Source: Zanthoxylum bungeanum
Taxonomy: Eukaryota > Streptophyta > Magnoliopsida > Sapindales > Rutaceae
Direction of reading: 5' to 3'
DNA length: 64,000 bases
Assembly: GCA_019454045.1 (NCBI GenBank)
Contig: SKCR01021435.1
Location: 1 to 64,000 of the forward strand
The position numbers were made by a program, and so were the translations under genes. Shown here one piece after another: positions 1-64,000 of the stretch (within the stretch, counting starts at the first letter, position 1; every line of letters starts with the position of its first letter). Below the pieces are notes generated by a model. The model was given only the letters and a program-made list of their open reading frames with translations, was not told the DNA's origin and searched no databases.

Positions 1-455
1 CATACAGAAAATGATTCCACCCAAGCCGAAGCACCCTGGTAGTTTTACCAAACCATGTACCATATGCAACCATTACTTTGGCAAAGCTCTATGTGATTTG
101 GGTGTGAGCATCAACCTTATGCCAGTGTCTATTTAACAGAAATTAGGTTTGGGAGAAGCTAGACCAGCAACTTTGATGCTGCAGTTAGGAGATAGATCCC
201 TCACCTACCCACAAAATAGATGATGTGTTGGTAAAAGAGGACAAGTTCATATTTCCTACAGATTTCCTAGTTTTAGACATAGAGGAAGAAAATGAAGTTC
301 CTATCATCATTGGATGACCATTATTAGCAACAGTCAGAACATTGATCGATGTGTAGAAGGGTGAGTTGACTATGCATATGCAAGATCAAGAGGTAACCTT
401 TCATGTCTTCAAATGTTGAAGAGTGCTATAGTATAGACAATATTGATGATGAAAG
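1..455 (+). pseudogene. Athila-type gag-pol remnant: retropepsin (protease) region
   Basis: Reading across frames gives the Athila-type protease region: a proline/lysine-rich lead-in with PGSFT, then KALCDLG followed by a serine and INLMP (the retropepsin active-site block, here DLGVS), and downstream the FIFPTDF, PIIIG and LLATVRTLIDV blocks. The same order is seen in E1 (33222-33953) and E2 (47900-48290). Stop codons fall after MPVSI, within the PIIIG block and after LIDV, and there is at least one frameshift near 215, so it cannot be expressed. In an active element this aspartic protease cleaves the Gag-Pol polyprotein inside the virus-like particle. No RT, RNase H or integrase follows it, so pol was deleted here. 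Confidence 0.75.
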
Positions 456-548
456 TCCATAAACGGTCAACATGGATCACCAAAATCATAGCTCTGAGAT
501 GAAGCCACAATATACACTGAAAGCAGATAAGAAAATTATGGGTTACAT

Positions 549-752
549 ATGAATGTTGTCAACCCACCAACTCCTGTGAGAATTGATCTGTGGATGAAGA
601 CATCTGCTAAACCGTTGATAGATCCTGGTAGACATTACATGGATAAAATTGCACAGAAAAACCCTCAAATCATGCCATCCAATAGGCAGTATATGAGTGA
701 GCATTGGACAGTCCTATATCAATCAACTAAGCTTACAAGGGAACCACCATGA
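549..752 (+). other. Unrecognised 67-codon open frame between protease and envelope-like ORF
   Basis: An ATG-initiated open frame of 67 codons that I do not recognise. It lies where the pol C-terminal part would be expected but lacks the integrase C-terminal blocks seen in E2. It is hydrophilic with several prolines and has no obvious motif. It ends just before a sequence (about 760-810) that resembles the post-pol segment of E2 at 47360-47415, which marks the end of pol. It may be a remnant of a pol-spacer region or a chance frame. Confidence 0.2.
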
Positions 753-1667
753 CTAATTGGGTGGTTACGTCTAGCTGAAGACGTTAAACTTAGCGCTAGC
801 GGGGAGGTAATCCACTCAAAATTTTTATTTTTGCTCGTTTTAAATTTTTTAATTCCAGTTGTGTTTATTACATAATATAATGTATGTTTTAAATTTTTTA
901 TGTTGTTTTTATAGGAAATAGAGCCAACAGAGCATTCAGGATAGAGCAATAGTGAACCATCTGATAAGGTCATCATGTCATGACTCCAATTTTAGCGTCA
1001 CGATGCGACACAATACAAAAATGAAACTGAGAGTTACAGACTTTATGTGTTTCGACGTAAGTGCTACGCGTTGCGATGCATTGAAGAGAGCGTCACAACT
1101 TCAATACTTACGCATCGTGACTCGATGAAAAAAAAACCAAAGCAGAACCTTGGAATCATATGCGTCGTGACACAATACCTTTCACATCGCGACGCGGTAA
1201 CCTAATCATGAACCCCCAATTTTTAGGGATTTGAATACGACGCTAACAATGCATGCCGTGACGCGCACCCGATTTTAGCAATTAAAAACAGGCAACCAAA
1301 ACACATTTTCTCACAAAAAAAACTCGTCTTCTCTCCCAAACACTACTACTCACGCATAAAAATATCCAAAATTCATTTCCTCACTTCCCAAACATCTATA
1401 TCACACCTTATCTCAGGTTTAACTCCCGGTGCTTGATTCTATCGACTTCAGGTTTAACTCGTCTTTTCTCTGCTTTATATCACTATTTTGTGTATTTTGT
1501 GTTGTGGAAATTGTAAATTTTAGTGAAGTTTGGGGACGTAGTGCGTGGATTTGATTGCTTAAAGTTTTTACTTAATTGAAAGTTAGGGTAATAATTGGAC
1601 AAAACCTTCAGAAACAGTGGAGTCTTTGTCAAAATTGTTTTTTGTGAAACCTACTCCATTTCCTCAC
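753..1667 (+). other. Non-coding spacer between pol remnant and envelope-like ORF of element C
   Basis: No protein can be supported. The first 60 bases match the pol-end region of E2 (read on its own strand): an ACGTTAAACTTAGCGC-like block and a GGGAGGTAA/GGGAGGCAG block. T-rich tracts ending in CAG or TAG at about 857 and 913 could be splice acceptors of the kind expected for a spliced downstream ORF; this is inference. From about 995 to 1260 the AT-rich sequence is broken by repeated CpG-bearing words (for example CATCGCGACGCGG and CGTCGTGACAC). Confidence 0.45.
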
Positions 1668-2083
1668 ATGGCATAAAAAAGATCACATGGAAAAGCTGTC
1701 GTTACACCATCCTATGACACAATTAAATTCATGTCGGCGACAGCGGAAAAGTGATATGAAAAAGGAATGGGGCAAAAGGTTCATATTATTGGAAGATGAT
1801 TTGAGTTGAATTCCGGGCAATTCCCCAAATTGACTCAGTTATCACTAAGAGACATTGGTTCAAGCTCTGTAAACAACCCAGTCCAGCATGTAGGTTATCA
1901 GGTGATGGTTCGAGGCAGACCGATGGTATTTGATCGGTCCACTATCAACAGGTTTTATGGGCTGCTAGATATCGAGCACAATGACTACACAGAAACAATT
2001 GATCTAGAAAATCTAACACATACACTATGTATCCCTAACGCAGTATGGGATATCAGCACCAGCGAAGAGCATGTCAAGATGAG

Positions 2084-2119
<36 letters not shown>

Positions 2120-2675
2120 ATCCAGATGATCGAGTATGGTTTCATTTCCTGACTCTACTATTTTACCTGGTTCCCATATCACCAACGTGACAAAGGACCG
2201 AATGATCATTTTATACTCTCTGCTCGAGGTTGACTCTATTGATGTAGGCAGGTTAATTTCTACAAATATCGTTCGGGCAGCCCATACTGTATAAACTGGC
2301 CTTTTATATTGCAGTCTCATCACTAACTTGTTTGCACAAGCTAAGGTGCCCATGGACCCTAGAGAAGAAATTATGCAGCCTACCATTGCTCTGACAACTC
2401 ATATTGTTCAGCAGCTTCGAGCAGAGAGAACATCGATAGTCAGTTCATCAGCTGCACAACCTCGACCTTCAGCGTAACAGTCATCTCGGCCACTCTCCAT
2501 CCCATAATTATTGAAGCATTTGGAGGTGCAAACGACATACCAGGCATAATATAATCAATATATGGAGCAAATGCTCCGATTAATGGCCCGCCAACTCAAC
2601 TTCAGCGAAGAGAAATTTCCTATATTTTCATATCCTCTGGAGGCAGCCGGCGATGATGATAAGGCAGATGCATGA
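1668..2675 (+). pseudogene. Athila envelope-position ORF ('putative plant transposon protein' type), decayed
   Basis: An ATG at 1668 opens a frame with a basic start (codon 3 is a stop), then an FMSATAEK-like block and, from 1806, a 99-codon stretch containing VMVRGRPMVFDRSTINRFYG. After a TA microsatellite (2084-2117) the homology resumes in other frames: a WFHF block, PGSHITNVTKDR, ILYSLLEVDSIDVGRLI and SLITNLFAQAKVPMD. An acidic tail (AAGDDDKADA) ends at the stop at 2675. This block order is that of the plant domain annotated as 'putative plant transposon protein', found in the ORF downstream of pol in Athila elements. Its function there is unproven; an envelope-like role has been proposed. 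Several stops and at least two frameshifts make this copy dead. Confidence 0.7.
2084..2117. repeat. (TA)n microsatellite inside the envelope-like ORF
   Basis: About 17 uninterrupted TA dinucleotides. The reading frame of the envelope-like ORF changes across it, so its expansion is a likely cause of one frameshift. Confidence 0.95.
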
Positions 2676-3721
2676 CCCCTACCATGGTAGTATTGTTCCC
2701 TACTCTTTTTATTTATTTGGCATTACATTGGGGATAATGCCATATTTAAGTTTGAGGGTGGGTTGTATATTTTATTTTTAATTCCAACATGTTTATTTCC
2801 TGCAATATTTTAGTTCTGGCATGTTTTATCTTAAAAAAAGTCTGATGATGGGGTTGTTTGTCATAGTGTGAAGTTTTAGGAAACGATAAAGGCCAACTTT
2901 GCTTTTATCATATGCCTTGAATATGGTATTTAGGTCAGACTCTTATACACTAGAAAATGCTATATAGTAGTAAGACACTAAGGAATTGACGAAGTGATTA
3001 GTTGAAAGATTATGATGTGTGGTATGGTAATATTTTTCTTTTAAAAAAACCATTTATAGTTCATAAGTGTGAAGCTATCCATGGGCGAGTATTAGGACCA
3101 CCATAAGGAGAAATGCTACCTTAAAGGGTAGGTGGGTCTAAAAAAATAATAATAAAATAAAATAAATATACAAGAAAGACTTTCATACCACACAAAGCAT
3201 ATATAGGCAGACATGACAATTTTCTTAGATATTCAGATTGGTTAGACCCATCAACTATCGATTTTTGAGACAAAATCACCGAGTTTACATTCTTATGAAT
3301 CAATGTTGTGACCACACACCCACATCTGGAGTCTGACTTAGATGGTTTATTCAAGGTGATGGATTTAAGTTGAATTGTTCATTTTTGAAGGTGGCTTTGA
3401 CTTCGTTGCTGGACATTCTCTGAGGACCTTATATGTATAACTACTATGATTGCTTTTTTTTGTTTCTTTTATCGTTTTTATTATTTTTGCATAATTGCAT
3501 GTGCATGTGGTTGAGGTTTGTGGGTATCATCACTATAAACCCTCACGAGAATATAACTTGTCCACTAGGGCCGCTTAGGGGTTTAAAGTCTTATTGCATA
3601 TGCAAAATGCAATTGTGATCCCTACGAAAGTGGTTTAGGTTAATTTAGTTTTAGTTTATTTATTTCATTTTATTTTTATTTGTTTTACTCAAGGACTAGC
3701 AAAATGTTAAGTTTGGGGGTG
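2676..3721 (+). other. 3' untranslated region and polypurine tract of element C
   Basis: No coding capacity. About 60 bases after the envelope-like stop is a CATTGGGGATAATG hairpin followed by AAGTTTGAGGGTGGG, a motif pair that also follows the last gene of E1 and E2. A second conserved block (about 3535-3640) has a CCTCACGAGA...TCCACTAGGG segment and a TTGCATATGC...GCAATTGTGATCCC segment, matching 5240-5340 and, inverted, 7780-7870 and 44600-44700. The polypurine tract AAGTTTGGGGGTG ends at 3721, immediately before the LTR. Confidence 0.6.
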
Positions 3722-4618
3722 TGATGAACGACCAATATTCACATATTTCTCACCCTTCTAGCTTGATGTTTTATATGTTATCTCGAGTTTTATGAGCGCT
3801 TTGATGTATTTTGGGTTCATTTTGCATGTAAAAATCATATCGAGACCCAATGGAATCAACGAGGGATGAAAGCAGCAAAATATGGAACAAATAGGAGCAA
3901 AATTAGAATTAAAATGCGCATCTCAACTTTGAAAAGCGCATCTAGATGCGCCAAAGGTAAAAAATTAGGCAGAGAATGCTGAATTGCTAAAACTAGCACA
4001 TCGCGTCGCCGAATTTTGGATTTCTTGACCCTGATCCATGCGTGTTATGATGCAACATAGTGAGAGACGCGACGCTGAAGCAACAGTCATGCGCATCGTG
4101 ACGTTGGATCTTCTTAGTCATGATGCCCCCACATTTTCCAGTATTTTCAAGAAGTGTACTAAAAAAGGAACCACAACCCCTATATAATAAAGATCGTTCC
4201 AAGATTTAGAGATTAGTTTTGGAGGGATTCTCATACTCTAATTTCAAAGCTTCCAAAGTGATCTTAAAAGGAAAGCAAAGCACATCAAAAGATCACAACT
4301 CAAAAACTCAACAGTAAAGAGCTAAAGATTGACGATCTCGACAGAGTTTCTTCTTCCTTTCAACTCTTTAATGTTTTGTTTATTGTTAAATATTTATATT
4401 GTGATGAAACCCGGAATTTATGAGTTTATAAATTGAGTTTTCTTATATCTTATGTGATATTTTATCTTGTTTATTGAATCTTGATCTTAATGCTTCTTGT
4501 TGCTTGATCATCAATATGATTGATGTGGTAAACTTAGATGAACTTGACAAAGAGATTTTAGGTTTAGCCTTAAATTCAATAGCACATGATCTCATCTTAG
4601 AGATTTCCTTACATGATA
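3722..4618 (+). repeat. Partial 3' LTR of element C (first type), with TATA box
   Basis: It starts TGATGAACG directly after a polypurine tract. A TATATAATAA box at 4181-4190 with a preceding CCCC is a credible promoter, followed by the R-type text GAGATTAGTTTTGGAGGG. The downstream part (about 4400-4618) aligns loosely with the U5 part of the E1/E2 LTRs. The LTR breaks off after TTACATGATA and runs straight into the 3' UTR of a second, E1/E2-like element, so its right end is missing. CpG-bearing repeated words occur at about 3920-4110. Confidence 0.6.
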
Positions 4619-5423
4619 GAAAAAACATCCTAGATCCGAGTTATTAAGTCTGTAAGGGTGTTTTAACACCTAGTTCCTTAAAACCAGCTGGTTTAGGAGT
4701 CACTGGCCCAACACTCATTACATGGATCGAAGATGTTGCAAAAAAAATTAAAATAAAAAGTACATTTATATCGGAAATCTGAGTAATTAAGTCTGTAGGG
4801 GTGTCTTAACACCTAGTGCCCTAAAGCCAACTGGTTTGGGAGTCACTGATCCAAAGCTCGCTATATAGATGGAAGATATTGTATATAAATAAAAAAAAAT
4901 CAAAAAATTCAGAAAAATATTCCATTGCTAAAAAAAATATGAATACTGATAAAACTTTAGGACAAAAATATTACTTTTTTCTCAACTGCACTTGTGACTA
5001 TTGTGGTCAAAAATGAGTTGATTAATATTTTGTTGGCTGTGTAAATGGAGAATTGCAAGAAAATAATCAGAGAATTCACTTATTCGGTAATTTAGAAAAA
5101 AAGAAAATAATTATTAAATTGGATAAGAAGTTTCACCAGTTTAGTCACTAACTTCTTTATTCTATTTTCTCTTGTCTTTTTTGCTTTTGTGTGCATTAGT
5201 TTTATTATCTTTTACTTTTGTAAAAAATTTTGTGGGTATCGTTGTTATAAGCCCTCACGAGACTACAACTCGTCCACTAGGGATATCTAGGGATTTAAAG
5301 GTTGGTTGCATATGCTAAATGCAACCGTGATCCCTACGAAAGTGGCTTTGTTTAATTTTAATTGTTTTTTTATTTTATTTTATTATTTTGCTCGAGGACT
5401 AGCAAAATATTAGGTTTGGGGTG
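4619..5423 (+). other. Second, E1/E2-type 3' UTR with paired hairpin repeats and polypurine tract
   Basis: Non-coding. It contains two direct repeats (about 4645-4735 and 4788-4875), each with a GGTGTTTTAACACC-type hairpin followed by a CAACTGGTTT-type hairpin. It then has the CCTCACGAGA...CCACTAGGG block (about 5247-5285) and the TTGCATATGC...GTGATCCCTACG block (about 5306-5337). The tract TAGGTTTGGGGTG ends at 5423. The same order is found inverted in E1 (7692-8500) and E2 (44533-45320), which identifies it as the 3' UTR of a relative of those elements rather than of the upstream envelope-bearing part. Confidence 0.65.
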
Positions 5424-5628
5424 TGATGAGCGGAAAATATATCAATATTTACCGCCCCTTTTACTTAATATTTTGTTTAGTTTATCGGGTTTGATGAACG
5501 TTTTGATGTGTTTTAGTTTATTTTGCAGATAAAATAATATTGGGACTCAATGAAATCATTTAGGACGAAATGTGGGTCAAATAAGGGCAAACATTGGACT
5601 TGACATATTAATTTTGGACATTGCAAAC
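5424..5628 (+). repeat. First 205 bases of element C's (second-type) 3' LTR, cut by E1
   Basis: It starts TGATGAGCGGAAAATATA after the polypurine tract and matches the U3 start of the E1 and E2 LTRs. It ends at caaac (5624-5628), the likely left target duplication of E1. The matching right half is not found next to E1's other end, where sequence has been deleted. Confidence 0.7.
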
Positions 5629-7691
5629 TAACCTGCGTAATCACACGCGTATAACGCAAGCGCACATATCGTTCAAGTAGTATAAAAAGTATCGATCCCA
5701 TGAGGACTTAAAACCTTTTGTTATCAATTTATGAAGTTAAAAGTTTACAAGTATCTAATGGATTGATTGTTTGATTGGATGGTGACTTTAAGACTTAAAA
5801 CAAGTAAATAAAATTGCTTGAAAGTAGATTGAAGAAAATTCGAATTTATAAAACTATTCAGGGTTGTAAATCATTCCAATATCTTTTTAAAAGATGAAGT
5901 GGTTATTTTACGTTTGTGTAATATATTGGTTTATTAACCTGGAACACGAAATTATGTAAAAGCCTCTTCCGATGGTCAAATACAAATAGCCAGTATAACC
6001 CAATTAATCATATTCCTATGTCAACCAAGTTATCTGAATTCATTAAGATTAAGTTCCAATTATGACTACGCCTGCCCGACAGGTATATTCCTATCTTGTA
6101 AGGAAATCTATTAAAGGGTTATCTATCCTCAAGGAAGATCTTGGGCTATTGAGTTTAAGGTCTTTAACCTAAAATTTCTTTTCCAAGATCATTTTAAGTT
6201 TACCAGTTCCATTTTATTAATGGCCAGTTAATAAAAAGTATTAGGATTTAGGCTCAATAAATAAACCTTTATAGTACCGAAACTGTAATTTAACCCCTTA
6301 TAAACCGGTGATATTGGATTTCATCACAACCCCAGATAACTGGCTTAGTTACCACACATATTTACGGGTAGTAAAAACTTAAATAAAAGAAAAGACATAA
6401 AGTAAATGCTGGAAATTAAATTACGGGAAAGTAAATGCTGGAAAGTAAATTAATGGAAAGTAAATGCTGAAAGTAAATAAAGTAAAAGTACAGTAACGAA
6501 AATGCCGAGTTAAAAGGATCCACTTTTATTACTACTGTTTTAGATATCTCCCTTAATATAATATATTAACTTTGTGTGATAATTACCAACCAGCCACATA
6601 GGCGGTATCCTGATTAAGTCAAATTAATAATTAATTACCAACCGACCAACCAGGCGGTATCCATGCTTTGTCAGGTTAAAACCAATTTATAATTAATTAC
6701 CAACCAACCAGTATGGCGGTATCCTCGTTAAGTCAGATTTTAAATAGTTATTATATTATAATTAGGGGAGATTAATCTAAATAGCAATAATAAAATCTTT
6801 ACCTTTTACCCCAGCAAGGGGGAGTTACCTCCTCATTGCGTAAAAGTAAAAACTGAAAAAGTAAAGAAAGGAAAGTAATGTGCGTAAAAGTAAAATGCGA
6901 AATGTAAAAAGTAGAAAAGTAAAGAAAAGAAAGTTCGAAAGCGGAAATTAATTACTGAAAGCTGTAAATAAATAAATAAGATACAATCTTCTTAGTTATT
7001 CTTAAGAAATTTCAAAGAAGAATGTATGAAATTACAAATGAAATGACTTGGTATTTATAGGCAATATTTTACCTCCACCAAATCCATTATTAAATTCTCC
7101 ACCAAATCTATTATTAATTGCTCCACTAATTGCACCACCAAATCCATTATTAATTACTCCACTAATTACTCCACCAAATCCATTATTAATTGCTATCATG
7201 TTTGGTGGGAGCTTGACTATTTTTATTATTTATTTATTTATTTTGCTTTGAAAATGACTTTAATAATTACACATAACACGCTTCTGGATGTTTCATCATT
7301 TTCGGTCATGAAATATTCAGAATTCAGAATTTATTTGTTCTTCCAAGTTGTAGATCATTGAGTCTTCTTTAATCTGGAACTAGAATCAGCTAAATCCGAT
7401 ATCAGAGTGAAAAGTTATGCCTAAAATACGGCAGTTACGCAAAACTGGAATTTCCGAAACTGCACTTCGTTAGAAAGCCCTTTCAAGTTTCCAATCTCCA
7501 ATATTAATATGTCAAATCCAATTTTTACCCTTATTTAACCCAAATTTCATCCTAAATGATTTCATTGAGTCCCAATATTATTTTATCTGTAAAATAAACT
7601 AAAACACATCAAAACGTTCATCAAACCTGAGAAATTAAACAAAATATTAAGTTAAAAGGGCGGTTAATATTGATATATTTTCCGCTCATCA
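5629..7691 (-). repeat. E1 3' LTR (2063 bp)
   Basis: On the minus strand it begins TGATGAGCGG at 7691, directly after the polypurine tract, and ends near 5629 with a CGTAATCACACG block shared with all related LTRs. Three internal tandem families are visible: AAAGTAAATGCTG-type units (about 6370-6500), three units of about 65-70 bp each holding ACCAACC...GGCGGTATCC (about 6590-6735), and about 36-bp CCACCAAATCCATTATTAAT units (about 7063-7195). The partner LTR is 35404-36800. Confidence 0.85.
7052..7195 (-). promoter_or_regulatory. E1 LTR core promoter: TATA box with upstream tandem repeats
   Basis: On the minus strand CTATAAATA (7060-7052) is a textbook TATA box, kept at the same LTR position in E2 (43928-43920 and 51754-51746). 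Immediately upstream lie about four copies of a roughly 36-bp unit built on CCACCAAATCCATTATTAAT; E2's LTRs have only two. Placement just upstream of the TATA box suggests a promoter-proximal enhancer repeat, by inference. The open frame through this repeat on the plus strand is a consequence of its regular length. Confidence 0.55.
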
Positions 7692-9014
7692 CACCTCCGA
7701 ACCTAACATTTTGCTAGTCCTCAAGCAAAACAACAAAATAAAATACAAGAAACAATTAAAATTAAACTAAGCCACTTTCGTAGGGATCACATTTGCATTT
7801 AGCATATGAAACAAGCCTTTAAATCCTAGGCGTCCCTAGTGGACGAGTTTTAGTCTCATGAGGGCTTACATCAACGATACCCATAAACATTTTACAAAAG
7901 TAAAAAGATAATAAAACTAATGCACACAAAAGCAAAAAAGAAAAGAGAAAAGAGAATAAAGAAGTTAGTGACTAAACAGGTGAAACTTCTTATCCAAGTT
8001 AATAATTATTTTCTTTCTTTCTAAATTACCGAATAAGTGAATTCTCTGATTAATTTTTTACCATTCTTCATATGCACATCTAACAAAGTATTTATCAACT
8101 CATTTTTACCCACAATAGTTACAAGTATAGTTGAGAATAGAGTAATATTTTTGTCCTAAAGTTATATCAGATTTCACAACTATTTTAAGCAATAGAATAA
8201 TTTTTCTGACTTTTCTGATTTTTTCTTTGATTTTTTATTTTTTTTATTTATAGACAATATCTTCCATCTATGTAGCAAGTTTTCGTTCAGCGACTCCCAA
8301 ACCAGTTGGCTTTATGACACTAGGTGTTAAGACACCCATACAGACTTAATTACTCAGATTTCCGATATAAATGTATTTTTTTTTTGCAACATCTTCAATC
8401 CATGTAACGAGTGTTGGGCCAGTGACTCCCAAACCAGTTGGTTTTAGGGCACTAGGTGTTAAAACACCCTTACAGACTTAATAATTCGGATCTAGGACGT
8501 TTTTTTTAACCCATCGCTTTTTTAGATGCTTCCTCCAATTAAACTAGAGCACTGAATATTACAAACTTTTTAATTACATCTCATGTCCGTATGTTACCAT
8601 GTATGTTGATAATACTTGTCAACTGAGCATATGAAGATCCATTTTAGTCAGTTTTATGCAGAATTCACAAATTAAATAATTCAAAAGCAAATAAAAAAAT
8701 TAACTTGTTTCGAAATAGGTTGAGATACGTCTCAGGAGTGGAAATTCCTTACTCGGCTATCTCTTACACCAATTTCACCCGATTAATCAAATTAAAAACA
8801 CAAAATATTTTTTTTTTTGATTTTTGTAAAAATTTTCAAATTTTTTTGGCTTTTTCGAAAAATTTTGACTAGAAATAAAACAGTAAAAACAAGATATAGT
8901 TTAACTATTATCCTCCCCCAAACCTAAATGAGATATTGTCCCCAATTTCTTAAACAGTAGAAGAGTTTAGAGAATCGTACCTGGTTAGCTGAAATTCTAC
9001 ATCTAAATGAAAAG
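7692..9014 (-). other. E1 3' UTR with polypurine tract and paired hairpin repeats
   Basis: Non-coding. In element orientation, the LOG stop is followed by a damaged CATTGGGGACAATG-type hairpin and TTTGGGGGAGG (about 8955-8911). Two direct repeats follow (about 8480-8385 and 8352-8263), each with a GGTGTT..AACACC and an AACCAACTGGTT hairpin. Then come the AATGTGATCCCTACG/TTGCATATGC-type block and the CCACTAGGG...CCTCATGAGAC block (about 7870-7780). The polypurine tract abuts the LTR at 7692. Confidence 0.6.
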
Positions 9015-9450
9015 TTAAAGATTAAGATCCAGATTTATCCGACGCTTCTTACCACCATCATTATCAGACCAGTTTATCTTGGAAATGATAGGGTCAATTT
9101 GTGGTTCAAAGGCTAAGATTTGGTCAATTAAATCTGGGGCAGTTCTGGCAGTGAAGATGAGTTCCTTTAGAGGTTTTATCACGAATCCATTTCTCCGGGC
9201 ATCATCAAGAAACACACAAAGAAAATCATAAAATTCATTAACGTTAAACAATCAAAGCGGTTTCTGGTGTATGTTCAGGTTCGCCCAAGATAGTACTGTA
9301 AAAATTTCCTCCATTGTGCCCAAGCCACCTGGCAAAGCAATAAATGCATCAGCACGGTTAATCATTTCCACCAGTCGTTCAGACATACCTGGCACGATCA
9401 GTTCCTCTCTTTTTGATGGTCTTATCAGGTTTGTTATGTCTCCTATACGG
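9015..9450 (-). pseudogene. LOG-type cytokinin riboside monophosphate phosphoribohydrolase, C-terminal two thirds, inside E1
   Basis: LOG enzymes hydrolyse cytokinin riboside 5'-monophosphates to the free base plus ribose 5-phosphate. This fragment covers about codons 75-217 of the E2 copy: [20 protein letters not shown], then the family signature [46 protein letters not shown] and an RRINLDLNL end with its own stop. One in-frame stop (TGA after QKPL, near 9251) splits it. At its 5' side it is joined to the integrase zinc-binding remnant ([15 protein letters not shown]) near 9450, so a deletion removed the LOG N-terminus together with the integrase core. Most differences from the E2 copy are conservative (I/L/V, D/E, K/R, F/Y). 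Confidence 0.85.
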
Positions 9451-10503
9451 TCCTTCATTTCTCCTGGAAATAATCCCGTTCTCTGGCACCTGTCACATTA
9501 AAGAGCAAATAGATAAGCATCTTTAAAAAAGAGTGGACCATAACAAACCTAATTGTAGGACTTTGGCTGCAGTTTTATTTCCATTGAAATGTCCGCCGTA
9601 AGGTGATGAATGGCAATACTACAGAACACTATTGACCTCATAATATGGAACACATCGTCTCAATAATTGATCCGCACATCGTTTGAACATGTACGACTCA
9701 TGCTAGACATAGTGCTTGACTTCTTTGAAAAATTTCTTCCGTTGCTGAGTTATCCATTCCAACGGCCATTTTCCTGATACTATGTAGTTGACATAGTCAG
9801 CATACTAAGGGACTTCCTGTTGTTTCATGGCAAACAGCTGTTCATCTGGAAAAGTTTATTTGATTGTTAGTTCTTTGCCATATGTATCTTTGTTCTCAAG
9901 CCTCGATAAATGATCTGCCACTTCGTTTTCTTTCCCTTTCCTGTCTCTGATTTCCACTTCAAATTCTTACAGAAGAAGTATCCAACGGATCAATCTGGGT
10001 TTGGCATCTTTCTTCGCAATCAGATACTTGATTATTGAATGATCTGTGTAGACAACCACTTTGGGACCCAGCTGATAAGAATGGAATTTATCAAAAGCAA
10101 ACACAACTGCATGTAACTCCTTTTCAGTGGTTGTGTAGTTGAGTTGAGCTTCATTCAAAGTTCTGCAGGAATAGTAAATGGCATGGAAGATCTTTGCTTT
10201 GTGTTGTCCCAAAACTGCACCTACAATAAAATCACTATGGACATATAATTGTGGTTTTCTTCTGATCTTCTAGGGCGATGAGCATCTGATTGTACCCTAA
10301 ATATCCATCCAAAAAGCAATAGTACTAATGTCCCGCCAGTCTGTCTAGCATCTGATCAATGAATGGTAGTGGAAAATGGTATTTCCTCATTGCTTTGTTC
10401 AGCTTTCGGTAGTCCATGCATACTCTCCATCCAATCACCGTCCTTGTAGGAATCAGCTCGTTCTTTTCATTTGTGACAACAATAATTACTCCTTTCTTTG
10501 GTA
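9451..10503 (-). pseudogene. E1 pol remnant: RT (part), RNase H and integrase zinc-binding domain
   Basis: In element order: RT resumes after copia A with NEKNELIPTRTVIGWRVCMD and FPLPFIDQMLDRLAG, ending near [10 protein letters not shown]. It jumps near 10250 to [34 protein letters not shown] and [20 protein letters not shown] (RNase H). EVADHLSRLE and YGGHFNGNKTAAKVLQ follow, then the integrase H2C2 module ending [15 protein letters not shown] near 9460. The RT palm with its catalytic Asp pair is missing between the first two blocks. Several single-base stops are present. Athila affinity is clear from the RT/RNase H blocks. Confidence 0.85.
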
Positions 10504-10508
10504 CACAC

Positions 10509-12471
10509 TGTTGGTCTCTAAGATCATCCCAAGAACATTTCAAGCATGATATAATGTGAATACAAAAGAAAAGTATACCGGAAATATACTTACAATGATC
10601 GGAAGAGAGGATGTGTTTATAACCAAATTTTCCTTCCTTGAAAGTCTCCAAGCTTTCTTTGATGTTGTATATTGAAGCTCCAAACTTGAAGGTTGAGATT
10701 CCAAACTCTAGAGAATGTTTCCCTATCACCTTTGTATGAATATTTAAGTGTTAGCTATGGAAGAAATTTGCAACAATTTTCTTCCTATTTCTTCTTGAAA
10801 CTTTCGGCAAAGTGAGAAGCTAGAGAGGGAAGAGGCTCACGGTTTTTGAGTGAAAAATTAGAGAGTGAGATGAGTTTGTGTGTTGTGTAATTGATTTCAA
10901 ACACCAAAAAAAAAAAAAACATATACCAAATCCTAGTTGGTATTAGTCATTCACACATCAAACTTGTGTGTCTTACAAGCAACCATCAAATTCTTCACTA
11001 ACTTCTATCACCAAAAGGCAAAGGATTGACTAGTGATGTGACTTGATATGACTTGTGGGCCCTACTTGAATTCAAAATCCGAGTGGGCCCGCAAACACAT
11101 TCCGGGCTCGGGTTCGTTAATTCCGAACTAACGAATTTTCCGTTGCGACATAAATAAATCAAATTTAATTAAATAATTATGCCTATCAAAATTACTATTA
11201 AAGTCGCTCGCAAATTAATACTAAATTAATTCGTTCGCCCGAACTAAAATATAATTTTAATTCCGTTATGAAATATAATTTCATTTAACATATCGAATAT
11301 ATTATTTAATCGATTAATTCCGAATTAATCATTCTCTCTCTTATAATAGAATTTTATCCCAGATAAAATCTCTCCGCAATTAATCATAGATTAATTGTCT
11401 CTCTCTTATAATTAATCCTAGATTAATTATGTTCGAGTCATACGTCATCGGTGAATCTTTGGGAAGTGACCCATGAGATCCCTGGATATGTTGGTAGTAA
11501 ATCCGGTCGTCGGACTATCTGAACACGTGCGTACCTCGTACCACATTCTTACCGATTTACGAGACATGGTTGGCTTCTAGCAAAGCGTCGTGCCTACCCA
11601 ATTCTCCAGAAATATTCTTTAAGGAATATATAATCTATAACAGGCGTAGTATACGAAGTATTGCGTATTGTAATCCAATATCTGATGTCACATACAAGGC
11701 CTGTGGGTTGGAATAGTGTCTGCCCCGTACGAAGCATATATCAGATCTCAAGCAACTAGTCTCTATAATCGGATAATCATGACCTTGTCATATTATCCCG
11801 ATAGTTGCAACATAATAGAGAACCGGTTCTGTATCTCTGCGTGATCATCATCTCCATATGACTGAAGTGATACTTCCGTCTTGACATCACACCCAATATA
11901 CTACTATTCTCAATAAACCCAGAAGAGGCGTACACAGAACTTGTTAAAGTCCCGGACTACCAAAACCAAAGCGTATTGATTGTCGCAAGTACTAGCGATG
12001 CAAGTCTCAGGTTAAGACCAAATACACCTACCCTAAAGTGGATTCCCATAGACACATAGTCATACTACCAATGGGACTTCGCGGGGTCTATCCAGAGCGA
12101 AGCTGTTTCCATACCATCAGTAAACAAAACCTCCTATCACACTTGCATAAGTATCCAATACCTAAATATATGAGAACTATGTTGTTAAGCTTCCATAACA
12201 TGCATAAATGCAATACTAGTCTATTCGGCATTATCGATGTCCAGTCTCGATAATACTACGACTAGGGATATTTAATGATTAAACCTTCGTGGATTGATAT
12301 TGTCTCATATCTTATAATCTGGAACTAATCATAAGGACTTTTATCATTTATATATACAAGTATCTAATTACAAAATGATAAAATGCAATTTCCATTGTCA
12401 CATAGTTAATTTGTACAAAAACCACAATTTCTTTTACAAATAGTGACGCTATGGGTCATAATTGTCCAACA
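10509..12471 (-). repeat. Copia A 3' LTR (1963 bp)
   Basis: Minus strand: starts TGTTGGACAATTATGACCC at 12471 and ends ...GAGACCAACA at 10509. It contains the conserved CGGATAATCATGAC/GTCATATTATCCCG inverted repeat (about 11773-11803) and the chain of short AT-rich hairpins (about 11105-11430) seen in every copia LTR of this window. Open frames inside it are not genes. Confidence 0.95.
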
Positions 12472-12485
12472 ATCTCCGACTTGGC
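12472..12485 (-). promoter_or_regulatory. Copia A polypurine tract
   Basis: On the minus strand CCAAGTCGGAGAT directly precedes the LTR start TGTTGGACAATT. It corresponds to the CCAAGTGGGAGAT tract of copia B (17818-17830) and E (55041-55053), with one purine-to-C change that would weaken plus-strand priming. Confidence 0.8.
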
Positions 12486-12668
12486 CTATAGCCAGTCACT
12501 CAAGCATATAACACCTGAACTATGTACATATCGCTCAAACGTTTGCTGGGGAATAGCTTTCGTCAGCGGATCTGCAATATTGTCCTCTGATGCGACCTTG
12601 TCGATCTTCACATCACCACAATGTATGATCTCACGAATCAGATGGAAACGTCGAAGAACATGCTTGGA

Positions 12669-13139
12669 TCATTGATGAGACCGCGGTTCATTAGCTTGCG
12701 CTATAGCCCCGTTATTGTCACAATACAATGGAACGAGCTCAGCTACTAACGAAACTACTCCTAATCCAATTAGGAATTTACAGATCCAAACGGCCTCTTT
12801 TGCTGCTTTAGCTGCAGCAATGTACTCCACTTCTGTTGTTGAATCGGCAACAGTCTCTTGCTTGGAAGATTTCCAACTTACTGCTCTGTTGTTCAAACAA
12901 AATATGTACCCACATTGCGACTTACAGTCATCTTTATCGGTTTGGAAACTTTCATCGATAAACCCGGTTACCTCAAGTTCTCCATCTCCATAGATTAAGA
13001 AAGCATCCTTAGTTCGTCTAAGATACTTAAGGATATTCTTAACCGCCATCCAGTGACCATCACCTGGATCGGCCTGATAGTGACTACAAATGCTCAAAGC
13101 ATACGAGACATCAGGTCGCGTATATATCATGGCATACAT
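12669..13139 (-). pseudogene. Copia A RNase H domain (end of pol)
   Basis: A 156-codon open stretch beginning in the RT/RNase H connection (MYAMIYTRPDVSYAL) and continuing through KNILKYLRRTKDAFLIYG, TGFIDESFQTDKDD, SWKSSKQETVADSTTEVEYI and VPLYCDNNGAIAQANEPRSH, the standard copia RNase H order. It ends in a stop right after EPRSHQ, earlier than the family's usual C-terminus. The frame differs from the RT ORF upstream (break near 13140). RNase H removes genomic RNA during reverse transcription. Confidence 0.9.
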
Positions 13140-14340
13140 GATCGATCCGACTGCCGAGGTGAATGGGATCCCGACTCATGTTGTCTCTCTCATCTTGAGT
13201 TTTAGGACACATGTCCTTAGATAGAGTGACGCCATGTGACACTGGAAACGGCCCCCTCTTGGACTGATCCATGTTGAATCTCTTCAACACTTTGTCAACA
13301 TATGTACTCTGGGAGAGTCCAATCAGCTTTCTAGATCTATCCCGATAGATCTTTATTCTTATATTAAAGACTGCTTCTCCCAGATCCTTCATGGAGAATT
13401 TTAATGAAAGCCAAGCTTCCACCGATTGTAGCATGGGAATGTCATTGCCAATAAACAATAAATCATCAACATAAAGGACAATGAATGTCAGTGCGCTCCC
13501 ACTAACCTTCTTATATACACAAGGATCATCCTCGTTTTGAACGAAATCATATTCTTTTATGATCTCATCAAAACGTTGGTTCCAAGAACACGTTGGCTGC
13601 TTCAATCCATAAATGGATCGATTTAACTTGCAAACCTTGTCTGCATGTTTAGGTACGAAAAAATCGTCAGGCTGTTGCATATAAACATCCTCTAAAAGGT
13701 TTCCATTAAGGAAAGCGGTTTTGACGTTCATCTGCCATATCTCGTAATCGAAATATGCAGCAATAGCAAGCACAATCCGAATGGATTTAATCATGGCAAC
13801 GGGTGAAAAAGTTTCGTCGTAATCGACACCATATTGTTGATTATACCCTTTCGCTACAAGCCTAGCTTTGTACGTTTGAATGTTGCCATCCATGTCGGTC
13901 TTCCTCTTGAAGACCCATTTACAACCAATAGGCTTTACACCTTCTGGTGCATCAACCAGTGTCCAAACTTGGTTGGTGTACATGGAATCCATTTCGGACT
14001 TCATGCCATCTTGCCATAAATCGGAGTCGATACCTTATATTGCTTCCTCATACGTAGCTGTTTTATCTTCCTCAATAAGATTAATATCCACATGAGGTGA
14101 GATCAGAAACCCAGACCTCTCAAGTTGGTTTCTGACTCTATCCGATCTACGCGGTTCTTGTGTATTCGAAGATTGTGGTACAGTCTCATCCCTGATGAAC
14201 TGTTCATGTTCCATTAAGGATTCTGTTCCAGGAGCAGTATCACTCCGATTTTCATCGAGTTCTACTTTCCTCCCACTTACCACTGCATTTAGGAATTCCT
14301 TCTCAAGGAAAACCGAATGTAGAGCAACAAATACTTTGTT
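13111..14340 (-). pseudogene. Copia A reverse transcriptase with preceding spacer
   Basis: The main frame (14004-13111, 297 codons) holds a complete copia RT: WTLVDAPEGVKPIGCKWVFK, YKARLVAKGYNQQYGVDY, ETFSPVA, the first palm block, IYGLKQPTCSWN, and YVDD at residues 178-181. The first palm block reads QMNVKTAFLNG where the family has QMDVKTAFLNG, so the first catalytic Asp (residue 93) is Asn, a G-to-A change on the coding strand. Upstream, 14283-14035 is the integrase-RT spacer (SGRKVELDENR, RRSDRVRN), separated by a stop near 14034 that replaces a Gln codon in the family consensus. The frame breaks near 13140. It is closest to copia elements with this 'DPCVYKKVSGSA' RT type. Confidence 0.92.
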
Positions 14341-15140
14341 CTATTGTGGGTGATAGAAGTAATATCCTTTGGTTACCTTAGGATATCCTACAAATAGGCA
14401 TTTATCTGATTTAGGTTCAAGTTTGGTACCTTCCAAATGTTTGACGTATGCCCAGCATCCCCAAATCTTCAGGAATGAGAAACCCGGTTTCTTTCCTATC
14501 CATATTTCATACGGAGTCCGTTCAACAGAATTTGACGGAACCTTATTCAAAATCAGTATTGTACTGTTCAATGCATATCCCAAGAAGAAAATAGGTAGCT
14601 CTGTGCGACTCATCATCGACCTTACCATGTCTAATAAAGTTCAGTTTCTCTGTTCGGACACACCGTTCAATTGAGGTGTTCCGGGAGGAGTCCAATGTGA
14701 AAGAATACCATATTCTTTCAAGTAATCAATAAACTCATTGCTTAAGTATTTGCCACCACTGTCCGATAGTAATGATTTAATACTTTCGCCGGTCTGTTTT
14801 TCTATTTCGTGTCGAAATTCTTTGAATTTCTCAAAGGTTTCCGACTTGTGTCTCATAAGATACACATAGCCATAACGCGATGCATCATCCGTAAAGGTTA
14901 CGAAGTATTCATATCCACCTTTAGCCTGGCTAGACATGGGTCCACATACGTTACTGTGAACGAGGGCTAACAGTTCGGTAGCACATACACTTTTACTGCT
15001 AAAAGATGTTTTAGGCATTTTTCATAATAAACAAGATTCGCAGACGTCATATGAATTTGGATCAAATCCGTCCAAGTATCCACTCTTCGAAAGTGTGGAT
15101 ATACGAGTCTTGTTAATATGTCCTAGACGACAATGCCACA
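14341..15140 (-). pseudogene. Copia A integrase
   Basis: It spans the end of the GAG-pre-integrase zinc module (MWHCRLGHINKTRI... YDVCESC) and the catalytic core: KGGYEYFVTFTDDASRYGYV, SLLSDSGGKYLS (second Asp present) and the GVSEQRN block (Glu present), then PYEIWIGKKPGFSFLKIWGC and KCLFVGYP. The first catalytic Asp is replaced by Asn (VHSNVCGP where the family has HSDVCGP). In-frame stops occur at about 15019, 14638 and 14341. Two of them sit where the family has Arg (CGA to TGA) and Gln (CAG to TAG). Integrase would insert the cDNA into the chromosome; this copy cannot. Confidence 0.9.
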
Positions 15141-15823
15141 TATAAGTTTCATCTTTGTTACTTAGTTTAAGCCTTTTGTTTGTTACATTATATGTTTGAG
15201 ATAGATTTATATTCAAAATATAAAGACCATTATCTACATCAGCACTGCATATCTCCATATCATTTTTATACATAAAACACCTAATGTTTCTAAAAACAAA
15301 AGTATAGCCACATTGGGCCAATAAAGATACAGATAAACTATTCCTAGTCAAACAAGGTACATAATAACAGTCTGAAAGATTAAGTACATGCCGCGAGGAC
15401 AGTTCCAAAATATAATTCCCAACGGCCAAAACAGCGACTCGAGTCCCATTTCCAATGCGGAGGTCAATCTCTCCTGAGGCCAGTCTCTTACTAATCTGCA
15501 GATCCTGCACATCAGTACATATATAAGTACCACAACCAGAATCAAAAATCCAATTTTTAAAACTAGAAGTAGACATGTTTATTTCTATAACAAACATACC
15601 CGAAGCCGGTGCCTTGCCCGCTTTGATTTCCTTCATGTGCGCCTTGTACTCGCAGCAGTCATGCTTCCAGTGACCCCGCTTGCCGCACTGTAGACATACA
15701 TCTTGGGATTTGTCCTTACCCTTCCCAGAAGATTTTGACGATTTGGCCTTGCCCTTCTTTTTCTTCTTCTTCTTCACACCTCCAGTTGCCTTCGGCCAAG
15801 CCTTGGGAGACTGAGATGTTGAA
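15141..15823 (-). pseudogene. Copia A gag C-terminus (CCHC knuckle) and protease
   Basis: It begins with a Lys/Ser-rich stretch, then the CCHC zinc knuckle CLQCGKRGHWKHDC (about residues 29-42 of the 251-codon frame ending at 15022). The aspartic protease follows, with DSGCG at the active site (NWIFDSGCGTYICTDVQDL), LRIGNGTRVAVLAVG and the LSLSDCYYVP-like block. The knuckle binds genomic RNA in the particle and the protease matures Gag-Pol. The frame is open through this region. Copia B cuts gag at 15823, between the knuckle-side linker and KGKKHKVHFA at 27844. Confidence 0.92.
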
Positions 15824-15828
15824 GCAAA

Positions 15829-17817
15829 TGTTGGGTTTCTACAATAGTCCCGGGATCAATTCAAGCAAGAAATCATGTACGAATACAACAAAGAAGCATG
15901 GCGGAATCATACTTACATTGATCGGCTTTTGCGATGCGAGGAACAACAAAAATTCTTCAAGCTTTTCCTTCCTAGAGCTCACGGCAAAGCCCTCCCTTTT
16001 GTGCTCCATTTGTGTCTCCAAGCTCCAAGCTTTAACAATGAGATTCCATGCCCACGGGTGAGTTTCCCTATCACCTTCGCAAGACCCCGAATGTGTGCTA
16101 GCACTCTTGAAATTTTGACACAAAACTTCACATTTTCCTTGTTGTGGTTCACGGTAAAATGAAAGACAAGAAGGAAAAATAGGCCATTGGCCGATAGGTG
16201 TAAGAGAGAAGAAGAAGAAATGTGTTAGTTGGTTTGTATTTCCAAAAACAAATAAAGATATACCAAATTCAAAATTTGGTAAATGGCATTAAGCCATCCA
16301 ACCACTACCATCAATCATAAGTGACAAGTTGTCACATCACTTAAAGTGACTAGACATCACATCAATCAAAGTGACTAATGATTTGACGCTTGATGTGACT
16401 TATGGGCCGCACTTGAATTCGAAATGCGAGTGCGTCCGCAAACACTCCCGGGCTCGGGTTCACTAATTCCGAATTAACGAATTTTCCGTTGCGACGTAAT
16501 TAAATCAAATTCAATTAAATAATTTTGCCTAGTAAAATTACTATTCACGTCGCTAGCGAATTAATTCTAAATTAACTCGTTCACCCGAATTAAAATCTAA
16601 TTTTAATTCCGCGTCGAAATCCAATTTCGTATAATATATCGAATATATTATTTTATCGATTAATTCCAAATTAATCGTTCTCTCTCTTTAAGTAATATTT
16701 TATCCCAGATAAAATATCTCTGTAATTAATCCCAGATTAATTTTCTCTCTCTTATAATTAATACCAAATTAGTAAAGTACGAGTCATACGTCATCAGTGA
16801 ATCTTTGGGAAGCGACCCATGAGATCCCCGGATATGTTGGCAGTAAATCCGGTTGTCGGACTATCCAAACACGTACATACCTAGTACTATGCTTTTACCG
16901 ATTTACATGACATGGTTGGCTTCTAGCAAAGCACCGTGCCTACCCAATTCTCCAGAAATATTCTTATTGGAATATGTGATATATATCAGGCGTAGTATAC
17001 GTAGTATTGCGTATTATGATACAGTATCGGATGTCACGTGCAAGGCCTGAGGCTGGAATTGTGTCTGCCCCGTATGAAGCACATATCGGATCTCTGGTAA
17101 CTAGTCTCTATAATCGGATAATCATGACCTAGTCATATTATCCCGATGACTACAGTAATAAGAGCACCAGTTCCGTATCCTACGTGATCATCATCTCCAC
17201 TATGACTGGAGTGATTCTTCCGTCTTGACATCACACCCAATATACTACGATTCTCAATATACCCAGAAGAGGCGTACACAGAACCTATTAAAGCCCTGGA
17301 CGACCAAAACCAAATGATATTGATTTTCGCAAGTATTAGCGGTGCAAGTCACAGGTTAAGACCAAATACACCTACCCTGATTCGGACTTCCATAGACACA
17401 TAGTCATACTACCAATGGAATTCCGAGGGGTCTATCCAGAGCGAAGCTATTCCCGTACCATCGGTAAACACAACCTCCTATTACACTTGCATGAGTATCC
17501 TATACATAAATATATAAGAACTATGCCGTTATGTTCCCACAATGCGCACAAGTGTAATACTAGTCTTTTACGCATTATCGATTTCCAATCTCGATAATAC
17601 TCCGACTAGGGATATTTATTGATTAAACCTTTGTGGATTGATAATGTCTCATATCATCCCAATCCGGAACTAATCATATGGACCTTCTATCATTTATATA
17701 TCTTGGTAATCTAATTACAAATGATAAAAGGGCAATTTCCTTTGTCACATAGTTAATTTGTACAACAACACCATGATTTGTACAAAAAGTGATGCTATGG
17801 GTCATAATTGTCCAAAA
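15829..17817 (-). repeat. Copia B 3' LTR (1989 bp)
   Basis: On the plus strand it starts TGTTGGGTTTCTACAATAG and ends at 17817, where the usual TCCAACA is mutated to TCCAAAA. It contains the hairpin chain (about 16450-16775). Several frames across 15839-16162 are shadows of this non-coding sequence. It pairs with 23762-27838. Confidence 0.95.
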
Positions 17818-20800
17818 ATCTCCCACTTGGCCTATAGCCAATCACTCAAGTGTCCTACACCCGAACTATGTACGGTTCGCTCAAATTTCTGCTGAGGAAA
17901 GGCTTTCGTCAGCGAATTTGCAAGGTTATCATCTGATGCGATTTATTCGATCATCACATTGCTACAATGTATGATCCGAATGAATCAGATGAAAATTGAT
18001 GTATATATATGGATCGTTGATGAGACCATTAATTCTTTAGCATGTGCTGTAGCCTAGCTCAGCTGCTAACAGAACTACTCCTAATCTAATTAGGATTATT
18101 ATCGATCCAAAAGGCTTCTATTGCTGCCTCAGCTGCAGTAATAATCCACTTGTGTTGTTTATTTGGTAACAGTATCTTGCTTGGAAGATTTCCAGCTCAT
18201 TGTTTCGTTATTCAAACTTTATAGTACCATTCTTACGACTTATAGTCATTTTATCGGTTTGGAAACTTGCAGCAGTGATCCCAGTCACTTCAAGTTCTTC
18301 TTCTCCATAGCTTAAAACAGCATCCTTAGATATCTAAGATACTAAAGGATGTTCTTAACATCAATCCAATGACTATCACTTGGATTGGCCAGATTGTGAC
18401 TCCATATGCTCAAAGCATATGAGACACCAGGTCGCGTACATTTTTAAATGTACGGGTTCTCGGAGAGTATGAACAACTTTTAGATCTATCCCAGAAGATA
18501 TTTATTCCTAGAATAAAGGTTGTTTCTCCCAAGAATTCTACGGAGAAATTTCATGAAAGCCAAGCTTTCACCGATTGTATTATGGGAATATCATTTCCAA
18601 GAAATGATATGTCATCATTACTTAGGACATTCATTGTCAGTGCGCTCCCACTAACCTCCTTATATACACAAGAATCATTTTCGTTTTGAATTAAATCATA
18701 TACAATTATGATTACATCAAAACGATAGTTTCAAGAACGCTATGCTTGCTTCAATCCATTCATAGATCGAATTAACTTGCAAACCTTGTTTCCTCATTTT
18801 GGTACGACAAAACCGTCAGGATGTTGCAAACATCCTCCAAAAGGTTTCCTTTTAAGGAAAGCGATTTTGACGTTCAGCTGCCATATTTCATAAATGAAAC
18901 ATGCAGTATCAGCAAGCATTATCCAAATGGATTTAACCATGGCAACGAGTAAAAGGTTTCATCGTAATGGAAACATTGTTGATAACGATACCTTTTCGCT
19001 ACAAGCCCAGCTTAGTACATTGGTTTGTTGCCTTCCACGTATGTCTTCCTTGAAGACTTATATTGTACCAATAGGCACAATGCCTTCCGGTACATCAACT
19101 AGTATCCAAACTTAGTTGGTATACATGGAATCCATTTCGGACTTCATGACATTTTGTCATGATAGGGAGTCGATACCTTGTATCATTTCCTCATACGTAG
19201 TCAGTTCGTATTCCTCAATAAGATTGACATCTTTACGAGGTGAGATCAGAAACCCATACCTCACAGGTTGTTTTCTGACTCTCTCCGACTTACGTGGTTC
19301 TTGTGTATTCGAAGATTATTGGTATAGTTTCATCCTTGATAAACTATCTGTGTTCCATTAAGGACTCGGTTCCTTGAATAGTATTACTCTGATTTTCATC
19401 GATGTTTACTTTCCTCCAACTTACCACTGCGTATAGGTATTCCTTTAAGGAAAACCGCATGGCGAACAACAATTACATTGTTCTCTTGTGAGTTGTATAA
19501 GTACTATACTTTGGTTTCCCTAGGATAACCTACAATTAGGCACTTATCAGATTTGGGTTCTAGTTTGGTATCATCCAAACATATGCCTAACATTCCCAAA
19601 TCTTTAGGAATGAGAAAACCTAGTTCTTTCATGTTCATATCTAATATGAAGTCTGCCAAACAAATTTTATGAAACCTTATTCAAAATAAGTTTTGCACTA
19701 TTTATGCGTATTCGTTGAAGGAAATGGTAGCTCAGAGCGACTCATGATTAACCTTATCATGTCCAAAAAAATTCAGTTTCTCCGTTCAGACACACTATCA
19801 AATTGACGTGTTCCGAGAGTAGTCCTCATTGAAAGAATACTATACTCTTTCAAGTATTTGAGAAACATATTACTTAAGTATTTTCATCATGGTCCAATCA
19901 TGGTGTTTAATACTTTAGCCGATCTGTTTGTCTACTTCGTGTCGAAACTCTTTGAATTTATCAAAAGTTTTCGATCCATGTTTCACAAGAAACACATAAC
20001 CATAACGCGATGCCACATCCGTAAAGGTCACGAAACATTCATATCCACATCTAGCCTAGCTAGATATGGGCCCACTTACGTCACTATGAACGAGGGCTAA
20101 CAGATCGGTGGCATTTGCACTTTTACCAAGTAAAAGGTGTTTTAGGCACTTTGCCTAATAAACTAGATTCGTAGACATTATTTGAATAGAATCAAATCTA
20201 TCCTAGTACCCACTCTTCGAAAGTGTGGATATACGAGTCTTGTTAAATTGTGTCCCAAACAACAATGCCACAAATAAGTCTCAACTGATTCACTCAGTTT
20301 GAGCTATTTGTTTGTCATGTTATACATTTGAGATTTATTTATATTCAAAATATAAATACTGTTATTCACATCTAATGTGTTTATCTCAATATCATCTTTA
20401 TATAATAAAACACTTTAGTGTTCTAGAATATAAAGGTATACCCGCAACGGGTTAAACCCTGATATAGAGATAATGTTTCTAGTCAAACTAGTTACATTCT
20501 AACAGTTTCCTAATTCAAGTACATCCGAATGGTAGTTCCTAAACTTAGGTTTCTACGGTTAAAACAACGACTGTCATCCCGTTTCCGATTCATAGATCGA
20601 TCTCAACTGAAGTCAGTGTCCTGCTTATCAGCAGATTCTGCACATCAGTACATATTTATATACCACACTCAGTATCTAAAATCCAATTTTAATACTAGTA
20701 GTGAACATATTTATGACAAATATATTTGAAGTCGGAGCCTTGCCCTGTCTTCACTTCATTTATGTCTGCCTCGTCCATACGGCAGTCACGCTTCCAGTGA

Positions 20801-20900
20801 CCCCGTTTGCCACAGTTTAGGCAGACATCTTGGGATATGTTCTTTGTCTTCCCAGAAGATTATAATGATTTTGCCTTTGCCCTTTTTCCACACCTCAGAA
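17818..20900 (-). pseudogene. Copia B pol remnant (RNase H, RT, integrase, protease), heavily decayed
   Basis: The nucleotide sequence follows copia A 12472-15777 in order and orientation but with many indels. Recognisable pieces include the SWKSSKQ/TVADST region (about 18170-18200), the RT region around 18480-19100, the integrase region around 19700-20160, and the CCHC-protease region near 20540-20830. Relative to copia A it lacks about 30 bases near 18050 and about 170 bases of RT near 18445, and copia E lacks the same segments with matching junctions. No domain is intact. Confidence 0.85.
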
Positions 20901-21420
20901 GCCTTCAGCCAAGCTTTGGCCAACTGAGATGTCGAAGTAAGATGCGCCTTGCGCTTCTTGCCCTATTTCAAACTCTGGCTTTGTCTCCTTGAGTATAGCC
21001 ATTAACTCTCCAAGAGTTTTTCTATTGCAATTTGTACTTCTAAGATCTAAGGATAGATCTATGAAGATCCTTCAATTTCAATATCATACTATAAGGATCT
21101 AATCCTTAGTTCTGGCTAAGAAATTAAAGAGTCTTTGCGGCAAGCATAACAGATTAAGCACTAAGTTTAATCACATGAATATTCCAAATATCATGTTCTA
21201 CTATTTGCTCAACTCCGGGCTTAGGCTCGAGACGTCACTCTATCAAATAAAGTAACTTCTCAGTTTCTAGGACTATCTTGAGATTTTATTCCCAATTTGA
21301 AAATTAAAGCCGTTTAATTGACAATTTCTCCAAGGATTATGTTTTAAACGCTAATCTTTCAATTATCTTGATTGCTATAGTCCAACTATCCAATCAACGA
21401 TTTTAGGTACTATTGATTAT
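20901..21420 (-). pseudogene. Copia B gag remnant
   Basis: It aligns with copia A gag (27844-28460): the leucine-rich NLRSQKYELHKKLF-type region near 21030-21070, the LAAMTPQFH-type region near 21110-21150, and the gag start near 21290. Frames are broken throughout. Confidence 0.7.
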
Positions 21421-23745
21421 AACGATTATTACAGTCTAACTATATAGTCAACTATAATTTTAATAGGTTACAATTCAATTATATGATTACTATAATCCAA
21501 TTATAAAATCAACTATTAATTGAAATGGTTAATTCAAATATATTGATTACTATAATCCAATTATATAATCAACTATAAATGAAATAGTTTGAATACAGTC
21601 CAACTGTTATTTAAAACAACATTAAATATTAGTCCAACTAATATTTTAATTTATTTGACGAAAAAATGAAATGAGCGCGTATGATAAGTAACTAAACGAA
21701 TATTGCAAATTTAATACTTGCCTCCCACTATTTTTCGGCGAGCTTCTAACCCTATGTGGAGTACTCAGGAAACCTTGTTTCCTAGTGGGCTAGGATCCCG
21801 TTAAATAACACACAATCTTGACTTGGCCAACAAATTGCATGATAATTAACTAGGTAGATCTCTAAGATCAATTGGATCCCATCCAATTCTTAGATCCAGT
21901 AGGTGGACATCCAAGTCCGAAACATATATCTTATATATGCCAATATATCCAATATATTCCCTAACCTTTTTCCTCTGAATCAACGAAGCCTTGGCTTTGG
22001 CACAATAAACTTAGTGATCCCAGTTAAGCGGAACCCATTGACTATGGAAAGCTTCGTAATCGATGTCGATGGACAAGAAGTGATATTGACTTTGGCCAAC
22101 AAATCACAACTTGGACAAGACACTGATATGGAACAAAGCCTTCATGATTGAAACACATCCGCGATGGACAAAGGTCTTGACTTTGGCCAACAAACCAGTG
22201 CCAATCTTGGATCTTGAGTAAGAATCACTCAATGGAAGGAAAAACGCTTAATATGTGTTGAGGGTTTTTCGCGTAATTGGCAACCAATTAATTATCTTTG
22301 TTAATGTCTCATCATCATACACCCTTAAACATGGATTCTAAACACATAATAAGGCGAGTATAAATAAATATAATAATGATATGCAGATGGATATTTAAAC
22401 ATTGTTCCTAGAACAAATCTCTCAATTTCCTCTCTCCCGTTAGCACAAGTATTACTTCTACCCGATTACATAACACTTCTAAAGAAACCTCATTTACATT
22501 GAGGGGAATAGGTGAGAAGAGAAATACACTGAGTCAAGAGGTAATAGGCTGGACATGCAGGTCCAATTTAATAAATTCTAATTTTATTACAATAATTTCC
22601 AAAATTGCCCTCACCCATCTAATATCCATCCGATATACATTATTCATACATCGCATCCATGTATTCATACAAGCATGTTATCAATCAATCTAATCCAATT
22701 AATTAATCTGAAAATTAATGACCATCCAATGTTCAAATAACGATTTGATTTTGCGCGAGTCCGACTCATTTTACGAATAAGTACTCAAAGTACGAATTCT
22801 TGAATTATATTAAACTACAATATTAAATCCAATTTAATTTGTATTTAATACTAATTCTATATTTAATTCTAAATTAAATAATACACTTTTTAATGTGCCT
22901 TTACGACCTAAATTCTAAATCTAATCTTTACGGGTCTCAAAGCCCGATTAACATCCAATGTTAATTTAATTAAAGTCCAATGCGCTTTTAATTAATTTCA
23001 TAAGGCATGGACTTTTGGTCAATATGGGTCAAACCCAAATACCAAAGCCCATTTAAGGAATCACCCTATTTGCCAAGAAACCAATTTAGGCCCATTAGAC
23101 CGAATTAAAATTAAAGGTCCATTAAGTCATATTTGGACTTTATGGCTATGGTTTTGGGCCCAATTGGATCCAACCATTTAGCCTAAACCAAACTTGGCCC
23201 AACCAAGCCCATTAAGCCCAATTACAACTTTACAAGCCCAATTTTAAATTTGGCCCAATTAATTAAATTATCAAAATTCCAAATTTCATAATTTAATTAA
23301 CCTAAAGTGTATGCCATAATTAATTAACCAAATTAACATTTCCAAAACATCAATTTACACAATTAATTATGCTTATCATCATCAAAACATGTCCAACACA
23401 TTTGAATAAAAAATCAATCATTTTTATGCTACAACACTCACGACAATTTAGGGTTTTTCATGTCCGATTCCGAATTCAATCCAATTAAATCCTAAATCAA
23501 CATTCCCCAAATGATTTCAACTCATCCAATGATCAAAATCAAAAAATATCATGACATTAGGGTAGTCTAACCATTCGGCCAAGCCAAGCAATTTGGGGAA
23601 AATTTATCCAATTCAATTTTCATCAAATTTATCACGCATAACACCATGTTATCATCATTCAAGCATATTTAAACAATCAATTTCACTCAAACATGCTCAA
23701 ATCAATTTTGCCCAAATTTTACCCTAATCAAATTTCATGCTCAAA
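21421..23745 (-). other. Copia B long 5' leader between gag and primer site
   Basis: About 2.3 kb without credible coding. Conserved landmarks shared with A and E are three to four CTTGACTTTGGCCAACAAA-like units (about 21820, 22085 and 22170), a CCTCCCACTATTTTTCGGCG block (about 21720), and a dense run of GGCCCA/AGCCCA words (about 23030-23260). A plus-strand frame at 21903-22151 lies antisense to the element and is shared with A only by descent. The length is unusual for a copia leader. Confidence 0.55.
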
Positions 23746-23760
23746 ATGGCTCTGATACCA
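23746..23760 (-). promoter_or_regulatory. Copia B primer binding site (initiator tRNA-Met type)
   Basis: On the minus strand TGGTATCAGAGCCAT, matching the 3' end of plant initiator tRNA-Met, one base after the 5' LTR end at 23762. It is the best preserved of the copia primer sites here. Confidence 0.92.
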
Positions 23761-25387
23761 TTGTTGGGTTTCTACAATAGTCCCGGGATCAATTCAAGCA
23801 AGAAATCATGTGCGAATACAACAAAGAAGCATGGCGGAATCATACTTACATTGATCGGCTTTTGCGATGCGAGGAACAACAAAAATTCTTCAAGCTTTTC
23901 CTTCCTAGAGCTCACGGCAAAGCCCTCCCTTTTGTGCTCCATTTGTGTCTCCAAGCTCCAAGCTTTAACAATGAGATTCCATGCCCACGGGTGAGTTTCC
24001 CTATCACCTTCGCAAGACCCCTAATGTGTGCTAGCACTCTTGAAATTTTGCCACAAAACTTCACATTTTCCTTGTTGTGGTTCACGGCAAAATGAAAGAC
24101 AAGAAGGAAAAATTGGCCCTTGGCCGAGAGGTGTAAGAGAGAAGAAGAAGAAATGTGTTAGTTGGTTTGTATTTCCAAAAACAATAAAGATACCAAATTC
24201 AAAATTTGGTAAATGGCATTTAAGCCATCCAACCACTACCATCAATCACAAGTGACAAGTTGTCACATCACTCAAAGTGACTAGACATCACATCAATCAA
24301 AGTGACTAATGATTTGACGCTTGATGTGACTTGTGGGCCACACTTGAATTCGAAATGCGAGTGCGCCCGCAAATACTCCCGATCTCGAGTTCGCTAATTC
24401 CGAATTAATGAATTTTCCATTGCGACGTAATTAAATCAAATTCAATTAAATAATTTATCCTAGAAAAATGACTATTCATGTCGCTAGCGAATTAATTCTA
24501 AATTAACTCGTTCGCCCGAATTAAAATCTAATTTTAATTCCGCGTCGAAATCCAATCTCGTATAATATATCGAATATATTATTTTATCGATTAATTCCAA
24601 ATTAATCATTCTCTCTCATTAAGAAATATTTTATCCGAGATAAAATATCTCTGTGATTAATCCCAGATTATTTTTCTCTCTCTTATAATTAATCCCAGAT
24701 TAATAAAGTGCGAGTCATACGTCATTGGTGAATCTTCGGGAAGCGACCCATGAGATCCCCGGATATGTTGGCAGTAAATCCGGTCGTCGGACTATCCGAA
24801 CACGTACGTACCTAGTACTACGCTTTTACCGATTTACAAGACATGGTTGGCTTCTAGCAAAGCACCGTGCCTACCCAATTCTCCAGAAATATTCTTATTG
24901 GAATATGTGATCTATATCAGACGTAGTATACGTAGTATTGCGTATTACGATCCAATATCGGATGTCACGTGCAAGGCTGGGGCTGGAATTGTGTCTGCCC
25001 CATACGAAGCACATATCGGATCTCTGGTAACTAGTCTCTATAATCGGATAATCATGACCTAGTAATATTATCTCGATGACTGCAGTACATTAGAACACCA
25101 GTTCCGTATCCTACGTAATCATCATCTCCACTATGACTGGAGTGATACTTCTGTCTTGACATCACACCCAATACACTAGGATTCTCAGTATACCCAGAAG
25201 AGGCGTACACAGAACCTGTTAAAGCCCTGGATGACCAAAACCAAAGTATATTGATTGTCGAAAGTATTAGCGGTGCAAGTCTTAGGTTAAGACCAAATAC
25301 ACCTACCCTGATTCGGACTTCCATAGACACATAGTCATACCACCAATGGAATTCCGAGGGGTCTATCCAGAGCGAAGCTGTTCCCGT

Positions 25388-27439
25388 TGTTGGACAATTA
25401 TGACCCATAGCGTCACTATTTGTACAGATCATGGTGTTGTTGTACAAATTAACTATCTGACAAAGGAGATTGCACTCTTATCATTTATGATTAGATCACC
25501 TAGATGTATAAATGATGAGAGGTCCCTATGATTTGTTCATGGACGTAGAATGATATGAGACAGTATCAGTCCACGTAGGATAAATCATTAAATAATCCTA
25601 GTTAGTATTATCGAGATTCAACATCGATAAATACGTAAAATACTAGTATTACACTTGTGCGCGTTTGTGAGGGCACAACGACATAGTTCTCATATATTTG
25701 TGTTAGGATACTCATGCAAGTGTAATAGGAGGTTTTGTTTTACCGATTGTACGGGAAACAGTTTCGCTCTGGATAGACCCCCGCAGAATCCCATTGGTAG
25801 TATGACTATGTGTCTATGGGAGTCTGCAATCAGGGTAGGTGTATTTGGTCTTAACCTGAGACTTGCACCGCTAATACTTACGACAATCAATATACTTTTG
25901 TTGAGGTCGTCCAGGACTTTAACAGGTTCTGTGTACGCCAATGCTGGGTATATTGAGATTCGTAGAGTGTTGGGTGTGATGTTAAGACAGAAGTATCACT
26001 CCAGTCATATGGAGTTGATGGTCACATAAGATACGTAACTTGTTCTCTTAAATGCTCGAGCTATCGGGATATTATGACAAGGTCATGTATATCCGAATAT
26101 AGAGACTAGTTACCAGACATCCGATATGTGCTTCGTACGGGGCAGACACAATTCCAGCCCCAGGCCTAGCACATGATCATCCGATGTTGTATCGAAATAC
26201 GCAATACTACGGTATACTACGCTTGATATAGATCACATCTTCCTATAAGGATATTTCTGGAGATTTGGGTAGGCATGGCGCTTTGCTAGAAGCCAACCTT
26301 GTCTTGTAAATCGGTACAAACGTAGTACGAGGTACTTACGTGTTCGGATAGTCCGACGACCAAATTTATTGCCAACATATTCAGGGATCTCATGGGTCGC
26401 TTCCCGAAGATTCACCGATGATGTATGACTCACTCTTAATTAATCTGAGATTAATTAAAGAGAGAGAAAATTAATCTGGGATTAATTACAGAGATATTTT
26501 ATCTGTGATAAAATATTAATTAAAGAGAGAGAACGATTAATTTGGAATTAATCAATAAAATAATATATTCGATATATTATGTGAAATTGGATTTCGATGC
26601 GGAATTAAAATTAGATTTTAATTCGGGCGAACGAATTAATTTAGAATTAATTCGTTAGCGACGTGAATAGTGATTTCGCTAGGCTTAATCGTTTAATTAC
26701 GTCGCGACGGAAAATTCGTTAATTTGGAATTAACGAACCCGAGCCCGAGAATGTTTGCGAGGTAATTCACATTTCGAATTCGAGTGCGGCACGCAAGTCA
26801 CATCAAGCGTCAAATCGCTAGTCGCATCAAGCGTCAAATCACATGTCACTTTGAGTGATGTGATAATTTGATTTATTGATTTGAGTGATTGATGTGGTAG
26901 TTGAAAAGCATTAATTGCTTTTGCTTTTTGAAAATTAAAAATGGTAAATGCTTTATTAATTTGGGAAATTATAAAAGCATTTTACACCTTTTATTTTTCA
27001 CACACTCTCTCTCCTCTTTTACGTTTTTTTTTCTCTCTTTTCCCTCATTCTCCTTCACTGCTTGGAGCCGTTTCTTCCTCTCATTTTTGGGTTTGACCGA
27101 ATGAAGAAGAGAAGCAAAGAAGAAGATATAGTGCTAGCACACACCTTGAGTCTTCCTAAGGTGATAGGGAAACGAACACTTGAGCATGGAATCATTTTGA
27201 AGCTTGAAGCTTGGAGCTTCAATGGAGTCTCCCATGGCCGAATCTTGGAGGAACAACAAGGGCCAAAACCAAGCAGTCCACTACATGGAGAAGCTTCACT
27301 GCCGCGAGTTTGAGAGGCTTGAAGACTCGTGTTCATCGCGTTGTAAGATCCGTTCATTGTGAGTATGTTTCCGCCATTCTCCTTTGAGTATTCATGCTTT
27401 TTTCATGTTGATTTCATGATTCTTGGGACCAAATTAGAA
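25388..27439 (+). mobile_element. Solo LTR S1 (copia), plus orientation, inside copia B 5' LTR
   Basis: It starts TGTTGGACAATTATGACCC and runs about 2050 bp through the whole LTR: U3, hairpin chain (about 26430-26735), a TGACG-bearing repeat area (about 26780-26880), a TATAAAA box near 26970, CT-rich transcript start area (about 27000), and the conserved AAGGTGATAGGGAAAC (about 27157). It ends ...CTTGGGACCAAATTAGAA, about eight bases short of the usual AAACCCAACA end. The internal region and second LTR are absent, as expected after LTR-LTR recombination. Left target bases cccgt can be compared with gccgt at 27473-27477. Confidence 0.88.
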
Positions 27440-27477
27440 TGAGTATCCTATACCCAAATATATGAGAACTATGCCGT
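27440..27477 (+). repeat. 38-bp templated filler at S1 right junction
   Basis: These 38 bases are an exact copy of 27513-27550, 73 bases downstream in the interrupted LTR. They replace the last bases of S1. Confidence 0.85.
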
Positions 27478-27843
27478 ACCATCGGTAAACACAACCTCTG
27501 ATTACACTTGCATGAGTATCCTATACCCAAATATATGAGAACTATGCCGTTATGCTCCCACAACGCGCACAAGTGTAATACTAGTCTTTTACGCATTATC
27601 GATGTCCAATCTCGATAATACTCTGACTAAGGATATTTAATGATTAAACCTTTGTGGATTGATATTGTCCTATATCATCTCAATCTAGAACTAATCATAT
27701 AGACCTTCTATCATTTATATATCTTGGTAATCTAATTACAAATGATAAAAGGGCAATTTCCTTTGTCACATAGTTAATTTGTACAACAACACCATGATTT
27801 GTACAAATAGTGATGCTATGGGTCATAATTGTCTAACAGCGAA

Positions 27844-28460
27844 GTGCACCTTGTGCTTTTTGCCCTTCATCAGCTCTTTTTCTGCTTCACGTAGCATTGC
27901 CATCAGCTCTCCAAGAGTATTGTCTTGGTTCATCATATTGTAGTTCATGATAAACCTGCTCCAGCTATCAGGAAGAGACTGCAAGATCAAATCTATAGAA
28001 GTCTCAGCCTCAAAGGTTATGCCTAGCTGACCTAGCTGTTCAATGTCGGCAATCATCTATGACACATGGTGCTCAACATATGTACCCTCTGACATTCGAG
28101 AGCGAAAGAGCTTTTTATGCAATTCATACTTTTGCGATCTAAGGTTAGATCGATGAAGGTCCTTCAATTTTGCCATCATAGTATATGGATCCAATCCCTT
28201 GTTTTGGCGATGAAATTGAGGGGTCATCGCAGCGAGCATGACAGATTGAGCAGTTGAGTTTTCATTGCTATGAGTCTTCTAAAGCTCAAGCTCAAGCGGC
28301 TGCTCATTTCTGGGCTTAGGCCAGAGGGGTCTCTCTATCGTATAGAGCATCCTCTCAACCGCCAGGACAATCCTGAGGTTCATATCCCAATCAGGAAAGT
28401 TCGCGCCATTAAAGAATTTTCGCCCATGATAATGTCTCTAACTCCGATCTTTCCAACCAT
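27844..28460 (-). pseudogene. Copia A gag
   Basis: Copia gag of the UBN2 type. The N-terminal block FNGANFPDWDMNLRIVL lies near 28415-28365. MLAAMTPQFHRQNKGLDPYT, the LHRSNLRSQKYELHKKLFRS block and MSEGTYVEHH follow (28239-28057), then ETSIDLILQSLPDSWSRFIM, GELMAMLREAEKELMKGKK and KVHFA, where copia B cuts it. The CCHC knuckle is on the other side of B (15662-15703). Stops occur at about 28275 and 28056, and the start codon is uncertain because the N-terminal frame is broken. Gag forms the virus-like particle. Confidence 0.88.
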
Positions 28461-30647
28461 CTTAATTGCAATAGTCAAACTATTCAATTAACGATATTTG
28501 GGTACAGTCTAACTGTTACAAGAAAAATAATAGAATATTAGTCCAACTAATAAATATATAATTGAAGAAATAATTTGAAAGCGCGTAATGCCAAGTATTT
28601 GAACGAAATTGCAAATTCAATACTGGCCTCCCACTATTTTTTGGCGAGCCTCTAACCCTCTGTTAAGTACTCGGGAAACCTAGTTTTCTAGTGGGCTAGG
28701 ATCCCGTTAAATAACACATAACCTTGACTTTGGCCAACAAGCTGTATGATATTTAACTAGGTAGATCTCTAAGATCAATTGGATCTCATCCAATTCCTAG
28801 ATCCGGTAGGTGGACCTCCAAGTCTGAAACATATATACAATATATATGCCAATATATCCAATATATTTTCCTAACCTTTTTCCTCTGAATCAACTAAGCC
28901 TTGGCTTTGGCTCAACAAGCTTAATGATTCCAGTTAAGCGGGACTCATTGACCTTGGAAAGCTTCGTAATCGATGTCGATGAACAAGAAGTGATCTTGAC
29001 TTTGGCCAACAAATCACAACTTGGGCAAGACATACGATATGGAACAAAACCTTCATGATTCAAACACATCCGCGATGAACAAAGGTCTTGACTTTGGCCA
29101 ACAAACCAGTGCCAATCTTGGATCTTGAGAATGAATCATTCAATGGAAGGAAAACGCTTAATATTTGTTGAGGGTTTTTCGCGTAATTGGCAAACAATTA
29201 ATTATCTTTGATTAGGTCTCATCATACACCCCTAAGCATTCATTCTAAAAGCATAATAATGCGCGGTAAATAAATTAATAATGATATACGGATGGATATC
29301 TCACAAATTGTTCCTAGAACAAATCACTCAATTTCCTCTCCCCGACTAGCACTATTCTAACTTCAACCCAATTACATAATACATCAAAGAAACCTCATTA
29401 CATTGAGGGGAATTGGTGAGAAGAGAATTACAAAGAATCGAGAGATAAAGGCTAGACACGCAGGTCCAATTTAATAAATTCTAAATTTATTACAACAATT
29501 TCCATAATTGCCCTCACCCATCTAATATCCATCCGATATACATTATTCATACAACACATCCATGTATTCACACAAAGCATGTTATTCAATCAATATAATC
29601 TAATTAATTAATCTTTGAATTAAGTGATCATCCAATGTTCAAACAACGATTTGATTTGCGCGAGTCCAACTTGTTTAAGAATAAGTACTCAAAGTACGAA
29701 TTCTTGAATTATATCGAACTACAATTTTAAATCCAATTTAATTTGTATTCAATACTAATTCTTTATTTAATTCTTTATTTAATTCCAAATTAAATAATTA
29801 CACTTTAATAATGTGCCTTTACGACTTAGATTCTAAATCTAATCTTAATGGGTCTCAAAGCCCAATTCACATCCAATGTCAATTAATTAAAATCGAATGG
29901 GCTTTCAATTAATTTATTAAGGCATGGACTTTGGCAACCAAAGCCCAATAAGAAATCACCATTTTCCACAAAATTAATTTTGGCCCATTAGGCCCAATTA
30001 ATTATTTAAAGGCCCATATATTATATTTGGACTTAATGGAATGGTTTTAGGCCCAATTTGGATCCAATCCAACTGTCCTAAACCAACTTGGCCCAACCAA
30101 GCCCATTAGGCCCAAATACAACAATTTTAGCCCAATTCCAAATTAAGCCTAACTAATTAAATTTTAATATTCCAAAAATCACAATTTAATTAATTAAAGT
30201 GTATTGCACTAATTAATTATTTAAATTAACATTTCCAAATCATCAATTTAATTAATTAATCATGCATTATTATATTCAACACATGTCCAACATTATTGAA
30301 ATAAAATCAACTCATTTTCATGCTATATTGGTCACGACAATTAGAGATTTTCCATTAATTTTGATTTCAATCCAATTAAATCACAAACTAATATATCCAT
30401 GTATTTTAAACACATCCAATGATTTAAAAAACAAAAATCACCATGACCTAGGATCTATATACATTCCGCCAAGCCTAAGAATTTTGGGAAAATTAATCCA
30501 ATTAATTTTTCATCAAATTGATCATGCATAACACTTAGTTATCATTATATAAGCATACTCAAACAAACAATTTGATCAAAACATGCTTAAATCAAAAATA
30601 CCCAAATTCAAGTATATAAACCCTAAGTTCATTTCATGCTCAAAATT
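28461..30647 (-). other. Copia A 5' leader
   Basis: About 2.2 kb, AT-rich, without credible coding on the sense strand. It carries the CCTCCCACTATTTTTTGGCG block (about 28625), CTTGACTTTGGCCAACAA units (about 28725, 28995 and 29085) and a GGCCCA/AGCCCA cluster (about 29965-30135; six GGCCCA and at least two AGCCCA by eye). Plus-strand frames at 28846 and 30262 are antisense and not supported. Confidence 0.55.
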
Positions 30648-30661
30648 GGCTCATGATACAA
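30648..30661 (-). promoter_or_regulatory. Copia A primer binding site (degraded tRNA-Met type)
   Basis: On the minus strand TTGTATCATGAGCC directly follows the 5' LTR end. It resembles TGGTATCAGAGCC but has a substitution and a one-base insertion, so priming would be impaired in this copy. Confidence 0.75.
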
Positions 30662-30662
30662 T

Positions 30663-32624
30663 TGTTGGTCTCTAAGATCATCCCAAGAACATTTCAAGCA
30701 TGATAGAATGTGAATACAAAAGAAAAGTATAGCGAAAATATACTTACAATGATCGGAAGAGAGGATGTGTTGATAGCAAAATTTTCCTTCCTTGAAAGTC
30801 TCCAAGCTTTCTTTGATGTTGTATATTGAAGCTCCAAACTTGAAGGTTGAGATTCCAAACTCTAGGGAATGTTTCCCTATCACATTTGTATGAATATTTA
30901 AAGGCTAGCTATGGAAGAAATTTGCAACAATTTTCTTCCTATTTCTTCTTGAAACTTTCGGCAAAGTGAGAAGCTAGAGAGGGAAGAGGCTCACGGTTTT
31001 TGAGTGAAAAATTAGAGAGTGAGATGAGTTTGTGTGTTGTGTAATTGATTTCAAAAACCAAAAAAAAAAAACATATACCAATCCTAGTTGGTATTAGTCA
31101 TTCACACATCAAACTTGTGTGTCTTACAAGCAACCATCAAATTCTTCACTAACTTCCATCACCAAAAAGGCAAAGGATTGACTAGTGATGTAACTTGATG
31201 TGACTTGTGGGCCCCACTTGAATTCAAAATCCGAGTGGGTCCGTAAACACATTCCAGGCTCGGGTTCGTTAATTCCGAACTAACGAATTTTCCGTTGCGA
31301 CATAATTAAATCAAATTTAATTAAATAATTATGCCTAGCAAAATTACTATTAAAGTCACTCGCAAATTAATACTAAATTAATTCGTTCGCCCGAATTAAA
31401 ATCTAATTTTAATTCCATTATGAAATCTAATTTCATTTAACATATCGAATATATTATTTAATCGATTAATTCCGAATTAATCGTTCTCTCTCTTCTAATA
31501 GAATTTTATCCCAGATAAAATCTCTCCGCAATTAATCCTAGATTAATTCTCTCTCTCTTATAATTAATCCTAGATTAATTATGTTCGAGTCATACGTCAT
31601 CGGTGAATCTTCGGGAAGCGACCCATGAGATCCCTGGATATGTTGGCAGTAAATCTGGTCGTCAGACTATCTGAACACGTGCGTACCTCGTACCATATTC
31701 TTACCGATTTACGAGACATGGTTGGCTTCTAGCAAAGCGCCGTGCCTACCCAATTCTCCAGAAATATTCTTTAAGGAATATATAATCTATAAAAGGTGTA
31801 GTATACGTAGTATTGCGTATTGCGATCCAGTATCTGATGTCACATACAAGGCCTGAGGGCTGGAATAGTGTCTGCCCCGTACGAAGCATATATCGGATCA
31901 CAAGCAACTAGTCTCTATAATCGGATAATCATGACCTTGTCATATTATCCCGATAGTTGCAACATAATAGAGAACCATTTTTTTATCCCTGCATGATCAT
32001 CATCTCCATATGTCTGAAGTGATACTTCCGTCTTGACATCACACCCAATACACTACGATTCTCAATAAACCCAGAAGAGGCGTACACAGAACCTGTTAAA
32101 GTCCCGGACGACCAAAACCAAAGCGTATTGATTGTCGTAAGTACTAGCGATGCAAGTCTCAGGTTAAGACCAAATACACATACCCTGAAGCGGATTCCCA
32201 TAGACACATAGTCATACTACCAATGAGATTCCGCAGGGTCTATCCAGAGCGAAGCTGTTTCCATACCATCAGTAAACATAACCTCCTATCACACTTGCAT
32301 AAGTATCCAATACTTAAATATATAAGAACTATGTTGTTACGCTTCCATAACACGCACAAGTGCAATACTAGTCTATTCTACATTATCGATGTCCAGTCTC
32401 GATAATACTACGACTAAGGATATTTAATGATTAAACCTTCATGGTTTGATATTGTCTCATATCTTATAATCTGGAGCTAATCATAAGGACTTTTATCATT
32501 TATATATACAAGTAATCTAATTACAAAATGATAAAATGCAATTTCCATTGTCACATAGTTAATTTGTACAAAAACCACAATGTCTTTTACAAATAGTGAC
32601 GCTATGGGTCATAACTGTTAAACA
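30663..32624 (-). repeat. Copia A 5' LTR (1962 bp)
   Basis: On the plus strand it starts TGTTGGTCTCTAAGATC and ends ...GTTAAACA, followed by the target duplication cacac. It is nearly collinear with 10509-12471. It contains the hairpin chain (about 31265-31590) and the CGGATAATCATGAC inverted repeat (about 31925). Confidence 0.95.
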
Positions 32625-32629
32625 CACAC

Positions 32630-33221
32630 TTCATATGACTCACCCAACTGCTGTCTGAGATGGGGTAAATGATGCCAGTATCCAACCATTTGATGATTTT
32701 TTTCTTCACGAACTCTTTCATGATTGGATTCAGTCTCCGTTGATGCTCCACTGTGTGTTTGTACTCGTCATTAATCAGGATTTTGTGCATGCAAAATGAT
32801 GGAATAATACCTCAAATGTTATAATCCAGCCAATGGCTCTTTTTTGTTCTCGTAACACTCTCAGTAACTTTTCTTCCAGCTCCAATGTTAGCGAAGAAGA
32901 AATAATAATAGGTAATTCAGAAGAGTTTCCAAGATATGCATACCTGAGATGACTCAGCAATAGCTTCAGCTCCAGCAGCGGTGGTTCTTCGATTGAGTGC
33001 TTGATTCGATCTTTCTTCGGAAGTTCCAGACTTTCCACTGGTGGTGTCGATTTGAATCGGAATGGCTTGTCAAGATAGTTGATACATTCCAGAAGTTCAA
33101 CATCTAGCTCGCTGTTAGTCATGTTGGTGATGCAAGCTTCAAGTTTAACTGTGGGAATTGTATCAGTATCCTGAATGATACTATCAACAACATCAATTCT
33201 GAAACATTATTCCTATTGGTC
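32630..33221 (-). pseudogene. E1 pol: protease-RT spacer and RT N-terminus
   Basis: In element order: an acidic spacer (ELDVELLECINYLDKPFRF), PPLLELKLLLSHLRYAYLGN, LPIIISSSLTLELEEKLLRV and LREQKRAIGW, the Athila-type run-up to RT. MHKILINDEYKHTVEHQRRL, NPIMKEFVKKKIIKWLDTGI and IYPISDSSWVSH follow. Copia A interrupts just after this, and RT continues at 10503. A frame change separates the two open stretches near 32780. The sequence order is close to the family consensus, but stops prevent translation. Confidence 0.88.
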
Positions 33222-33960
33222 CTACACTTTCATAGTTTGTTCTCCTTTTTGCACATCAATCACAGTTTGACCTGTAGCCAAGAATGGTCTCCTAGGGATG
33301 ATAGGAACATCTTTGTCTTCTTCCATGTCAAGGATAATGAAATCTGCTGGGAGAATGAGTTTGTCGACTTTGACCAGCACACCTTCAACTACACCACTCG
33401 GAAATACGAGCATTCGATCAGTAAGTTACAGAGAGACTGAAGTAGGTATTGCTTCTCTAATTTACAGTTTCCTGTAAATAGACTAAGGCATCAAATTAAC
33501 ACTTTCACCTAAATCACATAAAGCTTTACCGATATAATGTTCTCCAATGGTGTAAGGAACAGTGAAACTGCCAGGATCTTTCAACTTCAGGGGAAGTTTC
33601 TTCTGAATGATGGTGTTGTATTCTTTCATCAATGCTACTGTCTCGTAATATCCCAATCTATGTTTTCGTGAAAGAATGTATTTCATGAATTTGACATAGT
33701 TGGACATTTCTTCCAAGGCTTCTACAAATGGGATATTGATATGCCGCTTTTTGAACACCTCCAAGAATTGACCCAACTGTTTATCCAATTTGTTTTTCTG
33801 GAGTCGTCGAGGAAAATGTGGAGTTAAAGTGAATCTTTCTTGATCTTTTTCCTTTGCTTCTTTTTCCTCCACCCGTGGAACTGCATCTTTTGGAACTTTT
33901 TCAATGGTTTCTTTCATTCCAACATCTTTGTTGATTTCAGTGCCACTTTTCAAGGTAATG
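33222..33960 (-). pseudogene. E1 gag-protease junction and retropepsin
   Basis: The open stretch 33953-33483 has a charged linker (EKEAKEKDQERF), FPRRLQKNKLDKQLGQFLEV, FKKRHINIPFVEALE, KLPLKLKDPGSFTVPYTIGE and the protease block KALCDLGESVNLMP. The active site is DLGES where E2 has DLGAS. After a stop, 33413-33222 continues with LVFPSGVVEGVLVKVDKLIL, PIIPRRPFLATGQTVIDVQK. The canonical IIxGRPFLATG has Gly changed to Arg. Non-functional. Confidence 0.88.
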
Positions 33961-35280
33961 GCTTGACATTGCTCCTTCCATCAGTTTCTTGGATTTGGTT
34001 CTGTGTTACTGGGAAAATTCCTGGTGGTCTGTAACTCTGAGCATTGGCCAGTTTTCCAATTTGATTCTCCAGTGCTTTGATAGAAGTAGATTGGCTATGA
34101 ATCATAGCATCGTAATTTTTAACTGAGCCAGCACTTCTGCAATTCCTCGTTCTTTTCATGCTCATGGCCTTTGTTCTGTTGTTGTTGGAATCCGGGTGGT
34201 GGATAGTTCCTTGGCCTTGTATTGTTGCTCCAAGCAAAATTAGGATGATTCCTCCACCCTGGGTTGTAGGTGTTGGAATATGGGTTGTTCCTCTGTCTAT
34301 TGAAATTGTTGGCATAATTCACCATTTCTTCAAGTTGGTTTGTCTCTGGTGCTTCTCCATATGGTGAACTTATGGATCCAGTGTTACCTTGCATGCTGAG
34401 AGTTTCCATGAATTTGCATATTTGATCTAGCTTGGCATTCACTGCAGTGTTGGCTCCAACTTCATAAATTCCAGCAATTTGTTGAATCAAGCTATTTCTG
34501 TTGGCCACAAGGAGTTGTTGTTGGCCATTTCTTCAATTAATTCCCAGGCTTGATCTTTTCCTTTTTCCATTAAAACTCCTCCAGCAGCAGCATCAATTGT
34601 GGTTCTCATTATTCCAGAAATTCCATTGTAAAAGGTTTGGACTTATAGCCATTTTACAATCTAATGGTGAGGACATTTCCAGAGTAAATCTTTGTACCTT
34701 TCCTAAGCTTCGTAAAGGGATTCTGAATCTTTTTGTAAAAAATATGTGATGTCATTCCTCAACTTTACAGTTCTAGTTGATGGAAAGTACTTTACAAGAA
34801 ATTTTGTAGCTAGAGTGTTCCAAGTTGTGATGGAACCTGCTGGTAGTGAATGTAGCCAAGCTTTTGCTCTGTCTTTCAAGGAATATGGAAAAACTCACAG
34901 TCTCATTGCTTCTTCTGATGCTCTGTTGTAGTTGAAAGTGCCACAAACTTCCAGGAAGTTGCAGATATGGGCATTAGGATCTTCAGTTGCATTCCCCCAA
35001 AAACTGAACTGATTGTTGAATCATCTGAATGCATGTTTTGATGTCACACGCATTTGCTGGTAAGGGAGGAAGTATAATACATGAAATGAGGCCGTCAACC
35101 ACTGGAATGGTTCTGTCTCGAATAGGAATTGGTGGTGCAACCTCCAAAGGTTCAGGTTCCATGTTGACAATTGATTCTTGGCCTTCTCGCCTTTCCCTTC
35201 TCAACTGTCTGATGGTTCTTTCAATTTCTGGGTCAAGCGGTCGGAGTTCAAAGCTTCTGGTTCATCTCAAAAAATGTCTC
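33954..35280 (-). pseudogene. E1 gag
   Basis: Athila-type gag in several frames: LRPLDPEIERTIRQLRRERR, the IPIRDRTIPVVDGLISCIIL block, NFLEVCGTFNYNRA (frame-shifted), YSLKDRAKAWLHSLPAGS, then AWELIEEMANNNSLWPTE, AGIYEVGANTAVNAKLDQI, NNPYSNTYNPGWRNHPNFAW and ALENQIGKLANAQSYRPPG. Frameshifts occur near 34990, 34640 and 34510 and there are a few stops. No ATG in frame with the N-terminus is convincing. Gag builds the particle and binds RNA. E2 gag at 48740-50090 is collinear. Confidence 0.88.
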
Positions 35281-35378
35281 AGAACCTAAAATAAGTGAAC
35301 ACAAAAATAATAAGTAAAAAGAATATTAGATACAAGTAAAGGTATCTAACCTCAAAACTAATAGTGTAAGATAAATAA

Positions 35379-35396
35379 GTCCCCGACAACGACGTA
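35379..35396 (-). promoter_or_regulatory. E1 primer binding site (tRNA-Asp type, degraded)
   Basis: On the minus strand TACGTCGTTGTCGGGGAC, a mutated form of the TGGCACCGTTGCCGGGGAC site in E2 (50219-50201). It follows the 5' LTR end by about seven bases. Asp-tRNA priming is characteristic of Athila elements. Confidence 0.75.
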
Positions 35397-35403
35397 AAAA
35401 AAT

Positions 35404-36800
35404 TGACTGGCGTAATCACACGTGTATAACGCAAGCGCACGTATCGTTCAAGTAGTACAAAAAGTATCGATCCCATGATGACTTAAAACCTTTTGTTATC
35501 AATTTATGAAGTTAAATGTTTACAATTATATAATGGATTGATTGTTTGATTGGGCAATGACTTTAAAACTTAAAACAAGTAAATAAAATTGCTTGAAAGT
35601 AGATTGAAGAAAATTCAAATTTATAAAACTATCTAGGGTTGTGAATCCTTCCAATATCTTTTTAAAAGATGAAATGGTTATTTTAGGTTTGTATAATATA
35701 TTGGTTTATTAACCTGGAACACGAAATTATGTAAAAGCCTATTCCGATGGTCAAATACAAATACCCAATATAACCCAATTAATCATATTCATATGTCAAC
35801 CAAGTTATCTGAATTCATTAAGATTAAGTTCCAATTATGGCTAGCCCTGCCCGACAGGTATATTCTTATCCTGTAAGGAAATCTATTAAAGGGTTATCTA
35901 TCCTCATGAAGATCATGGGCTATTGAGTCTACGGTCTTTAACCTAAAATCTTTTTTCCAAGTTCATTTTAAGTTTACCAGTTCAATTTTATTAATGGCCA
36001 GTTAATAAAAAGCATTCAGATTAAGGCTCAATAAATAAACCTTTATATTACCCAAACTGTAATTTAACCCCTTATAAACTGGTGGTATTAGATTTCATCA
36101 CAACCCCAAATAACTGGCTTAGTTACGACACATATTTACGGGTAGTAAAAACTTAAATAAAAGAAAAGACATAAAGTAAATTACTAGAAATTAAATACTG
36201 AAAAGTAAATTACTGAAAAGTAAATTGCTGAAAGGTAAATTGCTGAAAGTAAATAAAGTAAAAGTAAATTACTGAAAGTAAATAAAGTAAAAGTAAATTG
36301 CTGAAAGTAAATAAAGTAAAAGTACAATAAAAGAAAATGTTGGGGGTTAGAGGATCCACTTTTATTACTACTATTTTAGATATCTCCCTTAATATAATAT
36401 ATTAACTTTGCGTGATAATTACCAACCAGCAATATAAGCGGTATCCTGATTAAGTCAAATTGATAATTAATTACCAACCGACCAATCAGGCGGTATCCAT
36501 GCTTAGTCAGGTTAAAACCAATTTATAATTAATTACCAACCGACCAATATGGCGGTATCCTAGTTAAGTCAGATTTTAAATAGTTATTATATTATAATTA
36601 GGGGAGATTAATCTAAATAGCAATAATAAAAGCTTTACCTTTTACCCCAGTAAGGGGGAATTACCTCCTCAGTGCGTAAAAGTAAAAACTGAAAAAAGTA
36701 AAGAAAGGAAAGTATTGTGCGTAAAAGTAAATTATGGAAAGTAAAAACTGAAAAGTAAAGAAAAGAGCGAAAGGGGAAATTCATTACTGAAAGCTGTAAA
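35404..36800 (-). repeat. E1 5' LTR, truncated (about 1.4 of 2.06 kb)
   Basis: It begins on the plus strand TGACTGGCGTAATCACACG and follows 5629-6985 in order, including the AAAGTAAATTGCTG tandem repeats (about 36175-36320, more units than the 3' LTR) and three GGCGGTATCC units (about 36425-36560). It stops at GCTGTAAAT near 36800, losing about 660 bp including the TATA box and U3 start, and abuts inverted LTR sequence of element C. Confidence 0.85.
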
Positions 36801-36916
36801 TATGTGTCGTAACTAAGCCAGTTATCTGTGGTGGTTCTTCAATTTACTTTATGTCTTTTATTTTATTTATGTTTTTACTACCCGTAAATATGTGTCGTAA
36901 CTAAGCCAGTTATCTG
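36796..36916. repeat. 33-bp direct repeat at the inverted LTR junction
   Basis: Bases 36796-36828 (GTAAATATGTGTCG...) are repeated exactly at 36884-36916, an 88-base offset. The first copy bridges the E1 LTR (minus) and the element C LTR (plus), as expected for templated filler at a repaired break. Confidence 0.8.
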
Positions 36917-39637
36917 GGGTTTTGATGAAGTCCAATAACACTAGTTTATAAGGGGTTAAATTACAGTTTGGATATTATAAAGGTTTATTTATTGAGCCTT
37001 AATCCTAATGCTTTTTATTAACTGCCCATTAATAAAATTGAACTAGTAAACTTAAAATGAACTTGGAAAACCGATTTTAGGTTAAACACCTTAGACTCAA
37101 TAGCCCACGATCTTCTTTGACGATAGATAACCCTTTAATAGATTTCCTTACATGATAGGAATATACCTGTCGGGTGGGGGTAGTCATAATTGGAACTTAA
37201 TCTTAATGAATTCAGATAACTTGGTTAACATAGGAATATGATTAATTAGGTTATACCTGGTATTTGTATTTGACCATCCGAATAGGCTTTTACATAATTT
37301 CATGTTCCATATTAATAAACCAATATATTATTGAGTTTTCTAGGTCAAACCAAGATCTAATTAAGCGATGAAAAGTGCGAATACATTAAAGTAAAGTTGC
37401 GGAATACTCACTTTGATCGGCTTTTGCGATGCGAATAACAACAAAAATCCTCCTTGAAGCTCTCGGCCAAGGTCTCTTTGTGCTCATTGTGTGTTCGGCT
37501 AAGCCCCTCCATGGATGTGATCTTCAAGCTCCAAGCTTTGTGAATGGATTTCATGCTTATGAATGGGTTTCCCTATCACCTTTAAATGACCCCTTTGAGT
37601 GCTAGCTCTTGAGATTTTGCAACAAAATCATGAAGAACAATTAACCCTAGGCTCACGGTTTTGGGAGAGAAAAATGGTGAAGGCCATTCGGCCAAGTGAG
37701 AAAAGGGAGAGAGAAAAAAAGTGTTTTTGGTTTCTAAAACCTAATGCAAAATCCTTCACAATTTTTGGTATTTGTTTTTCCAAAAAATAAAAGGCAAAAA
37801 GGAGGGAAAAATGGCATTAAATGCCTCCATCTACCACCATCATGATTAGTGATTGGTTGTCAATCACCAAAAGGTGACTTGATATACATCACTAAAGTGA
37901 CAGGTGATGTGACGCGTGATGTGACTTGTGGGCCCCACTTGATTCGAAATACGAGTGGGCCAGCAAACACTCCCGGGCTCGGGTTCGCTAATTCTGAATT
38001 AACAAATTTTCCGTTGCGACGTAATTAAATCAAATTTAATTAAATAATTATGCCTAGCAAAATTACTATTCACGTCGCTAACGAATTAATTCTAAATTAA
38101 CTCGTTCGCCCGAATTAAAATCTAATTTTAATTCCGCGTCGAAATCTAATTTCGTATAATATATCGAATATATTATTTTATTGATTAATTCCAAATTAAT
38201 CGTTCATTATCTTCAAATAGTATTTTATCCTAGATAAAATATGTCTGTAATTAATCATAGATTAATTTTCTCTCTCTAATAATTAATCTTAGATTAATTA
38301 TGCTCGAGTCATACGTCATCGGTGAATCTTCGGGGAGCGACCCATGAGATCCCCGGATATGTTGGCAGTAAATCCGGTCGTCGGACTATCCGAACACGTA
38401 CGTACCTAGTACTACATTTTTACCGATTTACAAGACATGGTTGGCTCCTAGCAAAGCACCGTGCCTACCCAATTCGCCAGAAATATTCTTAAAGGAATAT
38501 GTAATCTATATCAAGCGTTGTATACGTAGTATTGCGTATTGCGATCTAGTATCGGATGTCACGTGCTAGGCCTGGGGCTGGAATTGTGTATGCCCCGTAC
38601 GAAGCACATATCGGATCACTGGTAACTAGTCTCTATAATCGGATAACTATGACCTTGTCATATTATCCCGATAGCTGCAGCATATAAGAGCACCAGTTCC
38701 ATATCCTACGTGATCATCATCTCCACTATGACTGGAGTGATACTTCCATCTTGACATCACACCCAATACACTACGATTCTCAATATACCCAGAAGAGGCG
38801 TACACATAACCTGTTAAAGCCCTGGATGACCAAAACCAAAGTATATTGATTGTTGCAAATATTAGCGGTGCAAGTCTCTGGTTAAGACCAAATACACCTA
38901 CCCTGATTCGGACTCCCATAGACACACAGTCATACTACCAATAGGATTCCGAGGGGTCTATCCAGAGCGAAGCTGTTTCCGTACCATCGGTAAACACAAA
39001 CTCCTATTACACTTGCATGAGTATCCAATACCCAAATATATGAGAACTATGTTGTTATGCTCCCACAACTCGCACAAGTGCAATACTAGTTTATTCTGCA
39101 TTATCGATGTCCAATCTCGATAGTACTACGACTAGGGATGTTTTAATGATTAAACCTTAGTGGATTAATAATGTCTTATATCTTATTAATCCGGAACTAA
39201 TCATATGGACTTTTATCATTTATATATCCCGGTAATCCAATTACAAATGATAAAAGAGCAATTTCCTTTGTCACATAGTTAATTTATACAACAACACCAT
39301 GTTCTGTATAAATAGTGATGCTATGGGTCATAATTGTCCAACATATATTACACAACCGTAAGATAATCACTTCATCTTTAAAAATGATATTGGAAGGATT
39401 CACAACCCTGGATGGTTTTAAAATTTAATTTTCTTAAAAACTACTTTCAAGCAATTTTATTTACTTGTTTTAAATTTAAAATCACCATCCAAATAAACAA
39501 TCAATCCATTAGATACTCGTAAAATTTGACTTCATAAATTGATAATTAAAGGTTTTAAGTCCTCGTGGGATCGATATTTTTTATACTACTTGAATGATAC
39601 GTGCGTTTGCGTTATACGTGTGTGATTACGCCTGTCA
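36829..39637 (+). repeat. Remainder of element C 3' LTR, split by solo LTR S2
   Basis: 36829-37328 and 39344-39637 read in plus orientation follow the related LTRs: TTTACTACCCGTAAATATG, AGCCAGTTATCTGGGG, GATTTCCTTACATGATAGG, AATAAACCAATATAT, then after S2 TATTACACAACCGTAAGATA and, at the end, GCGTTATACGTGTGTGATT, terminating TGTCA at 39637. The left part of this LTR is 5424-5628; roughly 500 bp or more between is missing. Confidence 0.8.
37329..39343 (-). mobile_element. Solo LTR S2 (copia), 2015 bp
   Basis: Flanked by tatat on both sides (37324-37328 and 39344-39348). On the plus strand it starts TATTGAGTTTTCTAGG (TG mutated to TA) and ends ...AATTGTCCAACA. It contains the CCACAAGTCACATCACGCGT-type area, hairpin chain (about 37985-38305), the CGGATAA...TTATCCCG inverted repeat (about 38639) and AGGTGATAGGGAAAC (minus, about 37580). 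No internal region is present. Confidence 0.93.
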
Positions 39638-40690
39638 CCTAGGCCCACTCTGGAAGCGTCACAATACACTGTAAATCCTCCCGATCCTGCTGGTAGAGCA
39701 AGTATAGGAGCAGTAATCAATCGGTACTTGTGTTCCTAAAAACTCTTCTCATAAGCATCAGACCAGTCAAACATCACATTTTTTGAGTCAGCCGCGTTAA
39801 TGGAGTAGGTAACCTGGAGAAATTCTCTACGAACCTTCTGTAATACCCTGCCAATCCCAAAAAGCTTCGAATCTCTGTTACACTCTTTGGTCGATGCCAA
39901 TTCTGAATAGCTTCAATCTTCTGAGAATCTACTTCAATTCCTTCCTTGGACACCATATGCCCCAAAAATACCACACTATTCAACCAGAATTCACACTTCG
40001 AGAACTTAACATATAGCTTCTTTTCCCTCAGTGTCTGTAGCACTTGATGCAAATGCTCAATATACTCCTGCTCACTACGCGAATACACCATAATATCATC
40101 AACAAAGACTATCACGAAAGGGTCTAGAAAAGGTATGAACACCTTGTTCATCAGATCCATAAACGCCATGGGGCATTGGTCAGACCAAAAGACATTACTA
40201 AAAACTCGTAATGCCCATATCTGGTTCGGAAAACCGTATTTGGGACATCACTCTCCTTAATCTTCAACTGATGATATCCTGAGCACAGGTCAATTTTTTA
40301 GAAACACTGCACCCCTACAACTGATTAAATAGATCATCAATCCTTGGTAGTGGATATTTATTCTTGATTGTCACCTCATTCAACTGCCGATAATCTATTC
40401 ACAATCCCAGCGTCCCATCATCATTTCTCACAAACAACACCGGAGCACCCCACGGAGACACACTGGGGGAATAAAACCCTTGTCCAACAAGTCTTGCAAC
40501 TGCGCCTTTAATTCTCTGAGTTTTGCAGGAGCCATCCTGTATGGAGGAATCGATATAGGTTGCATCCTAGGCATGACGTCTATACAAAACTCAATATCCC
40601 TATCCCGTGGTAATCCTGGAAACTCTTTCGGAAAAACATCATGATACTCCTTCACCACCGAAATCTGCTCACGGATTTTACTCTCCGCTC
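39638..40690 (-). pseudogene. Element D reverse transcriptase and RNase H start
   Basis: Order: DVFPKEFPGLPRDRDIEFCI, PYRMAPAKLRELKAQLQDLL, GFIPP, SPWGAPVLF, DYRQLNEVTIKNKYPLPRI, then GYHQLKI, and from 40169 an open stretch with FVIVFVDDIMVYS (catalytic Asp pair), LREKKLYVKFSKCEFWLNSV, VFLGHMVSKEGIEVDSQKIE and EIRSFLGLAGYYRRFVENFS. The RNase H start FTVYCDAS lies near 39675. Stops and frameshifts at about 40400, 40310 and 40170 break it. RT copies the genomic RNA; this copy is dead. Confidence 0.9.
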
Positions 40691-40699
40691 TGCTATCCG

Positions 40700-41250
40700 T
40701 CACAAAAGCCAAATATCCAATATTCTTCTTTTGAAGTAACTTGAATGCTGAATAGCCAATATCAAATTGTGAGGCACCACCATCCTATCTCCCTGATAAA
40801 CGTTTACCAGTCTATTAGGAACATGAAGTGTAACAGTCTTCTCCAAACAATCAAGTACCACATTGTGTTTAGCTAGCCAATCCATCCCCAAAATAATATC
40901 GAAGCTCAAAATACCCAACACTACCAAATCGGTATAAGAAAGGTACATGTCAATATCAATGGAACACTGCCTCACTCATTGTGTAACTTCTATGGGGTCT
41001 CCCACTGGTGTAGCTATAATGATATGGGAGTTTAAAGGCTCAATGTTTATACCCATCTGAGTGATAAAATAAGGTGCCACAAAGGAATGTGTAGCTCCTG
41101 AATCAAATAATACTCTTGCTTGCACGTAATCAATCAAAAATATACTTGTGACCACCGCATTGGATGTCTGTGCCTCATGGGGAGTAAGAGTATACACCCT
41201 GCCCTGAACTCTACTGGAAAAAGACTGTCCCCGGTCACTGACTGGTTTCC
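40700..41250 (-). pseudogene. Element D protease
   Basis: The stretch 41197-40976 holds an aspartic protease with the active site VLFDSGATHSFVAPYF (DSGA intact) and a preceding EAQTSNAVVTSIFLIDYVQA. After a stop at 40975 the next frame (40975-40700) gives the second half SFDIILGMDWLAKHNVVLDC, the ILGMDW flap-side block of chromovirus proteases. Apart from the stop it is well preserved. Confidence 0.88.
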
Positions 41251-42328
41251 CCCTTCCACCAGCTGTCTGTCCTCTGTTTACTGGTCTCTGTTCTCCTCCT
41301 CCTACATATTTATTAAGCTGTGGCTGAGGCGAAAGATAGCAACTACTCTACCGGCACCGGACAGTCCCGCTTCAAATGACCCATCTGTCCGCATCGATAA
41401 CAAACTATGTTCCCAGATCTACAAGTCCTTGTATGAGCTTGTCCATAAATAGAACACTGATGTAGGGTTCGCCCAGGCTGGGCTACCGAGAGGGTGGAAA
41501 TAGCACGAGAAGCATCACTCTGAACCGGCCTACGGTCCTAACCTCCTTGAAATGAACCAATGTCTCTGCGTTCTGTAGGCAGAGCTGACATCTGTTGCTA
41601 CCTACTAGGTCCACTCTACTGAGGCCTCGCCTTCTCCTTTGATTTAGGTCTCTTTCGAGACTCCCTCTCTGTTTGCCTTTCTTTAACCCGCGCTTCAAAT
41701 CGTAAGGTAGCATCTAAAACTTGAGTGTATGAAGTAGTCTCCGTAAAATGAATGGAACGAAATAAGTAGTTCTGAAGCCCGTTTACAAACCTCTTCACCT
41801 TCATTTCCTCAGTACTAATCAGTGTGGAGCATAGCGAGATAACCGCGTGAACCGGATATCATATTCCAAAACTGTCATCTGTTCGCTCTATACTAGCTGC
41901 TCAAACTCACGGGCCCTAGCATCCCTGATACTCTGTGGCAAAACTCTAGACATAAAGGTTGTACTGAACTCAACATATGTCAGAGGAGAGGCATCTCGCC
42001 ACCTACCATCTCAGAAAGACATAAACCAAGTGTTGGCGACATCTCTCAATTGAAAACTGACTAATTCCACCTCTCTCTCCGAAGAGCATCCCAAAGTTGT
42101 ACATATTCGATCCAACTCCTCAATAAACCACAAGGATCTGGAGAGGTCTCTACTCCCGAGAACGTCTAAGAATGAAGCTTCCGAAAATCACGTAATGACA
42201 CAATCAGCTCTTACCGCTGTATAACCTGAATCGTCACTAAATGTGGCTTATGAGGTATAACAGAAGGCCCGACTCGGTATGTAGTAGGGTATGGTACATT
42301 TGAAGGAGGTGATGTTTGGTGAGCCATG
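41251..42328 (-). pseudogene. Element D gag (central part and CCHC knuckle)
   Basis: Retrotransposon gag of the Tekay type. The segment near 41770-41640 reads FVNGLQNYLFRSIHF...VLDATLRFEARVKE with a basic tail (RKRPKSKEKARPQ), and the zinc knuckle CYRCGQMGHLKRDC lies near 41405-41364. The start of gag is on the far side of E2 (52692-52374). Several stops and frameshifts occur between 42250 and 41480. Confidence 0.8.
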
Positions 42329-43124
42329 GGTACTGACCAGCATAAACACACACGTATAACGCAAGCGCACGTATTGTTCAAGTAGTATAAAAATATCGAT
42401 CCCACGAGGACTTAATTCCTACTGTTGTTATTAATTATTGATACTATTTATTTACAGGTATCTGATTATAGGGAGAAGAGAATGATTGTTTGATTGGTTG
42501 GTTGAATGTGGTTTTCCTTAATTAAAATAAATAAAATAAACAAAAGAAAATACTAAGGAAAATAACAAAAGACTCAAAGATCTAGGGTTGTGAATCATTC
42601 TAATATCTTTTAACAGATGATGTGATTATTTTATGTTTGTGTAATAAATCAGTTTACTAACCTGGAACAAGAAATTATGCAAAAGCCTATGTCGATGGTC
42701 AGACGCAAATACCCAGTTTAACCCAATTGAACCATATGTCTATGTCAACCAAATTATCTGGATTCATTAAGTTTAAGTTCCAATTATGGCTACCCACGCC
42801 TGACAGGTATATGTCTATCCTGTAAGGAAATCTATTAAAGGGTTATCTATCCTCAAGGAAGATCGTGGGCTATTAAGTCTAAGGCTGAAACCTAAAATTC
42901 CTTTGTCAAGTTTATTTTAGATTTACCACATCAATCTTATTGGTGAACAGACAACAAGAAACATTAAACTTACGACTAAATAAGTAAATCTTTAAATTAC
43001 CCTAACTATAAAATAACCCCTTATAAACCGGTGATATTGGATTTCATCACAACCCCAGATAACTGGCTTAGTTACGACATATATTTACGGGTAGTAAAAA
43101 CTTAAATAAAATAAAAGACATAAA

Positions 43125-43365
43125 GTAAAATGCTGAAAAGTAAATGACGGAAAGTAAATGCAGAAATTAAATACTGAAAATTAAATGCTAAAAAGTAAAT
43201 CTGAAAGTAAATTACTGAAAAGTAAATGCTGAAAGTAAATTGCTGAAAAGTAAATGCTGAAAGTAATTGATGAAAAGTAAATGCTGAAAGTAAATTACTG
43301 AAAAGTAAATTGCTGAAAAGTAAATGCTGAAAGTAATTGCTGAAAAGTAAATGAAGTAAAAGTAC
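43125..43365 (-). repeat. Minisatellite of AAAAGTAAATGCTG units in E2 3' LTR
   Basis: A run of roughly 13-15 base units (GTAAATGCTGAAA, with GTAAATTACTG and GTAAATTGCTG variants). Corresponding arrays are at 51015-51185 (5' LTR), 6370-6500 and 36175-36320 (E1), with different unit numbers. Confidence 0.85.
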
Positions 43366-43919
43366 AATAAAAGAAATGCTGAGGTAAAATGATCCACTTT
43401 TATTACTTCTATTTTAGATATCTCCTTTAATATAATATATTAACTTTGCATGATAATTACCAACCAGCCATATAGGCGGTATCCAGATTAAGTCAAATTA
43501 ATAATTAATTACCAACCGACCAATCAGGCGGTATCCAGTTTAGTCATGTTAAAACCAATTTAAAAAATTACCAACCGACCAATATGGCGGTATCCTCGTT
43601 AAGTCAGGTTTTAACTAGTTTATATATTATAATTAAGGAGATTAATCTAAATATTAGTAATAAAAGTTTTACCTTTTACCCTAGCAAAGGGGAGTTACCT
43701 CCACATTACTGAAAAGTAAAAACTGAATATTAAAGAAAGAAAAATATTGTGCGTAAAAGTAAATTGCGGAAAGTAAAAACTGAAAAGTAAAGAAAAGAAA
43801 GTGCGAAAGCGGAAATTAATTACTGAAAGCTGTAAATAAACAAACAAGATACAATCTTCTTAGTATTCTTAAGGAATTCCTTAGAAGAAAGTATGAATTT
43901 TACAAATGAAATGGCTTGG

Positions 43920-43928
43920 TATTTATAG
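43920..43928 (-). promoter_or_regulatory. TATA box of E2 3' LTR
   Basis: CTATAAATA on the minus strand. The same site in the 5' LTR is 51754-51746, where it would drive the element transcript. Confidence 0.7.
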
Positions 43929-44532
43929 GCAAAATTTTGCCTCCATCAAATTCTCCACCAAATCCATTATTAATTTCTCCACTAATTACTCCACCAAATC
44001 CATTATTAATTGCTCCACTAATTGATTATCATGTTTGGTGATGATTTGATAATTTTATTATTTATTTATTAATTTATTTTTTTTGCTTTGAAAATGACTT
44101 TAATAATTACACATCACACACTTCTGGATGGTTCATCAATTTCGGTCCTGAAATCTTCCGAATTCGAAAATATTTTGTCTTTCCAAGTTTTAGATCTTTG
44201 AGTCTTCTTTAATTTGGCCCTTGAATCAGCTCAATCCGATATCGGAGTAAACAGTTATGCCCAAAATACGACAGATGTGCAAACCTGGAATTTTGAAAAC
44301 TGCACTTTGTCAAAAACGCCCTTTCAAGTTTCAAATATCCAAAATTAAAATATCAAGTCCAATAATTGCCCTTATTTTACCCATATTTCGTCCTAAATGA
44401 TTTCATTAAGAACCGATATTATTTTATCTCTAAAATAAACTAAAACACATCAAAACGTTCATCAAACCCGAGAAACTAAACAAAATATTAAGTTAAAGGG
44501 GCGGTAAATATTGATATATTTTCCGCTCATTA

Positions 44533-45853
44533 CACCCCCAAACCTAACATTTTTCTAGTCCTCGAGCAAAACAACAATAAAAAAAATTAAACTAAGCCAC
44601 TTTCCTAGGGATCACGATTGCATTTAGCGTATGCAACAAGCCTTTAAACCCCTAGGTGTCCCTAGTGGACGAGTTGTAGTCTCGTGAGGGTTTACAACAA
44701 TGATACCCATAAATATTTTACAAAAGTAAAAAGGTAGTGAAACTAATGCACACAAAAGCAAAAAGACAAGCGAAAAAAGAATAAAGAAGTTAGTGACTAA
44801 TCAGGTGAAACTTCTACTCCAAGTTACTAGTTGTTTTCTTTCTTTCTAAATTACTGAATAAGTAAATTCTCCAATTATATTTATCATTCTCCATATACAC
44901 AGCCAACAAAATATTAATCAACTCATTTTTGCCCACAACAGTCATAACTGTAGTTGATAAGAGAGTAATATTTTTGTCCTAAAGTTTTATCAGAATTCAC
45001 ACTTTTTTTCCAGCAATGAAATAATTTTTCTGATTTTTCTGAATTTTTTCTTTGATTTTTATCTATTTTTTTTATTTATATACAATACCTTCTGTCTATA
45101 TAGTGAGTGTTGGGTCGGTGACTCCCAAACCAGTTGGCTTTAGGGCACCAGGTGTTAAGATACCCATACGGACTTAATTACTCAGACTTTAGATATATAT
45201 ATATTTTTGCAACATCTTTGATCCATGTAGCGAGCTTTGGGCCAGTGACTCCCAAACCAGTTGGTTTTAGGACACTAGGTGTTAAAACACCCTTACAGAC
45301 TTAATAACTCGGATCTCAGATGTTTTTTTTTTTACTCCATCACTTTCTGAGATGCTTCCTCCATTTAAACTAGAGCACTGAATATTACAAATTTTTCAAT
45401 TATAGCTTATGTCTGTATGTTTCCATGTATGTTGATAATACCTGTCAACTGAGCATATGAAGATCCATTTTAGTCCGTTTTATGGAGAATTTACAAATTA
45501 AATAATTTAAAATGAAATAAACAAAAATTAACTTGTTTCGAAATAGGTTTGAGATACGTCTCAGGAGTGGAAACTCCTTACTCAGCTATCTCTTACCAAT
45601 TTCACCTTTTTTTTAGTCAAAATAAAAACACAAAAACGCAAAGTATTTTTGTAATTTTTGAAAAATTTTCAAATTTTTTGTATTTTTTGAAAAAATTTGA
45701 ACTAAAAATAAAAACAACACACAACTAAAAAAAAGATACTAATCAACTAATTCCCTCCCCCAAACCTAAATGAGACATTGTCCCCCATGTCTTAAACAGT
45801 AGAAAAAGAGTTTAGAAGATAGTATCTGGTTAGCTGAAATTCTACACGAAAAG
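44533..45853 (-). other. E2 3' UTR: conserved motifs, hairpin repeats, polypurine tract
   Basis: In element order after the LOG stop: GGGGGACAATGTC and GTTTGGGGGAGGG (about 45790-45752), two hairpin-bearing direct repeats (about 45305-45215 and 45180-45090), the TTGCATACGC/AATCGTGATCCC block and the CCACTAGGG...CCTCACGAGAC block (about 44700-44605). The polypurine tract GGTTTGGGGGTG abuts the LTR at 44533. No coding is supported. Confidence 0.65.
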
Positions 45854-46507
45854 TTAAAGGTTAAGATCCAGATTAATCTGACGCCTCTTACCACGATCGT
45901 CCTCGGACCAATTTATCTTTGAAAGGATAGGGTCAACTTGTGGTTCATAAGCTAAGAGTTGGTCAATTAGATCCGGAGCAGTTCTGGCAGTAAAGAGTAG
46001 TTCTTTCAAAGGTTTTGACACGAACCCATTTTTTCGAGCATCATCAAGAAACACACAAAGAAAATCATAAAATCCTTCAATGTTGTACCGTCCAAGGGGT
46101 TTCTGGTGTATGTTCAGGTTCGCCCAAGATAACACTGTAAAAATTTCCTCCAATGTACCCAAGCCACCTGGCAAAGCAATAAAAGCATCAGCATGGTTAA
46201 TCATTTCTACCAGTCGTTCAGACATACCTGGCACGATCAGTTCCTCTCCGTTTGATGATCCAATAAGATTTTCCTATGCCAAGGGTTTTGGGATGATTCC
46301 TAAAACGTTACTACCTCATTCCTGTACGGCCTTTGAAACGATCCCCATTAGTCCAAGATTGCCTCCGCCATATACTAAGTGCATATTTCTTGCAGCTAAG
46401 ACTCGACCCAATTATTGTGCTGCCTCTACGTATTGTGGTTTAGTACCAACACTACTACCGCAAAATACATAGATGTTTTCAACTCGTCTTCTTGAAGTGG
46501 CTTCCAT
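45854..46507 (-). pseudogene. LOG-type cytokinin riboside 5'-monophosphate phosphoribohydrolase, full-length retrocopy inside E2
   Basis: An ATG at 46507 opens a 217-codon frame that stays in phase to the stop at 45854, the usual length of plant LOG proteins and without introns. Landmarks: YVFCGSSVGTKPQY (residues 13-26), LVYGGGNLGLMG (44-55), VLGIIPKPL (68-76), MSERLVEM (95-102, with the conserved Arg), [16 protein letters not shown] (106-121, the PGGxGTxxE catalytic signature), [19 protein letters not shown] and ILSKINW. The enzyme releases active cytokinin base from its riboside monophosphate. Stops at codons 32, 64 and 78 (TAA, TGA, TAG) block expression of the whole protein; each could arise by a C-to-T change in CAA, CGA and CAG. 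It is sense with the element, directly after the cysteine-rich ORF. The E1 copy at 9015-9450 is homologous. Confidence 0.92.
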
Positions 46508-46757
46508 GTTTTACTCTGGATGTCTTCAAAAGTGCAATGATGAGTTGAATTTATAATACCTGAAAAGGGTGAGTAAAATAATAGCACTAGTACCTGTCAA
46601 ATGACAATTATTAGTTAAACAGTAAAATGAATCGTGATAATCAAAAAGGTATGGATCCTGTCGGAGAAAATAAAAGAAAACAAAAAAAAAATTACAATTA
46701 TCAGGAAAAGACAAAGAGATATAAAATGTACAAGAAAAGTAGCGGGTTGATTGACGT

Positions 46758-47274
46758 CTATGTGTCAGGGACAAGCTTCCCATCCAATTTTCTTATAAAT
46801 TGGCAAACAGGGTCTTTTTGAGTCAGATTCCCGAGACTTAACAGTTGTCTTTCCTTTTGGAATTGTGCGTATAACACACGAATCTCATGATACACACATC
46901 CACTAGGATGCGTCTCAAGAGTTTTAGATATGTCATCCAAAGACTGCTTAATCAACCCATCCCTAATGAAGTTAATCTTATCTTCGCGGTTATCAGACAC
47001 CATTCCTAAAGAATGACAACGAGTATTACAAAAGATGGGAGCACATTTATAACAAACACACATTCTTTTGGCTCTTCTCTTTTTAGCATAAGTGCTCTTT
47101 CCTAAGCCAGGCAGATGTGAAATAAAAGAGTCAGAAGACTCACCTGCCAATCGGACCCGTGCTTCAATAATCCAACGAATTTCAGTAGGAATACCTTTGA
47201 TCATCAGTAACCTCATCCGTTCTAAACGAGCTTTGTAAACTTTCATCAGAGATTTTTGCGAGAACTTCTTCCAT
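46758..47274 (-). CDS. Extra ORF of E2: basic, cysteine-rich protein of unknown function
   Basis: The open frame 47246-46758 encodes 162 residues. An ATG at 47274 with a good context would start in another frame, so a frameshift near the N-terminus is likely. Residues 55-61 form a basic patch (KKRRAKR) immediately followed by cysteines at 63, 65, 68, 73 and 77. Downstream is an acidic/hydrophobic stretch (NREDKINFIRDGL). The arrangement of a serine-tyrosine-alanine lead-in, Arg/Lys patch, zinc-binding-like cysteines and a following short helix recalls the small nucleic-acid-binding proteins of carlaviruses (Pfam Carla_C4). That is recognition by eye, not a search result. A T-rich tract ending in ACAG (about 47300-47284) could be a splice acceptor upstream. 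It may instead be an element-specific accessory protein. Confidence 0.5.
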
Positions 47275-47412
47275 CGTGAAAGGACTTAATCTGTAAAAAC
47301 TAAACACACAAAATTAAATCACACCAAATCACAATATATACACAAATTGCATGGGCTGCCTCCCTGCGAGCGCTAAGTTTAAAGTCGTCAGCTAGACGTG
47401 ACTTCTCGAGCG

Positions 47413-48290
47413 TTAAGCTGGATCTGAAAGTGTGACACTTTCTTTTTGTCGCTCAAATGATTCTCCCCAGTAGTGCTTAACACGCTTGTTTTTAACCTTG
47501 AAATTTTTGTTGGATTCAGAATCATGTATCTCAATGGCTCTGTCTGGTAAAACCTTGGTGATCATAAATGGACCTGACCACCGTGATTTTGGCTTCCATG
47601 GGAAGAATTTCACCATTGATTTGTTTAACAGTAACTTATGCCCTGGTTCCAGTTGTATGCGCACTAACTTCTCATCATGTCTTTTCCTAGCCTTTTCCTT
47701 GTACAATTTGGCATCCTTAAAAGGCTGTATGTGAAATTCCTCTAATTTGTTGAGTTGGTGGAAATTTTTCTCTTCTGTTGCTTGTAGTGCAAGAATAGGC
47801 TTCTTCAGTACGCAATGCGTTTTATCTTCAGGCTCCACAGGTAATTGACATGCTTTAAGTTTGTCAGTAGATCTTTGTCTTTCATCAGAGTTCTGAATGG
47901 TACTATGTATCACATCAAGTCTGAAACATTCCTCTTTCTCGTCATTCGGCAAATTCATGGCTTTAAAAACATTAAATGTTACTTCTTGGTCCTGTACCCT
48001 CATGGTTAGTTCTCCTTTTTGTACATCAATAATGGTTCGACCTGTAGCCAAGAATGGTCTCCCGAGGATGATTGGCACGTCTGCGTCTTCCTCCATATCA
48101 ATGCCAATAAAATCTACTGGGAAAATGAATTTTTCAACCTTGACCAGCACATCCTCAACTACGCCTCTTGGAAATATGAGCACTCTATCAACAAGTTGTA
48201 GTGGGCATTGTTTCTCCAATCTGTAATTTCCTGAAAATAGAAAAAGACATCAAGTTAACACTAGCACCTAAATCACACAGAGCCTTACCG
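47413..48290 (-). pseudogene. E2 protease fused in frame to integrase C-terminus
   Basis: The protease active site KALCDLGASVNLM lies near 48282-48245. After a frame break near 48215, a 268-codon open frame runs to 47413. Residues 11-60 are the rest of protease (RVLIFPRGVVEDVLVKVEKF, PIILGRPFLATG at 49-60) and about 80-150 are a post-protease spacer. From about 151 the text is the integrase C-terminal domain (FHQLNKLEEF, DAKLYKEKARKRHDEKL, and KSRWSGPFMITKVLP at 211-225, a GPF/Y-type module, then FKVKNKRVKHYWG). RT, RNase H and the integrase core that normally lie between are deleted without breaking the frame. Confidence 0.88.
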
Positions 48291-50090
48291 AAGTCATGTT
48301 ATCCTATGGTGCAAGGAACAGTGAAACTGCCGGGATCTTTCAACTTTGGAGGAAGTTTTCTCTGAATGATGGCGCTGCATTCTTCTGATAACGCTACTGT
48401 CTCATAATCTCCCAATCTCCGCTTTCGTGAAAGAATGTCTTTCATAAATTTGGCATAGCTGGGAATTTGTTCCAACACTTCTGCAAATGGAATGTTGATA
48501 TGCAGCTTTTTGAACACCTCCAAGAATCGAGCAAATTGCTTGTCCAGTTTATTCTTCTGAAGACGCTGAGGAAAAGGTGGAGGTGGAGTGATCTGTTCTT
48601 TTTCCTTTGCTTCTTTTTCCTCCATCTGTTGCTTAGTTTCTTTTGGAATATCTTCAATTGTTGTTGCCTTGATTCCAACATCTTTGTTGATTTCAGTACC
48701 GCTTTTTAACATGATGGAATGACATTGTTCCTTTCCCATATTCCTTGGATTTGGCTCTGTGTTGTTAGGAAGGTTACCTGGCGGTCTGTAACTCTGAGCA
48801 TTGGCCAGTTGTCCAATTTGATTCTCCAGTGCTTTAATAGAAGCATATTGACTTTGAATTAATGTTGCTTAGAATTGAAACATAGCATCATATCTTACCG
48901 CTTGAGAGTCATGTTTTTCTTCTATCTTTTTCAAATGGGTCAACACTTCTGTTATTCCTGATTCATTTGCCTGCTCATGGCCTTTGTTCAGTTGTTGGAA
49001 TCCGGGTGGTGGATTGTTCATTTGCCCTAAATTGTTGCTCTATGCGAGATTGAGATGATTCCTCCACCCTGGGTTGTAGGTGTTTGAATATGGATTGTTC
49101 CCCTGTCTGTTGAAATTGTTGACATAATTCACCGTTTCTTTATATTGGTTGAAAGATTCTGACTCAGGTGCTCCTCCAAATAGTGAACTTGTGGATCCAC
49201 CATTAACTTTCATGTTAAGAGTTTCCAGATTTTTGCAAATCACATCCAGTTTGGAATTCAGTGTTGTGTTGGCTCCAACTTCATAAATTCCTGCAATTCT
49301 TTGAATCATGCTCCTTTCTGTTGGCCACAAGGAGTTTTTATTGGCCATTTCTTCAATTAAGTCCCAGGCTTGGTCTTCTTCTTTTGCCATTAAAGCTCCT
49401 CCAGCAGCAGCAGCATCAATTGTGGTTCTCATTATTCCAAAAGTCCATTGTAGAAGGTTTGGACTTGTAGCCATTTTGTGATCTCATGATGAGGACATTT
49501 TCGGAGTAAATCTTTGAATATTTCCCAAGCTTCGCAAAGGGATTCTGAATCTTGATGCACGAAGGATGTGATGTCATTCCTTAACTTTTCAGTTCTGGCT
49601 GGTGGAAAGTACTTTGCAAGGAATTTGGTGGCTAGAGTGTTCCAAGTTGTGATGGAACCTGCTGGTCACGAATGTAGCCAAGCTTTAGCTCTGTCTTTCA
49701 GGGAATATGGAAAAACCCGCAGTCTCATTGCTTCTTCAACTGCTCGGTTGTAATTGAAAGTACCGCAAACTTCCAGGAAGTTGCTGATGTGGGAATTATG
49801 ATCTTCAGTTGCATTTCCCCCAAACTGTACTGACTGCTGAATCATCTGGATGCATGTTTTGATGTCACATGCATTTGCTGGTAAAGGAGGAAGTACAATA
49901 CAGGAAATGAGTCTGTCAACCACCGGAATGGTTCTGTCTCGAATGGGAATCGGTGGTGTAATGTTCAAAGGTTCAGGTTCCATCTTAATGATTGCTTATT
50001 GGCCCTCTCGCCTTTCCATTCTCAACTGTCTGATGGTTCTTTCAATTTCTGGGTCAAGCGGTCGGAGTTCAAAGCTTCTAGTTCATCTCA
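48291..50090 (-). pseudogene. E2 gag and gag-protease linker
   Basis: Athila-type gag collinear with E1: PLDPEIERTIRQLR near 50060, MEPEPLNITPPIPIRDRTIP (49983 on), NFLEVCGTFNYNRAVEEAM, YSLKDRAKAWLHS (stop at 49666), then 49474-49040 with AWDLIEEMANKNSLWPTE, AGIYEVGANTTLNSKLDVIC and NNPYSNTYNPGWRNHLNL, a QIGQLANAQSYRPPG block near 48800, and the linker FPQRLQKNKLDKQFARFLEV to KLPPKLKDPGSFTVPCTIG ending at 48299. Breaks lie near 49666, 49460, 48960 and 48740. No convincing start codon is in frame with the N-terminal block. Confidence 0.88.
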
Positions 50091-50200
50091 TTGGAGTTTC
50101 TGAGAACCTGAAACACAAGAAAACAAAAACAATAAGTAAAAAGAAAATTAGATACAAGTAAAAGTATCTAACCTCTAAAATAATAGTGAAAGATAATTAA

Positions 50201-50219
50201 GTCCCCGGCAACGGTGCCA
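50201..50219 (-). promoter_or_regulatory. E2 primer binding site (tRNA-Asp type)
   Basis: On the minus strand TGGCACCGTTGCCGGGGAC, one change from the TGGCGCCGTTGCCGGGGA site typical of Athila elements, six bases after the LTR end at 50226. Confidence 0.92.
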
Positions 50220-50225
50220 AAAACT

Positions 50226-52368
50226 TAACCGGCGTAAACACACACGTATAACGCAAGCGCACGTATCATTCAAGTAGTATAAAAATATTGATCCCACGAG
50301 GAATTAATTCCTACTGTTGTTATTAATTATTGATATTATTTATTTACAGGTATCTAATTATAGGGAGAAAAGAATGATTGTTTGATTGGTTGGGTGAATG
50401 TGGTTTTCCTTAATTAAAATAAATAAAATAAACAAAAGAAAATACTAAGGAAAATAACAAAAGACTCAAAGATCTAGGGTTGTGAATCATTCTAATATCT
50501 TTTAAAAGATGAAGTGATTATTTTATGTTGGTGTAATAAATCAGTTTACTAACCTGGAACACGAAATTATGCAAAAGCCTCTGTCGATGGTCAGACACAA
50601 TTACCCAGTATAACCCAATTGAACCATATGTCTATGTCAACCAAATTATCTGGATTCATTAAGTTTAAGTTCCAATTATGGCTACCCCCGCCCGACAGGT
50701 ATATGTCTATCCTGTAAGGAAATCTATTAAAGGGTTATCTATCCTCAAGGAAGATCGTGGGCTATTAAGTCTAAGGCTGAAACCTAAAATTCCTTTGTCA
50801 AGTTTATTTTAGATTTACCACATCAATCTTATTGGTGATAAGACAACAAGAACCATTAAGCTTAAGACTAAATAAGTAAACCTTTAAATTACCCAAACTA
50901 TAAAATAACCCCTTATAAACCGGTGATATTGGATTTCATCACAACCCCAGATAACTGGCTTAGTTACAACATATATTTACGGATAGTAAAAACTTAAATA
51001 AAATAAAAGACATAAAGTAAATGCTGAAAAGTAAATTGCTGAAAAGTAAATGCTGAAATTAAATACTGAAAATTAAATGCTGAAAAGTAAATGTTGAAAG
51101 TAAATTACTGAAAAGTAAATGCTGAAAAGTAAATTGCTGAAAAGTAAATGCTGAAAAGTAAATTTCTGAAAAGTAAATGAAGTAAAAGTACAATAAAAGA
51201 AAATGCTGAGGTAAAAGGATCCACTTTTATTACTTCTATTTTAGATATCTCCCTTAATATAATATATTAACTTTGCATGATAATTACCAACCAGCCATAT
51301 AGGCGGTATCCAGATTAAGTCAAATTAATAATAATTACAACCGATCAATCAGGCGGTATCCAGTTTAGTCAGGTTAAAACCAATTTAAATAATTACCAAC
51401 CGACCAATATGGCGGTATCCTCGTTAAGTCAGGTTTTAACTAGTTTATATATTATAATTAAAGGAGATTAATCTAAATATTAGTAATAAAAGTTTTACCT
51501 TTTACCCCAGCAAAGGGGAGTTACCTCCACATTACTGAAAAGTAAAAACTGAAAATTAAAGAAAGAAAAATATTGTGCGTAAAAGTAAATTGCGGAAAGT
51601 AAAAACTGAAAAGTAAAGAAAAGAAAGTGCGAAAGTGGAAATTAATTACTGAAAGCTGTAAATAAACAAACAATATACAATCTTCTTATTATTCTTAAGG
51701 AATTCCTTAGAAGAAAGTATGAATTTTACAAATGAAATGGCTTGGTATTTATAGGCAAAATTTTGCCTCCATCAAATTCTCCACCAAATCCATTATTAAT
51801 TTCTCCACTAATTACTCCACCAAATCTATTATTAATTGCTCCACTAATTTCTTATCATGTTTGGTGATTATTTGATAATTTTATTATTTATTTATTAATT
51901 TATTTTTTTTGCTTTGAAAATGATTGAAAATGACTTTAATAATTACACATCACACACTTCTGGATAGTTCATCAATTTTGGTCATGAAATCTCCAGAATT
52001 CGACAATAATATGTCTTTCAAAGTTGTATATCTTTGAGTCTTCTTTAATCTGGCACTTGAATCAGCTCAATCCGATATCAGAGTAAAAAGTTATGTCCAA
52101 AATACGACAGATGTGCAAAACTGGAATTTCCAACACTACACTTTGTCAAAATCGCCCTTTCAAGTTTCAAATATCCAAAATTAAAATATCAAGTCCAATA
52201 ATTACCCTTATTTTACCCATATTTCATCCTAAATGATTTCATTGAGACCCGATATTATTTTATCTGCAAAATAAACTAAAACACATCAAAACGTTCATCA
52301 AACCCGAGAAACTAAACAAAATATTAAGTTAAAGGGGCGGTAAATATTGATATATTTTCCGCTCATCA
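50226..52368 (-). repeat. E2 5' LTR (2143 bp)
   Basis: On the minus strand it starts TGATGAGCGGAAAATATATC at 52368 and ends at 50226. The TATA box is at 51754-51746, two CCACCAAATC-type units lie upstream of it (about 51780-51850), and three GGCGGTATCC units are at about 51300-51420. It is collinear with 42334-44532. Confidence 0.95.
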
Positions 52369-52944
52369 GGTACTCCCATTGGTGGTGGAACATGAACAGT
52401 AGATTCTGCGGCTCTCGGCTCTGGGCTTGGTGGCTGCGGCTAGCGGGTAACAAACTGGGCTAGAGCTGCTAGTGACTGTTGTATCTGCTGTAGGCCCGCA
52501 ACTACTGGGTCATTAGGCTGATCCACCATGGCAGCTCTACCTTCCCCACAACACTCTCATGAACAGACTCCACTCTCTGCCCTCTATCTGGCTCAGGGGG
52601 AGGTACTGCTGATCTCTGGTCCAAATCTAAACCTTGAAGCGCCCTTCACGCCAGGGTCTACTCCTGACTCTGGTTCTTCCCTTGGGTGGCATGGATATCT
52701 ATGAAAGTGAGAAAGAAAAGAGAACGATCAGCTACATGTATATGATTCACGATGAGACATAACTCGAGACAAGGTTACTAAAGTAAACAACCACTCATAT
52801 ATAGTAGTACCCCGGGTATACCACATATACAAGCCACTACTACTCTCTTATTGCAGTCACTAACTCCCTAGACTATGCTCTGATACCATTTTTGTAACAT
52901 CCCCAATACAGGAATGTTACTGGCAAGCAACAGATGCCACTGTC
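52369..52944 (-). mobile_element. Element D part 2: gag start, leader, primer site and LTR end
   Basis: Element D gag opens at ATG 52692 (MPPKGRTR... then a stop shortly after) and reaches E2 at 52374. The leader contains a primer site GCTCTGATACCA (52877-52888; TGGTATCAGAGC on the minus strand, tRNA-Met type, as in chromoviruses). Four bases further, TGTAACATCCCC at 52893 is the inner end of D's 5' LTR. Only 52 bases of that LTR precede copia E. Confidence 0.85.
52374..52692 (-). pseudogene. Element D gag N-terminus
   Basis: It starts MPPKGRTR followed by an Arg/Pro/Trp-rich stretch (SRPWREGRFK), then a stop at about codon 22. Further homology in another frame is rich in Pro/Glu/Gln (a VVAGLQQIQQSLAALAQFV stretch near 52490). 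It continues on the other side of E2 at 42328. Confidence 0.7.
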
Positions 52945-55040
52945 TGTTGGAGTTTCTAGAGGTCCCAAGATCAAAACTCAAGCATGAATCATAAGCGAAT
53001 ACAACGATTTAAGTACGGAATACTTACATCGAGCGGTTGAGATGCGATTTGGCAACAAAAAATCTGATTTCTTCACTGGTTTGGGCTTACGTGAGCGTCC
53101 ACTGTCACAGCTCACTGCAGATTCGGTTTGTGCTTATTTTGCTCCATTTTGATCAAGAAAAACGAGCTCCAAGCTTCATCAAAACGTTCCTTGCTCATGG
53201 GTATACTTCCCTTATCACCTTGGCATGATCCCGGAGTGTGCTAGCACTCTTGTTTTGCCACAAAACGCACTGCTTCCCTCCATTTTGTTCACGGCAGTCC
53301 AAGAAAACCAGAACAGAAAATGGCGTGAGAGAGGAAGAGAGGAGAAGAAGAGGAGAGAGTTTGCCTTTTCAATTTCCTTTTTCTCTTTTTGTTTCAAAAA
53401 CGTGAGAGAATAAAATGAAAAGCAAAAAATGAATTGATATCAAATACCAAAAATGAATTTTTTAAGATAAAAAACTCTTCAAAAAACGTGAAAAGTTTTC
53501 CCTCCAAAAGAAAATTCATCATATGCCATCATTACCTCACATTGAGAATAGAGACAATGTATCATCCCTCAAATGTGTCTAGATACATCCATCATCTATT
53601 CGTGTCAAGTAATGAGATATCGCGATGTGATTTGCGGATTCCACCCGTTTCAAAATACGAATGTGTCCGCAAACACTTTCGGGCCCAAATTCGCTAATTC
53701 CGAATTAACTAATTTCCGTCACGCGAGAGAATTAAATAATTACGCCTAGCGGAATTATTATTCACGTCGCTAACGAATTAATTCTAAATTAATTCGCTCG
53801 CCCGAATTAAAATCTAATTTTAATTCCGTGTCGAAATCTAATTTCGTTTAATATATCAAATATATTAATTCCTCGATTAATTCCGAATCAATGTTTCTCT
53901 CTCTTCAATTGATATTTTATCCTAGATAAAGTGTCTCCGAAATTAATCCCAGATTAATTCTCTCTCTCATCATATTAATCCCAGATTAATATAAGTGCGA
54001 GTCATACGTCATCGGTGAATCTTTGGGAAGCGACCATGAGATCCCCGGATATGTTGGCAGTAAATACGGTCGTCGGTTATCCGAATCACGTATACCAAGT
54101 ACTACGTTCTACCGATTTACGAGACAAGGTCGACTCCTAGCAAAGCACCAAGTCTTCCAATTCTCCGGACATATTCTCATAAGAATATTAAGATCTGTAT
54201 CAAGCGTAGTATACGATTGTATTGTGCATATCGGCCCAGTATCGGATAGTCACGTGCTAGGCCTGGGGCTGGATAAGTGTCTGCCCCGTACGAAGCACAT
54301 GTCGGATGTCTGGTAACTAGTCTCTATAATCGGATATACATGACCTGTCATAATATCCCGATGGCCGCGCAGCACTTAAGAGCACTAATACCGTATCCTG
54401 CGTGACATCATCTCCAATATGACTGAAGTGATACTTCCGTCTTGACATCACACCCAATACTCTACGACTCTCTGATAAACCCATAAGTGGTGTACTCAGA
54501 ACCCGTTTAAAGTCCCCTACCACCAAGACCAAAGTCTATCGATTATCGTAAGTATTAGCGATGTAAGTCTCAGGTTAAGACCATACACACCTACCTTGAT
54601 TTCGGCCTCCCATAGACACATAGTCATAATACCAATGGGATTCCGAGGGTTCTATCCAGAGCGAAGCTGTTTCCCGTACCGTCGGTGAAACACGACCTCC
54701 TATCGCACTTGCATAAGTATCCAATACTTATATATATGAGAACTATGCCGTTGTGCCCTCACAACGCGCACAAGTGCAATACTAGCCTATTCCGCATTAT
54801 CGATGTCCAGTCTCGATAATACTACGGCTAGGGATATTTAATGATTAAACCTTCGGGGACTGATACTGTCTCATATCATTCTCAGTCCAGGTACTAATCA
54901 TAGGGACCTCTCTTCATTTATATATCTATGGTGATCTAATCACAAATGATGAGAGTGCAATTTCTTGTCACATAGTTAATTTGCTACAACAACACAATGA
55001 TCTGTGCAAATAGTGACGCTATGGGTCATAATATCCAACA
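52945..55040 (-). repeat. Copia E 3' LTR (2096 bp)
   Basis: On the plus strand it starts TGTTGGAGTTTCTAGAGG and ends ...AATATCCAACA, followed by the polypurine tract complement ATCTCCCACTTGG. It contains the hairpin chain (about 53690-53995). The 87-codon plus frame at 53434 is present unchanged in the second LTR, but this reflects near-identity of the LTRs. Confidence 0.95.
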
Positions 55041-58000
55041 ATCTCCCACTTGGCACGTAGCGAGTCACTCAAGTGTCCTACACCTGAACTATGTACGGTT
55101 CGCTCAAATTGCTGAGGAAAGGTTTTCGTCAGCGGATTTGTTTGTTTATCGTTTGACGCGATTTATACGATCATCACATCGCCACGATGTATGATCCGAA
55201 CGAATCAGATGATATAGAAGTATATATCTGGATCGTCGATGAGACCTTTAATTCCTTAGCCGTGCTGACGCCTAGCTCAGCTGCTAAAAGAACTATATCT
55301 AATCTAATTAGATTTATTTTCGATCCAAATGGCTTCTATTGCTGCCTCAGCTGCAGCAATAATCCGCATTTGTTGTTTATTCGGCAACAGTTATCTTGCT
55401 CGGAATATTTCCAGCTCACTGTCCCGTTATTCAAACTTTATAGTACCGTAGTATTTAATTGTTTGGAAACTTGCAGTAGTGATCCCAGTCACTTCAAGTT
55501 CTCCTTCTCCATAGTTTAAGACAACATCTTTAGTTCTCTAAGATACTAACAGATGTCCTTAACTTCAATCCAGTGACTATCACTTGGATTGACCTGATTG
55601 TGACTCCATATGCTCGAAGCGTATGAGACACCAATACAAGTACATTTTAAATGTACAATTTCCCAGAGAGTGTTAACAACTCCAAATCTATCCCAGTAGA
55701 TCTTTATTCCTTGAATAAAGGTTGTTACTCCCCAGAATTCTACGGAGAATTTCTATTGAAAGAATATCCATGAAAGCCAAGCTTTCACCAATTGTTTTAT
55801 GGGAATTTCATTGTCAGTGTCCTCTCCCACTAACCTCCTTATATACACAAGAATTATTTCGTTTTGAGTTAAATCATAAACCATTATGATTATTTCAAAA
55901 CGTCAGTTCCAAGAACCTTATGCTTGCTTCAATCCAAACATGGATCGAATAACCCGCAAACCTTGTTTGTCGGTTATACAAAATCGTCAGAATGTTATAA
56001 CATTCTCCAAAAGGTTTCCTTTTCAGGAAAGCGATTTTGATTTGTAACTGACATTTCATAAATGAAATATACAGTTATCAACAAGCATCTTCAAAATGGA
56101 TTTACCATGGCAACAGGTAAAAGGTTGAACCGTTATTAACACAATGTTGATAACGATACCTTTCCGTCAAAAGCCTAGCTTTGTACGTTGGTATGTTGCC
56201 ATCCATGTATGTCTTCCTTGAAGACGTATAATGTACCAATAGGCACAATGCTTTGTGGTACAACAACTAGTATCCATAATAGTCGTTATACATGGAATCC
56301 ATTTCGGACTCATGGCACTTTGCCATAACAGGGAGTCGATACCTCGTATCACTTCCTCAAAACGTAGTCGGTGGATATACCTTCATAAGATTGACATCTT
56401 ATGAGGTTAGATCAGAAACCCATACCCTAGGTTGTTTTCTGACTCTATCCGATCTACCCGATTTCTTGTGTATTTGAAGATTAATGGTACAGATTCATCA
56501 TAGATGAATTGTTTGTGTTCCATTAAGGACTTCGTGCTTTGAATAGTATTACTCCGATTTTCATCGAGTATCACTATCCTCCCACTGACCACTGCATATC
56601 GGTATTCCTCTCAGGAAAACCGCATGGTGAGCAACAATCACATTGTTCTCATGTGGGATTTATAAGTACTATACTTATGGTTTCCCTTAGGATAACCTAT
56701 ATTGGCACTAATCCAATTTGGGTTCTTAGTTTGGTATCATCCAAACTTTATGCCTGGCATACCCAAATTATCAGGAATGAGAAACCTCGTTTCTTTCCTG
56801 TTCATATCCTATATGATATCTGTCAAACAGATTTACATGGAACCTTATTCTAAATAAGTTTTGCACTGTTAATACATATCCTGTTGAAGGAAACAGTAGC
56901 TCAGAGCGACTCGCGAAAAACCTAATCATGTCCAACAAAACTTGGTTTTTAGTTCTGACACACCGTCAATTGACGTGTCTCGGGAGGAGTCCTCATATGA
57001 AAGAATACCGTACTCTTTCATGTACGTGAAACTTACTGCTTAAGTATTTACCAATACGGTCTTACCGTAGCGGCATAATACTACAGCCGATCTGTTTGTA
57101 TACTTCGTGTCGAAACTCAAAGTTTCGTATTTGTGTTCTTCAAAAGAAACACATAACCATAACGTGATGCCACATCCGTTAAGGTCACGAAATATTCATG
57201 TACACATCTAGCCAAGCTAGATATGGGCCCACTTACTTCACCATGAATAGGGTTTACAGATCGGTGGCCTTTACACTATTACCTAGTAAATAGTATTTTA
57301 GGTACTTTACCTAGTAAACTAGATTCGTAGACCTTATTTGAATAGTCAAATCAGTCCTAGTACCCACTCTTCAAAAGTGTGGATATACGAGTCTTGTTTA
57401 ATTGTGTCCCAGACAACAATGCCACAAATAAGTCTCTATTGATCAAATCAATATGAGCTAATTTATTTGTCATTTTATATGTTTGAGATTTTATTTATAT
57501 TCAAAATATAAATTCTGTTATTCACATCTAATGTGTTTATCTCGGTATCATCTTTATATAATAAAACACTTAGTGTTCTAGAATATAAAGGTTTTATCCG
57601 CAATGGATTAAACACTGATATAGAGATAATGTCTCTAGTCAAACTAGTTACATTATAACAGTTCCTAATTTAAGTACATACCCAAAGGTAGTTCCTAAAC
57701 TTAGGTATCCACGGTCGAAACAGCGACCTTCGTCCAGTTTCCGATTTGCAGAGAAATCTCGGTTTAAAGTCAGTATCCAACTCATAGCGGATTCTGAACA
57801 TCAATACACATATTTTATGTACCACACTAAGTATTTAAAATCTAATTTCAATACTAGTAGTGAACATAACTTTGACAAATATTTTTAAAGTTAGGGCCTC
57901 GCCCTTTCTTTAACTCCTTCGTGTCTTCCATATCCAAATGGTAGTCACTTGGGATATGTCAATTATTCTTTTCAATATTTCACAAACCTTTGGCCAAGCC

Positions 58001-58350
58001 TGGGTTTCGGAATATCGAAACGATATGCACCTTGTGCTACATGCCCAATTGCAAACTTTGACTTTTCTCCACTAGAATAGTCAATTAATTCTCCAAGAAT
58101 TATTAATTGCAATTTTAATACTTTTAAATCTAAAGATAGATTTTATAAGTATATTAATTAAGCATTAAAGTCATCATCACATAAATCTTCCAAAGATTTT
58201 ATGCTCTACTATTTGCTTAATTTTGGGCGTAACGTATAATAAGTTATTTTATCAAATAAAGTAACCTATTATTTATTCCCAATTTGAAAATTAAATCATT
58301 TAAAATATTTTAATCCCAGATTATATTTTAAATATTCAACTTTTCAATTT
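55041..58350 (-). pseudogene. Copia E pol and gag remnants, heavily decayed
   Basis: Follows copia A's RNase H-RT-integrase-protease-gag order at nucleotide level with many indels: RNase H-type text near 55330-55440, the RT region near 55670-56280, the integrase region near 56900-57290, protease near 57690-57860 and gag near 58010-58280. It shares with copia B the loss of about 30 bases (near 55270) and of about 170 bases of RT (near 55640, same junction as B near 18445). It cannot encode any enzyme. Confidence 0.85.
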
Positions 58351-61207
58351 CTTATCTTGATTACAATAGTCCAACTATTTAATCAACGATTAGTGGTACT
58401 ATATATATTATAATGATTATAATAGTCCAACTATATAATCAAATATAATCCAAATTAATTAACCTCAATTACATTGATTACTATAATCCAATTATAAAAT
58501 CAACTGTAAACTGAAATTAATTAATTCAAATATATTGATTAATATAATCCAATTATATATAATCAAGTATAATACAGTCCAACTGTTTATTAAAACAAAA
58601 TTTAAATATTAGTCCAACTAACATTTAATATTACGACGAAATAATTTAAATGAGCGCGTATGGCGAGTAATTGAACGAATGTTGCAAATTCAATACTTGC
58701 CTCCCACTATTTTTCGTCGAGTCTCTAACCCTCTGTGGAGTACTCGGGAAACCGTGTTTCCTAGTGGGCTAGGATCCCGTTAAAGTATCATACAATCCTG
58801 ACTTTGGTCAATAAAAAATTGTATGATAATTAACAAGGTAGATGTCGAAGATCAATTGGATCCCATCCAACTCCTAGATCCAGTAGGTGGACATCCAAGT
58901 CCGAAACATATATCTAATATATGCCTATATATCGAATATATACCCTACCCGTTTCCTCTGAATCAACTAGGCCTTGGCTTTGGCCAAAAAACAAACCTAG
59001 TGATCCCAGTCAAGCGTGGACCCATTGACAGGGAAGCTTCGTAATCAAATGTCTATGGACAAGAAGTGGTCTTGACTTTGGTCAAAAACAAACCACAACT
59101 TGGACACGACACCGAATATAACAAAGCCTCGTGATTAAAGCACATCTTTGACTGACAAGGGCTTGACTTTGGTCAAAAACAACCCCTGACAATCTCCGAT
59201 CTTGAGCAAGAATCACTCAATGGAAGGAAATGACGCTTGATATTTAACGAGGGTTTTTCGCGTGCAAATTGGCTACCAATTTAATTATCTTTGTTAAGGT
59301 CTCATCATCATACACCCTTAAACATGCATTCTAAATACATAATAAAGCGTATATGAAAATAAATAATAATGATATGCGGATGGATACTTACACATTGATC
59401 CTAGATCAAATCTCTCACTTTCTCTCTCCCGCTAGCACTTGTATTATTTCTACCCGTTACACTACACTTCTAAAGAAACCTCATATACATAGAGGGGAAT
59501 AGATGAGAAGAGAATACAAAGAGAATAGAGGTGATAAGGCTGGACTCGCAGGTCCAATTTAATAAATCGAATTTATTACAACAATTTCTAAAATTGCCCC
59601 ACCCATCTAATATCCATCCGATATACATTATTCATGCATCACAACCATGTATTCACTCATATAAGCATGCTATCAATCAATCTAATCAAATTAATTAATC
59701 TGATAATTATGTGATCATCCAATGTTCAAACAACGATTTGATTTTGTTCGAGTCAAACTCGTTTTTGCGGATAAGTACTTAAAGTACAAATTCTAGAATT
59801 AAATTAAACTACACAATTAAATCCAATTCAATTTGTATTTAATTCTAATTCACTATTTAATTCAAATTAAATAACACACTTTAATAATAAACCCTTTTCG
59901 ACTTAAATTCCAAATTTAATCGCTACGGGTCTCAAAGCCCGATTAATATCCAATATTAATTTAATTAAAGTCTAATGGGCTTTTAATTAATTTCTTAAGG
60001 CGTGGTCTTTTGGTCAACTCGGGTCAAACCCGCAACCAAAGTCCAATCCGGGATTTACCCCATAAGCCTTTAAATTAATTTTGGCCCATTAGGCCCAATT
60101 AAATTACAAAGGTCCATTAGTTGCATTTGGGCTTTATGGTTAAGGTTTTGGGCCCAATTGGATCCAATCCATTTGGCCTAAACCCAACTTGATAAAATCA
60201 AGCCCAATAGGCCCAATTACAACATTAGAAGCCCAAATCCAATTTAAGGCCTCAAATAATTAAATTACATAAATCCAATTTAACAATTTAATTACTTAAA
60301 GTGCATTACATGATTAATCAACTAAATCAACATTTCCAAAACACTAAATTAGTCCAATTAATCATACTCAATTTCATCATCACATGTCCAACACATTAAG
60401 ATTAAAATCAAACTCATTACATGCTCACTTTGTTCTCGGCAATGAGGTTAATTACATGTCCGATTTGTTTCAATCCAATTAAAAACAATTCGACATTAAA
60501 TCAATATACCCTAATGATTTTCAACACATCCAATGTTTCAAAAAATCAAAATTCACCAAGAACACAAAGGGGCATAACTCTCGGCCAACACATCAAAATT
60601 GGGGAAATTTGTTCCAAACAATATTTAATCAAATTGATCCAACCAATCATCAATTAAACATGTATTAAGCATACTTAATCATCCAATTTCATAATTGCAT
60701 GCTCAATTTCATTTTACCCAATTTCAAGTTTCATGACATACTTTCAAAATTGGGGAAATTTGTTCCAAACAATATTTAATCAAATTGATCCAACCAATCA
60801 TCAATTAAACATGTATTAAGCATACTTAATCATCCAATTTCATAATTGCATGCTCAAATCATTTTACCCAATTTAAAGTTTCATGACATACTTGGCAATT
60901 GGGGATTTTTCGTCCAAATCGAATTCAATCCAATTGATTCCGCAATGACGTTAAATCATCATCCCGAATGATTTCCAACACTTCCAATTGTCAAAAATCA
61001 AAAATCCCAAGACAATTAAATCATTAAAGTTTTCGGCCAAGGTAGTAATTTGGGGAAAAAATGATCCAATCATATTTTCATCAAATTGACCTAATCAATC
61101 TTCAATTCAAACACAATTAAGCATACAAATCCATCCAATTTAATTTATCATGCTCAAATTCAAGTTTGCCCAAATTTTAGCCCTAACATTTCATGCTTTT
61201 AACCTAA
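58351..61207 (-). other. Copia E long 5' leader
   Basis: About 2.9 kb, AT-rich, non-coding. It carries TTGACTTTGGTCAA-type units (about 58799, 59070 and 59162), the CCTCCCACTATTTTTCGTCG block (about 58700), the GGCCCA/AGCCCA cluster (about 60070-60250), and a 151-bp tandem duplication at 60593-60893. Confidence 0.55.
60593..60893. repeat. 151-bp tandem duplication in copia E leader
   Basis: The unit TCAAAATTGGGGAAATTTG... at 60593 is repeated from 60744 with very few changes. A, B and the rest of E have a single copy. Confidence 0.9.
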
Positions 61208-61219
61208 GCTCTGATACCA
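61208..61219 (-). promoter_or_regulatory. Copia E primer binding site (tRNA-Met type)
   Basis: TGGTATCAGAGC on the minus strand, one base after the LTR end at 61221; intact. Confidence 0.9.
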
Positions 61220-61220
61220 T

Positions 61221-63290
61221 TGTTGGAGTCTTTCTAGAGGTCCCAAGATCAAAACTCAAGCATGAATCATAAGCGAATACAACGATTTAAGTGCGGAATA
61301 CTTACATCGAGCGGTTGAGATGCGATTTGGCAACAAAAAACTGATTTCTTCACTGGTTTGGGGTGAGCAGTTCATGTCACAGCTCACTGCAGATTCGGTT
61401 TGTGCTTCTGTTTTGCTCCATTTTGATCAAGAAAAACGAGCTCCAAGCTTCATCAAAACGTTCCTTGCTCATGGGTATACATCCCTTATCACCTTGGCAT
61501 GATCCCGGAGTGTGCTAGCACTCTTGTTTTGCCACAAAACGCACTGCTTCCCTCCATTTTGTTCACGGCAGTCCAAGAAAACTAGAACAGAAAATGGCGT
61601 GAGAGAGGAAGAGAGGAGAAGAAGAGGAGAGAGTTTGCCTTTTCAATTTCCTTTTTCTCCTTTTTGTTTCAAAAACGTGAGAAAATAAATGAAAAGCAAA
61701 AAATGAATTGATATCAAATACCAAAAATGAATTTTTTAAGATAAAAAACTCTTCAAAAAACGTGAAAAGTTTTCCCTCCAAAAGAAAATTCATCATATGC
61801 CATCATTACCTCACATTGAGAATAGAGACAATGTATCATCCCTCAAATGTGTCTAGATACATCCATCATCTATTCGTGTCAAGTAATGAGATATCGCGAT
61901 GTGATTTGCGGATTCCACCCGTTTCAAAATACGAATGTGTCCGCAAACACTTTCGGGCCCAATTCGCTAATTCCGAATTAACTAATTTCCGTCGCGACGA
62001 GAATTAAATAATTACGCCTAGCGAATTATTATTCACGTCGCTAACGAATTAATTCTAAATTAATTCGCTCGCCCGAATTAAAATCTAATTTTAATTCCGC
62101 GTCGAAATCTAATTTCGTTTAATATATCAATATATTAATTCCTCGATTAATTCCAATCAATGTTTCTCTCTCTTCAATTGATATTTTATCCTAGATAAAG
62201 TGTCTCCGAAATTAATCCCAGATTAATTCTCTCTCTCATCATATTAATCCCAGATTAATATAAGTGCGAGTCATACGTCATCGGTGAATCTTTGGGAAGC
62301 GACCCATGAGATCCCCGGATATGTTGGCAGTAAATACGGTCGTCGGGTTATCCGAATCACGTACGTACCAAGTACTACGTTCTACCGATTTACGAGACAA
62401 GATCGACTCTAGCAAAGCACCAAGTCTTCCAATTCTCCGGACATATTCTCATAAGAATATTAAGATCTGTATCAAGCGTAGTATACGATTGTATTGTGCA
62501 TATCGACCCCAGTATCGGATAGTCACGTGCTAGGCCTGGGGCTGGATAAGTGTCTGCCCCGTACGAAGCACATGTCGGATGTCTGGTAACTAGTCTCTAT
62601 AATCGGATATACATGACCTTGTCATAATATCCCGATGGCCGCGCAGCACTTAAGAGCACTAATACCGTATCCTGCGTGACATCATCTCCAATATGACTGA
62701 AGTGATACTTCCGTCTTGACATCACACCCAATACTCTACGACTCTCTGATAAACCCAGAAGTGGTGTACTCAGAACCCGTTAAAGCCCCCTACCACCAAG
62801 ACCAAAGTCTATCGATTATCGTAAGTATTAGCGATGTAAGTCTCAGGTTAAGACCATACACACCTACCTTGATTTCGGCCTCCCATAGACACATAGTCAT
62901 AATACCAATGGGATTCCGAGGGTTCTATCCAGAGCGAAGCTGTTTCCCGTACCGTCGGTGAAACACGACCTCCTATCGCACTTGCATAAGTATCCAATAC
63001 TTATATATATGAGAACTATGCCGTTGTGCCCTCACAAACGCGCACAAGTGCAATACTAGCCTATTCCGCATTATCGATGTCCAGTCTCGATAATACTACG
63101 GCTAGGGATATTTAATGATTAAACCTTCGGGGACTGATACTGTCTCATATCATTCTCAGTCCAGGTACTAATCATAGGGACCTCTCTTCATTTATATATC
63201 TATGGTGATCTAATCACAAATGATGAGAGTGCAATTTCTTTGTCACATAGTTAATTTGCTACAACAACACAATGATCTGTGCAAATAGTG
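61221..63290 (-). repeat. Copia E second LTR (5' LTR of the first unit)
   Basis: Almost identical to 52945-55016, with scattered single-base and short-indel differences. The last part (U3 start TGTTGGATATT...) is absent because of the 47-bp deletion at 63290. It therefore serves as the 5' LTR of the left unit and the 3' LTR of the right unit. Confidence 0.93.
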
Positions 63291-64000
63291 AGTCACTCAA
63301 GTGTCCTACACCTGAACTATGTACGGTTCGCTCAAATTGCTGAGGAAAGGTTTTCGTCAGCGGATTTGTTTGTTTATCGTTTGACGCGATTTATACGATC
63401 ATCACATCGCCACGATGTATGATCCGAACGAATCAGATGATATAGAAGTATATATCTGGATCGTCGATGAGACCTTTAATTCCTTAGCTCGTGCTGACGC
63501 CTAGCTCAGCTGCTAAAAGAACTATATCTAATCTAATTAGATTTATTTTCGATCCAAATGGCTTCTATTGCTGCCTCAGCTGCAGCAATAATCCGCATTT
63601 GTTGTTTATTCGGCGGCAGCAGTTATCTTGCTCGGAATTTTCCAGCTCACTGTCCCGTTATTCAAACTTTATAGTACCGTAGTATTTAATGTTTGGAAAC
63701 TTGCAGTAGTGATCCCAGTCACTTCAAGTTCTCCTTCTCCATAGTTTAAGACAACATCTTTAGTTCTCTAAGGTACTAACAGATGTCCTTAACTTCAATC
63801 CAGTGACTATCACTTGGATTGACCTGATTGTGACTCCATATGCTCGAAGCGTATGAGACACCAATACAAGTACATTTTAAATGTACAATTTCCCAGAGAG
63901 TGTTAACAACTCCAAATCTATCCCAGTAGATCTTTATTCCTTGAATAAAGGTTGTTACTCCCCAGAATTCTACGAGAGAATTTATATTGAAAGAATATCC
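63291..64000 (-). pseudogene. Copia E second internal region: pol 3' end (RNase H/RT), decayed
   Basis: Matches 55064-55790 nearly base for base, including the deletions shared with copia B, and runs off the window. Confidence 0.9.

Follow-up and report, generated by a model that had tools for sequence, protein, structure and literature searches.

A LOG-family protein carried by an Athila-like retrotransposon family of Zanthoxylum bungeanum

Introduction

How does a gene of the LOG family, whose plant members encode cytokinin riboside 5'-monophosphate phosphoribohydrolases, come to lie within a retrotransposon, and what could its protein do there? The question is raised by 64,000 nucleotides of Zanthoxylum bungeanum DNA (contig SKCR01021435.1, positions 1 to 64,000; the window), in which the minus strand from 46507 to 45854 holds a LOG frame of 217 codons without introns. 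An earlier note, made from the sequence alone, had taken this frame for a full-length, mRNA-derived, cytokinin-activating gene carried as cargo by an Athila-like element. The abstract of Steinbauerova 2011 reportedly describes two Athila-like elements with similarity to LOGL4. LOG has been recorded in Ty3/gypsy elements of two Citrus species and, when filtering was relaxed, of P. trichocarpa (PMC9289625, citing Steinbauerova 2011). The extra ORFs of plant LTR elements are described as evolving very fast or as having been acquired separately, and their function has been questioned (PMC6317226).

Results

The LOG frame lies inside a pol-deleted Athila-like element

Translated with X at its stops, the window frame matched PF03641 (E 3.7e-34), PF18306 (E 2.8e-16) and Arabidopsis LOG3 (2a33; E 2.4e-57), and these matches rule out that it is a chance frame; the plus strand of 45854-46507 contains 14 stops. 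The length and the lack of introns are as the earlier note had described, but the frame is not open, being interrupted by three stops; the insertion in the window has decayed. LOG and the surrounding element, E2, both lie on the minus strand, and the LTR pair, its boundaries and the ggtac duplication at each end were all verified, which upholds the description of LOG as sense to E2 and inside its LTRs. In sense orientation E2 consists of 5' LTR, primer-binding site, gag, a protease-integrase joint, an ORF resembling carlavirus nucleic-acid-binding proteins (the NABP-like ORF), LOG, 3' UTR and 3' LTR (Table 1). LOG had been placed between the pol remnant and the 3' UTR; this is correct on the 3' UTR side, but it is the NABP-like ORF that adjoins LOG on the other side, with the pol remnant farther upstream. 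Across 2124 aligned bases the LTRs are 96.1% identical (K2P 0.040), which corresponds, at usual plant rates, to 1.5-2.9 million years. The primer-binding site presumably fits tRNA-Asp; a tRNA search across the window found none.

Table 1. Coordinates, in the window, of E2, its parts and a second LOG copy.
Feature	Position	Strand	Remarks
Athila-like LTR element E2, pol-deleted	42334..52368	-	LTR pair, boundaries, target site duplication
Target site duplication ggtac, left	42329..42333	.	perfect
Target site duplication ggtac, right	52369..52373	.	perfect
E2 5' LTR	50226..52368	-	96.1% identical to 3' LTR
E2 primer-binding site TGGCACCGTTGCCGGGGA	50202..50219	-	
E2 leader and gag region	48250..50225	-	open piece 48868-48299; nucleotide match to gag region of L028
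Protease part fused to integrase C-terminal part	48249-47413	-	intervening pol missing
NABP-like accessory ORF	46758..47285	-	PF05515 E 2.3e-7, PF01623 E 6.1e-5
Splice-acceptor-like block upstream of LOG	46560..46576	-	AG kept in 21/21 aligned copies
LOG frame, 217 codons and stop	45854..46507	-	in-frame stops at codons 32, 64, 78
Leu99 of LOG frame	46211..46213	-	aligns with adenine-site Lys100 of CgLOG
LOG C-terminal basic and LxLxL (EAR-like) tail	45857..45889	-	
E2 3' UTR and purine-rich stretch ahead of 3' LTR	44533..45853	-	
E2 3' LTR	42334..44532	-	pairs with 5' LTR
Second LOG copy, 5'-truncated, one stop	9431-9015	-	adjoins related 3' LTR at about 5625-7691

Neither the open piece of gag nor the protease-integrase joint of E2 had a Pfam match of its own in the window. 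The gag region of L028, one of 20 LOG-bearing stretches fetched from elsewhere in the genome (see below), matches PF03732, and the same joint was found in other pol-less copies. Pieces of L017 and L028 contain RVT_1, RNase H, H2C2 and rve, with nothing further at E 0.01 and with neither aRH nor a chromodomain; reverse transcriptase and RNase H followed by integrase, without aRH and without a chromodomain, is the arrangement by which the Athila lineage is recognized (PMC6317226). Within the scanned pieces there was no match to the Athila ORF-1 domain PF03078, which is reported to occur in 16% of Athila elements.

Elsewhere in the window, Ty1/copia pieces with RVT_2 (E 1.6e-68) and gag_pre-integrs lie at 12669-15855 (minus), and a further element at 33216-36802 (minus) is ∼81% like E2 across gag and LTR parts; a nucleotide search found no LOG beside the latter. 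Matches to the Rfam family snoR71 (RF00097) lie antisense to the gag region, at 34659-34765 and 49481-49587 of the window (plus strand) and also at L011 7168-7273 and L028 187-293 (2 of the 5 loci scanned); either the Rfam family was drawn from this repeat or gag includes a snoRNA-like stretch.

LOG occupies a constant place in element copies across the genome

In the assembly (3.96 Gb, 51,709 contigs), a Pfam search yielded 47,331 candidates; 150 of them were scored, and all 150 were above cut-off. Codon patterns for PGGLGTLEE, for M-x-E/Q-R-L/F-x-E-M-I-N and for the LOG tail occurred at 18,366, 23,441 and 20,824 places, respectively, with none in the reversed control of each, and the NABP-like motif at 10,785 places; copy counts may include alleles, because pairs of contigs carry LOG at nearly the same coordinates. 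A host-type LOG codon motif was present at 17 places, representing 5 distinct sequences. A protein query aimed at host LOG, for which 150 of 43,531 candidates were scored, gave matches of 53-59% identity, and these were taken for element copies.

To place these copies in context, 20 stretches of up to 10 kb, drawn from the 150 best-scoring places, were mapped to E2 by nucleotide match. All 20 have an E2-type 3' UTR and LTR start downstream of LOG, as expected if LOG is element cargo, and LOG lies inside the LTRs, in sense, between pol and the 3' LTR, which is the arrangement of LOG-bearing gypsy elements. The body of the element varies: pol is present in three stretches (L017, L027, L028) and deleted as in the window in eight (L011, L012, L014, L016, L018, L019, L024, L026), three are incomplete or arranged in tandem (L015, L020, L021), and in six (L009, L010, L013, L022, L023, L025) nothing matches the pol remnant, the NABP-like ORF or, past the leader, E2 gag. 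These six short elements have a common region of their own, with a CX2CX4HX4C knuckle in four of them, that is perhaps a diverged part of gag. A complete or partial NABP-like ORF was found in 14 of the 20 stretches. Target duplications in five stretches were perfect (L010, L024), nearly so (L025) or not perfect (L011, L016), and eight measured LTR pairs differed by K2P 0.021-0.110. In pol-bearing, pol-less and shorter elements alike, the intronless LOG keeps a single position (pol, NABP-like ORF, LOG, 3' UTR).

Two structures are described here for themselves. In the short element L010, a 419-residue open frame with the CX2CX4HX4C knuckle (4696-5952, minus) had no Pfam match. In L020, units of LTR, NABP-like ORF and LOG are arranged in tandem ∼3.6 kb apart (2229-2882 and 5839-6496, LOG sense).

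The earlier note had allowed that LOG might be missing from other copies of the element, or might be an intron-bearing genomic fragment trapped by later insertions. LOG is present in other element copies of the genome, and a chromosomal gene fragment trapped later is ruled out by the constant place in 20 of 20 copies together with the absence of introns. The note had also proposed a search for stop-free copies, and uninterrupted LOG frames were indeed found elsewhere in the genome (21 of 42 rows compared, the rows having been picked by score). Such copies would be expected if some LOGs had become domesticated genes selected for the host, the others being by-products, but all 20 flanked copies lie within element sequence, the LTR pairs have the divergences given above, and the host LOG locus that we read is separate and intron-bearing; we therefore regard domestication as very improbable.

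The element LOG belongs to a clade distinct from canonical LOGs

At that host locus (one was read), the coding sequence is interrupted by five or more introns, one of them within PGGxGT, where the element LOG is continuous, in keeping with the earlier view that the element LOG derives from an mRNA. Among a canonical comparison set of 120 proteins (LOG1/LOG3-type proteins plus LOG8), the host locus scored best with proteins of Hibiscus, Theobroma and Gossypium. The best 120 of 7,751 relatives of the element LOG in a protein collection are 49-86% identical to it, the closest being 84-86%, and 80 of these 120 have a length of 216-217 aa. A gene tree, also suggested by the earlier note, was built from those relatives that measure 205-260 aa together with a sample of canonical proteins, and in it the element-type relatives form a clade apart from LOG3-type proteins and LOG8 (support 0.94) that includes members from Populus, Paulownia, Reevesia and Xanthoceras. 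A recent single capture in this genome is ruled out, since one clade spans several plants; the element context elsewhere is reported for Citrus and Populus only.

One relative, P0002, shares 45% identity with a LOG3 protein and passes TIGR00730 (160.9 bits, cut-off 96.35); both it (104.8 bits) and the canonical P0121 (132.4 bits) fall under the cut-off of 300 of NF058542, the NCBIfam equivalog model of the cytokinin enzyme. In viral contigs, five pattern matches to LOG included no relatives. Some genes annotated as LOG, for example the poplar LOGL10 entries, may be element genes.

The LOG protein is under purifying selection

Among 28 gap-free frames (the window's and 27 fetched ones, the latter chosen by LOG score, which favors intact copies), mean dN/dS was 0.21 for LOG and 0.69 and 1.27 for the other two frames. 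On internal branches omega was 0.19 (S/N 133/84), compared with 0.80 and 1.32 in the other frames (Fisher p 4e-15 and 8e-21), and on terminal branches it was 0.25, with 10 stops. The two LOGs of the window, which were chosen without a protein score, gave dN 0.085, dS 0.391 and omega 0.22. As a check on the selection bias, six new copies were picked by their 3' UTR and compared with the window copy. Omega among these seven was 0.56 (off-frame 0.62 and 0.90), and between the six and other lineages it was 0.14-0.53, with the minimum at the greatest distance. Changes private to single copies of the seven (22 synonymous, 52 nonsynonymous, 6 stop) were near neutral, and LOG was fully open in two of the six.

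We conclude that the LOG protein is under purifying selection during multiplication of the element. Because omega is low between lineages and private changes are near neutral, we read the pattern as selection that probably acted while elements replicated and faded after insertion. If LOG were instead a neutral passenger that spreads only with the element, many broken copies (the window's among them) and near-neutral changes in single insertions would be expected, as is the case, but the low internal-branch omega with its off-frame controls would not, nor would the 216-217 aa retained by 80 of the 120 listed relatives at 49-86% identity or the presence of LOG in the 6 of 20 elements that lack E2-type gag, the pol remnant and the NABP-like ORF. 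A neutral LOG is thus highly unlikely. The fact that LOG and the 3' UTR form a block common to the element classes seen could also mean that the region is kept as a cis-acting RNA or DNA signal, the protein being incidental. Such a signal would not be expected to show conservation that tracks synonymous versus nonsynonymous sites, nor tail residues that alternate between fixed and free, and we give this explanation next to no weight.

Adenine-site and prenyl-site residues are replaced in the element LOG

In bacterial LOGs, Arg99 and Glu122 are catalytic and Met96, Lys100 and Glu121 form the adenine site; Ala at these sites, one Ser excepted, nearly abolishes activity with AMP, and in a second bacterial LOG Lys156 is essential (PMC4979012, PMC5379747). 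All 28 element copies retain Met, Arg, Glu121, Glu122 and PGG-GT, and likewise PGGxGTxxE with the catalytic Arg and Glu, whereas the adenine-site Lys is replaced by Leu in all 28. The position of His97 is Ser in 27 copies, and that of Glu125, three residues past Glu122, is Ile in 24 and Thr in 4. Genome-wide, the element motif is found at 23,441 places with Leu/Phe and at 0 places with Lys. Lys, His, Glu and Arg are all kept in 120 of 120 canonical LOGs. In this genome, then, the catalytic Arg and Glu and the phosphate motif are kept and residues of the adenine and prenyl sites are replaced.

The 120 listed relatives are less uniform. The adenine-site Lys is kept in 10, of which 7 are in the tree and branch first in the clade. 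The catalytic Arg is kept in 107 and missing in 13 (Gln in 10 of these), in proteins that are mostly otherwise complete, and Glu122 is kept in 116 and missing in 4.

An alternative is that the element LOG has remained an ordinary activator of cytokinin, with more active cytokinin favoring dividing cells so that new insertions are inherited. The conserved catalytic residues, the purifying selection and the early-branching relatives that keep Lys would fit such a role. It is put in question by the change of Lys to Leu together with changes at the His97 and Glu125 positions in the same copies, by the near or complete loss of activity when this Lys is changed to Ala in two bacterial LOGs (PMC4979012, PMC5379747; a requirement that derives from bacterial enzymes with AMP and not from a plant LOG carrying Leu), by the lack of any Lys-form place in the genome, and by the missing Arg in 13 of the 120 relatives. 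With Leu in place of the adenine-site Lys in every one of the 28 copies and with no Lys form in the genome, the cytokinin-activating role proposed in the earlier note appears doubtful, and we consider an ordinary enzyme unlikely. That Arg, Glu and PGGxGTxxE are fully kept in this genome nevertheless argues for some catalysis.

Most relatives end in a basic cluster and an LxLxL motif

The window frame bears LxLxL near its C-terminal end. LxLxL motifs are short; one lies within the last 14 residues of 90 of the 120 listed relatives and of 0 of 120 canonical LOGs; a C-terminal basic cluster is present in 1 of 120 canonical LOGs. Among the 80 relatives of full length (216-217 aa), LxLxL is found in 73 and the basic cluster in 79, and most finish with K-K-x-R/K followed by L-x-L-x-L-x-L, in which the leucines are near-constant and the spacers variable. 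Of the 10 relatives that keep the adenine-site Lys, only 1 ends in LxLxL and 6 others end in the basic part only. The tail and pocket changes are thus not common to the whole clade, and the tail may have grown stepwise. LxLxL is an EAR consensus (PMC9956375), and pathogen effectors are reported to reach TOPLESS (PMC7446885, PMC8126959). The basic cluster may serve as a nuclear signal.

An NABP-like ORF and splice-acceptor-like blocks precede LOG

The NABP-like ORF of the window scores 31.4 bits against PF05515, and four other copies score 27.0-29.9 bits, all above the Pfam cut-off of 23; one of those four misses PF01623 (19.0, cut-off 20.9). The start region of the ORF differs in the window copy. 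Over 11 copies omega was 0.32, with off-frame values of 0.99 and 1.13. In the protein collection, 300 of 355 candidates are homologs, and the 120 listed include at least five named genera (Populus, Xanthoceras, Acer, Orobanche, Rhamnella); 75 pattern matches in viral_contigs included no relatives.

Located ∼50-75 bases upstream of the LOG start is a TTACTCACC(C)TTTTCAG-like block that has AG in 21 of 21 aligned copies, short elements included, and may be used as a splice acceptor. Ahead of the NABP-like start, a GTTTTTGCAG-like block is present in 10 of 10 sequences compared, four others without an anchor having been left out. The third gene of barley Bagy2 is expressed from a spliced message (PMC7264820).

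Discussion

We favor, with moderate confidence, the explanation that LOG was captured anciently and is now an accessory protein of a large Athila-like family, probably with a changed substrate and perhaps nuclear. On this explanation the capture would have been from a spliced message, and the message for LOG would be a spliced subgenomic transcript from the LTR, as for the env-like gene of Bagy2. The LOG product might have a nucleotide substrate that is not a cytokinin nucleotide, or might have lost cleavage altogether, and its tail would bring it into the nucleus; contact with TOPLESS-type corepressors there may favor element expression or tolerance.

More tentatively, an Athila-like lineage may have kept, in several eudicot orders, a two-gene module whose members, a carlavirus-type NABP and a LOG-fold protein remodeled into a nuclear, TOPLESS-contacting nucleotide sensor or enzyme, would together blunt host silencing or repression. 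This wider reading is a possibility that we hold at low confidence. If it is true, plant retrotransposons are carriers of effector-like genes, and the short derivatives that retain LOG would indicate that LOG helps its own carrier.

Against the background of fast-evolving extra ORFs, LOG is one that belongs to an enzyme family, is under measurable purifying selection and is present in a very large element family. Its exact pocket changes and short added motif make its function directly testable. At 217 and 182 aa, LOG and the NABP-like protein are both below the 250-codon limit of a survey of such ORFs (PMC6317226), so such modules may escape notice.

The closest known systems are the gypsy elements of Citrus and Populus, which likewise carry a LOG (YgdH) domain; for these PMC9289625 reports the presence of the domain, to which the present analysis adds copy number, selection, the pocket, the EAR-like tail, the NABP-like partner and short LOG-keeping elements. 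We found no printed work on selection, an altered pocket, a tail or an NABP-like partner of a retrotransposon LOG in a search of literature with few subscription journals. LOG in gypsy elements is already known; the selection, pocket, tail and NABP-like partner appear to be new.

Orchid Ty3/gypsy elements that encode an ALKBH5-like demethylase are similar in that a plant enzyme domain resides in a gypsy element (PMC9289625), but the enzyme is a different one, and its activity has been shown in orchid, whereas the element LOG is known from sequence. Athila and Bagy-2 elements have env-like ORFs in sense between pol and the 3' LTR, with a spliced message in Bagy2 (PMC7264820); neither LOG nor the NABP-like protein is env-like. 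With the carlavirus nucleic-acid-binding proteins (PF05515, PF01623), the ORF upstream of LOG has in common a score over the PF05515 cut-off, but it represents a 182-aa family that also occurs in named plants and has no relative among the matches in viral_contigs. Finally, the element LOG has the family, the PGGxGTxxE motif and the catalytic Arg and Glu in common with Arabidopsis LOG3 (2a33) and LOG8 (1ydh), and it differs from them in being intronless, in having the adenine-site Lys and the prenyl-site His and Glu replaced, and in its basic LxLxL tail.
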